From: Joostella atrarenae
GTDB lineage: Bacteria; Bacteroidota; Bacteroidia; Flavobacteriales; Flavobacteriaceae
Length of the DNA: 64,000 bases
Reading direction: 5' to 3'
Assembly (NCBI RefSeq): GCF_021764745.1
Contig: NZ_JAETXX010000001.1
Coordinates: 310,001-374,000, forward strand
The position numbers and the translations under genes were made by a program. The notes beneath the pieces were generated by a model, which was not told the origin of the DNA, searched no databases, and worked only from the letters and a program-made list of their open reading frames with translations. This document shows, one piece after another, positions 1 through 64,000 of this stretch (positions within the stretch are counted from its first letter, which is position 1; the number at the start of each line of letters is the position of its first letter).

Positions 1-332
1 GCAATAATTTGGTATGATTTAGGCCAAAATTCTGAAACCATTCCATTATCTGCATTCATTGTAAAATTATCTACTTCTTTTCTTCTTGCGGAAGTACCTT
101 GATCTCCAATAGAAACCATATCTCCTCTAACCATAATAGAAAGTGAGAGCTTTCTTCCCCAGTATGCCTCGGTTGCCATATTTCCTATGGCTCCATTTAC
201 TAAAGACTGAATATCATCTGGTGACTGTACGAATCCATCTGGAGAAAGTGTGCCTAGTGGCTCTTCCTCAAGATCTGAACAGCTAGCTAATACTAATGTC
301 ATTAGTAAAACTAAATATTTGAAATTTTTCAT
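1..332 (-). CDS. SusD/RagB-type glycan-binding lipoprotein, N-terminal part
   Basis: This is the first 110 codons of a gene that runs off the left edge of the window. The product starts MKNFKYLVLLMTLVLASC, a lipoprotein signal with the lipobox Cys at residue 18, followed by an acidic SDLEEEPLG stretch and FVQSPDDIQSLVNGAIG, typical of the start of SusD-like proteins. SusD proteins sit on the outer membrane and hand glycan fragments to the partner SusC pore. The gene starts 18 bases after the SusC stop codon, so the two form the usual susC-susD pair. The glycan ligand cannot be told from this fragment; the neighbouring kduI and kduD suggest a uronate polymer (inference). Confidence 0.85.
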   Translation of the reverse strand, partial: MKNFKYLVLLMTLVLASCSDLEEEPLGTLSPDGFVQSPDDIQSLVNGAIGNMATEAYWGRKLSLSIMVRGDMVSIGDQGTSARRKEVDNFTMNADNGMVSEFWPKSYQII

Positions 333-350
333 TTTATAAAGTTTTTAATA

Positions 351-3300
351 TTAGAATTTTAGATTTAAAGAAAGTGTCAGAGATCGTATATTAGGATAAC
401 TACCATAGTCAAACCCTTTATTTACGTTACCATTCTGACTCCCTTGGCTTCGGTAACTTGCCTCAGGATCTGTTCCAGGAAAATCGGTAAACGTTAGTAA
501 ATTCTGTCCGCTTATTCCGAATCTAATCCCTTGCATTCCTAATTTCTCTACCGCTCTAGCAGGTAAATTATACCCCAACGATAAGTTTTTAAGGCGTACA
601 TAACCACCATCATAAACAAACCTAGAAGTAACACGCTTTTCACGAACTGCCGCAGAAGGCACGTCTGTATCTGTGTTTGTAGGAGTCCAAGCATTTAGAA
701 CTTCCGTAGTGGCATTAGACTCCCCAGAAGCCAATTCTAATAAAGTATAACTAAATATATCTCCTCCAACTGCTGCTTGAAAAAAGATATTTAAATCGAA
801 GTCTTTATAGGTGAAGTTATTATTAAAACCTGCAGTCCAATCTTGATTTGGATCTCCTATAATTTTTCTATCATCTGTGTTAATAACACCATCTCCATTA
901 AGATCTGTAAAAAGTTCATCTCCAGCTCCACTTCCTTCATAACCTGCAATACCCGCTGGAAGCGTACCTCCCTGATTTACTCCTTGATATTCATATCCAT
1001 AAAAAACACCAACAGGCTCTCCTTCTCTTAACACATGAGTTTGGTTTTGTAAGAAAGATCCTGGAGAAGAATCTAAAAATATATCAGCTCCATCTATTAA
1101 TTTTGAAACTTCATTTTTATTCTTTGCCCAGTTAAATTCTGATGTCCATGTAAAATTATCCTTAATTATGTTCTTAGTAACTAAGCTAATTTCAATCCCT
1201 TTATTGTTGATCTCCCCAACATTTTTTAAGGCTGCTAATGTTAACAGTCCAAAATATTCTGGTGCTGAAGTATCCCCTAGAATAACATCTTTGGTATCTA
1301 TATTATAAAGGTCAATAGAACCACTTACTCTATTGTTTGCAAATCCAAAGTCTAATCCTAAATTAGTTTGATAAGAAGATTCCCATTTTAAATCTGGATT
1401 AGCTAACTGATCTGGAACTACAGCACTTGTAATTTCATCTCCTGGTGCCGAATAAATGGACTCATAAAATGCTAAAGATTGATATGGCTGAATAGATGGA
1501 TTCCCTGTAACACCATAACTAGCTCTAAGTTTTAAATTAGATAAAACCTCGCTGTCTTTAAGAAAACCTTCATTAGAAATTGTCCATCCAATTGCTCCGG
1601 ATGGAAATATTGCATATTTATTATTCTTAGCGAAATTTGACGAACCATCTCGTCTCACCGTAAAGGTTAATAAATATTTATCATCATGAGTAAAATTTAA
1701 CCTCCCATATTGAGAAACTATCTCGCTTTGAATATTTGCTGAAGTTGGTTTTTGAGCATTCGCTCCAGCTTCCAAATTATAATAAGAAATACTATTACTA
1801 ATAAGATCACGAGTTTCAGCTCCAAAAGATAGAGATTTCTCCTTCTGATAAGAATAACCAACTAATGCTGTGAAATTATTCTTTCCGAACTCTTTATTAT
1901 ATGTTAAGTAATTTTCGGAAAGTATGTTTGTTGATTTTGTTGTATTAAGACTTGCAATTCCTCCTGCTCCTCCTGCTGTAGAAAGTAAAGTAGAAGGTTT
2001 AAACACACCTCTCATACTATTTGTAGTACTATAACCAAAGGTCGTTTTAAATGACAATCCATTAATTATTTCATATTCAGCAAAGAAATTCGCTCGATAA
2101 TCATCTACAGTAGAATCATCTTGCGTTTCTCTGGCAATAGCAACAGGATTATCAAAAGCATCACCAACAGGATTCGTAGTATTATTTCCATTTTCATCTT
2201 GGATAGGGGTATCTGGTGCAAAACGATATGCTAAAGAAATAACATCTCCTTCTTGCGCTCCTCCAGATCCAGCTTGACTTGACACACCATCTTTATTTCC
2301 ACGATTTCCAAATCCACTAAAACCAAGTTTTAATTTATCTGTCATCTGAACGTCTATATTACTCAAGAAAGAAAAACGCTCATATCCAGAATTGATAACA
2401 ACACCTTCTTGATTAAAATAATTTCCTGATACATAATAATTAATTTTATCTGATCCTCCAGAAAATGACAATTGATTATTAGACACCCCTCCAGATCTAA
2501 ATATCTGATCTTGGTAATCTATATCTGCTGGTCCTTGAACATAACTAGGACTAATTGCTTGCCTAAACGCTCCGAATTGATCTGCATTTAATAAATCCAA
2601 TTGATTGGAAACATTCTGTACTGAATAGGAGGTATTTAATTCGATTTGCATCTTTCCGCTTCTACCTTTTTTGGTAGTTACCAAAATAACCCCTCCAGAA
2701 CCTCTGGAACCATAAATAGCAGTTGCAGAGGCATCTTTTAACACCTCAATCGATTTAATATCTGCTTGTTGCGGCATTTGTACTCCTACAAACCCATCTA
2801 CTACAATTAAAGCTGCACTACTTGCTCCAATAGATGTATTACCTCTAACACGCACAGAAATTGGCGCTCCAGGTTCACCTCCATTGTTAGATTGAACAAC
2901 AACCCCCGCAGCACGACCTTGTAAAGCTTGCTCTGCATTTAAAACAGGGAATGCGTCCAATTCTTCAGCTTTTACTGAAGAAACAGATCCTGTTATGTCA
3001 CTCTTCTTTTGTGTTCCATAACCTACCACCACAACTTCATCGAGCTGCGATACGTCTTCTTTTAAAATTACTTTTACTGTTGATTGATTACCAACCGTTA
3101 CCTTTTCTGTAGTAAAACCAATATAGCTAAATACTAATACAGCACTATTAGATGCTACATTGATTTCAAAATTACCATCGAAATCGGTTACTACTCCGGC
3201 ATTTACACCTTCAATAGTTACCGAAACCCCTGGCAACGGTTCTCCGCTCTCTGTTTGAACAATACCAGATACCACTTTCTGAAGTATCGGATTTTCAAAA

Positions 3301-3395
3301 TCTGAGCCTTTTACGAATAATGATAAGCAACAAAAAAGCCCTAATAAGAGCATTTTTTTACCTACCAAAACTTTAAATAAGCTTTGTTTTTTCAT
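351..3395 (-). CDS. SusC/RagA-type TonB-dependent outer-membrane transporter
   Basis: The 1014-residue product has an N-terminal signal region (about residues 1-30), a carboxypeptidase-regulatory-like beta-sandwich (SGIVQTESGEPLPGVSVTIEG, about 43-115), the LDEVVVVGYGTQKKSDITGS segment, the plug with [18 protein letters not shown], and a C-terminal beta-barrel ending in aromatic Phe (LSLNLKF). Length and order match complete SusC proteins, which import oligosaccharides with TonB energy. It pairs with the SusD gene just downstream. A perfect 22-bp palindrome lies about 57-78 bases upstream of its ATG, and a LacI-type gene is the next gene upstream, so repression by LacI is likely (inference). 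No damage is visible. Confidence 0.95.
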   Translation of the reverse strand: MKKQSLFKVLVGKKMLLLGLFCCLSLFVKGSDFENPILQKVVSGIVQTESGEPLPGVSVTIEGVNAGVVTDFDGNFEINVASNSAVLVFSYIGFTTEKVTVGNQSTVKVILKEDVSQLDEVVVVGYGTQKKSDITGSVSSVKAEELDAFPVLNAEQALQGRAAGVVVQSNNGGEPGAPISVRVRGNTSIGASSAALIVVDGFVGVQMPQQADIKSIEVLKDASATAIYGSRGSGGVILVTTKKGRSGKMQIELNTSYSVQNVSNQLDLLNADQFGAFRQAISPSYVQGPADIDYQDQIFRSGGVSNNQLSFSGGSDKINYYVSGNYFNQEGVVINSGYERFSFLSNIDVQMTDKLKLGFSGFGNRGNKDGVSSQAGSGGAQEGDVISLAYRFAPDTPIQDENGNNTTNPVGDAFDNPVAIARETQDDSTVDDYRANFFAEYEIINGLSFKTTFGYSTTNSMRGVFKPSTLLSTAGGAGGIASLNTTKSTNILSENYLTYNKEFGKNNFTALVGYSYQKEKSLSFGAETRDLISNSISYYNLEAGANAQKPTSANIQSEIVSQYGRLNFTHDDKYLLTFTVRRDGSSNFAKNNKYAIFPSGAIGWTISNEGFLKDSEVLSNLKLRASYGVTGNPSIQPYQSLAFYESIYSAPGDEITSAVVPDQLANPDLKWESSYQTNLGLDFGFANNRVSGSIDLYNIDTKDVILGDTSAPEYFGLLTLAALKNVGEINNKGIEISLVTKNIIKDNFTWTSEFNWAKNKNEVSKLIDGADIFLDSSPGSFLQNQTHVLREGEPVGVFYGYEYQGVNQGGTLPAGIAGYEGSGAGDELFTDLNGDGVINTDDRKIIGDPNQDWTAGFNNNFTYKDFDLNIFFQAAVGGDIFSYTLLELASGESNATTEVLNAWTPTNTDTDVPSAAVREKRVTSRFVYDGGYVRLKNLSLGYNLPARAVEKLGMQGIRFGISGQNLLTFTDFPGTDPEASYRSQGSQNGNVNKGFDYGSYPNIRSLTLSLNLKF

Positions 3396-3438
3396 GTCTG
3401 AGTTATGTATAATTGTTAGTTTATGTCCTACAATAATA

Positions 3439-3473
3439 CAAAATGAAAATTATCATACAATCGATTGTATGAT
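3439..3473 (-). promoter_or_regulatory. Putative LacI operator and -7 box in front of susC
   Basis: Bases 3452-3473 form a perfect 22-bp palindrome with CAATCGATTG at its centre. On the minus strand it is followed by TCATTTTG (3446-3439), one mismatch from the Bacteroidota -7 box TAnnTTTG. The same 13 bases, CAATCGATTGTAT, recur in front of kduI at 4846-4858 at about the same distance from a -7 box. A central CG in a palindrome is typical of LacI-family operators, and a LacI gene lies between the two sites. Binding is inferred. Confidence 0.7.
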
Positions 3474-3596
3474 TTTTTCGATAAAAAACATTCAAAAAAA
3501 TACGCATATACCAAAAAACAACTGTTATTATTGACAACCTCATAATTCAAAAGTTAATTCAACTTTTAAATCTTCAGAAACATACTGTATTTTCAA

Positions 3597-4619
3597 CTAA
3601 ACTCTTTTAGTAGAATCTCTTTTAATAAGAGTTGGGTTTAGTGTAATTGTCTTAGCTAAAACATCATCTCCTTCATCCTTTATACTGTCAATTAAAAGAT
3701 TACAGGCTATTTTACCGATATCGTAGCCAGACTGGTCTACCGTTGTTAAAGAAGGCTCAATGGCTTCAGATATTGGCTCATTACTGAAACCAACTACTGC
3801 TATATCATTTGGAATAGATTTTCCTACTGACTTTAAATATTTCATCGCACCGATGGCTGCCACATCATTAGCAGAAAAAATACCATCTAAATTTTTATTT
3901 TCACTCAAAAGCTTCTCTGCAGCTTCGTATCCATCCTTTTCATTTAAAGCGGAAGTATGCACTAGTTTAGAATTAAAAGGAATGTCATTCGCTTTTAAAG
4001 CTTCTTTATACCCTTTTAATCTTCCCTTATATATATTTAAAGATTTAGGACCAGCAATATGACCAATGTTTTTACAACCAACTTCAATTAAATGTGAAGT
4101 AGCCTCAAAAGAGGCTTTATAATCATCAATTAATACCTTACTGTTTTTCCCGCCAGGAATACATCTATCAAAAAAAACTAAAGGAATATTTCCTAATGAA
4201 AACCTATCTAGATGGTTGCTTTCTGAAGTTTCCATAGACACAGAAATTAACACTCCATCCACACGATTAGAAATTAGATTCCCAACAATTCTTTTTTCTC
4301 TTTCCAACTGCTCCATAGATTGTGCAATAACAACATTATAACCGTGTGTATATGCAGCTTCCTCAATACCAGCAATTGTAGATGAGAAAAAATGACGGGA
4401 AATTCTAGGTACAATTACTCCAATAGTATTAGACCTACTTTTTCTTAAGTTTGATGCTAAAAGATTTCTTTGATACCCAATTTCTTTTGCCTTTTTTAGA
4501 ACCTTTTCCTTAGTAGCTTTTGTAACTAAATTACTATTATTTAAAGCTCTTGAAACAGTGGAACTATCTATATTTAATAGCCTTGCTATTTCGTGTATCG
4601 TAGGCTTATTTTTCTTCAT
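3597..4619 (-). CDS. LacI-family transcriptional regulator
   Basis: The 340-residue product begins with a helix-turn-helix (PTIHEIARLLNIDSSTVSRALN, about residues 6-27) and a hinge helix (LASNLRKSRSNTIG), followed by a periplasmic-binding-protein-like sensor domain (GVIVPRISRHFF to the C-terminus, with GIFSANDVAAIGAMKYL). Length is normal for the family. These proteins are usually repressors released by a sugar or sugar-acid ligand. The gene lies between susC (same strand, downstream) and the divergent kduI operon, and matching palindromes occur at both promoters, so it most likely controls both. The ligand may be a uronate breakdown product such as KDG, but this is inference. Confidence 0.95.
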   Translation of the reverse strand: MKKNKPTIHEIARLLNIDSSTVSRALNNSNLVTKATKEKVLKKAKEIGYQRNLLASNLRKSRSNTIGVIVPRISRHFFSSTIAGIEEAAYTHGYNVVIAQSMEQLEREKRIVGNLISNRVDGVLISVSMETSESNHLDRFSLGNIPLVFFDRCIPGGKNSKVLIDDYKASFEATSHLIEVGCKNIGHIAGPKSLNIYKGRLKGYKEALKANDIPFNSKLVHTSALNEKDGYEAAEKLLSENKNLDGIFSANDVAAIGAMKYLKSVGKSIPNDIAVVGFSNEPISEAIEPSLTTVDQSGYDIGKIACNLLIDSIKDEGDDVLAKTITLNPTLIKRDSTKRV

Positions 4620-4842
4620 CTATTTAAAAATTTATAAACTCATAAGTCAACAATAATAACAAGAGCTCGACAGATCTTGAAAGTACAGTCACCTTTTTTT
4701 ATGATTCAAAAGCAAAATATGTTTAACAACACAAATTAAAGCGAATTTCATATAAATCAGAGAATTTAATTGACAAAAATGAAAAAAACATCGGTTTTAG
4801 GATAAAATTAAGAATTCAGTATCACAAACTTATGTCATTTAA

Positions 4843-4873
4843 TTGCAATCGATTGTATATTTTTTTATATTTG
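4843..4873 (+). promoter_or_regulatory. kduI promoter with LacI-type operator in its spacer
   Basis: A TTG (4843-4845), 20 bases, and TATATTTG (4866-4873) match the Bacteroidota promoter consensus TTG-N17-23-TAnnTTTG. The operator-like CAATCGATTGTAT (4846-4858) occupies the spacer between the two boxes, so a bound repressor would block RNA polymerase directly. The same 13 bases lie in front of susC. The rest of the 293-base gap from 4620 to 4912 shows no gene. Confidence 0.75.
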
Positions 4874-4912
4874 TTTTTATACGTTAAGAAATAAATTATA
4901 AAAAATTGAATA

Positions 4913-5746
4913 ATGATTTATAGCAAAAGATATGCTTCTAGTCCTAATGAAGTTAAGCAGATGGACACCACGCAATTAAGAGATACTTTCTTAATTAACG
5001 ATCTAATGAAGGAGAATGAGATTAGTTTAACATATTCTCACTATGACAGATATATAGCAGGATCAGCAGTTCCTAAAAAAGAATTGAAATTAGAAACTGT
5101 AGATTTATTAAAGTCTGAATATTTTCTTGAAAGAAGAGAATTAGGAATTATAAATGTTGGAGAAAAGGGAGAGGTTTCTGTAGATGGTGAAGTATACACG
5201 CTAGAACATAAAGAAGCTTTATATGTAGGTAGAGGAAAGAAAGATGTTGTGTTTAAAAGTAGCGATGCTAACAATCCCGCTAAATTCTATTTCAATTCTG
5301 CACCTGCACATAAAGAGCTACCAACTAAAAAGGTTGGAATGCAAGAAGCTAATAAATTAGAATTAGGTTCTTTAGAAACTGCAAATCACCGTACTGTTAA
5401 CCAATTGATAATTGGAGGTATTGTAGAAACTTGCCAGTTACAAATGGGGCTTACAGAACTTAAACCTGGAAGCGTTTGGAACACTATGCCAGCACACGTT
5501 CACGATAGAAGAATGGAGGTTTACTTTTATTTAGATATTCCTGAAGAACAAGCTGTTTGTCATTTCATGGGTGAGCCACAAGAAACTAGACACGTATGGA
5601 TGCACAACCATCAAGCAATAATTTCACCGCCTTGGTCTATCCACTCTGGTTCTGGAACTTCAAATTACAGCTTTATTTGGGGTATGGCCGGAGAAAATTT
5701 AGATTATGCTGATATGGATGTTGCAAAAATTAAAGAATTAAGATAG
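4913..5746 (+). CDS. kduI: 5-dehydro-4-deoxy-D-glucuronate isomerase
   Basis: KduI converts 5-keto-4-deoxyuronate, the product of unsaturated uronates released by polysaccharide lyases, to 3-deoxy-D-glycero-2,5-hexodiulosonate in the cytoplasm. The 277 residues match the family length (278 in E. coli). The cupin zinc site is visible as H195, H197 and E202 in [16 protein letters not shown], and H244 in PPWSIHSG. It is the first gene of an operon with kduD, whose ATG directly follows the kduI stop codon. A promoter with a LacI-type operator precedes it. It indicates use of pectin or another uronic-acid polymer. Confidence 0.97.
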
Positions 5747-6541
5747 ATGAGCTTATCGTTATTTAACTTAGAAGGAAAAGTTGCATTAATAACTGGTGCT
5801 ACCCACGGATTGGGTATGGCAATGGCAATGCAGCTTGGAAAAGCAGGAGCTACTATTGTTATAAATGGTAACTCTTCACAGCAAAAAATAGATGATGCTA
5901 TTAAAGAGTATCAAAACGAGAAAATAAAAGTTTTTGGTTATAAATTTGACGTTACAAATGAAGCCGATGTAACTAAAGCAATCTCTTCCATTGAAAAAGA
6001 AGTGGGCGCTATTGATATCCTTGTGAACAATGCGGGTATTATTAAGAGAATCCCATTAGAAACAATGGAAGTAGAGGATTTTAGAGAGGTTATCGATGTA
6101 GATCTTGTTGCCCCTTTTATTGTATCGAAACATGTTGTAAAAGGAATGATAGAGAGAAAAAGCGGTAAAATTATCAATATCTGCTCTATGATGACAGAGC
6201 TTGGTAGAAACACTGTTGGTGCCTATGCAGCTGCCAAAGGAGGTTTAAAAATGCTGACTAAAAACATGGCTACAGAATGGGCTAAACATAACATCCAAGT
6301 TAATGGGATTGGACCTGGTTATTTTGCAACTTCGCAAACGGCTCCGATTCGTGTTGATGGACATCCGTTTAATGATTTTATAATCAATAGAACTCCTGCT
6401 GCAAAATGGGGAGCTCCAGAAGATCTTGGTGGAGCAGCTATATTTTTAGCGTCTCAGGCTAGTAATTTTGTAAACGGACACATTTTATATGTTGATGGTG
6501 GAATTTTAGCTACAATAGGAAAACCTGCTAACGAAAACTAA
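5747..6541 (+). CDS. kduD: 2-dehydro-3-deoxy-D-gluconate 5-dehydrogenase (SDR family)
   Basis: This short-chain dehydrogenase has the nucleotide-binding TGATHGLGMAMA (about residues 17-28), NNAGI, and the catalytic pair Y160 and K164 in GAYAAAKGG. KduD reduces the KduI product to 2-keto-3-deoxygluconate (KDG) with NAD(P)H. The direct coupling to kduI, with no gap between stop and start codons, is the main reason to call it KduD rather than a general gluconate 5-dehydrogenase. At 264 residues it is slightly longer than E. coli KduD (253). KDG kinase and aldolase, needed next, are not in the window. Confidence 0.93.
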   Translation: MSLSLFNLEGKVALITGATHGLGMAMAMQLGKAGATIVINGNSSQQKIDDAIKEYQNEKIKVFGYKFDVTNEADVTKAISSIEKEVGAIDILVNNAGIIKRIPLETMEVEDFREVIDVDLVAPFIVSKHVVKGMIERKSGKIINICSMMTELGRNTVGAYAAAKGGLKMLTKNMATEWAKHNIQVNGIGPGYFATSQTAPIRVDGHPFNDFIINRTPAAKWGAPEDLGGAAIFLASQASNFVNGHILYVDGGILATIGKPANEN

Positions 6542-6548
6542 ACCAACC

Positions 6549-7721
6549 ATGAAAACTTTAATATATTCCCTTACTATATTAGCAGTCATTCTTTCTTCAT
6601 GCAGTGAAGAGCAAAACATAATTACTGTAGAAAATAAGCTTGCTATCAACAGAACGAACGAAACTGTCGAGGTAAGACTTAGCGATTTGAAGCAAAATGC
6701 TACCAACGGAGTTAATAACTGGAGAATTCGTGATATTGAAGAAGGTAAAGAAGTTACTTCTCAATTAATAGACGAAGATAATGATGGTAAATGGGATCTA
6801 ATTATATTCCAGCCTTCAATAGAAGCTTCTTCAAAAAAGGAGTTTCAGATTTACCCAGTAACAGAAGAAGTAAGTAAAGATACTACCTCGTTTTGCTATT
6901 CTCGTTTTGTGCCAGAACGTACAGATGATTATGCATGGGAAAATAATAAAGTTGCATTTAGAACTTACGGTCCTGTTGCTCAAAAAATGGTAGAAGATAG
7001 CGTTCCTGGAGGTACACTTTCTAGCGGAATGGACGCTTGGCTTAAGCGTGTTGACTACCCTATCATTAACAAATGGTATAAAAAGACCGTTACTGGCAAA
7101 GGGTCTTACCATAAAGACACTGGTGAAGGTTTAGATAATTTCCATGTTGGAAAAAGTCGTGGGATTGGTGGAATAGCTAAAAAAGTAGATACCACTTACT
7201 ACCTTTCTAAAAATTTCTCTTCTTGGAAAACGATTACCAATGGCCCAATTAGAACAAGTTTTGTTTTAACTTATATAGATTGGGACGCAGACGGAAATGT
7301 TATTTCAGAAGAAAAGCATATTTCTCTAGATTATGGTCAAAATCTATCAAGATTTGAACTCCACATTGATGGTGTAAACTCTATTTCAACAGGAATTACA
7401 CTTCATCAACAGAAGGGAGTTACGAATACCAATAAAGAAGAGGGATGGATGAGCTATTGGGAACCACATGAAGATTCAGAATTGGGTCTTGGTGTTGTTA
7501 CTGATAGAGATAATATTATCGAGTTTGAAAAATATATCACCCCTAAAAAAGACGAAAGCAATCTTTATGCTGAGTTAAATCTTAAGCAAGGAAAAGTTGT
7601 TTATTATGCTGGCTTTGGATGGAAAAAGAGCAAACAATTTGAAAATCAAAAAGAATGGGAAGCCTATCTTTCTGACTTTTCTAAAAAACTTCAGAGTCCA
7701 TTATTAGTTTCTTTGAATTAA
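6549..7721 (+). CDS. DUF4861 family lipoprotein
   Basis: The 390-residue product starts with a lipoprotein signal (MKTLIYSLTILAVILSSC, Cys 18) and should face the periplasm or cell surface. The body matches, from memory of the family, DUF4861, a beta-rich domain of unknown function often found near kduI/kduD and glycoside hydrolases of pectin-type loci. Visible features are repeated acidic DxDxDG-like stretches (DEDNDGKWDLIIFQP, DWDADGNVIS) and a YGPVAQKM segment. It starts 7 bases after the kduD stop codon, so it is the third gene of that operon. A role in handling uronate oligosaccharides is inferred from position; no catalytic residues can be named. Confidence 0.8.
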   Translation: MKTLIYSLTILAVILSSCSEEQNIITVENKLAINRTNETVEVRLSDLKQNATNGVNNWRIRDIEEGKEVTSQLIDEDNDGKWDLIIFQPSIEASSKKEFQIYPVTEEVSKDTTSFCYSRFVPERTDDYAWENNKVAFRTYGPVAQKMVEDSVPGGTLSSGMDAWLKRVDYPIINKWYKKTVTGKGSYHKDTGEGLDNFHVGKSRGIGGIAKKVDTTYYLSKNFSSWKTITNGPIRTSFVLTYIDWDADGNVISEEKHISLDYGQNLSRFELHIDGVNSISTGITLHQQKGVTNTNKEEGWMSYWEPHEDSELGLGVVTDRDNIIEFEKYITPKKDESNLYAELNLKQGKVVYYAGFGWKKSKQFENQKEWEAYLSDFSKKLQSPLLVSLN

Positions 7722-7750
7722 GAAAAGCTAGTTAAATATATAAATTGAAC

Positions 7751-7779
7751 AAAAAACTTGGGCAGTGCCCAAGTTTTTT
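7751..7779. terminator. Bidirectional intrinsic terminator
   Basis: A perfect 13-bp stem (AAAAAACTTGGGC paired with GCCCAAGTTTTTT) with a 3-base loop lies between the converging DUF4861 and luciferase-like genes. A-runs and T-runs on both sides let it end transcription from either strand. Confidence 0.9.
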
Positions 7780-7849
7780 GTGTTATAAAACCCACAGCTA
7801 AAGAAAAGTGGATCAGCAATAATACTTCCTGAAGGATAAAGGAATAACA

Positions 7850-8860
7850 TTAGTTACCTTTAAAAACTTCGCTTAATATCTCATATGATTTCAAACGCGC
7901 CTGATGGTCATAAATATGAGAAACAGCTATAATTTCTTTCACTCCTGTACTCTCTACAAACTTAGAAAGCTCCGTATTGATTGTATCTTTAGAGCCAATA
8001 AATGTAAAATACATCATATTTTTTATGATCGCTTCTTGCTCCATTGTCCAAACACCTTCCATAGAATCAATAGGCGCTGGTAATGGTCTACGCGTATTGG
8101 TAATTATTCCCATTGCAAATTGATACAAACTTGTAGCCAAACGCTCTGCTTCTTCATCTGTTTCTGCAGCAATAACATTTACACAAGCCATAGGATATGG
8201 TGTTTTATTTTCTTCAGAAGCCTTAAAACCTTCTGCATATAAATCGAGTGCATTAAATAGTTGTGCAGGTGCAAAGTGACTCGCAAACGCATAAGGAAGT
8301 CCTTTTTCAGCAGCTAATTGCGCACTAAAAGTACTCGACCCTAATAAATAAATAGGAATATCTAACCCTTCTCCAGGAATGGCACGCACTTTAGAATGCT
8401 GATTTTCTGAAGAGAAAAACTGTTGCAATTCTTCAATATCCTTAGGGAAATCTTGAACACTCTCTTGCTTTCCTCGTCTTAGCGCTTGGGCAGTAAGCTG
8501 ATCTGTTCCTGGCGCTCTTCCTAAGCCCAAATCTATTCTATTAGGATATAAAGTTGCCAATGTTCCAAACTGCTCAGCAACAATAAGCGGCGCATGATTT
8601 GGTAACATTACCCCACCAGAACCAATCCGTATCGAAGAAGTTCCTTGAGCCAAATATCCTAATAAAACCACCGTAGCTGAACTTACAAGGCTTTCCATAT
8701 TATGATGCTCGGAAACCCAAAATCTATGATAGCCATATTTTTCGGTATGCTGTGCTAAATCTAAACTATTTTCCATTGCTTGAATAGGAGTATTCCCTTG
8801 AGCAACGGGAACTAAATCGAGTACAGAAAATTTTGTGTCTTGTAATATATTTTTAGTCAT
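7850..8860 (-). CDS. LLM-class flavin-dependent oxidoreductase (luciferase-like)
   Basis: The 336-residue product has the bacterial-luciferase-like fold signature: [11 protein letters not shown] at the N-terminus, [28 protein letters not shown] and [13 protein letters not shown]. These are shared with the MsnO8/YhbW subgroup of FMN-dependent monooxygenases. The substrate is unknown. It stands alone, converging on the kdu operon across a strong terminator and following the metalloprotease gene on the same strand after an 82-base gap. Family call is firm; function is not. Confidence 0.9.
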
Positions 8861-8942
8861 TTAATAATCAATTTTTTATTTCAAAGCGTATTATAAATGG
8901 TCGATAAATCTATTATTACTTACAAATAACACCTTACATTCC

Positions 8943-11480
8943 TTAATTTGTAATCGGTCGAAAGGTACGCTCCATAGATTTTGTATCCCCTACAACGTCT
9001 TCTATCTGTTTTAATAAATACTGAAGATGTGCTCTAGAAACTTTATCAGACACACTTGGCAAAAGGTTATTAATCCTTCTTTCAAGATTTATCAAATTGT
9101 TTAAAGCTAGCGACCGAATATCTGTATTCGATGTCTTTTCTTCTGAAAGTTTTGCCATTAACCCCGCCAACGGTCCTTGCGCCTCTTCAGGCTTATACAA
9201 GGCAATCATATCCGACACATAGGTTTTCTGAAGTTTACGCTCATAATCATTAGGATTATAAAACATATCCAAATCGCTCCAAATATAACTACTAACATCA
9301 TTTAGATATTCTTCTGGTGTATATGGATCATTAAAATTATACCTATCAGCAATAAAAGAAATTCTACTCATTCTACTACCTCCCAAAAGTGTCATCATAA
9401 GACTTTCCATCATTTCGGTTGTAGGACTTTTAGCATTCGGCTCTTCTATTTTATTTAAAATTTCATCATTTAACAGCCATGTAGGTTCATTAAAAACATA
9501 CTTATTGATAAATAACAGTGCCTCCTTTTGCTTCGCTTTAGAAACAGGCCTGTACACATCCCCATCTTCAATATTAGATTTTGGAGTAACATAAATTCCT
9601 CCTATGTTTTTTACTACATGGAATAAATAATTACTGTATTGTTTTACCACATCGTTATATATTTCATCCAAATCGTTATAATTCCCTCCAGACTCCCCTT
9701 TTGTCCATTGAATTAAATCTGGAACTACCCGCTTTAAGTTTTCAATTCCGTAGAAAGAAGCTACCATTGCATTATCACCTAAATCTTCAGTTTGAGAACG
9801 AGGATCAAAATCGCGTCCTTCGCCACCAAACCAAAGTCTAGAATTCTTAGAAATACTATCGATCACCATTGCGTTCAATTTCTCATTTTCCTCTTCTGAA
9901 GAAAGGCTGTCTTTAAACTGGGAATATCCCCATTGAATTGCCCATTTATCGTAATCTCCAATTCTTGGCATTAAATTTTCAACGGAAATACTATCCTCTG
10001 GCTGTGCTACATAATTAAAACGAGCATAATCCATAATAGAACTTGTGTGTCCGTTTTTAGTTAGCCAATCGTTGTCTCTTAATCGCTCAACGGGAGTTGC
10101 ATAACTAGCACCCATATTATGACGAAGCCCAAGCGTATGCCCAACTTCGTGTGAAGACACAAAACGGATAAGCTCTCCCATCAACTCATCATCGAAAGTC
10201 ATTTTTCTAGCTCTTTCATCGACAGCTCCTGCCTGAATTAAGTACCAATTATGAAGTAAACTCATTAGATTATGATACCAACCCATATGACTTTCTAATA
10301 TTTCTCCACTTCGAGGGTCTATAATATTGGGTCCGTATGCATTTTTTGAAGGAGAAGCAAAATATCGCAAAACTGAAAACCGAGCATCTTCCAAACTCAT
10401 GGAGTCATTTCCCACAGGCCACTCTTTCCCTACAATGGCATTTTTAAAACCAGCCTGTTCAAATGCTTCTTGCCAATCGTTAATTCCCTGAATAAGATAA
10501 GGACGCCATTTTTTAGGGGTTGCAGGGTCTATATAATAAACTATTTTCTTTTTAGGTTCTACTAATTCGCCACGATTCCATTTTTCAAAATCTTCGGGTT
10601 TTGGTTCTAAGCGCCAACGATGTATGTATACATTTTTATCAACCTTCTGTTGATCATCACCGTATAAAAGATACGAGCTAGCAAAATATCCAACCCGAGG
10701 ATCGTAAAATCGCTTCTTCATAGGCTCTTTCGGTAATAAAATAAATGAATTATTCAACTCTAAAGTAACAACTCCAGATAATGCCGCTGCGGGCAAACTT
10801 TTTTTATCATTGTGTGAAACACTAGCATTGTAGGTCTTAACCGTTTTTACCTCAGTATTTATAGGGTAGCTATTTATTGCAGAGATATAAGACCTGTCTT
10901 TTTCTAATGAAGTAAGATTGTAGATTTCCTTCTGACCAGAACTCAATGCCAAAAGATTATTTTCACTATTTATAAAATCTGTAACGTTAATAACAGACGT
11001 AGAATTATCCTTATTTCGTGCTTTTACATCAAAAGCTTCCAAAATTGGAGTGACATTAGAGTTATTTACAGCCTTAGCAATAGCATCTTCTTCATTAGCC
11101 TGACTGACAAATGTAGAAACTCTAAGAAATATTTTATTTGCAGGGCCTTTTTCAAAGAAAATAGTTTTTTCACCTATTTCTTCACCACCATAATTCCCAG
11201 CGCCTCCAGGAGTTTTTATAAATCGAGTTACTACCAATATCTCACGATTTAGCAAACTATCTGGAATCTCGAAATAATAATCTTCGTTTACTTTATGAAC
11301 TATAAAGAGCCCCTTCTTAGTTTCTGAATCCTCCGGAATCACTTCATCATAAGGAGCAGTTGGCTCGAATGACATTCCTTTTGCATCAGAAGATTGAGAT
11401 CCTTTTTGAGATCCACAGGAAACAAAAAACATCGTCATAAGAACAAAGTATATACTTTTTTGAAAAATATGCTTTTTCAT
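8943..11480 (-). CDS. Secreted zinc-dependent metalloprotease (DUF5117/DUF4953 type)
   Basis: The ATG at 11480 is chosen because it gives a clean lipoprotein signal (MKKHIFQKSIYFVLMTMFFVSC); an upstream in-frame ATG at 11537 would add 19 unlikely residues. The 845-residue product carries HEVGHTLGLRH near residue 440, the metzincin zinc motif HExxHxxGxxH. The regions around it resemble the large Bacteroidota metalloproteases that contain DUF5117 and DUF4953 domains. It should be anchored in the cell envelope. Neighbours give no hint of its substrate, and natural targets of this family are not known to me. Confidence 0.88.
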   Translation of the reverse strand: MKKHIFQKSIYFVLMTMFFVSCGSQKGSQSSDAKGMSFEPTAPYDEVIPEDSETKKGLFIVHKVNEDYYFEIPDSLLNREILVVTRFIKTPGGAGNYGGEEIGEKTIFFEKGPANKIFLRVSTFVSQANEEDAIAKAVNNSNVTPILEAFDVKARNKDNSTSVINVTDFINSENNLLALSSGQKEIYNLTSLEKDRSYISAINSYPINTEVKTVKTYNASVSHNDKKSLPAAALSGVVTLELNNSFILLPKEPMKKRFYDPRVGYFASSYLLYGDDQQKVDKNVYIHRWRLEPKPEDFEKWNRGELVEPKKKIVYYIDPATPKKWRPYLIQGINDWQEAFEQAGFKNAIVGKEWPVGNDSMSLEDARFSVLRYFASPSKNAYGPNIIDPRSGEILESHMGWYHNLMSLLHNWYLIQAGAVDERARKMTFDDELMGELIRFVSSHEVGHTLGLRHNMGASYATPVERLRDNDWLTKNGHTSSIMDYARFNYVAQPEDSISVENLMPRIGDYDKWAIQWGYSQFKDSLSSEEENEKLNAMVIDSISKNSRLWFGGEGRDFDPRSQTEDLGDNAMVASFYGIENLKRVVPDLIQWTKGESGGNYNDLDEIYNDVVKQYSNYLFHVVKNIGGIYVTPKSNIEDGDVYRPVSKAKQKEALLFINKYVFNEPTWLLNDEILNKIEEPNAKSPTTEMMESLMMTLLGGSRMSRISFIADRYNFNDPYTPEEYLNDVSSYIWSDLDMFYNPNDYERKLQKTYVSDMIALYKPEEAQGPLAGLMAKLSEEKTSNTDIRSLALNNLINLERRINNLLPSVSDKVSRAHLQYLLKQIEDVVGDTKSMERTFRPITN

Positions 11481-11709
11481 ATATAATGCATTCAAATTAA
11501 AAAATAAATATGTAATAAAAATATTACATAACTGCATTACAATATCTTGTAGGTAATTATAGGTATCTTAAAGATATAAAAATTGAAATAAATACTTCTT
11601 ATTGATTAGGAATGAGTTAACACTTAAAGTACAAGCTTAACAGATTATTAGGAAACTAAGTTATTGTTCGATAACTTTACTATAACCAACTCATCTAATT
11701 TTAGTTTTT

Positions 11710-12705
11710 GTGAAATTAAAATATTCACTTTTATCAATCCTATTTCTTGGTCTTGCTTACGGACTAAAGGCACAAGAAAAAAAACTAGACACTATTTCTA
11801 CAGAAACTGGAAACATCACTAAGTACCCCGATAAAATAACACTTCGCTTAGGTCTTACGAACGATAGTAATTCATACCAATTAACAGATCCATCTGACGA
11901 TTTTTCTATTACTATTGGTCCAAATCAACGATTGCGCTCTAATATTTCATTGCTTTTTCGCTTTATAGAGATAAACGTTGGTTACACCCCTGCATTCTTA
12001 AAGTTTAATGATGATGACGATGAAAATGGAAAAACAACATATTTTAATTTAGGAACTCGCTTCTATTACAAAAAATGGATGCAAAATCTTGAATACAGCA
12101 AGACAAAAGGATTTTATGTAGATGTAAGTGATCTAAATATTGGTGAAGAAAATGTGATTTTCCCTGATTTTAAAGTAACAAGAATTGGCGGAAACACATC
12201 TTATATTTTCAATGAAAATTTTTCTTTCAGAACTATTTTCAAACAAAACGAATGGCAAAAAAGTAGCGCTGGTAGCTTCGTGCCTACGCTGAGTTATTAT
12301 TATTCTGAAATTTCTAACGAGTCATCAAGTAAAGACAAGGTTTTTGATATAACTATTGGACCATCTTACTTTTACAATTGGGTTATAAACAAACGGTTTA
12401 TTGTTACATCTGGTTTGCTTTTAGGGATTGGCTATAGTCACACTTCATCAAAATCTAATAATGAAAAAACAACGTCTGACGGGTTAAATTATCAAGCAGA
12501 TTTAACGCTTGGTTTAGGATATAATATAGCAAACTTCTTTACCGGAATAAACATCAATTCTCAATCTTTTAATCACAATACTGATGGTGATTACAAATTA
12601 TCTGATCAACATGCGTATGCAGAATTTCATATTGGTTATCGTTTTAATGCACCTAAAAAAGTACTCGATAAAATGAATCAGCTTCAGAAAAAAGTAGGGC
12701 TATAA
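11710..12705 (+). CDS. DUF4421 family outer-membrane-type protein
   Basis: The 331-residue product has a signal peptide (MKLKYSLLSILFLGLAYGLKAQ) and alternating beta-strand sequence with GPNQRLRSNISLLFRF, YTPAFLKF and a terminal GYRFNAP strand, which matches DUF4421 of Bacteroidota and looks like an outer-membrane beta-barrel. It starts at GTG (11710); no in-frame ATG nearby would keep the signal peptide. The near-consensus box TAATTTTA (11696-11703) lies just upstream, leaving almost no leader. Function is unknown. It converges on sodA. Confidence 0.75.
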   Translation: MKLKYSLLSILFLGLAYGLKAQEKKLDTISTETGNITKYPDKITLRLGLTNDSNSYQLTDPSDDFSITIGPNQRLRSNISLLFRFIEINVGYTPAFLKFNDDDDENGKTTYFNLGTRFYYKKWMQNLEYSKTKGFYVDVSDLNIGEENVIFPDFKVTRIGGNTSYIFNENFSFRTIFKQNEWQKSSAGSFVPTLSYYYSEISNESSSKDKVFDITIGPSYFYNWVINKRFIVTSGLLLGIGYSHTSSKSNNEKTTSDGLNYQADLTLGLGYNIANFFTGININSQSFNHNTDGDYKLSDQHAYAEFHIGYRFNAPKKVLDKMNQLQKKVGL

Positions 12706-12709
12706 AAAA

Positions 12710-12737
12710 ACAGCTACTCCAAAAATGGAATAGCTGT
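12710..12737. terminator. Bidirectional intrinsic terminator between DUF4421 gene and sodA
   Basis: ACAGCTACTCC (12710-12720) pairs with GGAATAGCTGT (12727-12737) with one mismatch and a 6-base loop. On the minus strand it is followed by seven T residues, on the plus strand by a weaker TCTTTATTATTTT. It ends both converging genes. Confidence 0.8.
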
Positions 12738-12769
12738 CTTTATTATTTTATAAGAATTATGCTAGCTTA

Positions 12770-13378
12770 TTATTTCTTAGCTGCATATAATTCTGCTACT
12801 TTATCCCAATTAATTACATAAAAAAATGCAGAGATATAATCAGGACGTTTGTTTTGGTAGTTTAAGTAATAAGCGTGCTCCCAAACATCCAATCCTAAAA
12901 TTGGATCTCCACCACAACCAACACCTGGCATAAGTGAGTTGTCTTGGTTTGGAGTAGAACAAACTTCTACTTTTCCTCCTTTATGAACACATAACCATGC
13001 CCATCCTGAACCAAATCTTGTTCCTGCAGCAGTTGTAAAAGCTTCTTTAAATTTATCGAAAGAACCAAAAGCTGCATCAATTGCCGCTGCTAATTCTCCT
13101 GTTGGTTTTCCTCCTCCGTTTGGAGACATTACTTCCCAAAAAAGACTGTGGTTAAAGAAACCACCTCCGTTATTTCTAACAGCTCCATTGTCCATATCAA
13201 GATTTTTAAGGATCTCTTCGATAGATTTTCCTTCTAAATCTGTACCTTCAATAGCAGCATTTAATTTTGATGTATATCCTTGGTGATGCTTCGTATGGTG
13301 AATTTCCATAGTTCTTGCATCAATATGTGGTTCTAAAGCGTCGTATGCGTACGGTAATTTTGGTAAATCAAAAGCCAT
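12770..13378 (-). CDS. sodA: Superoxide dismutase, Mn-type
   Basis: The 202-residue product is a full-length Fe/Mn superoxide dismutase that turns superoxide into oxygen and hydrogen peroxide. Metal ligands are visible: H27 in [12 protein letters not shown], the His of FFNHSLFW, and Asp and His of [19 protein letters not shown] Gly in [14 protein letters not shown] and a Gln in the TPNQDNSL segment are the pattern of Mn enzymes (Fe enzymes carry Gln at the first place), so Mn or cambialistic use is likely. No signal peptide, so cytoplasmic. Monocistronic, with its own promoter and terminator. Confidence 0.96.
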
Positions 13379-13412
13379 TTTTATCTTTTTTTAGTTAATA
13401 TTATTCGTTCTC

Positions 13413-13420
13413 CAAATTTA
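13413..13420 (-). promoter_or_regulatory. -7 box of sodA promoter
   Basis: On the minus strand this reads TAAATTTG, an exact TAnnTTTG box, 34 bases before the sodA ATG. No clear -33 TTG is seen at the usual distance. Confidence 0.6.
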
Positions 13421-13495
13421 ATAAAAAGCTATCGAAAACATGGTAATTATTTGTTAATAACTCATAGAGTTTCCCTATTTTGCAATAAACTTTTT

Positions 13496-16400
13496 ATGTT
13501 GAATTCTGCGCCTTTTCAAATATATAATGCTTCAGCTGGTTCGGGTAAAACCTTTACCCTTGTAAAAAAATACCTAAATATTCTTTTAGGATCTAAAAAT
13601 CTTCATGCCTTCAAACACGTATTAGCCATTACATTTACCAATAAAGCAGTGAATGAAATGAAAGAACGTGTGCTTACAAGTCTTCATGCTTTTTCAGAAG
13701 AAAGTATTTTAAACAACCCAACACCTCTTTTTAATATTATTGCTGAAGAACTCTCTATTTCTCATGAAGAATTACACCTTCGAGCAAAAAGAGTACTTAC
13801 CAAAATCCTTCATAATTACGCATTTTTTGATATCGTTACAATTGATAAGTTCAACCATCGATTGTTAAGAACCTTTGCTTTTGATCTTAAACTTCCTACA
13901 AATTTCGAAGTCTCTTTAGACGAAAAAACGCTAATTAATGAAGCTGTAGACAACTTAATTTATCAGGCAGGAGAAGATAAAATACTTACAGAAATACTTA
14001 TAGATTTCGCTTTAGAAAAAACTGATAATGATAAAAGTTGGGACGTTGCTAGAGATCTTAAAGAGATTGCAAAACTACTTTCCAAAGAAGAATATATAGA
14101 ACACATTAAACTTTTGGAAGGTAAGAGTCTTGAAGATTTTAAAAATCTAGGCAAGCAGCTAAAAGAAATGATAAATCAGCAAGAAGAAGATATCACAACT
14201 ATAGCTACTTCGCTCTTAGAAACTTTTACTGAAAAAGGACTTGAAATAACAGATTTTACTGGAAAATATCTTCCTGGCTTTTTACAAAAAATTGTATCTA
14301 AAAGCTACACATCAATAAAATTCAATGCAAAGTGGCAGGAAAAAATAGCAACCGATCCTTTGTACCCAAAAAGAGTGAATTTAGGAACTGCCACTACTAT
14401 AGATAATTTACAACCGCGCATTGCAGAAGACTTTCAAAATATAAAAACTGGATTTTTCCGATTAGAGTTTCTAAATAATTTTTATAAAAATTTAGTTCCA
14501 TTATCACTCTTAAGCGCCATTAATGCAGAGCTTATCAAAATTAAAGAAGAACGAAACCTCCTATTGATTTCGGAATTCAATAGGCTTATTTCTTCCGCAA
14601 TTGCAAATCAGCCTGCACCTTTTATTTATGAGCGAATAGGAGAAAAATACAAGCATTATTTTATAGATGAGTTTCAAGATACATCTACCATGCAGTGGCA
14701 AAATATACAACCCCTCGTTTCTAATGCTTTAGAAGCAGAATTGCCAAGTGGTAAAACAGGTAGTTTGATGATTGTGGGAGATGCGAAACAAGCTATTTAT
14801 CGCTGGCGTGGAGGTAAGGCAGAGCAATTTATAGATCTTTATAACGAAGAGAATCCTTTTCACGCTGATAAAGAGGTTACGTCTTTACCTACAAACTACC
14901 GGAGTTATGACGAAATTGTTAAGTTTAACAATCAATTTTTTCAACATATTTCTCAATTTCTAAATAATGACACTTATAAAGATCTTTTCGAAAAGCATAG
15001 TTTTCAGAAGCAGAATAATAAGCCTGGAGGTTATGTGAATTTTAATTTTATAGATCCGAAAGAGAATAAAGAAAGTGAAGACAACCTCTATTGTATAGCC
15101 ACTTTAGATGCTATAAAAGATGCTTTAGATAAAGGTTTTACATATAACGATATAAGTATTTTAACTCGCTCAAAAGCGCAAGGAACAACCATTGCAGATT
15201 ACCTTTCTGAAAATGATATCCCAATAATCTCTTCGGAATCTTTATTGCTGAAAAACGATAAGAAAATTGCTTTTTTGATTGATTTAATCATCTATTTCAA
15301 TCAACCCGAAGACAAAGAAATCCATTTGAATATACTGCGATTCTTAGCTGAAAAAAATAAAGTTGAGGAGCTACATAGCTTTTATGAAAAGTACATCTCG
15401 AATTTAGAATTAGTTTTTGAAGAACAAGACTTTAAACCAAATTACTTTCTACAATTACCGTTTTACAATGCTGTAGAATATGCTATTAATGCATTTAATC
15501 TGGCTGAAGAATCGGAAGCTTATTTACAATTTTTCTTAGATGAAATTTTAGCTTTTTCACAAAACAACAATGACAGTTTGAGTAGCTTTTTAGCCTTTTG
15601 GGAACTTAAAAAAGACGCTTTAAGCATCGTTGCACCTCAATCTTCAGACGCGGTACAATTAATGACAATTCACAAGTCTAAAGGCTTAGAGTTTTCTGTG
15701 GTTGTCTATCCGTTTGCAAATACTAATATTTATAACGACAGAGATTTTAAGATGTGGTTTCCTGTAGAAAAAGACCTGTTTGGAGTCGACTATGCATTAT
15801 TCAGCAAAAAAAGTGCAATCGAAAACATTAACGAAACAGGAAAAGCACTGGTAAGCGATTATGATCAAAAACAAGAGCTAGATCAATTAAATATCTTATA
15901 TGTAGCGCTTACAAGGGCTGTAGAGCAACTTTATATAATTTGTAAAAGAGACATTTCTGCAGGGGGCGTAGAGAATGTGAAGACTTTTGCAGGACTCTTT
16001 ATAAACTTCCTTAAATCTGAAGATTTATGGAAAGACACCCAAGATAATTACAGCCTTGGAAACCATCAGAGATCGTCTGAAGGTAAAAGTAAGAATACAG
16101 AACTATCTCAAACAATTCCTTTCATCAGTAATTCATCTTTTGGAAACTCTTTTGAACTGATTACAAAAAGTGGATCGCTATGGGATACTAAACAAAAAAC
16201 GGCTATAGACAAAGGGAATATTTACCACTATTTACTTTCAAAAATATTCTACAAAGAAGACATTCAATTTACTGTTGATGAAGCGGTAGCAAATGGCCTG
16301 ATTGAAAAAGAAGAGAGTGGTACATTTAAGCAATATCTTACAGATTTAACAGAAGAATCTAGCTTAAAAAAGTATTATACTCGAGCCTATAAAATATATA

Positions 16401-16624
16401 ATGAAAGAGAAATTATTACTTCAGAAGGAACTTTTCTAAGACCAGATAGATTTGTAGAAAAGGATAATAAAGTAACAATAATAGACTATAAAACAGGAGG
16501 ATTTTCAGACAAATATAAAAATCAAATTAACGGCTACGCAAATGCCTTAGCGCAAGTAGGCTATGAAGTAGAAGAAAAATTATTAGTATTTATAAATGAT
16601 AATATCGAGATAATAAAGGTATAA
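13496..16624 (+). CDS. AddA/RecB-like UvrD-family helicase with C-terminal nuclease domain
   Basis: The ATG at 13496 (MLNSAPFQIYNASAGSGKTF) is chosen because it fits the start of related proteins; an in-frame start at 13451 would add 15 residues. The 1042-residue product carries superfamily 1A helicase motifs in order: Walker A ASAGSGKT, Walker B DEFQDTSTMQW, GDAKQAIYRWRGG, TNYRSYDEIV, QLMTIHKSKGLEFSVVV and LYVALTRAVEQLYI. The C-terminus has a PD-(D/E)XK RecB-type nuclease (RPDRFVEKDNKVTIIDYKTGG). This is the layout of AddA, which processes double-strand DNA ends for recombination. The AddB-like partner lies 2.8 kb downstream, after kbl and ompA. Confidence 0.9.
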   Translation: MLNSAPFQIYNASAGSGKTFTLVKKYLNILLGSKNLHAFKHVLAITFTNKAVNEMKERVLTSLHAFSEESILNNPTPLFNIIAEELSISHEELHLRAKRVLTKILHNYAFFDIVTIDKFNHRLLRTFAFDLKLPTNFEVSLDEKTLINEAVDNLIYQAGEDKILTEILIDFALEKTDNDKSWDVARDLKEIAKLLSKEEYIEHIKLLEGKSLEDFKNLGKQLKEMINQQEEDITTIATSLLETFTEKGLEITDFTGKYLPGFLQKIVSKSYTSIKFNAKWQEKIATDPLYPKRVNLGTATTIDNLQPRIAEDFQNIKTGFFRLEFLNNFYKNLVPLSLLSAINAELIKIKEERNLLLISEFNRLISSAIANQPAPFIYERIGEKYKHYFIDEFQDTSTMQWQNIQPLVSNALEAELPSGKTGSLMIVGDAKQAIYRWRGGKAEQFIDLYNEENPFHADKEVTSLPTNYRSYDEIVKFNNQFFQHISQFLNNDTYKDLFEKHSFQKQNNKPGGYVNFNFIDPKENKESEDNLYCIATLDAIKDALDKGFTYNDISILTRSKAQGTTIADYLSENDIPIISSESLLLKNDKKIAFLIDLIIYFNQPEDKEIHLNILRFLAEKNKVEELHSFYEKYISNLELVFEEQDFKPNYFLQLPFYNAVEYAINAFNLAEESEAYLQFFLDEILAFSQNNNDSLSSFLAFWELKKDALSIVAPQSSDAVQLMTIHKSKGLEFSVVVYPFANTNIYNDRDFKMWFPVEKDLFGVDYALFSKKSAIENINETGKALVSDYDQKQELDQLNILYVALTRAVEQLYIICKRDISAGGVENVKTFAGLFINFLKSEDLWKDTQDNYSLGNHQRSSEGKSKNTELSQTIPFISNSSFGNSFELITKSGSLWDTKQKTAIDKGNIYHYLLSKIFYKEDIQFTVDEAVANGLIEKEESGTFKQYLTDLTEESSLKKYYTRAYKIYNEREIITSEGTFLRPDRFVEKDNKVTIIDYKTGGFSDKYKNQINGYANALAQVGYEVEEKLLVFINDNIEIIKV

Positions 16625-16638
16625 TTAACCTAAACCTT

Positions 16639-16646
16639 TAACTTTG
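16639..16646 (+). promoter_or_regulatory. -7 box of kbl promoter
   Basis: TAACTTTG is an exact TAnnTTTG box 16 bases before the kbl ATG, so kbl has its own promoter and a very short leader. No clear -33 TTG. Confidence 0.6.
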
Positions 16647-16662
16647 CAAAAAACAACAGAAC

Positions 16663-17856
16663 ATGTACGGGAAAATAAAAGAACATTTAGAAAAAGAATT
16701 AGTAGAAATTAAAGAAGCTGGTCTTTATAAAAAGGAGCGAATTATCACTTCACAACAAGGAGCAGAAATCACTATTAACACAGGTGAAACAGTTCTTAAT
16801 TTTTGCGCCAATAACTATCTTGGTTTATCTTCTCATCCTGAGGTAATACAAGCCGCTAAAGACACTTTAGACTCTCATGGTTTCGGGATGTCATCAGTAC
16901 GTTTTATTTGTGGAACTCAAGACATACATAAAGAATTAGAAGAGAAAATAGCCGACTTTTACGGAACTGAAGATACTATATTATACGCTGCAGCTTTTGA
17001 CGCTAATGGAGGTGTATTTGAGCCGTTATTAACTGCGGAAGATGCTATTATTTCTGATTCATTAAACCACGCATCTATTATTGATGGCGTAAGACTTTGT
17101 AAATCTAAGCGTTACCGCTATCAGAATAGCGATATGGCAGATTTAGAGAAGCAATTACAGCAAGCAAATGAAGACGGAGCACGTTTTAAAATCATCGTTA
17201 CAGATGGTGTTTTTTCCATGGATGGGTTGGTAGCTCCTCTTGATAAAATTTGTGATCTAGCTGATAAATATGATGCATTGGTAATGATAGACGAATGCCA
17301 TGCAACGGGGTTCATTGGAGAAACTGGAAGAGGTACGCTAGAAGAAAAAGGAGTGATGGATAGAATAGACATCATTACAGGAACACTTGGTAAAGCACTT
17401 GGTGGAGCTATGGGTGGTTATACTACCGGAAAAAAAGAAATTATAGAAATTTTACGTCAGCGCTCACGTCCGTATTTATTCTCAAATTCTTTAGCTCCAA
17501 ATATTGTTGGCGCATCGATTAAAGTTTTTGACATGTTAACTAAAAGTACCACCCTTAGAGATCAGTTACAAGAAAACACTGCATATTTCAAAAATGGGAT
17601 GAAAAAAGCAGGTTTCGACATCATCGATGGAGACTCTGCAATAGTGCCAGTTATGCTCTATGATGCCAAATTATCGCAGAAAATGGCCGAAGAGCTGCTT
17701 GAGAAAGGTATCTACGTTATAGGTTTTTTCTTTCCCGTTGTACCTAAAGAAAAAGCAAGAATTAGAGTGCAATTATCGGCTGCGCACACCCGAGAACACT
17801 TGGATAAGGCAATAAATGCATTTACCGAAGTTGGTAAGGATCTAGGGGTCATTTAG
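16663..17856 (+). CDS. kbl: Glycine C-acetyltransferase (2-amino-3-ketobutyrate CoA ligase)
   Basis: Kbl is a cytoplasmic PLP enzyme that splits 2-amino-3-ketobutyrate with CoA into glycine and acetyl-CoA, the second step of threonine breakdown. The 397 residues match the family length. PLP binding is seen as Lys244 in [15 protein letters not shown], with the upstream [10 protein letters not shown] and [11 protein letters not shown] motifs. The [17 protein letters not shown] segment favours Kbl over AONS or ALAS relatives. Threonine dehydrogenase (tdh) is not next to it. A weak terminator overlaps its stop codon. Confidence 0.95.
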
Positions 17857-17876
17857 GGGACCTCTCTTTTTATTTT
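17845..17876 (+). terminator. Weak intrinsic terminator after kbl
   Basis: GGGGTC (17845-17850) pairs with GACCTC (17859-17864), with one G-U pair and an 8-base loop that contains the kbl stop codon. T-rich sequence follows (TCTTTTTATTTT). Confidence 0.5.
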
Positions 17877-17900
17877 AACTAAAAAAATATATATTTGTTT

Positions 17901-17930
17901 TTGTTAATAAATCATAACAACTTACATTTG
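17901..17930 (+). promoter_or_regulatory. Promoter of the ompA-like gene
   Basis: TTG (17901-17903), 19 bases, then TACATTTG (17923-17930): both boxes match the Bacteroidota consensus. The box ends 35 bases before the ATG. Confidence 0.75.
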
Positions 17931-17965
17931 TCTTTAAATTAACACTTAAAATTAAATAATTGAAC

Positions 17966-19315
17966 ATGAAACATCTTAGCAAATTACTAGTTGCTGCTTT
18001 CCTTTTTGTAGGGATTAGCAACATGAATGCTCAAGACCAGAACAATCCATGGCAAATCGCTTTTGGGGTAAACGCAGTTGATGCATACCCAACAAATTCT
18101 GATAGACCATATGCTTCAGAATCTTGGTTCGACGAGTATTTTAACGCAAGTGATCACTGGAACATTCTACCTTCTATTTCTTACGTATCTGTTTCTAAAT
18201 ACGTAGGTAGTGGAATATCTTTAGGAGTTCGTGGATCATTAAACAAAATTGAAAACCTTGGAGATATGTCAGTTGATGATTTATCTTACTACGGAGTTGA
18301 CGGTACTATTAAGTACAACTTCATTCAGGGTCACGTAATCGATCCTTTCATCGAGATTGGTGGGGGTTACACTTGGTTAGACGAAATCGGAGCTGGTACT
18401 CTTAATGGGGGTGTTGGTATGAACATCTGGTTTACTGAAAACTTAGGTCTTACTTTACAAACAGGTTACAAACATGTTTTCGAAGACTACTCTACTCCTC
18501 ACTTCCAGCACTTAGCTGGTCTTGCTATCAAATTTGGTGGTACTGACTCTGACGGAGATGGTGTATATGACAAAGATGATGCTTGTCCAGAAGTACCTGG
18601 TTTAAAAGCTTTCAACGGTTGTCCTGATTCTGATGGAGATGGTATCGAAGATTCTAAAGATGCTTGTCCAAACGAAGCTGGTACTGCTGCTATGAACGGT
18701 TGTCCTGATTCTGATGGAGACGGTGTAGCTGATCCTCAAGATGAGTGTCCAAATACTCCAGGTCTTAAAGAATTAGCTGGTTGTCCAGATTCTGACGGAG
18801 ATGGTGTAGCTGACAAAGATGACAAATGTCCTGAAGTTGCAGGTCCTGCTGCTACAAACGGTTGTCCAGATAAAGATGGTGACGGTGTACTTGACAAAGA
18901 TGACAAGTGTCCTGAAACTCCTGGAACTGTAGCTAACGACGGATGTCCTGAGTTATCTGCTGAAGTTCAGAAAGCATTAAATAACTATGCTAAAACTATC
19001 TTATTTGATACTGGTAAATCTACTATCAAACCTCAGTCTAAACAAGTATTAGCTGATATCATTGGAATTCTTAATGAGTATCCAAATGCTAAATTTACTG
19101 TAGATGGTCACACAGATAGTACTGGTAGTGATTCTCTTAACCAAAGACTTTCTGAGTCTAGAGCACTTTCTGTTAAAGAATACTTAGTATCTAACGGAAT
19201 TGACGGATTCAGATTATCTTCTGCTGGTTACGGTGAAACTAAGCCAATCGCTTCGAATTCTACTAGAGATGGTAGAGCTCAAAACAGAAGAGTTGAGATT
19301 AATTTAGTTAAGTAA
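17966..19315 (+). CDS. OmpA-family outer-membrane protein with thrombospondin type-3 repeats
   Basis: The ATG at 17966 ([19 protein letters not shown]) is preferred to an in-frame TTG six bases upstream. The 449-residue product has a signal peptide ending near MNAQ, an N-terminal beta-barrel (about residues 23-190), five thrombospondin-3 calcium-binding repeats (about 194-328) and a C-terminal OmpA peptidoglycan-binding domain ([56 protein letters not shown]). It should tie the outer membrane to the cell wall. Its strong promoter and strong terminator suggest high expression on its own. Confidence 0.93.
18545..18949 (+). repeat. Five in-frame 81-bp repeats coding for TSP3 units
   Basis: Five tandem units of exactly 27 codons, each starting D(S/K)DGDG and ending in a Gly/Asp-Cys-Pro (for example [17 protein letters not shown]...NGCP). 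The aspartates are the calcium ligands of thrombospondin type-3 repeats. The DNA similarity follows from the protein repeat. Confidence 0.85.
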
Positions 19316-19344
19316 TTAACTAAATTAGTTCAAAACATATAATG

Positions 19345-19375
19345 AAAACGCTCCGAATATTCGGAGCGTTTTTTT
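19345..19375 (+). terminator. Intrinsic terminator after ompA-like gene
   Basis: A perfect 28-bp palindrome (AAAACGCTCCGAAT and its complement, 19345-19372) followed by a T-run to 19375, starting 30 bases after the stop codon. Confidence 0.92.
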
Positions 19376-19425
19376 AATTATAATACTTTATATTTTGGTA
19401 ATTTAGTGGAAGAAAATTACTTTCC

Positions 19426-22191
19426 ATGAAATCATTCCTAGCTCAAGTAGCTTTAGAGATATATACTAAACATAAGGAACAATTACCATCCCTTACCATT
19501 ATACTTCCCAGCAAAAGGGCTGTTACATTCTTAAAAAATGAGCTCTTAAATATTGTAGAGAAAACTACCATTGCTCCAAACATTATTAGCATTGAAGAGT
19601 TTGTACAGCAGCTAGCAAATCTTAAATTAGCTTCTAATATTCAGCTTTCGTTTGAGTTTTATGAGGTTTATAAAAAAATCACGCCAGAAAATCAACAGGA
19701 AGATTTTTATTCATTTACATCTTGGTCTCAAACCATATTACAAGATTTTAATGAAATAGATCGATATTTAATAGATACAGAAACTTTCTTTTCTCACCTT
19801 TTCAATATTAAAGAATTAGATCAATTCCATTGGACCAATGCAGAAGAGAAAACAGAACTCCAAAAAAACTATCTTAAGTTTTGGGAGAAATTAGACCTCT
19901 ATTACAAAACTTTCAACAAGCATTTAGTAGATAAAGGAATTGGATATCAGGGAATGATATACCGCGAAGCAAATGATAATATAGAATCATTCATTGAAAA
20001 TCACCAAGAGATAGAGCATGTTTTCATCGGTTTTAATGCACTAAATAATGCTGAAAAGAATATTATTCAATCTTTTCTAAAAAAGACGAATGCAGATGTT
20101 TTTTGGGATATTGATAAAGTATTCTTAGAAAATACAGAACACGATGCTGGTTTATTCCTCAGGGATTACAAACAGAATTGGCCTCATTTCATCGAAAACG
20201 AATTTAAAATAACAAGCAATCACTTTTCAGAAGAAAAAAATATCAAGATAATAGGAGTCCCTAAAAATGTAGGACAAGCTAAATATGTTGGAGCTATTTT
20301 AGAGAATCTTAAAGGTGCTATAAAAAATACGGCAATTGTACTAGGAAATGAAAACCTATTAGCTCCAGTTTTAAATAGCATTCCACCAGAAATTCAGAAA
20401 GCTAATATTACAAGTGGTTTTCCTTTAAACCTATCTCCATTTGCTTCTTTTTTTGAAACATTACTGGATGTGTGGGACAAAACAAACGATCAATTATGGC
20501 ATTATCAAGATGTGATAAACATACTCTCAAACCCAATAAGTAATTCACTTCTAGAAAACATTAGCAAGGAAAGCATTGAATTAATTGAGAAGATTAAAAA
20601 GGAAAATCTTATATACATCAATCAAAATTCTTTAAATGAATTAAACCAAAAAGAAGCAAATCTATTCCTAGATAAAAAAGGAATTTCTATAAATACAGTA
20701 ATTGAAAACTGTATTTCTATAATTTTATCCTTGAAGGCAACATATACCAGCGATGAACAAAGAAATCCATTATTTCTTGAATACCTTTATCGCTTTTATG
20801 AAGTTTTTAATCAGCTAAAGACTTTCAACAATGAATATAAATCGATTACAGGGATTAAAACCCTAAAAAAAATATATGTAGAACTACTTGCTAGTGAAAC
20901 AGTAGATTTTAAAGGAGAACCGCTACAAGGATTGCAGATAATGGGAATGCTAGAAAGTAGAAATTTAGATTTCGAAACGGTTATACTAACTTCAGTTAAT
21001 GAAGGCATTCTTCCCGCAGGAAAAACAAACAGTTCATTTATTCCTTTTGATTTAAAAACTGCATTCGGATTACCTACTTATAAAGAAAAAGATGCCATTT
21101 ATTCGTACCACTTTTATAGGTTATTACAAAGAGCAAAAAACATATATCTTATTTACAATACAGAGCCTGATGCGTTGGAAGGCGGAGAGAAAAGTAGACT
21201 TTTGCAACAACTAACTATGCTTAAAGAGCCTAAGCATACTATTACAGAAACTATTGCTAGTCCAACCATAAAAAATGACAGAACAACATTAGCAACTATC
21301 AATAAAAGCGCAGCGGTTATAAATAAATTAAAGGAAGTTGCTGTAAAAGGGTTTTCACCAACTTCATTAAGTAACTATGTTCGAAATCCATTAGATTTTT
21401 ACACACAGTCTGTTTTAGGAATAAGGCAAGTTGAAGAGGTCGAAGAGACGATAGCAGCAAATACGTTGGGAACCATTGTTCATGATACTTTGGAGTTTTT
21501 CTACAAGCCATTAGAAGGTAAAATAGTTACACTAGAAGACACCAAGAAAATGCGTAAAGATCTCGATAAACAAGTTGGGATTCACTTTTCCAAATCATAT
21601 ACAGAAACAAAATCATTAAGAGGTAAAAATTTAATTTCTTATTATGTTGCCAAAAGATATATTGAGAATTTTCTAACTTTTGAAGAGCAAAGAATAAAAA
21701 AAGGAGCTATTGTAAAAATAATTAAAATTGAGAGTAATCTTAAAACGGAGCTCCACATAAAAGAATTGAATTTCCCCATTTTTATAAAAGGGAAAGTAGA
21801 TCGTGTAGAGGAAGTGGATGGAGTTATCAATATTATAGATTACAAAACAGGAAAAGTAGAACAAAAAGATGTTGAAATTATAGATTGGGAATGTTTAACT
21901 GAGGATTACAAATACAGCAAAGCATTTCAAATTCTTTGTTATGCATACATGATGCAAAAAAATAGTATTTATAATGAATTTCAAGGCGGTATCATTTCTT
22001 TTAAAAACATAAGAGGCGGCATTTTAAAGTTTACTAAAAAAGACGGTCCAGGCAGTAAAGCAACTAAAACACTTAAAATTAATACTGAAATTAAAAATGC
22101 TTTTCTAGAGCAATTAAACAACTTAGTGTTAGAAATATTCAATAAAGAAATTCCATTTCAGGAAAAAGAAATCCAAACACATGCATATTAA
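19426..22191 (+). CDS. AddB-like PD-(D/E)XK nuclease family protein
   Basis: The 921-residue product has the inactive-helicase-like N-terminus of AddB (SLTIILPSKRAVTFLKNEL, where active helicases have a Walker A) and a C-terminal RecB-type nuclease: SNYVRNPLDFYTQSVLGI, LGTIVHDTLEFF, KGKVDRVEEVDGVINIIDYKTG and QILCYAYMM. The ring of four cysteines that holds an iron-sulfur cluster in Bacillus AddB is not evident. It probably partners the AddA-like protein at 13496-16624. It overlaps the next gene by 11 bases, which suggests co-transcription with the hydrolase. Confidence 0.85.
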   Translation: MKSFLAQVALEIYTKHKEQLPSLTIILPSKRAVTFLKNELLNIVEKTTIAPNIISIEEFVQQLANLKLASNIQLSFEFYEVYKKITPENQQEDFYSFTSWSQTILQDFNEIDRYLIDTETFFSHLFNIKELDQFHWTNAEEKTELQKNYLKFWEKLDLYYKTFNKHLVDKGIGYQGMIYREANDNIESFIENHQEIEHVFIGFNALNNAEKNIIQSFLKKTNADVFWDIDKVFLENTEHDAGLFLRDYKQNWPHFIENEFKITSNHFSEEKNIKIIGVPKNVGQAKYVGAILENLKGAIKNTAIVLGNENLLAPVLNSIPPEIQKANITSGFPLNLSPFASFFETLLDVWDKTNDQLWHYQDVINILSNPISNSLLENISKESIELIEKIKKENLIYINQNSLNELNQKEANLFLDKKGISINTVIENCISIILSLKATYTSDEQRNPLFLEYLYRFYEVFNQLKTFNNEYKSITGIKTLKKIYVELLASETVDFKGEPLQGLQIMGMLESRNLDFETVILTSVNEGILPAGKTNSSFIPFDLKTAFGLPTYKEKDAIYSYHFYRLLQRAKNIYLIYNTEPDALEGGEKSRLLQQLTMLKEPKHTITETIASPTIKNDRTTLATINKSAAVINKLKEVAVKGFSPTSLSNYVRNPLDFYTQSVLGIRQVEEVEETIAANTLGTIVHDTLEFFYKPLEGKIVTLEDTKKMRKDLDKQVGIHFSKSYTETKSLRGKNLISYYVAKRYIENFLTFEEQRIKKGAIVKIIKIESNLKTELHIKELNFPIFIKGKVDRVEEVDGVINIIDYKTGKVEQKDVEIIDWECLTEDYKYSKAFQILCYAYMMQKNSIYNEFQGGIISFKNIRGGILKFTKKDGPGSKATKTLKINTEIKNAFLEQLNNLVLEIFNKEIPFQEKEIQTHAY

Positions 22192-23026
22192 CAGAAACAT
22201 AGTATTAGAAGGTAAACACAAAAGACCAATTCTAGTAGACACATATTGCAACAAAGAGATTAATGGGCAACCAATTGTAATTTTTTGTCACGGCTATAAA
22301 GGATTTAAAGACTGGGGATATTGGGATTTAGTCGCTAAAGAATTTGCAAATAACGGCATATGCTTTGTTAAGTTTAATTTCTCTCACAATGGAGGTACCG
22401 TGAAACAGCCAATAGATTTTCCAGATTTGGAAGCATTCGCACTAAATAATTTCACAATAGAATTAGACGACTTAGAAACCGTTATCGATTGGATAATAAG
22501 TAGTAATAATGAACTCTCAGAAAAAATAAATACTTCTGATATTACATTAATAGGTCATTCTCGTGGCGGTGGTATTGTAACAATAAAAGCTGCTGAAGAT
22601 AAGAAAATTACTAAATTAATTACATGGGCCAGTGTTAGCGATTTTAAAGCTCGATTTGCAGATGAAAAAGCACGCGCATATTGGAAGGAACAAGGTGTTA
22701 TTTACATTGAAAATAGTAGAACTAAACAGCAACTGCCTCATTATTATCAGTTCTATGAAGACTTCATCAAAAATGAAGAACGTTTTACAATAAAAAATTC
22801 AGCAGAAAATATTGATATCCCCTTTTTAATTATACACGGCACAAAAGATCCTACTGTAGATTTAAGAGAAGGAGAAGCTTTGCATAATTGGGGCTCAAAA
22901 AGCAAATTATTAGTAATTGATGAAGCTGATCATGTTTTTGGAGGAAAACATCCTTGGGAAGAAAAAAAGCTCCCACAACACATGAAACAGATTGTAGAAG
23001 CTTCGATAAATTTTATTGTTAAATAA
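22181..23026 (+). CDS. Alpha/beta hydrolase
   Basis: The 281-residue product has the oxyanion-hole segment FCHGYKGFKDWG, the nucleophile elbow LIGHSRGGGIV (catalytic Ser), an Asp in IIHGTKDPTVD and a His in DEADHVFGG, so the catalytic triad is complete. No signal peptide is seen. It resembles the serine aminopeptidase/acyl-esterase branch; substrate unknown. Its ATG lies inside the end of the AddB-like gene (11-base overlap), and its stop is 2 bases from the end of the convergent SDR gene. Confidence 0.88.
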   Translation: MHINRNIVLEGKHKRPILVDTYCNKEINGQPIVIFCHGYKGFKDWGYWDLVAKEFANNGICFVKFNFSHNGGTVKQPIDFPDLEAFALNNFTIELDDLETVIDWIISSNNELSEKINTSDITLIGHSRGGGIVTIKAAEDKKITKLITWASVSDFKARFADEKARAYWKEQGVIYIENSRTKQQLPHYYQFYEDFIKNEERFTIKNSAENIDIPFLIIHGTKDPTVDLREGEALHNWGSKSKLLVIDEADHVFGGKHPWEEKKLPQHMKQIVEASINFIVK

Positions 23027-23028
23027 AA

Positions 23029-23742
23029 TTATTTTTTATCTGGACGCGTTGGTCGCACTTCAATTTTACTAGGCAACGTTCTTGGATTCATTTTTAATAA
23101 ATCTAATACTAATTGTCCGATATCTTCAGGCTGTATTTTCCAAGCGTCATCTTTAGATGGAGTATGGTCGTTAAAGTGAGAAGCAACAGAGCCAGGCATA
23201 ATAGTTGACACTTTGATATCATACTTTCTAAGGTCTAGCATGGCAGCTTGTGTAAATCCTACAACGCCAAATTTAGTAGCATTATAACCAGCAGCTGTTG
23301 GAAAGAAATTTGTACCCGCCAAACTTGCTAATGTTATATAATAACCAGAAGATTTTTTTAAAGCCTCTACAGACGCTTTTAACGTATGAAAAACACCGTT
23401 TAAATTTGTATTTATCATTTGATGCCATGCATCGTCTTCTAACTCATCAATTGGAGCAAAATGACCAACACCTGCATTTGCAAGAACTACATCTAACTGC
23501 CCCCACTTATCCAAAATACTTTTTACAGCATCTTTTTCGTCTTGAATTTTAGTGACGTCAGAAGATAAACCAAGCACTAAATTACTATCACTACTTAAAT
23601 TGGAAGCTGCCTTTTCTGCATCTTCTAATTTACGACCGCTAATAGCCACTTTCATACCTGCTTTTACAAGCTCTTCTGCAACTCCGTATCCTATTCCTTT
23701 TGTTCCACCTGTTATATAGGCTACTTTTCCTTTTAAATCCAT
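23029..23742 (-). CDS. Short-chain dehydrogenase/reductase
   Basis: The ATG at 23742 (MDLKGKVAYITGGTKGIG) is the natural SDR start; an in-frame start 51 bases upstream would add an unlikely hydrophobic tail. The 237-residue product has the TGGTKGIGYG nucleotide-binding motif, NAGVG, and YNATKFG with catalytic Tyr and Lys. The sequence resembles sepiapterin-reductase-like or 3-ketoacyl-ACP-reductase-like SDRs; the substrate is unknown. Convergent with the hydrolase gene. Confidence 0.9.
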   Translation of the reverse strand: MDLKGKVAYITGGTKGIGYGVAEELVKAGMKVAISGRKLEDAEKAASNLSSDSNLVLGLSSDVTKIQDEKDAVKSILDKWGQLDVVLANAGVGHFAPIDELEDDAWHQMINTNLNGVFHTLKASVEALKKSSGYYITLASLAGTNFFPTAAGYNATKFGVVGFTQAAMLDLRKYDIKVSTIMPGSVASHFNDHTPSKDDAWKIQPEDIGQLVLDLLKMNPRTLPSKIEVRPTRPDKK

Positions 23743-23872
23743 TTGTTTAATTTTTATATAAAGATAAAAGCTAGGAAATAGAGTAAAAAACAAGCTACGT
23801 TATTCTTTTCTTAAAAGAACAACTTTGTCTGTAAGCTAAAAGACATTTTATAAAACATAGTTTTAACAAACA

Positions 23873-23908
23873 AAAAAACGCAATCACTATTAAAAATGAT
23901 TACGTTTT
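23873..23908 (-). terminator. Terminator downstream of tRNA-Ala
   Basis: On the minus strand AAAACG and AATCA elements pair across a loop (stem of 11 pairs with one internal mismatch), followed by a run of seven T residues, 4 bases after the tRNA end. Confidence 0.7.
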
Positions 23909-23911
23909 ATG

Positions 23912-23985
23912 TGGAGCATATCGGAGTCGAACCGACGACCTCTACACTGCCAGTGTAGCGCTCTAGCCAGCTGAGCTAATGCCCC
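23912..23985 (-). tRNA. tRNA-Ala (anticodon GGC)
   Basis: The minus strand folds into a complete cloverleaf: acceptor GGGGCAT with ATGCTCC (one G-U pair), D arm GCTC/GAGC, anticodon stem CTACA/TGTAG with loop CTGGCAG giving anticodon GGC, and a T arm around TTCGACT. The encoded 3' CCA is absent, as is common in this group. It reads alanine codons GCC and GCU. A terminator follows. Confidence 0.95.
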
Positions 23986-24001
23986 TATAAATAATTAAAC
24001 A

Positions 24002-24796
24002 CTACTTCTTTACACTTAGAATTAAAAGCGGGATTGTACATCTAAATTCTCGCTTTAAAATTATATTTTTTTCCCAAAGCTTAGCAAAAAATCCTCGTTT
24101 CCTTCTAAACACTACTAATATCTCTGGTTTATGTTCTTGGAAATGCTCCAAAACTCCTTCAAACGTAGTCGTATTCTCTGTAACCTTCACATCGTCACTA
24201 AGAGATTTAAGTGTACTATCAACTTGTAAATCTTCTTCAACGTAACTAGGTGTTTTAACTAAGAGCAAGTTCAAACTTAACTTAAACTTCTCTTTAAAAG
24301 CCACCAATGGATCCAATATCGACGGACGTTTTACGATCCCAGATTTAAATGCAACAAGACCTGTATTATAATCTTTAAAAGTATTTCCCTCAGGAACTAT
24401 TAGAGTAGGGATATCTGTTTGCTTAACAATTTTTCCGGTAGTCTTTCCTAAGAAAACTTCTTCACGAATATCTGTACTCCTAGGTTCCATAATTAGCAAA
24501 TCTATTCCATATTGCTTATCCACAGCTTTTATACCATCTAAAACCTCTCCATTATATGCGGTGATCGTAATAGAAACTCCCTTTTTATCAACCTTACTTA
24601 CAACTTCCTCTAATTGCTCTGTAGTAGTTTTTGCAACTACTTGCTCGACATTTGCAATAGAACCTGCTTTGTTAAAAAATGTGTATGCTTGCATAAGATA
24701 AATCTTACTATCAAAAAACTTAGCAAAATCTATAGCATACTGCAAAGTATTTGTAGTATTGGCGGATGTCCCTATTGGAACCAAAATATTTTTCAT
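24002..24796 (-). CDS. Universal stress protein (UspA family)
   Basis: The 264-residue product starts MKNILVPIGTSANTTNTLQYA, a UspA domain, with LLIMEPRSTD and the nucleotide-loop-like GKTTGKIVKQTDIPTLIVPE near residues 120-140. A second, diverged half (about 150-264) ends in IPLLILSVKK, so this is a tandem two-domain form. Such proteins bind ATP or other ligands and help survival under stress. It starts 113 bases from the divergent MATE gene and ends 16 bases before tRNA-Ala. Confidence 0.9.
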   Translation of the reverse strand: MKNILVPIGTSANTTNTLQYAIDFAKFFDSKIYLMQAYTFFNKAGSIANVEQVVAKTTTEQLEEVVSKVDKKGVSITITAYNGEVLDGIKAVDKQYGIDLLIMEPRSTDIREEVFLGKTTGKIVKQTDIPTLIVPEGNTFKDYNTGLVAFKSGIVKRPSILDPLVAFKEKFKLSLNLLLVKTPSYVEEDLQVDSTLKSLSDDVKVTENTTTFEGVLEHFQEHKPEILVVFRRKRGFFAKLWEKNIILKREFRCTIPLLILSVKK

Positions 24797-24909
24797 ATGG
24801 TATGGTGTTTAAAGAATGATTGATAAAATGCTTTCTTACTTTTGCGCTTAAATTTACATAAAAATATTTTCTCGTCGATTTTTAAGGCTAAAATTGGCAT
24901 TATTCTATT

Positions 24910-26247
24910 ATGAAAGAAGCTAAAATTAACTTTAAAGAAATTAATCAACTAGCCATTCCAGCAATTATTGCAGGAATTGCTGAGCCTCTAATTTCTCTAA
25001 CAGACATAGCTATTATCGGTAACGTGGAAAAAAATCCAGTTGAAGCCTTAGCGGCAGCAGGAATAGTAGGCTCATTTCTCTCTGCAATAATCTGGATTGT
25101 AGCGCAGACAAAAACAGCTATTTCTGCAATAGTTTCTCAACATTATGGGGCAAATAGACTGCATGCTGTTAAAACATTAGTTCCTCAAGCTTTAGCATTT
25201 AATTTTCTTTTCAGTTTAATAATTTACTTTGGAACTGCATGGGTGGCAGAAAGTATCTTCAGTCTATATAATGCTGAAGGACTTATTTTACAATATACAG
25301 CCGATTATTACCAAATTAGAGCACTTGGATATCCACTTACACTAGTAACATTCGGGATTTTTGGTGTTTTTAGAGGTATGCAAAATACGCTCTGGGCTAT
25401 GGCATGTAGCTTAACTGGAGCCGCAGTAAATATTATTTTAGATTATGTTTTGGTGTATGGAATTGATGGAATAATTCCCGCTATGCATCTTAAAGGTGCC
25501 GCATACGCCAGTGTTATTGCACAGCTAGTAATGCTTATAATGGCAGTCTTTTTTTACATTTATAACACCCCCTTTAACTTTAAGATAAGCACTAATATAA
25601 ATCCACAAATGAAAAAGCTCTTATTAATGAGTGCTAATTTATTTGTGAGAACAGCAGCTCTAAATTTCGCCATTTATCTTGCAAACAGTTATGCTACAGA
25701 CTATGGAAAAAATTATATTGCTGCACAAAGTATCTTAATGAACATATGGCTTTTCTTTTCTTTTTTTATTGATGGGTATGCTAATGCAGGAAATGCCATT
25801 TCAGGAAGGTTATTAGGTTCCAAAGATTACAAGCGCTTATGGTATTTAAGTATCGATATTTGTAAATATGCTATTATAATCTCCCTAATTTTGATGGTAA
25901 TCTGTGGATTATTTTATGACGAAATAGGTCGTCTTTTCAACAAAGAAGAAGCCGTTTTAGGTCTTTTTTCATCGGTATTTTGGATTGTATTAATCATGCA
26001 ACCTGTTAATGCAGTTGCTTTTATGTTCGACGGGATATTTAAAGGGTTAGGCGAGGCTAGCTACCTTAGAAATGTTCTTTTAGCAGCTACTTTCCTTGGG
26101 TTCACTCCAACGCTATTTTTATTAGATTCCTTTGATTATAAATTATACGCTATTTGGATTGCTTTCTTTGTTTGGATGCTTATTCGATCTTCAGCACTAG
26201 TAATTAAATTCAGAAGAAAATATGTTAATGAATCTACTCCCAAATGA
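24910..26247 (+). CDS. MATE family efflux transporter (DinF-like)
   Basis: The 445-residue product is very hydrophobic with about 12 membrane helices in two similar halves. It opens with INQLAIPAIIAGIAEPLISLTDIAIIG, the MATE start where a helix faces SLTDTA-like residues, and has GVFRGMQNTLWAM and FDGIFKGLGEASYLR, the paired signatures. It is nearest to the DinF branch, which exports drugs or metabolites against Na+ or H+. Substrate unknown. The box TAAAATTG at 24889 is one mismatch from a -7 element. Confidence 0.93.
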   Translation: MKEAKINFKEINQLAIPAIIAGIAEPLISLTDIAIIGNVEKNPVEALAAAGIVGSFLSAIIWIVAQTKTAISAIVSQHYGANRLHAVKTLVPQALAFNFLFSLIIYFGTAWVAESIFSLYNAEGLILQYTADYYQIRALGYPLTLVTFGIFGVFRGMQNTLWAMACSLTGAAVNIILDYVLVYGIDGIIPAMHLKGAAYASVIAQLVMLIMAVFFYIYNTPFNFKISTNINPQMKKLLLMSANLFVRTAALNFAIYLANSYATDYGKNYIAAQSILMNIWLFFSFFIDGYANAGNAISGRLLGSKDYKRLWYLSIDICKYAIIISLILMVICGLFYDEIGRLFNKEEAVLGLFSSVFWIVLIMQPVNAVAFMFDGIFKGLGEASYLRNVLLAATFLGFTPTLFLLDSFDYKLYAIWIAFFVWMLIRSSALVIKFRRKYVNESTPK

Positions 26248-26320
26248 TTTAACTAAAAATAAATAACCATTAAAAACAGATTTAAAATCTACTCAAGAAG
26301 CAAAAGAGACTTAGATTTCT

Positions 26321-26328
26321 TAAATTTG
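26321..26328 (+). promoter_or_regulatory. -7 box in front of enoyl-CoA hydratase gene
   Basis: TAAATTTG is an exact TAnnTTTG box, 26 bases before the ATG. No clear -33 TTG. Confidence 0.55.
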
Positions 26329-26354
26329 GAAAACACCTTTTATATATTATCAAT

Positions 26355-27122
26355 ATGGGCACAGATAGAATTGACGGAAGTTTATACACTAAAATTGAAA
26401 ATAATATTGCTATCCTAGAATTTGGGCATCCTGCAAGCAATTCTTTCCCTTCAATACTTTTGAAAAGACTTACTGATGAAATAAATTCGTTATCTGAAAA
26501 TGAAGAAGTTCACCTGATTGTATTAAAGAGTGAAGGTGAAAAAGCATTTTGCGCTGGAGCTTCATTTGATGAACTTATTACTATTGAAAACAATGAACAA
26601 GGAAAGGCTTTTTTTAGCGGCTTTGGAAATGTTATCAATGCCATGCGAAAATGTAGTAAACTAATTATTGGTCGCATTCAAGGAAAAACTGTAGGAGGTG
26701 GTGTTGGACTTATTGCAGCATGTGATTATGCTATTGCAACAGAAGCAGCAGCTATTAAATTATCCGAATTTACTATTGGTATTGGCCCTTTTGTAATTGC
26801 TCCTGCGATAGAGCGTAAAATGGGAATAGCCGCTTTGGCAGAATTAACAATTGCAGCTACCGAATGGAAAAATGCTTATTGGGCTAAAGAAAAAGGGTTG
26901 TATGCCAAAGTATATGAAACTCTTACCGAAGTAGATGATGAAATCAATACTCTAACGAACAAATTAGCGGGATACAACCCAGAATCGTTATATGCCATGA
27001 AAAAGGCATTATGGGAAAATACCAAAAGCTGGGATTCGCTCTTAGAAGAAAGAGCTAAAACATCAGGAAAATTGGTATTATCTGACTTTACTAAGAAAGC
27101 ATTAGAGAAATTTAAAAAATAA
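26355..27122 (+). CDS. Enoyl-CoA hydratase/isomerase family protein
   Basis: The 255-residue product is a crotonase-fold enzyme: EKAFCAGASFDEL and KTVGGGVGLIAACDYAIATE form the two backbone NH oxyanion-hole segments, and KLSEFTIGIGPFVIAPAI follows. Family members hydrate or isomerise acyl-CoA thioesters in fatty-acid or branched-chain amino-acid breakdown. The exact substrate cannot be told. No signal peptide. The last 11 bases overlap the end of the convergent small secreted-protein gene. Confidence 0.9.
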   Translation: MGTDRIDGSLYTKIENNIAILEFGHPASNSFPSILLKRLTDEINSLSENEEVHLIVLKSEGEKAFCAGASFDELITIENNEQGKAFFSGFGNVINAMRKCSKLIIGRIQGKTVGGGVGLIAACDYAIATEAAAIKLSEFTIGIGPFVIAPAIERKMGIAALAELTIAATEWKNAYWAKEKGLYAKVYETLTEVDDEINTLTNKLAGYNPESLYAMKKALWENTKSWDSLLEERAKTSGKLVLSDFTKKALEKFKK

Positions 27123-27459
27123 GCTCTTCGCTATCAATAGCTTTTGTGACATTTGCTTTAATAGTTGGAAAACTAGTAAAAAACTTACGTCCATCTTTTC
27201 TTTTTAAAACTGCAAGTTGCTCTCCATCTGCATTTGTATTAATTTCAGTTACTACAACTTCATTGTTATAAACAGATTTGTAGTTTGGTACTCCACCTCT
27301 TTTTATAATAATATTCTTTCTAGGTAAATCAATGTGGTTGTAAGTACTTTCAGAAATACTATTAATTGTTAGAACATCTCCAACGTTAACCTCTTTATCT
27401 TGTGCTTGGACAGCAAACACAAAAAATGAGAATACTGCAAAAAACAATCTCTTTTTCAT
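27112..27459 (-). CDS. Small secreted protein of unknown function
   Basis: The 115-residue product has a clear signal peptide (MKKRLFFAVFSFFVFAVQAQ) and a short mature part rich in beta-strand patterns (DVLTINSIS, NNEVVVTEINTN, LAVLKRKDGRKFF). I do not recognise the family. The good signal peptide and start support it as a real gene. Its 3' end overlaps the enoyl-CoA hydratase gene by 11 bases in the opposite direction. It may be a small periplasmic protein; nothing more can be said. Confidence 0.75.
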   Translation of the reverse strand: MKKRLFFAVFSFFVFAVQAQDKEVNVGDVLTINSISESTYNHIDLPRKNIIIKRGGVPNYKSVYNNEVVVTEINTNADGEQLAVLKRKDGRKFFTSFPTIKANVTKAIDSEELIF

Positions 27460-27586
27460 ATCTATTTTGTTTAATTGTTATTATACTCTAATTATATTAA
27501 CAAATATACAAAATATTATGATTTTGATAAATAGCGAAATTCATAAAAAAATGCTAAAATCGAGGCTCTTAAAGACAGAGAATCAA

Positions 27587-28765
27587 CTACTTAAAAGCTT
27601 GTTCTCCCGTGATATCCGCCCCAGTTATTAGTAGATGAATATCATGGGTTCCTTCATAGGTTATAACGCTCTCTAAATTCATCATATGACGCATGATGCT
27701 ATACTCACCACTAATCCCCATAGCTCCTAGCACTTGCCGAGCTTCCCTTGCTATATTTAGAGCCATGTTAACATTATTACGTTTTGCCATAGAAATTTGA
27801 GCAGAAGTAGCTTTTCCTTCATTTTTAAGTTGGCCTAAACGAAGTGCTAGCAATTGTGCTTTTGTAATTTCTGTAATCATTTCAGCTAACTTTTTTTGCT
27901 GAAGTTGTGTAGAAGCGATAGGCTTTCCAAATTGAATTCGTTCTTTAGAATACCTCAACGCAGTATCATAACAATCCATAGCTGCACCAATTGCGCCCCA
28001 AGCGATTCCGTATCTAGCAGAATCTAAACAGCCCAGAGAAGCTCCAAGTCCACTTTTACCAGGCAATATATTTTCTTTAGGCACTTTTACATTATCAAAA
28101 ATCAATTCTCCTGTAGCAGAAGCCCTAAGCGACCATTTATTATGAGTCTCTGGCGTTGAGAATCCATCCATACCTCTTTCTACAATGAGGCCATGGATAC
28201 GCCCCTCTTCATTTTTTGCCCAAACTACGGCAATGTCTGCAAATGGGGCATTTGAAATCCAAAGTTTTGCTCCGTTTAAAATATAATGATCCCCAGCATC
28301 CTTAAATTTAGTCTCCATTCCTCCAGGATTAGAGCCATGATTAGGTTCTGTAAGTCCAAAACATCCCATAAACTCTCCTGACGCTAATTTTGGAAGGTAC
28401 TTTTTACGCTGTGCTTCCGATCCATACTTCCAAATAGGGTACATAACTAAAGAGGATTGCACAGATGCTGTAGAACGAACACCGCTATCTCCTCTTTCTA
28501 TTTCTTGCATGATAAGACCATAACTAATCTGATCTAAACCTGCACCTCCATATTCCTCGGGAATATAAGGGCCAAATGCTCCTATCTCTGCGAGTCCCTT
28601 TATAATTTGTTTTGGAAATTCTGCTCTTTGAGCATAGTCTTCAATTATTGGAGAAACTTCCTTTTTAACCCAACTACGCGCAGCGTCACGCACTAATTTA
28701 TGTTCTTCGGAAAGTAAATCATCTATATTATAATAATCAGGTGCTTCGAAAAGGTCTGGTTTCAT
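27587..28765 (-). CDS. gcdH: Acyl-CoA dehydrogenase, glutaryl-CoA dehydrogenase type
   Basis: The 392-residue product has the full acyl-CoA dehydrogenase layout, with GCFGLTEPNHGSNPGGMET (FAD/substrate region), WISNAPFADIAVVWAK and the C-terminal VITYEGTHDIHLLITGADITG, in which E371 is the likely catalytic base. The segments SVQSSLVMYPIWKYGSEAQRK and TYEGTHDIH closely resemble glutaryl-CoA dehydrogenase, which converts glutaryl-CoA to crotonyl-CoA and CO2 in lysine and tryptophan breakdown. A promoter with both boxes precedes it. Other members of that pathway are not adjacent. Confidence 0.88.
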   Translation of the reverse strand: MKPDLFEAPDYYNIDDLLSEEHKLVRDAARSWVKKEVSPIIEDYAQRAEFPKQIIKGLAEIGAFGPYIPEEYGGAGLDQISYGLIMQEIERGDSGVRSTASVQSSLVMYPIWKYGSEAQRKKYLPKLASGEFMGCFGLTEPNHGSNPGGMETKFKDAGDHYILNGAKLWISNAPFADIAVVWAKNEEGRIHGLIVERGMDGFSTPETHNKWSLRASATGELIFDNVKVPKENILPGKSGLGASLGCLDSARYGIAWGAIGAAMDCYDTALRYSKERIQFGKPIASTQLQQKKLAEMITEITKAQLLALRLGQLKNEGKATSAQISMAKRNNVNMALNIAREARQVLGAMGISGEYSIMRHMMNLESVITYEGTHDIHLLITGADITGEQAFK

Positions 28766-28791
28766 GGTTAACTTTTATGAATTGTTTTACT

Positions 28792-28822
28792 CAAATATAA
28801 CCAAAGAAATATAACATATCAA
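28792..28822 (-). promoter_or_regulatory. Promoter of the gcdH-type gene
   Basis: On the minus strand: TTG (28822-28820), 20 bases, then TATATTTG (28799-28792), an exact Bacteroidota promoter, 26 bases before the ATG. Confidence 0.75.
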
Positions 28823-29028
28823 CGATGTATTGTTATATTTTACCCGTTTATTAAGTGAAGTATGAAGTTAATAGTTGTTTTACTGGTAATCGAGATTTAA
28901 AACTGCCTTATGATTCTGTAGAGTACATTTAGTATTTAATGTAATTACCTAGAAATTTTGTTGTTAATAGTGGGTTGTTTTCTATTTTCAGAAGGAAAAT
29001 AAATTAACATTCAACAGAGAAATATAAA

Positions 29029-29238
29029 TTATAAAATGTTTGTCCATTTCAAGAGAAACATGACAAAAAGAGTTGCTGCACTACTGGTTATTATTGAACT
29101 TTGCCAGAAATAAAGTCTACCTACCCATGTCTTCCACATATTTTTCCCGCCTATTTTTTTAACATAGTCACTAAGAGCTATATAATGAACAAAATTCATT
29201 AATAAAAAAATTAAAACCGCAATAACTACTATCCACAT
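29029..29238 (-). CDS. Small two-helix membrane protein, hypothetical
   Basis: The 69-residue product has two hydrophobic helices (VVIAVLIFLLMNFVHYIAL near the N-terminus and SIITSSAATLFVMFLL near the C-terminus) joined by a basic loop (DYVKKIGGKNMWKTWVGR). That pattern is what a real small inner-membrane protein shows, and the gene sits alone in a 674-base gap between gcdH and the mannan locus. I do not recognise a family. No clear promoter was found, so it remains uncertain. The rest of the gap (28823-29028 and 29239-29378) shows nothing I can name. Confidence 0.5.
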   Translation of the reverse strand: MWIVVIAVLIFLLMNFVHYIALSDYVKKIGGKNMWKTWVGRLYFWQSSIITSSAATLFVMFLLKWTNIL

Positions 29239-29378
29239 ATTCTTTCATTTACTGAATTATAGTTTAATATAAAAACCAACCAATTAAACTCTTGGTATAC
29301 TAAATATAGTGAAAATTATTTATAGTAAAGGAATGGCTTATTTTTGCTTTTATGCTACTAGCCAGAATCTTATATAAA

Positions 29379-29412
29379 AAAAGAGCATCTAAAATTAATT
29401 AAATGCTCTTTT
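29379..29412 (-). terminator. Terminator at the end of the mannan-type operon
   Basis: AAAAGAGCAT (29379-29388) pairs exactly with ATGCTCTTTT (29403-29412) over a 14-base loop. On the minus strand a T-run follows, 28 bases after the stop codon of the last operon gene. Confidence 0.8.
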
Positions 29413-29439
29413 AATATGATCTAAACTAATAAACGGCTA

Positions 29440-30156
29440 TTACACTTCGTAATTATCCCAATTAGCAATTTCATTTCTTTCTTCAGGTTTAATACAAATA
29501 TCTAAAGTACGCTGATCGTATTTCATATTATATTGAGCCAAAACATCGTCTGGAACTCCATCCCAAACATTTGGTGTATTCCCAACATAGCCAAGATATT
29601 TAATCCCTTCTTCGCTTGTAAAATATCCCGTAGACACTAAATCTCTCAAACGTGTAAAAAAGCGAGCTCCTTGAACAAGATGTGGCTTTACATCATCTGG
29701 ATAAGCAATATCTTCAACGATTTCTATCTGTTGCTCTTCAGAAATACTTTTAAACACCTTGTTAAAGCGTTTGTTACTTTCATGATCTATCCACATAATC
29801 CCACCTCGAAGTGGCAATTGATGATGCGGCATATCTAAAACTATGTATGAGATAAAGTCTATGACTCCTACTTTACTAGCTGCACTATAATCACCTTCAG
29901 CAGGAATAATTATATCAGCAAGAACAGTAAGTGTTTCTAATTCATGATCGTTAAAATAAGCCCCTTTAGCACGTAACTCCTCTTCATAGGCTAACTCTTC
30001 TTTGGTACGTGTTGTGTCGTAATTATTATCACTATCACTTGGCGCATCTGTGTTTGCAATGGTTGGCTCTTCGGTATCAGTAAGACATCCCGAAAACATA
30101 AATCCGGAAGTAACAGTACCTGCCACCATGGCTTTTAAACTTTTTCTTCTATCCAT
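29440..30156 (-). CDS. Gluconate 2-dehydrogenase subunit 3 family protein with Tat-like signal
   Basis: The 238-residue product starts MDRRKSLKAMVAGTVTSGFMFSGC: twin arginines followed by a hydrophobic stretch and a lipobox Cys, so export by Tat as a lipoprotein is likely. The mature part (LETLTVLADIIIPAEGDYSAA, GGIMWIDHESNKRF) matches gluconate 2-dehydrogenase subunit 3, the small subunit of membrane-bound sugar or sugar-acid dehydrogenases. In FAD glucose dehydrogenase the small subunit carries the Tat signal and helps export the catalytic subunit. It lies 12 bases after the GMC gene, its probable partner. Confidence 0.88.
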   Translation of the reverse strand: MDRRKSLKAMVAGTVTSGFMFSGCLTDTEEPTIANTDAPSDSDNNYDTTRTKEELAYEEELRAKGAYFNDHELETLTVLADIIIPAEGDYSAASKVGVIDFISYIVLDMPHHQLPLRGGIMWIDHESNKRFNKVFKSISEEQQIEIVEDIAYPDDVKPHLVQGARFFTRLRDLVSTGYFTSEEGIKYLGYVGNTPNVWDGVPDDVLAQYNMKYDQRTLDICIKPEERNEIANWDNYEV

Positions 30157-30168
30157 GATTTTTATGTT

Positions 30169-31908
30169 TTAAATATTCATTTTTTTCATTTCTTCTGTAA
30201 GATAATCAGACGCCCTCCAAGCCAATGCTAAAATTGTCCATGTAGGATTTTTATCTGCTTGAGAAACAAAAGCTCCACCATCCATAACAAATAAATTTGG
30301 CACATCATGCGTTTGATTATATCTGTTTACCACAGAAGTAGAAGGATCATCACCCATTCTCGTTGTACCTACTTCATGAATAATTCTTCCTGGAGCATCT
30401 AATCCATAATCGCTTTCTTTTCCAGGCTTATCTCCCAATGGAATAGCTCCCATGTTATGATAAAGCTCTTCAAAAGTGTCTTGCATGTGCTTTGCTTGCT
30501 TAACCTCATCGTCTGTCCAATTATAGTTAAAACGCAACACTGGAATTCCATATTTATCGACTACATTAGGATCTATCTCACAGTAATTATCTTTCTGCGG
30601 AATACTTTCACCTCTACCAGCCATACCAACCGTTGCACCATAATATCTACTAACATCTTCTTTTAGTCCAACTCCATAACCCCCAGCCTTTTTATTTTCG
30701 CCAGGTTTTTGAAACTTTCCATTAAGATTTTGAATTCCCATTCCAGCTCCATAAGAAGGCATTCCCATACCTCCCCAATATTCAATATGATATCCTCTAG
30801 AAAATCCAAGATCCTTTTTATCATTTAACCACCATGGAACATATAAATGCATTCCTCCAACACCATCTTCATTATAACGTTTTCTTTCCATTAATTCAGG
30901 AATTATTGCAGATCTAGAGGCTCCTGTAGAATCGTGTAAATACTTTCCTACTACACCACTAGAATTGGCAACTCCATTTGGAAATCTTTCTGACTTAGAA
31001 TTCAATAAAATTCTAGCAGAACTACAAGCACTAGCAGCTAAGATAACAACTTTTGCTTTTACCGTGTACTCTTGATTATCATATTTATTTACATAAGAAA
31101 CACCTGTAGCTTTTCCATTTTCGTCCGTTAAAACCTCTCTTACCATTGCATTTACATAGAGATCTACATTATCATACTCCAATGCTGGTTTTACCAAAAC
31201 AGATGAAGACGAGAAATCTCCGTAAATACTACATGAACGAGAACATTGACTACAATAGAAACAAGCACCACGACGATTGTCTACACGCTTAGTAAGAATA
31301 GAAAGTCTTGATGGAATAACAGGAATATTAGATTTTGCTCCTGCTTTTTTAAGATATAATTCGTGTAAACGGGGTTTTGGTGGTGGTAAAAAATACCCAT
31401 CTGGTTCATTTTTAATATTTTCTTTACTCCCAAAGACTCCAATAAATTTATCAACCTTGTCGTAGTAAGGTTTTACATCGTCATAAGAAATAGGCCAGTT
31501 ATCTCCTTTTCCATCAAAATCTTTTCTTTTGAAGTCCAAAGGCCCAAAACGTAGCGATATACGTCCCCAGTGATTTGTTCTTCCACCAACCATTCTAGAA
31601 CGGAACCAATCAAATTTAGATCCATTTTTATGAGTGTACGGTTCGCCATCTAGCTTCCATCCACCATAAGCCATATCGAAATCTCCAAAAGCTCTTGTGC
31701 TTCCGGCCCCTCGACGAGGAGATTCATAAGGCCATTTAAATTGCGTTTGTTGATCGGGATTAGCAGGGTCAAAATTAGGTCCAGCTTCTAGCAAGGCTAT
31801 TTTAAAACCAGCTTCAGAAAGCACCTTTGTCGCCATTCCTCCTCCAGCTCCAGAACCCACGACCAAAATGTCGTAAACCTTAGACGCTTCTTTAATTTGA
31901 AAAGACAT
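30169..31908 (-). CDS. GMC-family FAD-dependent oxidoreductase (sugar dehydrogenase type)
   Basis: The 579-residue product has the FAD-binding VVGSGAGGGMATKVL at residues 16-30, the GMC segment VGGRTNHWGRISLR, and the C-terminal GMC domain (HEVGTTRMGDDPSTSVVNR, NPTWTILALAWR). A cysteine cluster CFYCSQCSRSC (CX2CX2CX3C) in the middle is like an iron-sulfur site; FAD glucose dehydrogenases carry such a cluster. There is no signal peptide, which fits export together with the Tat-signal subunit 12 bases downstream. Lying behind two alpha-mannosidase genes, it may oxidise mannose or a related sugar in the periplasm (inference). No cytochrome subunit is adjacent. Confidence 0.9.
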   Translation of the reverse strand: MSFQIKEASKVYDILVVGSGAGGGMATKVLSEAGFKIALLEAGPNFDPANPDQQTQFKWPYESPRRGAGSTRAFGDFDMAYGGWKLDGEPYTHKNGSKFDWFRSRMVGGRTNHWGRISLRFGPLDFKRKDFDGKGDNWPISYDDVKPYYDKVDKFIGVFGSKENIKNEPDGYFLPPPKPRLHELYLKKAGAKSNIPVIPSRLSILTKRVDNRRGACFYCSQCSRSCSIYGDFSSSSVLVKPALEYDNVDLYVNAMVREVLTDENGKATGVSYVNKYDNQEYTVKAKVVILAASACSSARILLNSKSERFPNGVANSSGVVGKYLHDSTGASRSAIIPELMERKRYNEDGVGGMHLYVPWWLNDKKDLGFSRGYHIEYWGGMGMPSYGAGMGIQNLNGKFQKPGENKKAGGYGVGLKEDVSRYYGATVGMAGRGESIPQKDNYCEIDPNVVDKYGIPVLRFNYNWTDDEVKQAKHMQDTFEELYHNMGAIPLGDKPGKESDYGLDAPGRIIHEVGTTRMGDDPSTSVVNRYNQTHDVPNLFVMDGGAFVSQADKNPTWTILALAWRASDYLTEEMKKMNI

Positions 31909-31946
31909 TTACGTTTGTATTAGTTAATATTAATTTTATATAAATC

Positions 31947-34322
31947 TTATTTATTGTAAAGGATTTTATTTGGGCGATTACTCATATAAAAGTTTAACTC
32001 GCCTCCTTTTATAATATCGTCATGCTTTATAAATGGTTCCTTTAATTCTTTACCATTTAATAAAACTTTATCGACAAATACATTTTCTTCGGATTGATTA
32101 TTAACAACCACTTTAAATTTATTACCATTTTCAAGATTCACAGTAGCGCTTTTCATCGCAGGGCTTCCTAATGCATATACATCTGAGCCTGGTGCAACTG
32201 GATAAAACCCTAAAGTACTAAAAATATACCAAGCACTCATTTGTCCAAAATCATCATTCCCACCTAAACCATCAGCTTTAGGTTGGTACATTGCTTTTAA
32301 TATCATCCTAATTTTATCTTGAGATTTCCATGGAGTATCTGTCCAATTATACAAGTACACTACATGGTGAGAAGGTTCATTTCCATGAACATAATTACCA
32401 ATTATTCCTTCACGGGAAATATCTTCCGTATTTTCAAAATATTTATCTGGTAGATCCATAGAAAAAAGCGAATCTAAATGCTGCGAAAAGACTTCCTTTC
32501 CTCCCATCATTTCAATCATCTTATTTGGCGCGTGTGGGACATACAAACTATAATTCCACGAGTTACCTTCAATAAAACCTTGCCCATGAGTATTTAATGG
32601 ATCAAAATCCTTTTTAAAGCTTCCGTCGTCTAATTTAGGACGCATAAACCCGCTTTTCTCATCATATACATTTTTATAATTCTCAGCACGTTCACTAAAT
32701 TCGTTATAAATATCATCCTTCCCTAGTTTCTTTGCTGCCTGCGCAATTGCCCAATCATCATAAGCATACTCTAGCGTTTTAGAAACAGAAGAACCATTTT
32801 TATCTTCTGGAACATATCCTTTTTCCATATAATATTCTAAGCCATCGTAATAAGGAACCTTTGCTGTATGAACACTTGCCATAAGTGCAGCTTCAGCATC
32901 AAAACCTGTATTACCTTTTACAATAGCATCAGCAATTACAGAAACACTGTGATATCCAATCATACACCAATTCTCATTGGCATAATGAGACCAAACTGGA
33001 AGCATTCCATGTACACTTTGATTATAATGCGAAACCATAGAATTAATCATGTCTGAATTTCTCTTAGGTTGCAATACATTGAATAATGGATGTAATGCTC
33101 TGTATGTATCCCATAAAGAAAAACTAGTGTAATTTGTAAAATTCTCAGCTTGATGAATATTCATGTCTAAACCACGATATTTACCATCAACATCCATATA
33201 AACTGTTGGACCAAGAAAAGCATGATACATTGCCGTATAGAAATTTACCATTTCATCTTGATTTATAGGATCCAATTGAACCTTATTCAGTTCAGAATTC
33301 CATGAATTTTGTGTTTCCTCCTTGACTTTTTCAAAATCCCAATGAGGAATCTCTACATTCATATTATTAATAGCCCCTTTTGTACTCACAGGAGAAATAG
33401 CAAACTTAATTTTCACCTTTTCACCTTCAGAAGTATTAAAATCAAAATATGCTTTTAAATTTTCTCCCGCCATTTCTGGAAAGTTAGTGTTTTGGTCAAA
33501 CTTTCTCCAAAAGCCCTTGTAAACATTATTGTCATAATTTTCTTGACCATATTTAGTGATTGGCTTACTAAAAGCCATCGCAAAATAAACTTTACGTGTT
33601 CTTGCCCAACCATTAGTTTGTCTGTAACCAGTAACTAGCGTATCGTTTTCTACACGAACAAAGGTCCATACATTTTTCTCCTTATAATTATAAATTCCCG
33701 ATGTTAGATCTAAAATAATATGAGATGCTTCCGATTTTGGAAACGTATACTGATGCATCCCTACACGTGTAGTCGCAGTTAATTCAGCTTTAATATTATA
33801 ATCTTCTAGCTGAACGCTATAATAACCAGCTTCTGCATGCTCATTTTTATGAGAAAATCGTGAACGATACCCAGTGTCTGGATTAGATTCTGTTCCTGGA
33901 TTCATTTGAAGCTCGCCTACAGTAGGCATGATTAAAAAATCACCTAAATCTGAATGTCCTGTACCGCTAAAATGTGTATGACTAAAACCAACAATAGTTG
34001 TATCATCATATTGATATCCTGCGCAATATTTATATACATCTGGATTATAATGCCCATCTAACTCATAAGGAATGGTATCCGTATCTGGACTTAGTTGTAC
34101 ACTCCCAAATGGAGCCGTAGCACCTGGGTATGTATGTCCCATTTTGGCAGTTCCAATCATTGGATCTACATACTGGACTAAATTTTGGAAATCATCAGTA
34201 TGATTAGAAGCTGACTCATTAGCGACTCCTTTCTTCTGATTACACGTCACAAACATTAATGCTGAGAAAAAAACAGCAAACTTTAACGTACATTCATATA
34301 TAAATTTAGGAGGTTTTATCAT
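31947..34322 (-). CDS. GH92 family alpha-mannosidase, lipoprotein
   Basis: The 791-residue product has an N-terminal lipoprotein signal (lipobox LMFVTC near residue 27), then the GH92 layout: VDPMIGTAKMGHTYPGA at the start of the beta-sandwich, FIEGNSWNYSLYVPH (general acid region), HGNEPSHHVVYLYNW, and GLGGNDDFGQMSAWYIFSTLGFYPV with the acidic residues of the catalytic site. GH92 enzymes are calcium-dependent exo-alpha-mannosidases that trim mannans or N-glycans. It should be displayed in the envelope. It follows the second GH92 gene by 24 bases. The exact linkage cut cannot be read from the sequence. Confidence 0.93.
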   Translation of the reverse strand: MIKPPKFIYECTLKFAVFFSALMFVTCNQKKGVANESASNHTDDFQNLVQYVDPMIGTAKMGHTYPGATAPFGSVQLSPDTDTIPYELDGHYNPDVYKYCAGYQYDDTTIVGFSHTHFSGTGHSDLGDFLIMPTVGELQMNPGTESNPDTGYRSRFSHKNEHAEAGYYSVQLEDYNIKAELTATTRVGMHQYTFPKSEASHIILDLTSGIYNYKEKNVWTFVRVENDTLVTGYRQTNGWARTRKVYFAMAFSKPITKYGQENYDNNVYKGFWRKFDQNTNFPEMAGENLKAYFDFNTSEGEKVKIKFAISPVSTKGAINNMNVEIPHWDFEKVKEETQNSWNSELNKVQLDPINQDEMVNFYTAMYHAFLGPTVYMDVDGKYRGLDMNIHQAENFTNYTSFSLWDTYRALHPLFNVLQPKRNSDMINSMVSHYNQSVHGMLPVWSHYANENWCMIGYHSVSVIADAIVKGNTGFDAEAALMASVHTAKVPYYDGLEYYMEKGYVPEDKNGSSVSKTLEYAYDDWAIAQAAKKLGKDDIYNEFSERAENYKNVYDEKSGFMRPKLDDGSFKKDFDPLNTHGQGFIEGNSWNYSLYVPHAPNKMIEMMGGKEVFSQHLDSLFSMDLPDKYFENTEDISREGIIGNYVHGNEPSHHVVYLYNWTDTPWKSQDKIRMILKAMYQPKADGLGGNDDFGQMSAWYIFSTLGFYPVAPGSDVYALGSPAMKSATVNLENGNKFKVVVNNQSEENVFVDKVLLNGKELKEPFIKHDDIIKGGELNFYMSNRPNKILYNK

Positions 34323-34346
34323 AATCTCTCTTAAACAATTTACATT

Positions 34347-36632
34347 TTATTCATTTGATAAAGAATATGGAGCATCTGATTTTTCTGTTCCTCTATTCTT
34401 ATTAGGCGTGCTACTCATTTCAAAATCAATCTTAGCTCCTTCCATTAAAGCTTTATGACTGATAAAGTTTTTGCTATAATTCTGCCCGTTGAAACTCATT
34501 TGATCCACATACCTATTCTTGTCACTATTATTAGGGGCATCAATTATAACTTTTTTACCATTTTGTAATTCAACAGTAAGCTTTTTAAATAGTGGGGCAC
34601 CTAAAACATATTCATCCGTTGCTGGACAAACTGGATAAAATCCCATTGCAGAAAACACGTACCAAGCTGATGTTTGTCCGTTATCTTCATCACCACAATA
34701 ACCGTCTGGCGTAGGCATATACATTCTATCCATTGTTTCACGAACCCAATACTGAGTTTTCCATGGTTGAGAAGCATAATTATACAAATAAATCATGTGT
34801 TGAATAGGTTGATTCCCATGTGCATATTGCCCCATGTTTGCTATTTGCATTTCTCGAATTTCGTGGATAACACCTCCATAATAGCTTTCATCAAAAATTG
34901 GTGGTAAAGTAAATACTTCGTCTAGTTTTGCTGTAAAACTATCTTTCCCTCCCATTAAATCCATAAGTCCTTGGATATCATGAAAAACAGACCATGTATA
35001 ATGCCAACTATTACCCTCAGTAAAAGCATCTCCCCATTTAAATGGATTAAATGGCTCCATGAATTTACCCTCTTTATTTTTACCACGCATTAAATTGGTT
35101 TCCTTATCGAATAGATTTTTATAGTTTAAACTTCTTTCTTTATAAAGTTTTATTTCTTTTTTAGGTCTGTCTAAGGCTTTTGCTAGCTGGTAAATTGCAA
35201 AATCATCATAAGCATATTCTAATGTACGGGCTGCATTTTCATTAATATCTACATCGTAAGGAACATAACCTAAGTCTTTATAATATTCTGCTCCAGCACG
35301 CCCAACAGCAGTAAGCGGCCCTGCATTATTTGCTCCATGAATAACAGCTTCATAAAGTGTCTCTATGTCGTAATTAGCATCTTTATTTTTAAGATAAGCA
35401 TCTGCAACTACAGAAGCGGAGTTATTTCCAACCATAACACTTCTAAGTCCTGGACTTGCCCATTCTGGCAGCCATCCACTTTCTTTGTAAGCATTTGCCA
35501 AACCTTCTTGCATTTGAACATTTAACTCAGGATACATTAAATTTAAGAAAGGAAATAGAGATCGGAAGGTATCCCAAAAACCTGTGTCCGTAAACATGTA
35601 TCCAGGCAAGACCTTACCATTGTATGGACTATAATGAACTACGTTTCCATCTTTATCGTATTCAAAAAACTTTCTTGGAAAAAGAAGAGAACGGTATAAG
35701 CAAGAATAGAAAGTCTCAAACTGATCTATAGTTCCGCCTTCTACTTTAATTCTATTTAATTCTTTATTCCATATATTTCTTCCTGCTTCTTTTAAAGCAT
35801 CAAAATCATTATTCCCAATTTCTTTTAAATTAATTTCAGCTTGTTCAATACTTATAAAAGAAGACGCTACTTTGGCATTTACCTGTTGTCCTTTTTTGGT
35901 TTTAAATCCAACAACGGCACCAACATGATCTGCTTCATTTTCTAAAACATCTTGAAGTTTATTGTTGCTGAAAGTATTTGTACTAACAAAAGGCGTATCA
36001 AATTCAATAACAAAATAATTTTTAAAATTGTCAGGTACACCACCGCTATTTTTAGTAGTATAACCTATTATTTTATTTTCCTTCGGAAGTAATTTTACAT
36101 ATGATCCTTTATCTAATGCATCGATTACAATATAAGCACTATCGGTTTCTGGAAAAGTAAATCTAAAGCGAGCAGCTCTCTCTGTTGGTGTAATCTCTGT
36201 GGTAACATTGTGATCTGCCAAATAAACACTATAATAATGAGGCTTTACGGTTTCGGCTTTATGAGAAAACCAACTTGCACGATCGTCTTCATTAAAAACT
36301 AACTTTCCAGTAATTGGCATGATAGCAAATTGCCCATAGTCGTTCATCCAAGGTGATGGCTGATGTGTTTGTTTAAAACCTCGGAGTTTATCTGCATCGT
36401 ATTCATATGCCCAACCATTCCCCATTTTACCAGTTTGAGGTGTCCAAAAATTCATTCCCCAAGGCATTGCAATAGCTGGATATACATTACCATTAGACAT
36501 ACTTGGTTTTGAGTCGGTTCCCATTAAGGGCTTGACATAATCAATTGGATTCTCAATTGAAGCTATTTGCTTTGTTTGTCCAAAAGCGACTGAACAAGCA
36601 AAGAATAGTGAGGTAAGGAGTAAAAATCTCAT
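34347..36632 (-). CDS. GH92 family alpha-mannosidase, secreted
   Basis: The 761-residue product has a cleavable signal peptide (MRFLLLTSLFFACSVAFGQ) rather than a lipobox. It carries VKPLMGTDSKPSMSNGNVYPAIAMP, TEGNSWHYTWSVFHD, HGNQPIQHMIYLYNY, and GYCGDEDNGQTSAWYVFSAMGFYPV, all in GH92 order. It differs from its downstream neighbour at the NQPIQH/NEPSHH and GDED/GNDD positions, so the two probably cut different linkages (inference). It is the first gene after susD; a hairpin lies in the 152-base gap between them. Confidence 0.93.
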   Translation of the reverse strand: MRFLLLTSLFFACSVAFGQTKQIASIENPIDYVKPLMGTDSKPSMSNGNVYPAIAMPWGMNFWTPQTGKMGNGWAYEYDADKLRGFKQTHQPSPWMNDYGQFAIMPITGKLVFNEDDRASWFSHKAETVKPHYYSVYLADHNVTTEITPTERAARFRFTFPETDSAYIVIDALDKGSYVKLLPKENKIIGYTTKNSGGVPDNFKNYFVIEFDTPFVSTNTFSNNKLQDVLENEADHVGAVVGFKTKKGQQVNAKVASSFISIEQAEINLKEIGNNDFDALKEAGRNIWNKELNRIKVEGGTIDQFETFYSCLYRSLLFPRKFFEYDKDGNVVHYSPYNGKVLPGYMFTDTGFWDTFRSLFPFLNLMYPELNVQMQEGLANAYKESGWLPEWASPGLRSVMVGNNSASVVADAYLKNKDANYDIETLYEAVIHGANNAGPLTAVGRAGAEYYKDLGYVPYDVDINENAARTLEYAYDDFAIYQLAKALDRPKKEIKLYKERSLNYKNLFDKETNLMRGKNKEGKFMEPFNPFKWGDAFTEGNSWHYTWSVFHDIQGLMDLMGGKDSFTAKLDEVFTLPPIFDESYYGGVIHEIREMQIANMGQYAHGNQPIQHMIYLYNYASQPWKTQYWVRETMDRMYMPTPDGYCGDEDNGQTSAWYVFSAMGFYPVCPATDEYVLGAPLFKKLTVELQNGKKVIIDAPNNSDKNRYVDQMSFNGQNYSKNFISHKALMEGAKIDFEMSSTPNKNRGTEKSDAPYSLSNE

Positions 36633-36722
36633 ATAAAATGTAACTTAGGTTGTTTCCACTATTATGTGGTTTTTATTAAAATTTAATAGAGGATATATAA
36701 AAGCAATCTTCTTTAAAATGAC

Positions 36723-36750
36723 TCTCCCACTCTTAAAAAAGAGAGGGAGA
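36723..36750 (-). terminator. Hairpin between susD and the first GH92 gene
   Basis: On the minus strand TCTCCC-T-CTC pairs with GAG-T-GGGAGA around a T-rich loop, 35 bases after the susD stop. No long T-run follows, so it is more likely a partial terminator or an mRNA-stabilising element that keeps susCD levels above those of the enzymes (inference). Confidence 0.45.
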
Positions 36751-36784
36751 AATCAAACTAACTAATTGATAATAGAAAACATTT

Positions 36785-38284
36785 TTACCAATCTGGATTC
36801 TGTGTCAACTCTTTATTGTTATTAATTTCCCTTTGCGGAATTGGAAATAACAAATACTTTTCTGTAAGCGTAGGTCCATATGAAAATTGATGCCCTACAA
36901 AATTTTCAAAACTTCCAGTGGTAAGGTTTAAAGCTTTTCTTCTTCTTGCCATGTCAAACCAATATTTATTTTCGAACGAAAGTTCATAAAAACGTTCTTT
37001 CCAAATATCTTCCTGTGTAATACTTGCGTCATATAATGGTAAATTAGCTCTATCTCTAACTTCATTTATAGCAGCAAGTACATCTTTAGTTGCTCCATAA
37101 GCTTCGAATCCTGCTTCTGCATATGTTAATAAAACTTCAGCATATCTAAAGAACTTCCAACCAAGGCTACTTTGCGCCGTTCTTAAAACTGCATCTTCAT
37201 CAAAATATTTATATATATATGTAGCGCTAAAATCAACTATTTCATTCGGGTCATCAATAGAAGGGTACTCTGTAAAGTAAAACTCTTGTTCTTCTAAACG
37301 TTTATCACCTGCTTCATGTGCATCTATAAAATCTTGAGTTGGATACAGCGCTCCATATTCATCAGAAAATTGAGAAATCCCTCTAGATCTTGGTAACATC
37401 CATGATGTTAAACCACTTGTAGCAAATCCTACTAAATATTGATTCTGAAAAATAATCTCTCCCGTGTTATTAATATTTGGGTCATGTAAATTATCATAAT
37501 CATCAAAAAGACTATATTTCTTACTATCTATTACCTCTTTTGCTTTATCTGCAGCTAACTTATAATAATTATCCCCTGCCTGTAATGGATAACCCGCCAT
37601 AGTAAGATACACACTAGACAATAATGTTTTTGCAGCTCCTAGACCTACTCTTCCTGACTCATCTGTAAAAGGAATTCCAGAGTTTTCTACATCTTTGAGG
37701 TCTGCAACAATTGCATTATAAACCTCCTGCTGCGGACTTCTTGCTGGATAAAGTAACTCAGATGATGCGTCTACAGGTTCTAAAATTAAAGGCACATCTC
37801 CAAACAACCTTACTAAATGAAAGTAATAAAAAGCTCTAACAAACTTAGCCTGACCAATAAGGTTGTCCTTATCAGATTGCGCCATATCTACTTCTGGGAT
37901 ACGAGCAATTGCCAGGTTTGCATTTGCTATGGCTCTATATGAATTCTGCCACCAGTTTAAAACATAAGCATCTTCTGAGTTTGCTGTTAGGTTTCTATAT
38001 GCATTGTTAAATTGGCTTTGTCCAACCTCTGTATTGCACAGACCTGTTGCAAATTCTAGCATCATAAATGGACTTTCTCCATAGGTACCAGAACCATCAC
38101 TAACAAACCTCAATGAAGCATATAGAGTATTTATTGCCGACTCCGCTTGTTCTCTAGTTTGAAAGTAATTGTCTTGAGTATATTCAGATTCATTTTCTTC
38201 AGCTAAAAAATCTGAACAACTACTTACTCCTACTAAAACTAAACATAGGAGAGCGTTGATATATATTTTTTTTGAAATTTTCAT
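36785..38284 (-). CDS. SusD/RagB-type glycan-binding lipoprotein
   Basis: The ATG at 38284 is preferred to an in-frame TTG nine bases upstream, giving 499 residues that start MKISKKIYINALLCLVLVGVS with lipobox Cys near residue 23. Typical SusD features follow: TQDNYFQTREQAESAINTLYA, AKFVRAFYYFHLVRLFGDVPL, AKTLLSSVYLTMAG (TPR helices) and the C-terminal WKERFYELSFENKYWFDMAR and NPDW ending. It should bind mannan fragments at the surface with the upstream SusC, 18 bases away. It is complete, although the susC gene is broken. Confidence 0.95.
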   Translation of the reverse strand: MKISKKIYINALLCLVLVGVSSCSDFLAEENESEYTQDNYFQTREQAESAINTLYASLRFVSDGSGTYGESPFMMLEFATGLCNTEVGQSQFNNAYRNLTANSEDAYVLNWWQNSYRAIANANLAIARIPEVDMAQSDKDNLIGQAKFVRAFYYFHLVRLFGDVPLILEPVDASSELLYPARSPQQEVYNAIVADLKDVENSGIPFTDESGRVGLGAAKTLLSSVYLTMAGYPLQAGDNYYKLAADKAKEVIDSKKYSLFDDYDNLHDPNINNTGEIIFQNQYLVGFATSGLTSWMLPRSRGISQFSDEYGALYPTQDFIDAHEAGDKRLEEQEFYFTEYPSIDDPNEIVDFSATYIYKYFDEDAVLRTAQSSLGWKFFRYAEVLLTYAEAGFEAYGATKDVLAAINEVRDRANLPLYDASITQEDIWKERFYELSFENKYWFDMARRRKALNLTTGSFENFVGHQFSYGPTLTEKYLLFPIPQREINNNKELTQNPDW

Positions 38285-38302
38285 TGCTATCAATTTATAA
38301 GT

Positions 38303-41300
38303 TTAAAAAGTAAGGTTTAACCCCAAAGTAAATGTTCGAGGTTTAGGGTAGTCAAAAAATGTGATTCCTTGTGCAAACGCATCACCATATGTACTTACTT
38401 CAGGATCATAACCAGTATAATCTGTTGCCAAAAAGAAGTTTTGTACGGATGCGTATAATCTTAATCTTTTCAGTTTAAATTTATCTAAAATATCTTGAGA
38501 GAAGTTATAACCTAAGATTAAGTTTCTACCTCTAATAAAGGAAGCATCTTCTACCATTCTTGAATCAATAGTAGATCTATAGTAAGCACTAGACGGTCTG
38601 TTTTGAGCAATCATTGTATTTTGATTGTCTGGTGTCCATCCATCTAAAACAGTTGCATAACTATTTGCTTGCCCTGTTCTATCTTCTCCAGAGTGTCTAG
38701 ACAAATTCAAAACATCATTACCATATGAGAACTGAAGATCTAATGTAAGATCTAAGTTTTTATATCTAAATGTATTAAACAATGCACCAAACCCTTTAGG
38801 ATATCCACTTCCTATTATTTTTCTATCGGCAGCATTTATTTGCCCATCTTCATTTAAATCTGCATGCTTAATATCTCCAGGTAAAAGACCATAGATAGCA
38901 GCCTCATCAGCCTCATCGCTCCCCCAAGTTCCTTCTCGAACTAAACCGTAAAAAGATCCTACAGATTCTCCTACTCTTAAAATATTAGTGTCGGATAAAA
39001 AGCCTGGGCCAGGGAAAATATCATCATCCTCTTCTCCCAAAGCCAATATTTCATTCTTATTAAATGAAATATTGAATGTTGTAGTCCATGAAAAGTCTTC
39101 AGAACTGATATTAACAGTGTTTAGCGTTAACTCCAAACCTTTATTCTGCATACTCCCTATATTAGAATAAATATTAGAGTAACCACTAGAAGTTGGAACT
39201 GGTGCATTCAATAGCATGTCTGTTGTCTTTTTGTAATAAACATCTGCTTCTAATTCTATTCTATTATTAAACATACCCAATTCGACACCAGCATCAAATT
39301 GCGCTGTTTTTTCCCATTTTAGATTAGGATTTGCTAAAGTCCCAATACCTACACCTGGATACCTTTCTCCTCCTAAAATTGCTGTATTAGAGCCCAAACT
39401 AGCTAAAGACTGATAAACTCCGATTTCTGAATTTCCAGTTTCTCCATAACTTGTTCTGAATTTAAGATTGGAAATAGTTTCACTATCTTTTAAAAAGTCT
39501 TCTTCTGAAACTTTCCACGCAAATGCTGCTGAAGGGAAAAAAGCTCTTTTATTCTCTTCCCCAAATTTTGAAGAACCATCTAAACGCCCAGTAACAGTGA
39601 ATAAATATTTATTCATTAAACTATAGTTTATTCTTCCAAAGAAAGAATTAAGTGTCCATTGGTATGTATCTGAATCAGGTGTAAGTGGATTTGCTCCTAC
39701 TTCTAAATTATTAAATTGATAAAAATCATCTGTAAAACCTCTACTTCCAGCATAGCTATAAAAATAGTCATATTGTTGCCAACTAAGTCCAGCTAAGGCA
39801 TTAATTCTATGATTCTCGTTGAATTCATAGTCATAAGTTAGATAGTTTTCAAATTGCCAATAATTTGTTCTCGTATTTCTTATAGTTGCTTCCCCTTGAA
39901 AATTTGCACTTAGGTTATTTAATTCTCTTCCTGAGTAAAAATCATCTTGGATATTATTAATATTCGCTCCAATACTACTTCTTAATTGAAGATTTTTAGT
40001 AATATCAATATTAGCATAAACATCTCCTAAAAAGGATTGTGTTTTTAGAATGTTAGTACGGTTTAAAAGTATGTTTACAGGGTTTTCTCCTCCTTCCATA
40101 TTTGGGTAATCAGCGTTTGTACCATAATCTCCATTTGGATATTTCACAGGAACAATAGGAAGTGTCTCAACCATCATTCTTAAGGCTGTTAAACCACCTA
40201 CACCTCCATCAACTCTATTTTCTTCTATATGATTAAATGTAAAGCTACCACCTACTTTTAGCCAGTCTTTAACCTGACCATCTAATACTAATCTCCCAGA
40301 ATATCTTTTTAAATATGATTCTAAAAGAACTCCTTCCTGATCAGAATGATTTAAATACAATCCATAAGATGTCTTTTCATTCCCTCCAGTAAACGAAAGA
40401 TTATGATTTTGAGTTATAGCAGTTCTAGTTGCTTCTTCTTGCCAGTCTGTATCATATAATGGATTTCCATTAGCATCAAATAAATTAGAATCATCACGAT
40501 AATTCATTGGGTTTTCATACTTCCCATTCGCCCAACCAACTGGATCATACTTTTGCGCATTGTTATAAGAATTCATTTCTACTTGCAAAAACTCTTCAGA
40601 ATTTAAAACATCTAGCTTTCTTACCATCTCACCAATACTAATAAAAGAATCAAAGCTTACTTGACCTCCAGTTTTAGAACCTCTCTTAGTTGTTACAATG
40701 ATCACTCCATTAGCACCTCTTGCTCCATAAATTGCGGTTGCAGAAGCATCCTTCAAAACCTCCATTGATTTAATATCATTGGGATTTAAATAATTAATAG
40801 GTCATGCTCCAATAACTCCATCTACTACATATAATGGCGAATTATTTGCATTAATAGAGTTATTACCTCTAATTCTTACATTTGTATTTCCTCCTGGCCT
40901 ACCAGAGTTTGAAGAAACATTAACCCCCGCTGCTTTACCAGCCAATGCCTGCTCCGGATTAGTCGTTGGAATCTCTTGGATAGACTCACTATTTATTGTT
41001 GATACAGAACCTGTTAAGTCAGATTTTCTTTGAGTTCCATAACCTATCACAACAACTTCATCTAAAGCCTGTGTATCAGGTTGCAATGTAATATCAACAG
41101 AAGATTGTCCGTCTACTGCCACCTCTTTAGTTTTAAAACTGATAAAACTAAAGACTAAAATAGCATTATCAGGTACATCATTTAACTCATAGTTACCATC
41201 AAAGTCGGTTTGTGTTCCATTTGAAGTACCTTTTACTAAAACATTGGCTCCAGGCAATGGACCATTTTCATCTGAAACAGTTCCAGAAACCGTTTGCGCT

Positions 41301-41365
41301 TGCGTAATACCAAAGCATAAAAATGCTATTGGCAAAACAAGCCTTTTAAATAAATTAGCTTTCAT
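38303..41365 (-). pseudogene. SusC/RagA-type TonB-dependent transporter interrupted by an in-frame TGA
   Basis: The reading frame runs unbroken for 1021 codons except for TGA at 40804-40802. The first part (187 residues, 41365-40805) has a signal peptide, the beta-sandwich SGTVSDENGPLPGANV, LDEVVVIGYGTQRKSDLTGS and VVDGVIGA. The stop follows, then [26 protein letters not shown], the rest of the plug and the full barrel ending LGLNLTF. Relatives have Gly where the stop is, so one G-to-T change (GGA to TGA) explains it. The downstream part could start again at ATG 40765 but would lack a signal peptide. It may be a true pseudogene, a sequencing error, or read through. Confidence 0.85.
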
Positions 41366-41397
41366 AAATTACAGTTAGTTAATAATTAAACTTGCAC

Positions 41398-41518
41398 TAA
41401 ATCGTTTTTAACGAACTAAAAAATAACACTAAAATCATAGTAAAACGTTTTAGTAGTGTTTTTTAAAAAAAATAGAAGTAAAAATACCCCTATGTTTTAA
41501 AATCAATAAAACGATTAA
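41398..41518 (-). promoter_or_regulatory. Three copies of a TAAAACGTTTTA-like palindrome in front of the mannan susC
   Basis: A perfect 12-bp palindrome TAAAACGTTTTA (41441-41452) is flanked by TAAATCGTTTTT (41398-41409) and TAAAACGATTAA (41507-41518), each matching 10 of 12. They lie 33 to 153 bases upstream of the ATG. Centred CG and repetition suggest binding sites for a LacI-like or similar regulator not in this window. No exact TAnnTTTG box was found here. The remainder of the 264-base gap (41366-41629) is AT-rich without a gene. Confidence 0.45.
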
Positions 41519-41629
41519 ATTCAATGCTATATTACAAAAAATATAATATTCTTACAAAATCAAGCGTAGTATTTTATGAAATATATAAAATATGAAGCTA
41601 AAAAATTTCATAAAACCATATGTAGAAGC

Positions 41630-42346
41630 CTACATTTTTAAATAAAAGTCTGTGGTAAGCTCTATATAGTCTGTGGTATACTTATGTCTTTCTTTTTCTA
41701 TAATCAGTTCTGCATAATTACAGTCTGATTCTAAAAAGGACAATTCTATAAGAGATCTTTTAATTTCTGAAGTGGGATTTCCTTTAACTCGTAATACTCG
41801 ATTAGGAAAAAGGTTGTTTTTTGAAGCCAATTCTAAAAAACTAACTTCTTCTTTATATGGAATAATGATACTAAAAACTCCACTAGGAGATAATAGAAGA
41901 GACACTCCTTTTAATAAATCTTCAAAAGGGAGTGAAAAATTAGATCGTGCTTTTTCTCTTTGATTATCTTGGCTTGTAAAGTCTTCTGTATAAAAAGGAG
42001 GATTGGAAATTATCAAATCATATTTATCCTCAATCTCCTCAACGAACTCATCAAAACCTGCATGATAACAAAACAAACGATCTCCCCATGGAGAAGTTTC
42101 AAAATTACCTACACATTGCTCATAAGCATCATCGTCTATTTCTATTGCATCAATTAATTCGGCATTACTCCTTTGCGCTATCATCAATGCAATTAATCCG
42201 GTTCCTGCTCCTATATCTAGAACAGAAAAAGGACTACCTTTTAAAGACGTCCATGCTCCTAATAGCACTCCATCCGTTCCTATTTTCATAGCGCAACGGT
42301 CTTGCTGAACAGTAAACTCTTTAAATTTAAAAGGCTTCGTAGACAT
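41630..42346 (-). CDS. trmN6: tRNA1(Val) (adenine(37)-N6)-methyltransferase
   Basis: The 238-residue product is a class I SAM-dependent methyltransferase: VLDIGAGTGLIALMIAQR (SAM-binding motif I) and IISNPPFYTED, the NPPF/Y motif of enzymes that methylate exocyclic amino groups. The N-terminal KPFKFKEFTVQQDRCAMKIGTDGVLLGAW is typical of the YfiC/TrmN6 family, which modifies A37 of valine tRNA. It is the third gene after rpsP and rimM on the same strand, 21 bases after rimM. Confidence 0.9.
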   Translation of the reverse strand: MSTKPFKFKEFTVQQDRCAMKIGTDGVLLGAWTSLKGSPFSVLDIGAGTGLIALMIAQRSNAELIDAIEIDDDAYEQCVGNFETSPWGDRLFCYHAGFDEFVEEIEDKYDLIISNPPFYTEDFTSQDNQREKARSNFSLPFEDLLKGVSLLLSPSGVFSIIIPYKEEVSFLELASKNNLFPNRVLRVKGNPTSEIKRSLIELSFLESDCNYAELIIEKERHKYTTDYIELTTDFYLKM

Positions 42347-42367
42347 TTTTAATATATTATAGAGAAT

Positions 42368-42892
42368 TTATAGATATAGGTCAATAAGTCCCTCGGGAGT
42401 TTTTACGACCACTTCATTGTTTTCTCGATCTATTTTTTCAATAAACTCATCGTTCATTGGAATCAAAATTTGTCTACCTTCATTTTCTACCTCAAAAAGT
42501 GCTTGGGCAGTATTATCATTAACGGAAACAATGGTCCCTACAGTACCATACTTCACATCTTTCATTGTAAAACCAATAATCTCATGGAAATAAAACTTAT
42601 CTCCAGTTAATTTAGGCAAGAACTCTAAAGGCAAATAGAGTTCACTCTTCAAAATAGAATCTGCTTCGGCTTCTGTATCTACATCCTCTAATCGCATTCT
42701 TAAGAGCTGCGATTTATGCAAGGAAGATTTCTCTATAAAAAAAGGAACCAGATTATTGCCATGGGCAATAAATACTGATTCCAAATCTTTGTAAAGTTCA
42801 GGTTCATCAGTATCGAGCTTTGCCAATACTTCACCCTTAAAGCCGTACTTTTTAACTATTTTTCCGAGATAGAAGCATTCTTCTTTTCTCAT
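42368..42892 (-). CDS. rimM: Ribosome maturation factor RimM
   Basis: RimM helps assemble the head of the 30S ribosomal subunit. The 174-residue product has the N-terminal RimM barrel (CFYLGKIVKKYGFKGEVLAKLDTD) and the C-terminal PRC-barrel-like part (FYFHEIIGFTMKD, GTVGTIVSVNDN, LIPMNDEFIEKID). It follows rpsP by 9 bases, the usual order. RimM binds S19 near S13 and is functionally linked to S16. Confidence 0.95.
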   Translation of the reverse strand: MRKEECFYLGKIVKKYGFKGEVLAKLDTDEPELYKDLESVFIAHGNNLVPFFIEKSSLHKSQLLRMRLEDVDTEAEADSILKSELYLPLEFLPKLTGDKFYFHEIIGFTMKDVKYGTVGTIVSVNDNTAQALFEVENEGRQILIPMNDEFIEKIDRENNEVVVKTPEGLIDLYL

Positions 42893-42901
42893 GGAAATAT
42901 A

Positions 42902-43450
42902 TTAAGCGTCTGCTTTATTTTCTTCTTGTGCATCAGCTGCTGGAGCCTCTGCTTCCGCTTCAGGAGCAGCTTCTTCAGCTACTTCTTCTTCAGCTGGAGC
43001 TTCTGCTTTAGCATCTGCAATACGCTTCTCATTAATTGCTTTTTCAGCTTCTAATGCTTTAGCTTTAGCCTCTTCTTTAGCTTTGTCTAAGTCACTTTGC
43101 TTAGCCTCTACTATTCCAGCTTTATCTTCAACCCAAGCATTGAATTTCTCTTCTGCTTGCTCTGCTGTTAAAGCTCCTTTAGCTACACCTCCTAAAAGGT
43201 GGTGCTTTAATAAAACACCTTTGTAAGATAAAATTCTTCTAGCAGTATCAGTTGGCTGTGCACCATTCTGAAGCCATTTTACAGAACCATCTACATCCAA
43301 GTCAATTTGAGCTGGATTTGTGTTTGGATTGTAAGTTCCTAATTTTTCAAGAAATTTACCATCTCTTTTTGCGCGAGCATCAGCCGCTACAACCCAATAA
43401 AAAGGTTTTCCTTTTTTACCGTGTCTTTGTAATCTAATTTTTACTGGCAT
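42902..43450 (-). CDS. rpsP: 30S ribosomal protein S16 with long C-terminal tail
   Basis: The first 80 or so residues (MPVKIRLQRHGKKGKPFYWV, TYNPNTNPAQIDLD, GAQPTDTARRILSYKG) are canonical S16. The product is 182 residues, about 100 longer than E. coli S16; the extra part is low-complexity Ala/Glu/Lys-rich sequence, likely a charged helix followed by a flexible tail. Such tails occur in Bacteroidota S16. The gene has a promoter with both boxes at 43523-43553, and its leader carries a small GGGGT/ACCCC hairpin at 43466-43480. Confidence 0.97.
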   Translation of the reverse strand: MPVKIRLQRHGKKGKPFYWVVAADARAKRDGKFLEKLGTYNPNTNPAQIDLDVDGSVKWLQNGAQPTDTARRILSYKGVLLKHHLLGGVAKGALTAEQAEEKFNAWVEDKAGIVEAKQSDLDKAKEEAKAKALEAEKAINEKRIADAKAEAPAEEEVAEEAAPEAEAEAPAADAQEENKADA

Positions 43451-43522
43451 AATCCATTAATTTGCGGGGTACTCGACCCCATTATTAATTATGTTTCGCT
43501 CGCCATATGGCTTAAGCGGGTG

Positions 43523-43553
43523 CAAATATACGCTATTTCTCTTTTGATATCAA
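43523..43553 (-). promoter_or_regulatory. Promoter of rpsP-rimM-trmN6
   Basis: On the minus strand: TTG (43553-43551), 20 bases, then TATATTTG (43530-43523). The -7 box ends 72 bases upstream of the rpsP ATG, leaving room for the small leader hairpin. Confidence 0.75.
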
Positions 43554-43907
43554 TATCAAACACTTCTTTTTGTGTAAAAAACTGAAAATAAATTATTTAT
43601 TGAAAATTTCAAAAAAACATAATAATGTTAAATATTCTATAGTTTTACTATTAATTATGAATATAATAGTTAATATGTCGTATATTTACACGCTCCTTCA
43701 ACAACAATTGATCATATAATATTTTACCGAATAAGTGATGATTCATCTCACCCCCCAACTACTACACTATATTAGTTAAGAAAAAAGAGATGTTTTTTTC
43801 GATGGAAAGCCTGGTTTATACCGGGCTTTTACTATTTACAATACACTACTTCAATACAAGAGACCCCTTATAGGTTACTAAACGCACCCCTTTTAGTATA
43901 ATAATAG
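43554..43907. other. Gene-poor intergenic region with a terminator-like hairpin
   Basis: This 354-base stretch between the divergent rpsP and molybdoenzyme genes contains no convincing reading frame. Its only clear structure is a hairpin at 43806-43829 (AAAGCCTGG pairing with CCGGGCTTT, 6-base loop). TATATTTA at 43681-43688, one mismatch from a -7 box, could start a short transcript ending at that hairpin. That makes a small RNA possible but unproven. Confidence 0.4.
43806..43830 (+). terminator. Terminator-like hairpin with no gene in front of it
   Basis: Nine base pairs including one G-U, loop TTTATA, followed by only a short T-run (CTTTT). No coding gene on the plus strand ends here; the nearest upstream genes are on the other strand. 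Confidence 0.5.
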
Positions 43908-43915
43908 TAACTTTG
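43908..43915 (+). promoter_or_regulatory. -7 box of the FdhF/YdeP-type gene
   Basis: TAACTTTG is an exact TAnnTTTG box 30 bases before the ATG at 43946. Its position rules out translation from any earlier in-frame codon. Confidence 0.6.
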
Positions 43916-43945
43916 TGTTTTCAGAAATTATATCTTCACAACATC

Positions 43946-46243
43946 ATGGCACAAGAAAACAATAGAAAGGTCTCTTTTGAAGGTGACATAAAATTCACTG
44001 GAATAAAATTAAAAACACCCGAAGTTTATGCTGCTGGTTTTAAAGCTGTAAAAGTCGCATTACAGCATACTTTTAAAGAAATGGGAGTCTCCAGATCGCT
44101 ACCTACACTTTCACATATGAATCAGAAAGATGGTTTTGATTGCCCAGGTTGCGCATGGCCAGATCCAGAAAAGCCTTCAAAATTAGGAGAATACTGTGAG
44201 AATGGCGCAAAAGCCTTAGCAGAAGAGGCAACTCTTAAACAAGTGGATATCAATTTTTTTGAAAAATATTCTCTTGAAGAACTCTCCAAATGGTCGGATT
44301 TTGAAATTGGAAAAAGCGGGCGTATAGAAACTCCTATGATTTTAGAGGAAAACTGCACACACTATAAGCCAATTTCATGGGAGGAGAGTTTTAATGTTAT
44401 TGCTGAAGAATTAAAAAAACTGAATTCTCCAAATGAAGCTGTTTTTTACACTTCTGGAAGATCAAGTAATGAAGCGGCATTTTTATATGGCCTATTTGCT
44501 AGAGCTTTTGGCACTAATAATATGCCAGATTGCTCCAATATGTGTCATGAATCTAGCGGAGTAGCATTAGTAGAAACACTGGGAATAGGTAAGGGCTCTG
44601 TAAAGCTTGAAGATTTTGAAGATGCAGAAGTGGTTATGGTAATCGGTCAGAATCCAGGCACAAATCACCCTAGAATGCTTTCTGCTCTAGAAAAATGTAA
44701 AAATAACGGCGGACATGTAGTAAGTATTAACCCTTTAGAAGAGGCCGGATTAACAAGGTTTAAAAATCCACAGGAAGTAAACGGGCTCCTATTTTCTGGA
44801 ACTGCCCTTACGGATATTCATCTTCCTGTGAAAATAAATGAAGATGTTGCGCTCTTAAAACTTATCATGAAGAAGCTTGCTTTACTAGATACTTCAGAGC
44901 CTGTTTTTGATCATGATTTTATTAATAAATATACTGCTGGTTACGAATCTTTCTTAGCGCATTTAAATCAATTTTCAGAAGAAGAACTTTTAAAACGTTG
45001 TGGCGTAAAAGAGAGTTTAATAAACCAAACTGTAGCTCTATTAGCAAAAAAGAAGAAAATTATTGTTTGTTGGGCAATGGGACTTACACAGCATAAAAAT
45101 GGTGTTGAAAACATTAAAGAATGCGTAAATCTATTGCTTCTAAAAGGTAGTTTAGGAAAACCTGGCGCTGGTACATGCCCCGTTCGCGGACACAGTAATG
45201 TACAAGGTGATCGCTCTGTTGGAATTATGCATTTTGTAGATAAGGAGTTAAATAATAACATCAAAAAGGTTTTTAATTTCTCCGCTCCGCAAGAAGAAGG
45301 TTATGATACCGTAAAGGCCATCGAAGCTATGCATGAAAATAAAGCAAAAGTGTTTATTGCTCTTGGAGGAAACTTTGTTTCTGCAGCTTCCGACACAGAA
45401 TACACAGCAAACGCATTGCAGAAATGTAACCTTACTGTGCATATAAGTACCAAACTGAATAGATCTCACTTAATCCCTGGTAAAAGAGCATTAATTCTCC
45501 CTACATTGGGACGCTCTGAGCAGGATAAAAAAGATAATACGATTAGATTTCTTACTGTAGAGAATAGCATGGGTAAAGTTCATCGTACAAAAGGAATTCT
45601 CCCTCCATCTTCTACAAACTTAAAAAGTGAACCTGAAATTGTAGGAGGGATTGCTAATGCATATTTTAATGGTAATCACTCTGTAAATTGGTCTGATTTA
45701 AGTGAAAATTACGATCTTATTCGTGAGAAAATGGGTGCTGTAATTCCTAGTTTTAATAAAGTTTCTAAAAAGAGTGAAGGCACAGGCTACTACTTGCCTA
45801 ACAATGTTCGAGAGTTAGATTTTAGTAAGCTTCCGCAGGGAAAAGCACAGTTTAGCAATTGTAATTTACCTTCTCACGAATTATCAGAAAATGAGTTTTT
45901 ATTGATGAGTATTAGATCTCATGATCAATTTAACACTACTATTTACGGACTCAATGATCGCTATCGAGGGATTTATAATGAAAGACGTATTGTTATGATT
46001 AATGAAAATGATATGGGAAAATTTCAGCTTAAAAAACTCGATAAAGTAAACCTTATAAGTAATTATGATGGCGTTACACGAATTGCTAGACAATTTCTTG
46101 TGATCCCTTATAAAATACCGAAAGGCAACTTGGCAGCTTATTTTCCTGAAACTAATGTTCTAATTCCACACAATCAGTTTGCAGATAAAAGCTATACGCC
46201 CATTAGTAAATCCGTGAAAGTAACAATTGAAAAATGTAGTTAA
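43946..46243 (+). CDS. FdhF/YdeP family molybdopterin oxidoreductase
   Basis: The 765-residue product belongs to the bis-MGD molybdoenzyme family. It has GFDCPGCAWPDPEKPSKLGEYCENG near residue 60, MPDCSNMCHESSGVAL, VVMVIGQNPGTNHPRM, GTCPVRGHSNVQGDRSVG and a C-terminal MGD-binding domain (FNTTIYGLNDRYRGIYNERRI). This is the YdeP/FdhF-like subgroup; E. coli YdeP is linked to acid resistance, but the substrate is not known. The ATG at 43946 is chosen because the -7 box at 43908-43915 lies upstream of it. No fdhD or other partner gene is adjacent. Confidence 0.9.
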   Translation: MAQENNRKVSFEGDIKFTGIKLKTPEVYAAGFKAVKVALQHTFKEMGVSRSLPTLSHMNQKDGFDCPGCAWPDPEKPSKLGEYCENGAKALAEEATLKQVDINFFEKYSLEELSKWSDFEIGKSGRIETPMILEENCTHYKPISWEESFNVIAEELKKLNSPNEAVFYTSGRSSNEAAFLYGLFARAFGTNNMPDCSNMCHESSGVALVETLGIGKGSVKLEDFEDAEVVMVIGQNPGTNHPRMLSALEKCKNNGGHVVSINPLEEAGLTRFKNPQEVNGLLFSGTALTDIHLPVKINEDVALLKLIMKKLALLDTSEPVFDHDFINKYTAGYESFLAHLNQFSEEELLKRCGVKESLINQTVALLAKKKKIIVCWAMGLTQHKNGVENIKECVNLLLLKGSLGKPGAGTCPVRGHSNVQGDRSVGIMHFVDKELNNNIKKVFNFSAPQEEGYDTVKAIEAMHENKAKVFIALGGNFVSAASDTEYTANALQKCNLTVHISTKLNRSHLIPGKRALILPTLGRSEQDKKDNTIRFLTVENSMGKVHRTKGILPPSSTNLKSEPEIVGGIANAYFNGNHSVNWSDLSENYDLIREKMGAVIPSFNKVSKKSEGTGYYLPNNVRELDFSKLPQGKAQFSNCNLPSHELSENEFLLMSIRSHDQFNTTIYGLNDRYRGIYNERRIVMINENDMGKFQLKKLDKVNLISNYDGVTRIARQFLVIPYKIPKGNLAAYFPETNVLIPHNQFADKSYTPISKSVKVTIEKCS

Positions 46244-46321
46244 TAGCAAATAAATAGAACGTCAAAACTACTCCTTTTATATACTGATGCTTCAAATAGA
46301 GGGATTCTAACTACAAAGTGA

Positions 46322-46329
46322 TACTTTTG
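46322..46329 (+). promoter_or_regulatory. -7 box directly in front of hemW
   Basis: TACTTTTG is an exact TAnnTTTG box ending only 4 bases before the hemW ATG. A start site at the usual distance would fall on or next to the A of the ATG, giving a leaderless mRNA. Confidence 0.5.
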
Positions 46330-46333
46330 TAAT

Positions 46334-47476
46334 ATGGCTGGAATTTACATTCACATCCCCTTTTGCAAGCAGGCTTGCCACTATTGCGATTTTCATTTTT
46401 CTACTTCTCTGAAAAAGAAATCGGAACTTATAAATGCGCTTGCTCAAGAAATGATTCTTCGGAAGTCAGAAATCGATGAGCCTATAGAAACTATTTATTT
46501 TGGCGGAGGTACTCCTAGCGTTTTATCAGTTGAAGAAATTAATTTTTTAATAGACACAGCATACAATCATTATGAAATAAGTGAAAAGCCAGAAATAACG
46601 CTAGAAGCTAATCCCGATGATCTTGACAAAGAAAAAATAATTGCATTTTCGCAAACTCCAATAAACCGCTTAAGTATTGGAATACAATCTTTCTTTGAAG
46701 AGGATTTAAAACTAATGAATCGTGCTCATAATGCTAAAGAAGCTAAAGAGAGTCTAGATCTTGCTACCCGATATTTTGCAAATATTTCTATCGACCTTAT
46801 TTATGGAATCCAACAGATGTCTATAGCGCGCTGGAAAGAAAATATCCAAACAGCTTTAGATTACAACATTCCTCATATCTCCAGCTATGCACTTACAGTA
46901 GAGCCCAAAACAGCATTAGCAAAGTTTATAGAAAAAGGTATTATAGAAGATGTAGACGACGCCTTAGCGCAACAACATTTTGATGTATTAGTAGACACTT
47001 TAGAGAAGAATAATTTTGAGCATTACGAGCTTTCTAACTTCGGGAAAAAAGGCTTTTTCAGTAAAAACAATACCGCTTATTGGCTCGGAAAAAAATACCT
47101 TGGCATTGGTCCTTCTGCTCATAGTTTTAATGGCAAAAATAGAAGTTGGAACATTAACAATAACACTAAGTATATTAAAAGCATTACTGAAAGCATGCTA
47201 CCAAGCGAAATAGAAACATTAACCCCCATCGATAGATATAATGAAGCTGTTATGACGGGCTTAAGAACTTCTTGGGGAGTTTCTATAGATAAAATTCAGG
47301 AAGAATTCGGTGAGGATTTTAAGAAATACATCTTCGAGCAAGCTGAAAAACATACTACTAGAGACTTGCTAATTTTTACTTCAGAAAAAAATAAAACAGT
47401 TCTTAAAACTACAAAAAAAGGAAAATTTCTAGCTGATGGAATTGCATCCGATCTTTTTATGTTAAATTTAGAGTGA
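46334..47476 (+). CDS. hemW: Radical SAM heme chaperone HemW
   Basis: The 380-residue product starts MAGIYIHIPFCKQACHYCDF, with C11, C15 and C18 forming the radical-SAM CX3CX2C site and an extra aromatic-Cys pattern typical of HemW. IETIYFGGGTPSVLS, RLSIGIQSFFEEDLKLMNRAH and the C-terminal HemN domain (MTGLRTSWGVSIDKI) follow. HemW hands heme to target proteins and is not a true coproporphyrinogen oxidase. It is the first of four closely spaced genes; the next starts 13 bases after its TGA stop. Confidence 0.93.
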   Translation: MAGIYIHIPFCKQACHYCDFHFSTSLKKKSELINALAQEMILRKSEIDEPIETIYFGGGTPSVLSVEEINFLIDTAYNHYEISEKPEITLEANPDDLDKEKIIAFSQTPINRLSIGIQSFFEEDLKLMNRAHNAKEAKESLDLATRYFANISIDLIYGIQQMSIARWKENIQTALDYNIPHISSYALTVEPKTALAKFIEKGIIEDVDDALAQQHFDVLVDTLEKNNFEHYELSNFGKKGFFSKNNTAYWLGKKYLGIGPSAHSFNGKNRSWNINNNTKYIKSITESMLPSEIETLTPIDRYNEAVMTGLRTSWGVSIDKIQEEFGEDFKKYIFEQAEKHTTRDLLIFTSEKNKTVLKTTKKGKFLADGIASDLFMLNLE

Positions 47477-47489
47477 TTCAATAAATTGC

Positions 47490-48242
47490 ATGAAAACAAT
47501 CATAAAATACAACAATAAAACATACGAAGTTGACTTCTCTAAACCTTTAGATATTTCTATTCCTTTAAAGGGAGATGTTTCGAACCCAAATGCATGGTAT
47601 ATTCCTGCCCCAAAAATAACGCCAGTTAAAGACGGAGATTTTACTGGGAGCATTAAAGCAGGTGCCTCTACCAATTTTAATAACATATTTTTTAACCCTC
47701 ACGCACACGGTACGCATACAGAATGCGTTGGCCATATTACCAGAGAGCTCTATAATATAAATGATGTTTTAAAACAGTTCTTCTTTATAGCTGAATTGAT
47801 AACTATTTCTCCAGAACAAAGGGGAAATGACATGGTAATCACAAAAAAACACCTAGAGTCTAAACTGAAAGATACTACAACGGAGGCTTTAATTATTAGG
47901 ACTCTACCCAATACCAACACCAAACTTACTAAACAATATTCGCATACAAACCCGCCTTATCTTTTAGAAGAAACCGCTATCTTTATAAGAGAATCTGGAA
48001 TTAATCACCTTTTAATAGATTTACCTTCTGTAGACAAAGAAAAAGACGACGGAGAATTATTAGCTCATAAAAGTTTTTGGGATTATAATAATAACATTAG
48101 ATTGGATGCTACAATTACAGAGTTTATTTTTGTACCGAATTCAATTTCAGATGGTAGCTATATTTTAAACCTACAGATAGCTCCTTTTGTAAACGATGCT
48201 TCCCCTAGCAAACCTATTTTATATAAAATAGCGAATTCATGA
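47490..48242 (+). CDS. Cyclase family protein (kynurenine formamidase-like)
   Basis: The 250-residue product matches the cyclase/KynB fold: LDISIPLKGD near the start and the metal-binding NPHAHGTHTECVGHI (HxGTHxE/D-type motif, about residues 70-85), then LLIDLPSVDKEKDDGELLAHKSFW. Relatives hydrolyse N-formylkynurenine or other amides; the true substrate here is not known. It is the second gene of the hemW group, and its TGA overlaps the ATG of the next gene (ATGA). Confidence 0.85.
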   Translation: MKTIIKYNNKTYEVDFSKPLDISIPLKGDVSNPNAWYIPAPKITPVKDGDFTGSIKAGASTNFNNIFFNPHAHGTHTECVGHITRELYNINDVLKQFFFIAELITISPEQRGNDMVITKKHLESKLKDTTTEALIIRTLPNTNTKLTKQYSHTNPPYLLEETAIFIRESGINHLLIDLPSVDKEKDDGELLAHKSFWDYNNNIRLDATITEFIFVPNSISDGSYILNLQIAPFVNDASPSKPILYKIANS

Positions 48243-48586
48243 AAAGTAGTTTAAGAATAGAAGAGTTTTGCATGCTCCTACTAGGAACTTTTCTTTTTAG
48301 CAAGCTATCCATAGATTGGTGGTGGTTTTTAATCTTATTTCTCACTCCAGATATTGGAATGCTAGGTTACTTAAAAGATTCTAAATTAGGCGCCATAACA
48401 TACAACCTATTGCACCATAAAGGAATTGCAATAATTCTATATCTTACAGGGATTATTTTAAAAAATGAAATCCTTCAATTTATCGGGTTATTAATTTTCT
48501 CTCATGCTTCTTTTGATAGAATGCTGGGCTATGGACTAAAATTTAAAGACAATTTTAACAACACACATTTAGGAAAATATGAGTGA
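48239..48586 (+). CDS. DUF4260 family membrane protein
   Basis: The 115-residue product is hydrophobic with about four membrane helices (FCMLLLGTFLFSKL, WWWFLILFLTPDIGMLGYL, IAIILYLTGIIL, FIGLLIFSHASFDRMLGYGLKF). The PDIGMLGYL, HHKG and SHASFDRMLGYGLKF segments are what I recall of DUF4260. Function is unknown. It overlaps both neighbours (4 and 8 bases), so it is translated in a tightly linked operon. Confidence 0.8.
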   Translation: MKSSLRIEEFCMLLLGTFLFSKLSIDWWWFLILFLTPDIGMLGYLKDSKLGAITYNLLHHKGIAIILYLTGIILKNEILQFIGLLIFSHASFDRMLGYGLKFKDNFNNTHLGKYE

Positions 48587-49217
48587 TATTATCCAAATAT
48601 TATTAGGACTGCTATTAGGGATTCTTGGTACTTATTGGCTGGTTTCAATATTATGGAAACGTAAATCTTCAGAAAGTACAGAAAAGCAATCTGTAATACT
48701 TTTAGAGAAAATTAGAAACGTATACAAACTAGTAACAGTAGAAGGGGAGTTTGCGGAAATTTATCAATATGAGAATGTCCGCGAACATTTTATGAAACTT
48801 ATCAGCAGCAAGAAAAAAGCATTGCTAGTAATAAATGCGAAGGTAAATATTGGCTTCGATCTAAAGAAAATAGAAATGCATGCCGACCCGAGTTCAAAAA
48901 AAATAATTCTTACTGCATTTCCACAACCTGAAGTACTAAGTATAGAACCAGATGTAAAATATTATGATATAAAAGAAGGCCTTTTTAATTGGTTTAAAAC
49001 TGAAGATCTTTCTACTTTAAACAGTGAGGCCAAAGAGCATATTTTGAAAAAAATCCCTGAAAGCGGATTGATAGAAACCGCAAAAAAAGAAGCGCTAGAT
49101 GCAGTTCTTATGATTGAGAATATGGTTCAAGCCATTGGTTGGAAATTAGACTATAAAGCGCTAGAAACCGATTTCATTCCTGAAAAGATTAAAGAAAAAA
49201 CTACTCTCAAAAAGTAA
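48579..49217 (+). CDS. DUF4230 family protein, membrane-anchored
   Basis: The 212-residue product has one N-terminal membrane helix (IIQILLGLLLGILGTYWLVSIL) and then a soluble domain with VYKLVTVEGEFAEIYQYEN, ALLVINAKVNIGFDLKKIEM and ILTAFPQPEVLSIEPDVKYYD, the pattern of DUF4230. Function is unknown. It is the last of the hemW-cyclase-DUF4260-DUF4230 group, overlapping the previous gene by 8 bases. The soluble part should lie outside the cytoplasmic membrane if the helix is a signal anchor. Confidence 0.85.
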   Translation: MSDIIQILLGLLLGILGTYWLVSILWKRKSSESTEKQSVILLEKIRNVYKLVTVEGEFAEIYQYENVREHFMKLISSKKKALLVINAKVNIGFDLKKIEMHADPSSKKIILTAFPQPEVLSIEPDVKYYDIKEGLFNWFKTEDLSTLNSEAKEHILKKIPESGLIETAKKEALDAVLMIENMVQAIGWKLDYKALETDFIPEKIKEKTTLKK

Positions 49218-49307
49218 CAACACATCCATAACATATAAATATCCGCTTATCATTGCGCCTATATAAGGATTCCAGCAACAAAGAGTTCCTCATATAAATC
49301 TATTATT

Positions 49308-49315
49308 CTATCTTT
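49308..49315 (+). promoter_or_regulatory. -7 box of tyrS promoter
   Basis: TATCTTTG is an exact TAnnTTTG box, 24 bases before the tyrS ATG. No clear -33 TTG. Confidence 0.6.
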
Positions 49316-49339
49316 GCAGCTGTCTAAAAAACAATAGAA

Positions 49340-50653
49340 ATGACTACAAATTTAGTAGAAGAACTACGTTGGAGAGGAATGGTACATGATATGATGCCAG
49401 GAACTGAGGAGCAATTAAGTAAAGAAATGACGCCAACATATATAGGTTTCGACCCTACGTCGGATTCCCTACATATTGGTAGCTTGGTGCCTATAATTAT
49501 TCTTGTTCATCTATATAAATCTGGTCATAAACCTATTGCATTAATTGGAGGTGCTACAGGAATGATTGGAGATCCTTCTGGAAAATCTGACGAACGTAAC
49601 TTACTAGACGAAGCTACGCTGGCAAAAAATGTTGCAGGAATTAAAGGTGTGCTATCAAAATACCTTGATTTTAATGCTACTACTGAAAATGCTCCAATTC
49701 TTGTTAATAATTACGATTGGATGAAAGATTTTTCTTTTATCGAATTCGCGAGAGACGTAGGAAAAAGAATTACTGTTAATTACATGATGTCTAAAGATTC
49801 TGTAAAAAAACGTCTTAGTGCCGATTCTGGTGTTGGAATGTCTTTTACTGAATTTACATACCAGTTAATTCAAGGATACGATTTTTACCATTTACATAAA
49901 GAGTACGGTTGTATGCTACAAATGGGTGGTAGCGACCAATGGGGAAATATCACCACAGGAACAGAATTAGTGAGACGTATGAATGTTGACGCTGACGGAG
50001 ACGAGCCTGCAAAAGCTTTCGCTCTTACATGCCCGCTTATTACTAAAGCTGATGGTTCTAAATTTGGTAAATCTGAAGGAGGAAATGTATGGCTAGATGC
50101 CGATAAAACATCTCCATATAAATTCTACCAATTTTGGTTGAATACTTCTGATGAAGATGCTGAAAAATATATTAAGATTTTTACATTTTTAGATAAAGCT
50201 ACAATTGATGCACTTATTACAGAGCACAAAGAAGCTCCACATATGCGTTTATTACAAAAACGCTTAGCACAAGAAGTAACAACTTTTGTTCACTCTCATG
50301 AAGAATATGAAAATGCTGTTAAAGCATCTAATATTTTATTTGGAGGAACAACAGACGACTTAAGATCGCTTAATGAAAAGACATTTTTAGATATTTTTGA
50401 AGGTGTTCCTCAAGCGGATATTGAACGTCAAGAAATTGAAAACGGATTAGATGTTATTGCTGCTTTAGCTGTAAATACAGGTTTCTTAAAATCTAACGGA
50501 GAAGCTAGAAGAGCGCTAAAAGAAAACTCTATTTCTGTAAATAAAGAAAAAGTAAAAGAAGACTATATAATTAAAAGTTCTGACCTTATTAACGATAAGT
50601 TTGTATTACTACAACGTGGTAAGAAAAACTATTTTGTAATTAAAGTGAAGTAA
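49340..50653 (+). CDS. tyrS: Tyrosine--tRNA ligase
   Basis: TyrS charges tRNA-Tyr with tyrosine. The 437-residue product has the class I HIGH motif as HIGS (residues 45-48), [12 protein letters not shown] and [12 protein letters not shown] in the tyrosine pocket, the KMSKS-equivalent KFGKS (241-245), and a C-terminal S4 RNA-binding domain ([19 protein letters not shown]). This is the KFGKS type of bacterial TyrS. It is monocistronic with its own promoter and a very strong terminator. Confidence 0.97.
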
Positions 50654-50669
50654 GAATATACCTCTTTTT

Positions 50670-50713
50670 AAAAAATACCCCAAGAGTTTTAAAACTCTTG
50701 GGGTATTTTTTTT
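50670..50713. terminator. Intrinsic terminator after tyrS
   Basis: A perfect 42-bp palindrome (21-base arms, 50670-50711; core TACCCCAAGAG with CTCTTGGGGTA) flanked by A- and T-runs, 17 bases after the tyrS stop. Confidence 0.93.
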
Positions 50714-50808
50714 GAATTCCATTCTATCAGATAAATTATAGAAACCATAAAATCACATCAATTAACTTCATAACAGGCAATTACACACAATTACATTCCG
50801 TAAAATAA

Positions 50809-50841
50809 TTGCTCATTCAAAAGAATTAAAAACTACATTTG
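50809..50841 (+). promoter_or_regulatory. Promoter of the 2OG-Fe(II) oxygenase gene
   Basis: TTG (50809-50811), 22 bases, then TACATTTG (50834-50841), both matching the Bacteroidota consensus. The box ends 21 bases before the ATG. Confidence 0.7.
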
Positions 50842-50862
50842 CCAGCTTTTTAAATTTAGTGA

Positions 50863-51507
50863 ATGAAGGAATTGTTTGATCAATTGGATTTCGTTGAAAA
50901 TCCGTTGTATGAGAATATTATTACAGATCTTATAGAACAACAATATAGTATTATTGATGATTTCTTTTCTCCAGAAGAAGTAACCTTACTTAGAGACTCT
51001 CTACTTGAAAAATACGAAGAAGACAACTTTAAAAAAGCTGCTATAGGTAATAAGTTTGAGGAAAAAATTATAAATGCCATTCGTGGAGATTTTGTTTTAT
51101 GGATCGACGAAAAGAAAAATGACCCGAGCGAACAGCTATTCTTCTCGAAAATAAATAACCTTGTTAGCTATTTAAATGAAACATGCTTTTTAGGAATTCT
51201 CCACAAAGAGTTCCACTACGCAGTGTACCCAAAAGGCACTTTTTACAAACGTCATTTGGATACTTTTCAGAATGACAACCGTCGTAAGCTCTCATTTGTT
51301 TGCTATCTAAATGATGATTTATGGAAGAATGATAATGGTGGAGAGTTAACTATTTACAAAACGGAAAACAATCAAGAAATCACAAAAAACATCTATCCTT
51401 TACCTGGCCGAGTTGTTATTTTTGAGAGTCAGGTTTTAGAACACGAGGTAAAACCTGTTCTTGCAGCAGAACGTTACAGCATTACTGGATGGTTAAAAAC
51501 AAGGTAG
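50863..51507 (+). CDS. 2-oxoglutarate-Fe(II)-dependent oxygenase (prolyl-4-hydroxylase-like)
   Basis: The 214-residue product has the jelly-roll oxygenase motif: YPKGTFYKRHLDTFQND (His and Asp of the HxD iron site), RKLSFVCYLNDDLWKNDNGGELTIY, and FESQVLEHEVKPV (third iron-binding His) followed by RYSITGWLKTR, where the Arg would hold 2-oxoglutarate. Such proteins hydroxylate amino-acid side chains or small molecules; the target here is unknown. Monocistronic. Confidence 0.88.
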   Translation: MKELFDQLDFVENPLYENIITDLIEQQYSIIDDFFSPEEVTLLRDSLLEKYEEDNFKKAAIGNKFEEKIINAIRGDFVLWIDEKKNDPSEQLFFSKINNLVSYLNETCFLGILHKEFHYAVYPKGTFYKRHLDTFQNDNRRKLSFVCYLNDDLWKNDNGGELTIYKTENNQEITKNIYPLPGRVVIFESQVLEHEVKPVLAAERYSITGWLKTR

Positions 51508-51529
51508 TCTCTAAAAAATATTTTAAAAA

Positions 51530-53263
51530 TTAAACACCCTTACTTTTTAAGTAACGATTTACATTACGCTCCAAAATTGGGAGCGTAACTGTACCTTGCG
51601 CTAAAATAACTTCATGAAACTCCCTAATATCAAAATCTGCTCCCAATGCTTTCTCAGCCTTTTCCCTTAATTCTCGAATCTTAAGCTCTCCTATTTTATA
51701 AGAAATCGCCTGACCTGGCCAGCCTATATATCGGTCTGTTTCTGTGTTAATTTCATGTTCAGAAAGTGCAGTATTAGACCTCATATAATCCAATACTTCA
51801 TCTCTTGTCCAGCCTTTAGCATGAATTCCAGTATCTACAACCAATCGGCAAGCACGCCACATTTCGTATGTAAGTTTCCCAAACTCCTCGTACGGAGTAG
51901 TATAAATTCCCATTTCGTCTGCTAGAGATTCTGTATAAAGCGCCCACCCTTCTCCATAAGCTGATAAATATAAGTTTCGTCTAAATTGTGGGATGCTATC
52001 TCCTAATTCATTATTTAAGGATCCTTGTAAATGATGTCCTGGTACTGCCTCATGAGCAGTTAAAGCTGGTAGATTATACAACGGCCGACTCTCCAAATTA
52101 TAAGTATTTACAAGATAATAACCTGGTGTGGTTTTATTTAAACTTCCTGCGTAGCGTCCAGCAGTGTACTTTGGCGCCATAGCATCTGGAACTTTAATAA
52201 CACCATATGGTTTTCTTGGTAGCGTATTAAAATATTTAGGAAGCTCCGCATCAATCCGTTTTGCAATATCTCTAGCTACCATTAATAATTCACGTCCTGA
52301 AGTGGCATAAAACTGCTTATCTGTTCTTAAAAACTCCAGAAAATCTTGAAAACTCCCTTCAAAACCTACTTTTTCAATTATTTTTTTCATTTCGCTCTTA
52401 ATTCGAGCTACTTCTTTTAAGCCTATTTCATGAATCTCATCAGCAGTATATTCTGTGGAGGTTGTGTAATAGTTAATTCTATTTTGATAAAATTCTTTCC
52501 CATTAGGCGTTTCCGAAACACCTATTTTAGCTCTTGTATTTGGAAGGTATTCGCTTTCTACAAATACTTTAATTTTTTTAAAGGCAGGAACAACACTTTC
52601 TCTTATCGCTTTTTTAGCAGCCAATAAAACAGAATCCTTTTGAGCATCTGTTAGGATTCCTGGAAGCTTTTCAAAAGGACTATAAAAAGGACTCAATATT
52701 GGATCTTCAACAATATGATCGTTATAAGAAGATTCATATCCTTTAAAAATGACCTTTGGCTGCGCCATCCCTTTGTCAATTCCTTCTCTAATTAAAACAA
52801 TCTTCTGATCTACAAAATGTGGGATATCATTTAAAATAGCTAAATAATTCTTTGCATCTTCGTAATTTAATATCGGTTTTATACGATAATTTAAGTCTAA
52901 ATGAAATCCTTGGTCTGCTTGAATAGGATTTAGATACATTTCAAAAGTGACTTTATCAATTCTATTCTGGAGAGAAAACCGCAGTAATTCCCATGAGATT
53001 TGTTCCGTTTCTGATAAACTCTCTAAAGGTATTTGCTTTAACTTATCTAATTGTTCACTGGCAAACTCTGCATCTTTTTTAAATAATTCCTTTTCATACC
53101 TTCCTAAAGGATGATCCTTTCTGTCGTATAATTTAAAATCTTCTACCGTTTGAATAACACTTGCTAGTGCTTCAGAATTATCAGTTGTATTTTCTGTTTT
53201 ACATGAAAATTGGAATGCTGTAGAAGTGAGTATAAACAATAAAGAGTATTTCTTAAAAATCAT
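51530..53263 (-). CDS. DUF885 family lipoprotein (putative metallopeptidase)
   Basis: The 577-residue product has a lipoprotein signal (SLLFILTSTAFQFSC, Cys near residue 21) and the DUF885 signature: ALTAHEAVPGHHLQGSLN (HExxxGHH), YGEGWALYTESLADEMG and a C-terminal GQAISYKIGELKIRELRE. These features resemble zinc carboxypeptidases related to the M32/M3 clan, so peptide cleavage is a reasonable guess, but no substrate is known. It should face the periplasm. Not in an operon with its neighbours. Confidence 0.88.
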   Translation of the reverse strand: MIFKKYSLLFILTSTAFQFSCKTENTTDNSEALASVIQTVEDFKLYDRKDHPLGRYEKELFKKDAEFASEQLDKLKQIPLESLSETEQISWELLRFSLQNRIDKVTFEMYLNPIQADQGFHLDLNYRIKPILNYEDAKNYLAILNDIPHFVDQKIVLIREGIDKGMAQPKVIFKGYESSYNDHIVEDPILSPFYSPFEKLPGILTDAQKDSVLLAAKKAIRESVVPAFKKIKVFVESEYLPNTRAKIGVSETPNGKEFYQNRINYYTTSTEYTADEIHEIGLKEVARIKSEMKKIIEKVGFEGSFQDFLEFLRTDKQFYATSGRELLMVARDIAKRIDAELPKYFNTLPRKPYGVIKVPDAMAPKYTAGRYAGSLNKTTPGYYLVNTYNLESRPLYNLPALTAHEAVPGHHLQGSLNNELGDSIPQFRRNLYLSAYGEGWALYTESLADEMGIYTTPYEEFGKLTYEMWRACRLVVDTGIHAKGWTRDEVLDYMRSNTALSEHEINTETDRYIGWPGQAISYKIGELKIRELREKAEKALGADFDIREFHEVILAQGTVTLPILERNVNRYLKSKGV

Positions 53264-53342
53264 ATCAGAATAGGTTTATTATCGCTTTTCCTATGAAGGA
53301 ATCTTGAAAAGTTCCCAAGTTAGTATTTTTAAGGTAAACATC

Positions 53343-53705
53343 TTACACTATCGAATCTCGAACTTTTTTTGGCAATCCTTTTACGACCAGCTCATAAGAA
53401 TGATCTATTAATTTCATTAAAAAGGAAGGAGTCATTTCTGTTGCATCATAAGTAACAGTATTCCAATGCACTTTATTCATATGAAAACCTGGCTTTATAT
53501 TTTCATACTCATCTCGTAACTCCAAAGCCCATTCAGGATCACACTTTAAATTTATCCCGTTAGCTCCCGACTCCCAACTACTGATATCGCAAAGTGCAAA
53601 CATTTTCCCCGCTACTTTAAATACCAATGTATTATCATCAAAAGGAAAACCCTCTGTAACCTGCTTCTTAGAGAGACAATAATCACGTATCATTTCAACA
53701 TCCAT
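53343..53705 (-). CDS. MmcQ/YjbR family DNA-binding-like protein
   Basis: The 120-residue product matches the YjbR/CyaY-like fold: LSKKQVTEGFPFDDNTLVFKV, KMFALCDIS, NLKCDPEWALELRDEY and MNKVHWNTVTYDATEM. The family is widespread, small and of unknown cellular role; DNA binding has been suggested from the fold. It stands alone 81 bases beyond the end of the thiamine operon on the same strand. Confidence 0.9.
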   Translation of the reverse strand: MDVEMIRDYCLSKKQVTEGFPFDDNTLVFKVAGKMFALCDISSWESGANGINLKCDPEWALELRDEYENIKPGFHMNKVHWNTVTYDATEMTPSFLMKLIDHSYELVVKGLPKKVRDSIV

Positions 53706-53786
53706 AATTCTAAATTTTAAGGAACTCTTAAAGTTAATCAGAAGTATTGAACCCTAAAACAACAATAAGGGTTATTGCATCTTTTA

Positions 53787-54896
53787 TTACCAAAAATTCT
53801 CCCAATCTTTCCAAACAACATCCACACCTTTATTTCTAAGCATTCCCACAACTTCTTCAGTAGAGCGCTCATCGGAAATCTCAAATTGATCTAAAGATTG
53901 TGGATCTACTACATAACCTCCAGGATTAGTTTTAGATTCTGCGCTCATAGAAGTAATTCCAAGATGGGAAGCATTATTCCTAAAAACTTCGCTTTCTCTC
54001 GTAGAAATTGTTAATTCCAGATCTTCATCCAACAATCTGTAAGCACAAATAGTTTGCACTAAATCGCGATCTGTCATTTCTACTTTAGGGTCTAAACCTC
54101 CTGAAAAAGGTCGCAACCTAGGAAAGGAGATGGAATACTTCGTCTTCCAATATGTCTTTTTAAGGTAAGCTAAATGTAACGCTGTAAAATAACTATCGGC
54201 TCTCCAATCTTCTAAACCAAATAAAGCTCCTAATCCTATTTTATGAACTCCAGCTCTCCCCAATCTATCGGGAGTTTCTAAGCGATAGAAAAAATTAGAC
54301 TTCTTTCCCTTCGGATGGTGTTTTTTATACTCTTCTTGATGATAGGTTTCTTGATATACTAAAACTCCATACAATCCATGTTCTGACAAAAGCTTGTATT
54401 CATCTTCGTCTAAAGGCTGAACTTCTATACTGATATTAGAAAAATGCTTCCGAATTAATTGAATTGCATTTTTAAAATAAGAAACTCCAACTGTAGTATT
54501 TGCCTCTCCTGTAACCAATAAAATAGTATCAAATCCTTTACTCTTTATAAAGGCTACCTCCTTTAGAATCTCATCATCAGTAAGCGTTCGTCTGGGTATT
54601 TTATTTGTCAAGCTAAATCCACAATATGTGCATATATTTTGACACTCATTACTCAAGTACATCGGAGCAAAAAGCTGCATAGTATTTCCAAATCGCTTCT
54701 TTGTTATTTTATTACTTTCCACTGCCATTTCTTCAATATAATTGCTTGCAGCAGGAGAAATTAATGCCTTAAAATCTTCTAAATCTCTTTTTGGACTCTC
54801 AATTGCTCTTAGCACATCATTACTGCCTTTTTCCATTATGCTTTGCAGCACCTCATCCCAAGAGTATTGTAAGAATATATCTTTAAAATTAGTCAT
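53787..54896 (-). CDS. thiH: 2-iminoacetate synthase ThiH
   Basis: ThiH is a radical SAM enzyme that splits tyrosine to dehydroglycine (2-iminoacetate), a precursor of the thiazole ring. The 369-residue product has the cluster motif [18 protein letters not shown] (CX3CX2C), [16 protein letters not shown] and [25 protein letters not shown]. It overlaps the thiG gene by 8 bases and closes the operon. Presence of ThiH, not ThiO, means the cell uses the oxygen-independent tyrosine route. Confidence 0.96.
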
Positions 54897-55668
54897 ATAA
54901 AAAACTGGTTAACGGACTACTAGCTTCGGCCTTGGTTTTTATTGGAGCAAGATTAGCTATGTACGCTTCTCTTCCTGCCTCTACAGATTTTTTAAATGCA
55001 TTCGCCATTTGTATCGGGTTGTTAGATACGGCAATTGCAGTATTTACTAACACAGCATCTGCACCCATTTCCATCGCTGCTGCAGCATGAGATGGCGCGC
55101 CAATCCCAGCATCTACAATTACAGGAACATTACTTTGTGCTATAATAATTTCTAGAAAATCGAAAGTTTTCAACCCTTTATTCGTTCCAATTGGCGCCCC
55201 CAAAGGCATCACACATTGTACTCCTACATCTTCCAAGCGCTTGCATAAAACTGGATCTGCATGAATGTATGGCATCACAACAAAGCCTTTATTTACCAAT
55301 TCTTCAGCTGCTTTTAATGTTTCGATAGGATCTGGAAGTAAATATTTAGGGTCTGGATGGATTTCTAATTTTATCCAATTCGTTTCCAATGCTTCCCTTG
55401 CCAATTCTGCTGCGAAAACAGCTTCTTTAGCGTCTCTTACTCCAGAAGTGTTAGGTAATAAATTTACGCTCGAATGTTGTAAGCTCAACAGCATAACATC
55501 TTCGCTATCTTTTACATCTACTCGTTTCAACGCTACCGTAACCAATTCACTTTTACTGGCCAAAACAGCCTTTTCCATCATTGATGATGATGAGAATTTT
55601 CCTGTTCCCACAAAAAGTCGGGAGTTAAATTCTCTATCACCTATTTTTAAAATATCTTCTTTAACCAT
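54889..55668 (-). CDS. thiG: Thiazole synthase ThiG
   Basis: ThiG joins 1-deoxyxylulose-5-phosphate, sulfur from ThiS and dehydroglycine into the thiazole phosphate. The 259 residues fit the family, with [31 protein letters not shown] (Schiff-base Lys region), [20 protein letters not shown] and [29 protein letters not shown]. It overlaps thiE by 8 bases upstream and thiH by 8 bases downstream. Confidence 0.97.
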
Positions 55669-56311
55669 AATTCTTTATTTTTTTGGATTCCATTGTAGTT
55701 CTTATAAAATGGATTCGCTCTTTTATATCCTCATTTTCTGTTAGCCACCCAGACATAGCAACTCCATGTATTCCTATATCTACTAACTCTAAAACATCAT
55801 TATTGGTAATCCCTCCAATTGCAATGATTGGGGTCATTTTTTCTACTGAAGTAAGCCCTAAAAGAAGCTTTTTGTAGCCTTCAGTCCCTAGAATTGGACT
55901 CAATTTCTTTTTCGTATCGGTAAACCTATAAGGACCCAAACCAATATAATTCACTCCTTTCTGTATGAGTAATTTACAATCATCTAATGTGTTAGCCGTC
56001 CCTCCAATTATTTTATTATCTCCAAGAAGTTTCCTAGCAATAAGTGGACATTGGTCTTCCTTTCCTAAGTGCACACCATCTGCGTTCATTTCTCTGGCAA
56101 TCTCCAGATGATCATTGATTATTAATGTAGCACCAAAATCCTTACAGATCTCTTTTGCAGAAACTGCTGTTTTATAAAGCACTCCTGCTTCTTCACTTTT
56201 TAATCGCAACTGTACCCAATTTGCTCCCTCTCTACAAACCTTTTCTATATTCTGAAGATGGTCTTCTGGCGTTGCCCCTTGTGATATATAATGTAATGCC
56301 GCTATTTCCAT
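55661..56311 (-). CDS. thiE: Thiamine-phosphate synthase ThiE
   Basis: ThiE couples HMP pyrophosphate and thiazole phosphate to thiamine phosphate. The 216-residue TIM-barrel shows [33 protein letters not shown] (pyrophosphate and metal binding), [13 protein letters not shown] and [10 protein letters not shown] with GVAMSGWL, in canonical order and spacing. It is the better match of the two ThiE-like proteins in the operon. Overlaps thiD by 10 bases and thiG by 8. Confidence 0.93.
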
Positions 56312-57054
56312 AAATGATATCCTAATTTTGTTCTGTTAGATGCTAATAAACTCTCTGTATATCGTTTTGCTTCTTTACAAGCGTTTTCTATCGTACTCCC
56401 CTTTGCCAAAAAACTAATCAAAGCAGAAGCTAAAACACATCCACTACCATGCTTTTCATAGGTTTTTACTGCTGAAGGATAAAAGTCAATTGATCTTCCA
56501 TTCTTTAAATACAATACATCTTTTCCTTTTTCTGAAGGATGATGACCGCCCTTTAAAAAAACATTTGTCGACTCTTGAAGCTTAGCAAGAGTATCTTTAA
56601 TTGATAGGTCTTTAAACAACCGTTCTATTTCCTGATAATTTGGAGTAAGCACTGTAATCTGCTCTAAAATTTCCTCCGAAAACACACAATCATTATTATG
56701 GAAAGAGAAGCCACTACTCGCTTTTAATACAGGATCTAAAACTATTGGCATCTTAGCATCATACCTCCGAATCCGAGAAACAACTTCCAATAAAACATCC
56801 GTATTCTCTATAATTCCAATTTTCACCCCTTCTATTTTATACCGACTTAGCAACACTTTCAATTGAGAATAAATAACTGATGGACTTGCCCAATTGCAAG
56901 CCTCAAAGCTATCTTCCGTTTGGATGGTGTTGGCAGTACAAACTCCAAAACCATATACATGCATAGCTTCAGCAGTTTTTATATCCGCCAATAATCCCGC
57001 GCCTCCAGAAGGATCAAATCCTGAAACACTAATTATATAAGGACGATTCTCCAT
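56302..57054 (-). CDS. thiD: Hydroxymethylpyrimidine/phosphomethylpyrimidine kinase ThiD
   Basis: ThiD phosphorylates HMP twice to the pyrophosphate used by ThiE. The 250-residue ribokinase-fold product has SVSGFDPSGGAGLLADIKTAEAM, VKIGIIEN, LDPVLKASSG, LTPNYQEIERLF, VFLKGGHH and the catalytic KTYEKHGSGCVLASAL (GSGC anion hole). It overlaps the neighbouring genes on both sides (26 bases with the second ThiE-like gene, 10 with thiE). Confidence 0.95.
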   Translation of the reverse strand: MENRPYIISVSGFDPSGGAGLLADIKTAEAMHVYGFGVCTANTIQTEDSFEACNWASPSVIYSQLKVLLSRYKIEGVKIGIIENTDVLLEVVSRIRRYDAKMPIVLDPVLKASSGFSFHNNDCVFSEEILEQITVLTPNYQEIERLFKDLSIKDTLAKLQESTNVFLKGGHHPSEKGKDVLYLKNGRSIDFYPSAVKTYEKHGSGCVLASALISFLAKGSTIENACKEAKRYTESLLASNRTKLGYHLWK

Positions 57055-57634
57055 ATACTTTTTTATATTTCTGATTTATACTTTTAAAGCTTTCCAAAGG
57101 GTCTTTAGCATTCCAAACACTCCCTAAAACAGCAACGCCACTATACCCTAAGTTATAGGCGCTTTCTATATTTGTAGCATGTACTCCTCCAAGAGCAATT
57201 ATATTTTTTTTCAAAGAAGAAGCATCAAATCCCTTCCCTTGATAGTTTTCTTTAGAGATGGAGTTAAAAACTGGACTTAAAAAAGTATAGTCATAACCTT
57301 CTTCTATAGCTACAATAGAATGAAATCCTGTACTAACCAACTTGCCATTATTTTGATGATTTTTAATACATTTCTGCACGTTTTCATGCTCTTTTCTATA
57401 GTTTTCAGTAAAATGGATGCCTTTTAGGTTAAATTCAGAAATCAATTCATGATGTCCATGTAACATTATTTTCTGATGATAACACTCCTCAAGATTTTCT
57501 AATAATAGATTGAGTTCCTCCTTTTTAATGCTAGGCTTACGAATATGTAACCTCTCTAAACCACTATCAAAAAGCATTTTCCATATTTTCCATTCCTCTC
57601 TATTGTTCTCCTCGTTTGTAATTAAAATTAGCAT
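57029..57634 (-). CDS. ThiE/TenI-like protein
   Basis: The 201-residue product has the thiamine-phosphate-synthase barrel but is more diverged than the other copy: LERLHIRKPSIKKEEL, IMLHGHHELISEFNLKGIHFTENY, STGFHSIVAIEEGYDYTFLSPVF and IALGGVHATNIESAYNLGYSGVAVLGSVW. The usual IINDHLxIA metal segment is changed to IMLHGHHEL. It may be a thiazole tautomerase (TenI-like) or a second synthase; its place inside the thi operon supports a thiamine role either way. Overlaps thiD by 26 bases. Confidence 0.82.
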   Translation of the reverse strand: MLILITNEENNREEWKIWKMLFDSGLERLHIRKPSIKKEELNLLLENLEECYHQKIMLHGHHELISEFNLKGIHFTENYRKEHENVQKCIKNHQNNGKLVSTGFHSIVAIEEGYDYTFLSPVFNSISKENYQGKGFDASSLKKNIIALGGVHATNIESAYNLGYSGVAVLGSVWNAKDPLESFKSINQKYKKVYGESSLYN

Positions 57635-57673
57635 CGCTTTATACTTTAATTAGATAAAATGAATCAGACCAAA

Positions 57674-59566
<1,893 letters not shown>

Positions 59567-59578
59567 TTACTGTTTTTT

Positions 59579-59664
59579 GCGTGAAGGATAGTAGCGGCAT
59601 CCTTTTTGTTTTTCACAAAAAGATATAGCAGATAGCCTGACCGTAATAAAATGGAGGGCACGCC
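59579..59664 (-). repeat. Dispersed GC-rich element, copy A
   Basis: Read on the minus strand this 86-base element starts GGCGTGCCC, has an internal CGGTCAGGCTAT block, a CTTTTTGT/ACAAAAAG hairpin and GCCGCTACTATCC, and ends CTTCACGC followed by an A-run. Copy B at 62953-63012 has the same order of blocks (GGCGTTCCC, CGGGCGGGCTTT, CGCTAC, GCTACAATCC, CTAACGC, A-run). It lies between thiS and thiC. Confidence 0.6.
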
Positions 59665-59677
59665 ACTAAAACCGTAA

Positions 59678-59878
59678 TTATCCGCCTTGAGTAGCTTTAA
59701 TTATTAATATATTTACATGATTTGATAACGGCTCTTCCCATTTAGATTTTGGAAGAACATTGTTATCTAAGGCAACGGCAATGCCATTGGAAGAAATATT
59801 TAACCTCTCCAATACCTCTTTAATAGTGGGCGATTTTGAAAATGTGTGTGCTGTGTTGTTTACGTTTACAGTGATCAT
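59678..59878 (-). CDS. thiS: Sulfur carrier protein ThiS
   Basis: ThiS carries sulfur as a C-terminal thiocarboxylate to ThiG. The 66-residue ubiquitin-like product has TIKEVLERLNISSNGIAVALDNNVLPKSKWEE and ends QATQGG, the required Gly-Gly. It is the first gene of the thi operon behind the TPP riboswitch. ThiF, the usual adenylyltransferase that activates it, is not in the operon. Confidence 0.95.
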   Translation of the reverse strand: MITVNVNNTAHTFSKSPTIKEVLERLNISSNGIAVALDNNVLPKSKWEEPLSNHVNILIIKATQGG

Positions 59879-60000
59879 AATAAAATGGTTTACTGCAAAC
59901 TTTAGGAAGTGCTCCTAAAAAAGTAGATTCCTAGAGTTATCTCCAAAAAATTATAGAAACAACTACTGCCATACAAAAGTATGGTGATAGGAAGTATATC

Positions 60001-60080
60001 AACTTTTCCCTTCGCTCGTACTAACGAGATCAGGTTCTAAGGGTTTTATCTCAGCTGATTTAACAGCACCCCTAAAGTTT
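60001..60080 (-). ncRNA. TPP riboswitch (THI element)
   Basis: On the minus strand the conserved TPP aptamer is present: GGGGTGC, CAGCTGAGAT, ACCCTTAGAACCTGATC, GTTAGTAC and GCGAAGGGA, closed by an AACTTT/AAAGTT P1 stem. Between the aptamer and thiS are two more hairpins (59969-59984, CCATAC/GTATGG; 59901-59919, TTTAGGA/TCCTAAA) that may be the switching part. Binding of thiamine pyrophosphate should turn the operon down. Together with the promoter this explains the 385-base gap 59879-60263. Confidence 0.95.
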
Positions 60081-60088
60081 ACTTAATC

Positions 60089-60120
60089 CAAAGGTACTTA
60101 ATTATTAACGAGAATACCAA
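60089..60120 (-). promoter_or_regulatory. Promoter of the thiamine operon
   Basis: On the minus strand: TTG (60120-60118), 21 bases, then TACCTTTG (60096-60089). A start about 7 bases on would lie just in front of the riboswitch. Confidence 0.8.
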
Positions 60121-60263
60121 GCGTATTAAAAATCTTTTAGAAAAAGAGAATTTTCCTTACAAAAGGATGAAAAATGCATTCAATTCATAATTTTAAAATT
60201 TCATTAACATTATTTTTTAAGTAAAATTGTTATAATGTACACCTATAATTATAAAATCGATAT

Positions 60264-60458
60264 ATGCTTAAAATTACAGTAAAAGAGGGGGAGAACATAG
60301 AACGAGCTCTTAAAAGACTTAAAAGAAAATTTAGAAATACTAAAGTGTTGCGAGAATTAAGAGACCGTAAAGAGTACACAAAACCCTCGGAACAAAAGCG
60401 TAAAACTATCCAAAAAGCGGCTTATAAAGAACAATATTTAAGAAGCTTAGAAGAATAA
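60264..60458 (+). CDS. rpsU: 30S ribosomal protein S21
   Basis: The 64-residue, very basic product (MLKITVKEGENIERALKRLK, VLRELRDRKEYTKPSEQKRK) is S21, which binds the 30S platform and helps mRNA recognition. Length is normal. It stands alone, 183 bases from the divergent thi promoter's riboswitch, with a near-consensus TAAAATTG box upstream. Confidence 0.95.
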   Translation: MLKITVKEGENIERALKRLKRKFRNTKVLRELRDRKEYTKPSEQKRKTIQKAAYKEQYLRSLEE

Positions 60459-60613
60459 CTTTTATTTGGCTTTTACATTTAGAATATTTATTTAGCTTTA
60501 CTGAATAAGGAGAATAAAGCAGCGTATAAATCAATAATAAACCTTGATCTTAGACTTTGCTAAACTCCTACAAAAGTAAACCCATATCTGGGAAAAATAA
60601 CAGTTTATTCTAA

Positions 60614-62383
60614 ATGGAAAACCCACAACAATTTTATAATAAAGAGTTATCTCTCTTTAAACAACAACTTACAGCAGTCAAAAAAACACTTACCATTTTA
60701 AGCGTTTTTAGACTGCTTGTTTTTTTGGTAATTGCTAGTATCCTTTATTTTTTCTGGGGGAATACCTCCATAATCTTACCATCCATTGTTATTTCTATAA
60801 TACTATTTATTGTATTGGTATCTAAATACACCGACCAGAAGTATAAAAAGAATAAGATTGCCGAGCGTATAAATATCAATGAAATAGAATTAAGGGTTCT
60901 TAAAAAAGATTTTCATGATTTAGAAGATGGAAAAAAATATAGTGATTACAATCACGATTATAGCCATGATATTGATCTCTTTGGCAAAGGTAGCTTCTTT
61001 CAATACAGCAACAGAACAGCAACGAATGCTGGGAAAGAATTATTGGTTAAAATATACACAGAAAATGATGTTAATAATATTGTAGCCAAACAAGAAGCCA
61101 TTAAAGAGCTAGCTCAAAAAATAGAATGGCGTCAAGATTTTAGTGCTACCGCCGCACAAGTAAAGACAGAACTTGCTGCAAGCAAAATAGCTGATTGGCT
61201 ACAAACACATACTCCTATAATCAAGAAAAGTAGTACATGGTTGCCTTACGCCTTTGCTATATCTTCGGTTGCTATTTTTCTATTAGCGTATTTTAATATT
61301 ATTCCAAGCTCTGTAATTATTTATTGGTTTGTTATTGGACTCGGAGTTTCTGGAAGTAAAATAAAGAAAGTAAATAACCTAGCTGCTTATACTTCTAAAA
61401 CGCAAGATACCTTCCAGCAATATCATCAGCTGATTGCAAAAATTGAAACTGCTCAATTTTCGAGTGATTTATTAAAAGAGAAACAAAAAATCATCTTAGG
61501 TAATGGCACTTCCACTTCTCAAATAATAAAAAAATTCTCTAAAATGTTAGACGCTTTAGAGCAGCGTAACAATTTACTTATCTCTGTGCCTGGAAACGGT
61601 TTCTTACTCATGGATCTGTATAATACACGCCGAATAGAAAAATGGATTGCATTGCATAAAAATGAAGTTAAAGAATGGTTTGAAGTAATCGCTTTTTTCG
61701 ATGCCTATAACTCGTTAGGAAATTTTGCTTACAACCATCCTAATTATACATTTCCGACTATAAACACCGACAATACAACAATAAAAGCCACCCAATTAGG
61801 GCATCCTCTTATCGATGAAAATAAATTGGTGTACAACGATCTTCATGTAGAAAAAGAACACTTTTTTGTAATTACTGGCGCTAATATGGCAGGTAAAAGC
61901 ACGTTCTTAAGAACTGTTTCTTTACATATTGTCATGGCAAATTGCGGCCTTCCTGTATGTGCCGAAAAAAGTGATTACAGTCCGATAAAACTTATTACAA
62001 GTATGCGTACGGCAGATTCTCTTACAGACGATGCTTCTTATTTTTATGCCGAGTTAAAACGACTAAAACTAATTGTAGATAAGATTAAAACCGACACCTA
62101 TTTTGTGGTTTTAGATGAAATTTTAAAAGGTACCAATAGTAAAGATAAGGCTATCGGCTCAAGAAAATTTGTAGAAAAGTTATCGGCTTCTCACTCTACA
62201 GGGATTATTGCTACCCACGATTTAAGCCTTTGCGAGGTGGCTAATGTAAACGAAAAAGTAGATAATTATTTCTTCGAAGCCTTTATAAACGGGAAAGAAC
62301 TTACATTCGATTATAAATTTAAAGAGGGTATTTGTGAAAATATGAATGCCTCCTTTTTACTTAAAAACATGGGAATTGTATAA
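60614..62383 (+). CDS. Membrane-anchored MutS-family ATPase
   Basis: The 589-residue product has four predicted membrane helices in two pairs: about residues 29-72 (VFRLLVFLVIASILYFFW, IILPSIVISIILFIVLV) and about 203-245 (YAFAISSVAIFLLAY, VIIYWFVIGLGV). The C-terminal third is a MutS ATPase: ITGANMAGKSTFLRTV (Walker A, about 420-435), TADSLTDDASYFYAELKRL, VVLDEILKGTNSKD (Walker B) and ATHDLSLCEV. It lacks the mismatch-binding domain of MutS and the Smr domain of MutS2. It is probably not a classical repair protein; function unknown. Confidence 0.85.
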   Translation: MENPQQFYNKELSLFKQQLTAVKKTLTILSVFRLLVFLVIASILYFFWGNTSIILPSIVISIILFIVLVSKYTDQKYKKNKIAERININEIELRVLKKDFHDLEDGKKYSDYNHDYSHDIDLFGKGSFFQYSNRTATNAGKELLVKIYTENDVNNIVAKQEAIKELAQKIEWRQDFSATAAQVKTELAASKIADWLQTHTPIIKKSSTWLPYAFAISSVAIFLLAYFNIIPSSVIIYWFVIGLGVSGSKIKKVNNLAAYTSKTQDTFQQYHQLIAKIETAQFSSDLLKEKQKIILGNGTSTSQIIKKFSKMLDALEQRNNLLISVPGNGFLLMDLYNTRRIEKWIALHKNEVKEWFEVIAFFDAYNSLGNFAYNHPNYTFPTINTDNTTIKATQLGHPLIDENKLVYNDLHVEKEHFFVITGANMAGKSTFLRTVSLHIVMANCGLPVCAEKSDYSPIKLITSMRTADSLTDDASYFYAELKRLKLIVDKIKTDTYFVVLDEILKGTNSKDKAIGSRKFVEKLSASHSTGIIATHDLSLCEVANVNEKVDNYFFEAFINGKELTFDYKFKEGICENMNASFLLKNMGIV

Positions 62384-62473
62384 TTTATATTGGCAGTTTT
62401 ACTCTCGGAGCACAACATAACGCGCGTTTACTCTTTTCCCTGCCAACATACAAACACAACAATTAAAACTCCC

Positions 62474-62481
62474 TATCTTTG
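62474..62481 (+). promoter_or_regulatory. -7 box of queD promoter
   Basis: TATCTTTG is an exact TAnnTTTG box, 19 bases before the queD ATG at 62501. It lies inside the longer in-frame extension and so argues against that earlier start. Confidence 0.6.
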
Positions 62482-62500
62482 CAATAAATTATGTGAGGTT

Positions 62501-62953
62501 ATGAGCAACATACGTATTACAAAACAGTTTAATTTCGAAACTGGACACGCCCTTTATGGTTATGATGGAAAATGTAGAAATGTACATGGGCACAGTTACA
62601 AGCTTTCCGTTACTGTTATCGGGACACCTATTACCGACACTTCGCATGTAAAACTTGGGATGGTGATCGATTTTGGCGACCTTAAAAAGATCGTAAAAGA
62701 AGATATTATCGATGTTTTTGATCACGCTACCGTTTTCAACAAAAACACTCCACATAAAGAGCTGGCCGAAGAACTTTCTGTTCGTGGGCACAATGTTATT
62801 TTAGTAGATTACCAGCCTACAAGCGAGAATATGGTGATCGATTTTGCTGAGAAAATACAAAAACGTTTGCCAGAACATATCGATTTACATTCCATAAAAC
62901 TCCAAGAAACAGAGACCTCTTTTGCAGAGTGGTATGCATCCGATAATAAATAG
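62501..62953 (+). CDS. queD: 6-carboxy-5,6,7,8-tetrahydropterin synthase
   Basis: QueD makes carboxytetrahydropterin from dihydroneopterin triphosphate, the second step to queuosine and other 7-deazaguanines. The ATG at 62501 is chosen because a promoter box lies just upstream and the homologous region begins here (MSNIRITKQFNFETGHALYG). The 150-residue product has zinc ligands H16, H29 and H31 and catalytic C25 in GKCRNVHGHSY, the CX3HGH pattern of QueD. The stop codon is the first base of the GC-rich repeat that follows. Confidence 0.92.
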   Translation: MSNIRITKQFNFETGHALYGYDGKCRNVHGHSYKLSVTVIGTPITDTSHVKLGMVIDFGDLKKIVKEDIIDVFDHATVFNKNTPHKELAEELSVRGHNVILVDYQPTSENMVIDFAEKIQKRLPEHIDLHSIKLQETETSFAEWYASDNK

Positions 62954-63012
62954 GGCGTTCCCTGCGGGCGGGCTTTTCACGCTACACGGTAGCTTGCTAC
63001 AATCCCTAACGC
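62953..63012 (+). repeat. Dispersed GC-rich element, copy B
   Basis: A 60-base GC-rich block in AT-rich surroundings, starting GGGCGTTCCC at the queD stop codon and ending CCCTAACGC followed by eight A residues. It contains CCC-TGC-GGG and GCTAC-ACG-GTAGC hairpins and shares block order with copy A at 59579-59664. From memory, elements of this form are common between genes in Flavobacteriaceae genomes. Confidence 0.6.
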
Positions 63013-63041
63013 AAAAAAAATAGTACTATAAAAACCAAAGA

Positions 63042-63803
63042 ATGAAGATCCCTGAGGGTAAAAAAATATATTTCGCATCCGATAACCATTTAGGCGCTCC
63101 TACAAAGGAAGAAAGTATTATCCGTGAGAAAAAATTTGTTGCATGGCTAGATGAAATCAAAACAGATGCCGCAGCTATTTTCCTGCTTGGAGACCTCTTT
63201 GATTTTTGGTTTGAATATAAAACAGTAATCCCAAAAGGCTTTTCGAGAACTTTAGGGAAACTAGCAGAAATTACCGATTCTGGAATCCCAGTTTACTATT
63301 TTGTTGGAAACCACGATCTCTGGATGGATGGTTATTTTGAAGAAGAACTTAATATTCCTGTATACCATAAACCCCAAGAATTCACTTTTAACAATAAGAA
63401 GTTTTTTATTGGCCACGGAGATGGTTTAGGGCCTGGAGACAAAGGATATAAAAGAATGAAAAAAGTCTTTACAAACCCCGTTTCAAAATGGTTTTTTAGA
63501 TGGCTACATCCTGATCTTGGTGTGAAACTAGCTCAATATCTGTCGGTAAAAAATAAGCTTATTTCTGGAGATGAGGATATAAAATTTCTGGGCGAGGATA
63601 ATGAATGGCTCGTACAATATTGTAAAAGGAAACTAGAGAAAGAACACAGAGATTATTTTGTTTTTGGCCACCGTCACCTTCCTATGGAAATCTCTCTTCA
63701 AAAGGACAGCAAATACATAAATCTTGGAGACTGGATACACTATTATACCTATGCCGTTTTCGATGGGGAAATCATGTCTCTAAAAACCTATGAGAAAAAG
63801 TAA
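63042..63803 (+). CDS. lpxH: UDP-2,3-diacylglucosamine diphosphatase
   Basis: LpxH cleaves UDP-2,3-diacylglucosamine to lipid X in lipid A synthesis at the inner membrane. The 253-residue calcineurin-like phosphoesterase has the metal-site motifs FASDNHLG, LLGDLFDFWFEY, FVGNHDLW, FIGHGDGLGPGD and FVFGHRHLP. Length and the NHDLW/HGDG pattern fit the LpxH type rather than LpxI. Starts 29 bases after the GC-rich repeat, whose A-run precedes it. Confidence 0.93.
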   Translation: MKIPEGKKIYFASDNHLGAPTKEESIIREKKFVAWLDEIKTDAAAIFLLGDLFDFWFEYKTVIPKGFSRTLGKLAEITDSGIPVYYFVGNHDLWMDGYFEEELNIPVYHKPQEFTFNNKKFFIGHGDGLGPGDKGYKRMKKVFTNPVSKWFFRWLHPDLGVKLAQYLSVKNKLISGDEDIKFLGEDNEWLVQYCKRKLEKEHRDYFVFGHRHLPMEISLQKDSKYINLGDWIHYYTYAVFDGEIMSLKTYEKK

Positions 63804-63878
63804 TTCCTTTTTTCCTCTTAATAAATCCCGTTATTAGAAACTAGCAGCGATTATATCCTGCAAACGCTTACGTTTTTG

Positions 63879-63886
63879 TATTTTCG
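63879..63886 (+). promoter_or_regulatory. Possible -7 box before the last gene
   Basis: TATTTTCG is one mismatch from TAnnTTTG and lies 17 bases before the ATG at 63904. Weak evidence. Confidence 0.35.
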
Positions 63887-63903
63887 TCCTTAAATATAAA
63901 GAT

Positions 63904-64000
63904 ATGGCTCGTACATTAATTATAATTTCTATTCTATTTAGCTTTTTATGCAGCAATGCGCAAGCGGTAAAAGATAGTACCATACAGGTTGGCTACACAG
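63904..64000 (+). CDS. Secreted protein of unknown function, 5' end only
   Basis: The first 32 codons of a gene cut by the right edge. The product starts MARTLIIISILFSFLCSNAQ, a signal peptide with a likely cleavage after SNAQ, followed by AVKDSTIQVGYT. The mature part is too short to identify. Confidence 0.7.
   Translation, partial: MARTLIIISILFSFLCSNAQAVKDSTIQVGYT

Follow-up and report, generated by a model that had tools for sequence, protein, structure and literature searches.

Within the window, by which we mean the whole 64,000-nucleotide stretch of DNA analysed here, a gene for a SusC/RagA-type TonB-linked outer membrane transporter is interrupted by an in-frame TGA. This poses the question whether the transporter has recently been lost, whether the base is wrong, or whether the stop is read through. 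These three options had been put forward in an earlier note on this DNA, and they turned out to be the right set. We favour a recent and real nonsense mutation that has inactivated an otherwise functional SusC, and give this reading a probability of roughly 0.7. How probability is divided between a mutation and an error is a matter of judgement.

One stop codon in an otherwise complete SusC gene

On the minus strand, the SusC frame begins with an ATG at 41365, continues through 187 open codons to the TGA at 40804..40802, which is codon 188, and is then open to a TAA at 38303 (Table 1). This agrees with the earlier note, which had described an in-frame TGA at this place with open frame on either side. 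A translated genome search found this one TGA and zero other stops within the frame, and comparison with the orthologs of two congeners (G003 and G004) revealed no frameshift, gap or second lesion. If the stop is read as one residue, the protein matches TIGR04056 with 925 bits against a cut-off of 368.25, over positions 1-981 of the 981 in the model. The Pfam domains found are CarbopepD_reg_2, plug and barrel. The stop sits within the plug, between its VVDG and NPND motifs. With the stop read through, the closest solved chain by sequence is 8aa4_A, a 'SusC homolog' (E 2.1e-166).

Translation would stop in the plug after 187 codons, leaving a fragment without the barrel. The first in-frame ATG after the stop lies at 40765 and corresponds to codon 201. 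A restart at this codon would yield a barrel that lacks the N-terminal start region as well as the greater part of the plug. With a barrel-less fragment and an incomplete restart product, the SusC gene most likely gives rise to no working transporter. It had been claimed that a signal-less restart at 40765 could not rebuild one. Here, the in-frame ATG does exist and Pfam sees the barrel alone in the piece that follows it, while the absence of a signal peptide is deduced from the position of the ATG and not from a prediction tool.

Table 1. Features of the interrupted SusC gene and its locus (positions in the window).
Feature	Position	Strand	Remarks
SusC/RagA-type TonB-linked outer membrane transporter gene	38303..41365	-	1020 codons + TAA, single interruption; TIGR04056, Pfam
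Internal TGA, SusC codon 188	40802..40804	-	GGA (Gly) in both congener orthologs
SusC open piece 1, 187 aa	40802..41365	-	start region, CarbopepD_reg_2, plug profile positions 2-65 of 107
SusC open piece 2, 820 aa, from in-frame ATG codon 201	38303..40765	-	Pfam: beta-barrel alone
SusD-type lipoprotein gene, intact	36785..38284	-	ATG 38284; profile, Pfam and dN/dS work began at 38278 in this frame
GH92 family (alpha-mannosidase) gene, intact	34347..36632	-	family profile, congener comparison
GH92 family (alpha-mannosidase) gene, intact	31947..34322	-	family profile, congener comparison
GMC-type oxidoreductase gene, intact	30169..31908	-	family profile, congener comparison
Gluconate 2-dehydrogenase subunit 3-like gene, intact	29440..30156	-	Pfam, congener comparison
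Palindrome TAAAACGTTTTA upstream of SusC	41441..41452		also upstream of SusC in G003 and G004

Codon 188 in relatives

Relatives were compared with one genome per species. Three of the seven Galbibacter genomes, counting the one that contains the window (the window genome), have a match to this SusC at E<=1e-200, namely the window genome, G003 and G004. The orthologs in G003 (95% identity) and G004 (91%; its sequence is that of locus L012, Galbibacter pacificus CAA-3) have an open frame and GGA at codon 188. The genus name Galbibacter is taken from the identity between the G004 and CAA-3 copies, G004 belonging to the same genus group as the window genome. Since both carry GGA, the single G-to-T route to TGA that the earlier note had proposed is supported. 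The note had also stated that the position is a glycine in relatives. This is true of the close orthologs, and Gly is also present in more distant members from Sinomicrobium (L013), Belliella (L014) and Deminuibacter (L019). In the wider family, however, it is not a conserved glycine. The 80 aligned sequences (G003 and 79 of the 80 top loci, locus L035 having missed the site) have Asn in 25 cases, Ser in 17, Gly and Glu in 11 each, Ala and Asp in 5 each, Thr in 4, Gln in 1 and a gap in 1. A stop or TGA, Trp or any other aromatic residue is found at the site in none of these 80. The site looks like a loop, so that the pairwise alignment of distant members is approximate here.

Among the best-scoring SusC matches listed for the seven Galbibacter genomes, an internal stop occurs in 1 of 150 rows, 24 of which belong to the window genome. 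In a family-wide survey (E<=1e-160, with at most two rows scored per genome), it occurs in 1 of the 143 SusC rows listed, which come from 96 of 299 family genomes. In both cases, with rows tallied by hand, the interrupted row is the SusC described here.

Constraint after the stop

With G004 as outgroup, the 832 codons that follow the stop (codons 189-1020) show 5 replacement changes that are specific to the window genome, against 110 silent ones. The corresponding G003-specific changes are 12 and 107; these are simple counts, taken on codons where the other two species agree. Against G003, pairwise dN/dS of SusC is 0.043 for the codons that precede the stop and 0.023 for those that follow. On account of this constraint in the codons after the stop, an old pseudogene was rejected.

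If replacements had been free since the stop arose, its age would be below 2.9% of the branch at 95% with a baseline of zero, and below 1.2% at 95% with half the G003 rate as baseline; silent sites are near saturation (pairwise dS about 1.1), so that these fractions are rough. A stop that inactivated SusC would then be younger than about 3% of the branch. The claim that the transporter was lost very recently can now be expressed in numbers, provided that SusC has been unconstrained since the stop.

Quality of the assembly

The window genome is a 3.99 Mb draft of 71 contigs. To survey it for broken genes, 354 kb were compared with 404 kb of G003. Altogether 177 G003 ORFs were matched at >=65% identity in the window genome and 19 of them were flagged, among which SusC is the sole one judged to have an internal break. 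The other 18 flags comprise 13 ORFs that overlap another ORF over more than half of their length, one at the sample edge, one with a divergent C-terminus, one that differs at its last residues and two whose differences lie before the likely start. For 4 of the 19 flagged ORFs the judgement rests on inspected alignments, and for the rest on overlap or coordinates. Searching the other way round gave 169 matched ORFs; 15 of these were flagged, and 6 of the flagged ones were examined as alignments. The G003 sample contains one gene divided between two frames, and perhaps a second such case. The split gene (G003:C1 about 612501-613659, L148) is broken near residue 134 and has a whole counterpart of 387 aa in the window genome; it represents either a frameshift or an error in G003. 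Lesions or errors are present at a similarly low density in this neighbour.

No stop was found inside the matched stretches of 52 TonB-barrel, 31 SusD and 5 GH92 rows of the window genome, a control that is blind outside the matched domain. It is a weak one, given that the broken SusC's own barrel row shows no stop. A poor assembly was rejected, as the compared stretch holds no further internal break and the matched domain rows hold no stop. A collapsed repeat or mis-joined paralog was likewise rejected, as a DNA search of the SusC region against its own genome returned no near copy of any length. The best other match has 71% identity over 293 bases, and higher identities are confined to short pieces (82% over 71 bases, 95% over 40 and 96% over 25).

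The surrounding locus

The SusD gene lies directly downstream of SusC. It and the four further genes of the locus are complete and evolve under constraint, with pairwise dN/dS of 0.025-0.043, which confirms that the rest of the locus is intact. The SusD and enzyme genes may have escaped decay so far simply because the stop is too recent.

The designation of this region as a mannan locus goes beyond the evidence. The locus contains two GH92 (alpha-mannosidase family) genes, and no endo-mannanase family is found among the matches of its genes. As the enzymes are of the GH92 and oxidoreductase types, the substrate may be another alpha-mannoside. A second GH92 locus is located on a separate contig (G000:C45:10000-29999, L178). 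It encodes a SusC, a SusD, a DUF3823 protein, two GH92 enzymes and a sulfatase, all in open frames. With its own open SusC and SusD at hand, loss of the interrupted SusC may cost little, and alpha-mannoside use need not be lost.

Upstream of SusC, the palindrome TAAAACGTTTTA looks like a putative operator, perhaps for a LacI-family regulator. Half-matching boxes are found near it. A scan of the region upstream of SusC for sigma-70-type promoters returned 2 sites where 2.6 were expected; both lie on the opposite strand.

The window contains another SusC region, at 351..3395 and 3597..7721, whose SusC is 37% identical to the SusC of the congener loci. It adjoins genes for a LacI-family regulator, a KduI/IolB-like protein, an SDR and a DUF4861 protein, a gene content that suggests a uronate-type locus. 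In the 77 kb stretches compared from G003 and G004, tblastn at E<=1e-10 found no counterpart of the genes listed for 3597..23793; the exception is 17960..19315, which has a partial 34% match in G004.

tRNA-Trp and the context of the UGA

One tRNA-Trp was found in the window genome. It has a CCA anticodon and is encoded outside the window (G000:C4:18212-18322; L117, L179). With the numbering set from the anticodon, it has a U11-A24 pair of the Hirsh type and an unpaired C27/U43 atop the anticodon stem. A24 and U43 are found in 7/7 Galbibacter genomes, and C27 in 4/7 (the window genome, G002, G003 and G005). The congeners thus have the same features and no stop in their listed SusC, so the tRNA-Trp does not explain the stop. 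Relative to G003 the tRNA-Trp differs at 4 sites, of which two form a compensated 7/66 pair and one is position 26. As a comparison, 19 of 25 isoacceptors show at most one difference from their best G003 match (25 of the 31 in the window genome were compared; 6 had no G003 locus at hand). A special alteration of tRNA-Trp in the window genome was rejected, because sites 24, 27 and 43 are identical to G003 and the 7/66 change is compensated.

In PMC13092985, several such states of tRNA-Trp are linked to UGA readthrough. A G43U variant of the E. coli tRNA-Trp, which is equivalent to C27/U43, is described there as mediating UGA readthrough in work by others, G24A as facilitating it, and C27A as raising it about 2.5-fold in E. 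coli with overexpressed tRNA-Trp. The same text refers to an in vitro test where C27A by itself was without effect, describes tRNA-Trp with a 4-bp stem as common in standard-code bacteria, and leaves open whether such tRNAs cause readthrough at native expression levels.

The base after the TGA at codon 188 (+4) is C, whereas the 7 TGA terminators among 162 orthologous genes are followed by T (5 genes) or A (2 genes). According to PMC5289835, a C at +4 increases readthrough in yeast, a U at +4 reduces it in both yeast and E. coli, and UGA misreading by tRNA-Trp in E. coli is favoured by +4A and not by +4C. With +4C favourable in yeast but +4A being the E. coli case, the argument from context is mixed. 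Shuffled sequences fold as well as the RNA that follows the stop (z 0.10).

In a sample of 249 ORFs of the window genome, TGA is the rarest stop, with 10 occurrences against 50 of TAG. As a fraction of TGA plus TAG, it amounts to 10/60 in the window genome, 22/75 in G003 and 8/31 in low-GC relatives. Avoidance of TGA as a sign of a leaky UGA was rejected, as low-GC relatives show the same.

Discussion

The data confirm a clean codon that is either a very young nonsense mutation or a wrong base, and is ordinary in kind. We consider it probable that a single G-to-T change turned the GGA of codon 188 into TGA, very recently and in this strain. For this speak the single lesion in 1020 codons, the one step that separates it from the codon of both congeners, the constraint on the codons after it and on the other genes of the locus, and the fact that lesions are seen in the neighbour G003 too. 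However, a wrong base would give the same picture, and an error or a function sustained by readthrough would account for the strong constraint behind the stop as well as youth does. That the base is real in the organism, and that function is lost, are both conclusions that we infer. If the base was introduced during sequencing or polishing, or was fixed by mutation in the sequenced culture alone, the gene would be intact in the organism. An isolated substitution in a gene without signs of decay, in a genome of many contigs, is in keeping with this, as is the class of the change, G-to-T/C-to-A. Oxidation of template DNA can yield changes of this class. Conversely, SusC is the sole internal break of the window genome in the stretch compared with G003, the matched TonB-barrel, SusD and GH92 stretches are free of stops (the weak control), and the region is not duplicated in its own genome. 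On balance we regard a wrong base as unlikely.

Considerably less probable is a stop that is real but leaky, in which the UGA-C of codon 188 is read as Trp or a near-cognate residue by the tRNA-Trp with U11-A24 and open C27/U43, so that a little full-length SusC is made. The sole tRNA-Trp found combines states that PMC13092985 ties to UGA readthrough, so that the loss caused by a nonsense mutation may be incomplete; the +4 C departs from the bases at the regular TGA terminators and resembles the favourable yeast context (PMC5289835); family members vary in the residue they have here; and TGA is the rarest stop. Yet A24 and U43 are genus-wide while the remaining listed SusC rows are all uninterrupted, aromatic residues are absent from the site in the 80 aligned sequences, and low-GC relatives in general make little use of TGA. 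Moreover, the cited texts describe such tRNAs as common under the standard code, with C27A alone ineffective in vitro (PMC13092985), and place the E. coli preference for misreading at +4A (PMC5289835). No unusual RNA structure follows the stop. Programmed recoding, whether through selenocysteine insertion, by a suppressor tRNA or under an altered genetic code, is extremely improbable. The open frame around the TGA is all that speaks for it, and a search for SelB, a tRNA with a UCA anticodon, an altered RF2 and a downstream structure found none of these. SelB exceeds the family cut-off in 0/7 Galbibacter genomes, no UCA anticodon is present at the 40 tRNA matches of the window genome, and the RF2 gene has an open frame and closely resembles its G003 counterpart. 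In addition, TGA terminates 7/162 orthologous genes, 0/80 aligned sequences have TGA at the site, and the other listed SusC rows are free of internal stops.

Should the base prove real and readthrough low, this SusC would not be made, which would leave the SusD and the enzymes without an importer of their own. Annotation should not credit the strain with uptake by this SusC/SusD pair until the base has been checked. As a fresh nonsense allele, the stop has little import beyond annotation. Were leaky reading true, UGA nonsense alleles would be only partial losses in this clade, and the locus would offer a natural test of whether a tRNA-Trp with a 4-base-pair stem softens UGA mutations in a free-living bacterium.

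The gene resembles SusC/RagA transporters (TIGR04056) in a full-length match if the stop is taken as one residue, and differs from them by the stop in its plug. With recent nonsense pseudogenes it shares a single substitution to a stop in a constrained gene, intact neighbours and the absence of the stop from congeners; we see no distinguishing difference from this class, although mutation and error both fit. The tRNA-Trp is similar to those with a 4-bp anticodon stem, as described in PMC13092985, in its unpaired 27/43, its natural CCA anticodon and its being the sole tRNA-Trp found. It falls outside the 'Blastocrithidia-like' class as that text defines it, since it also has A24.
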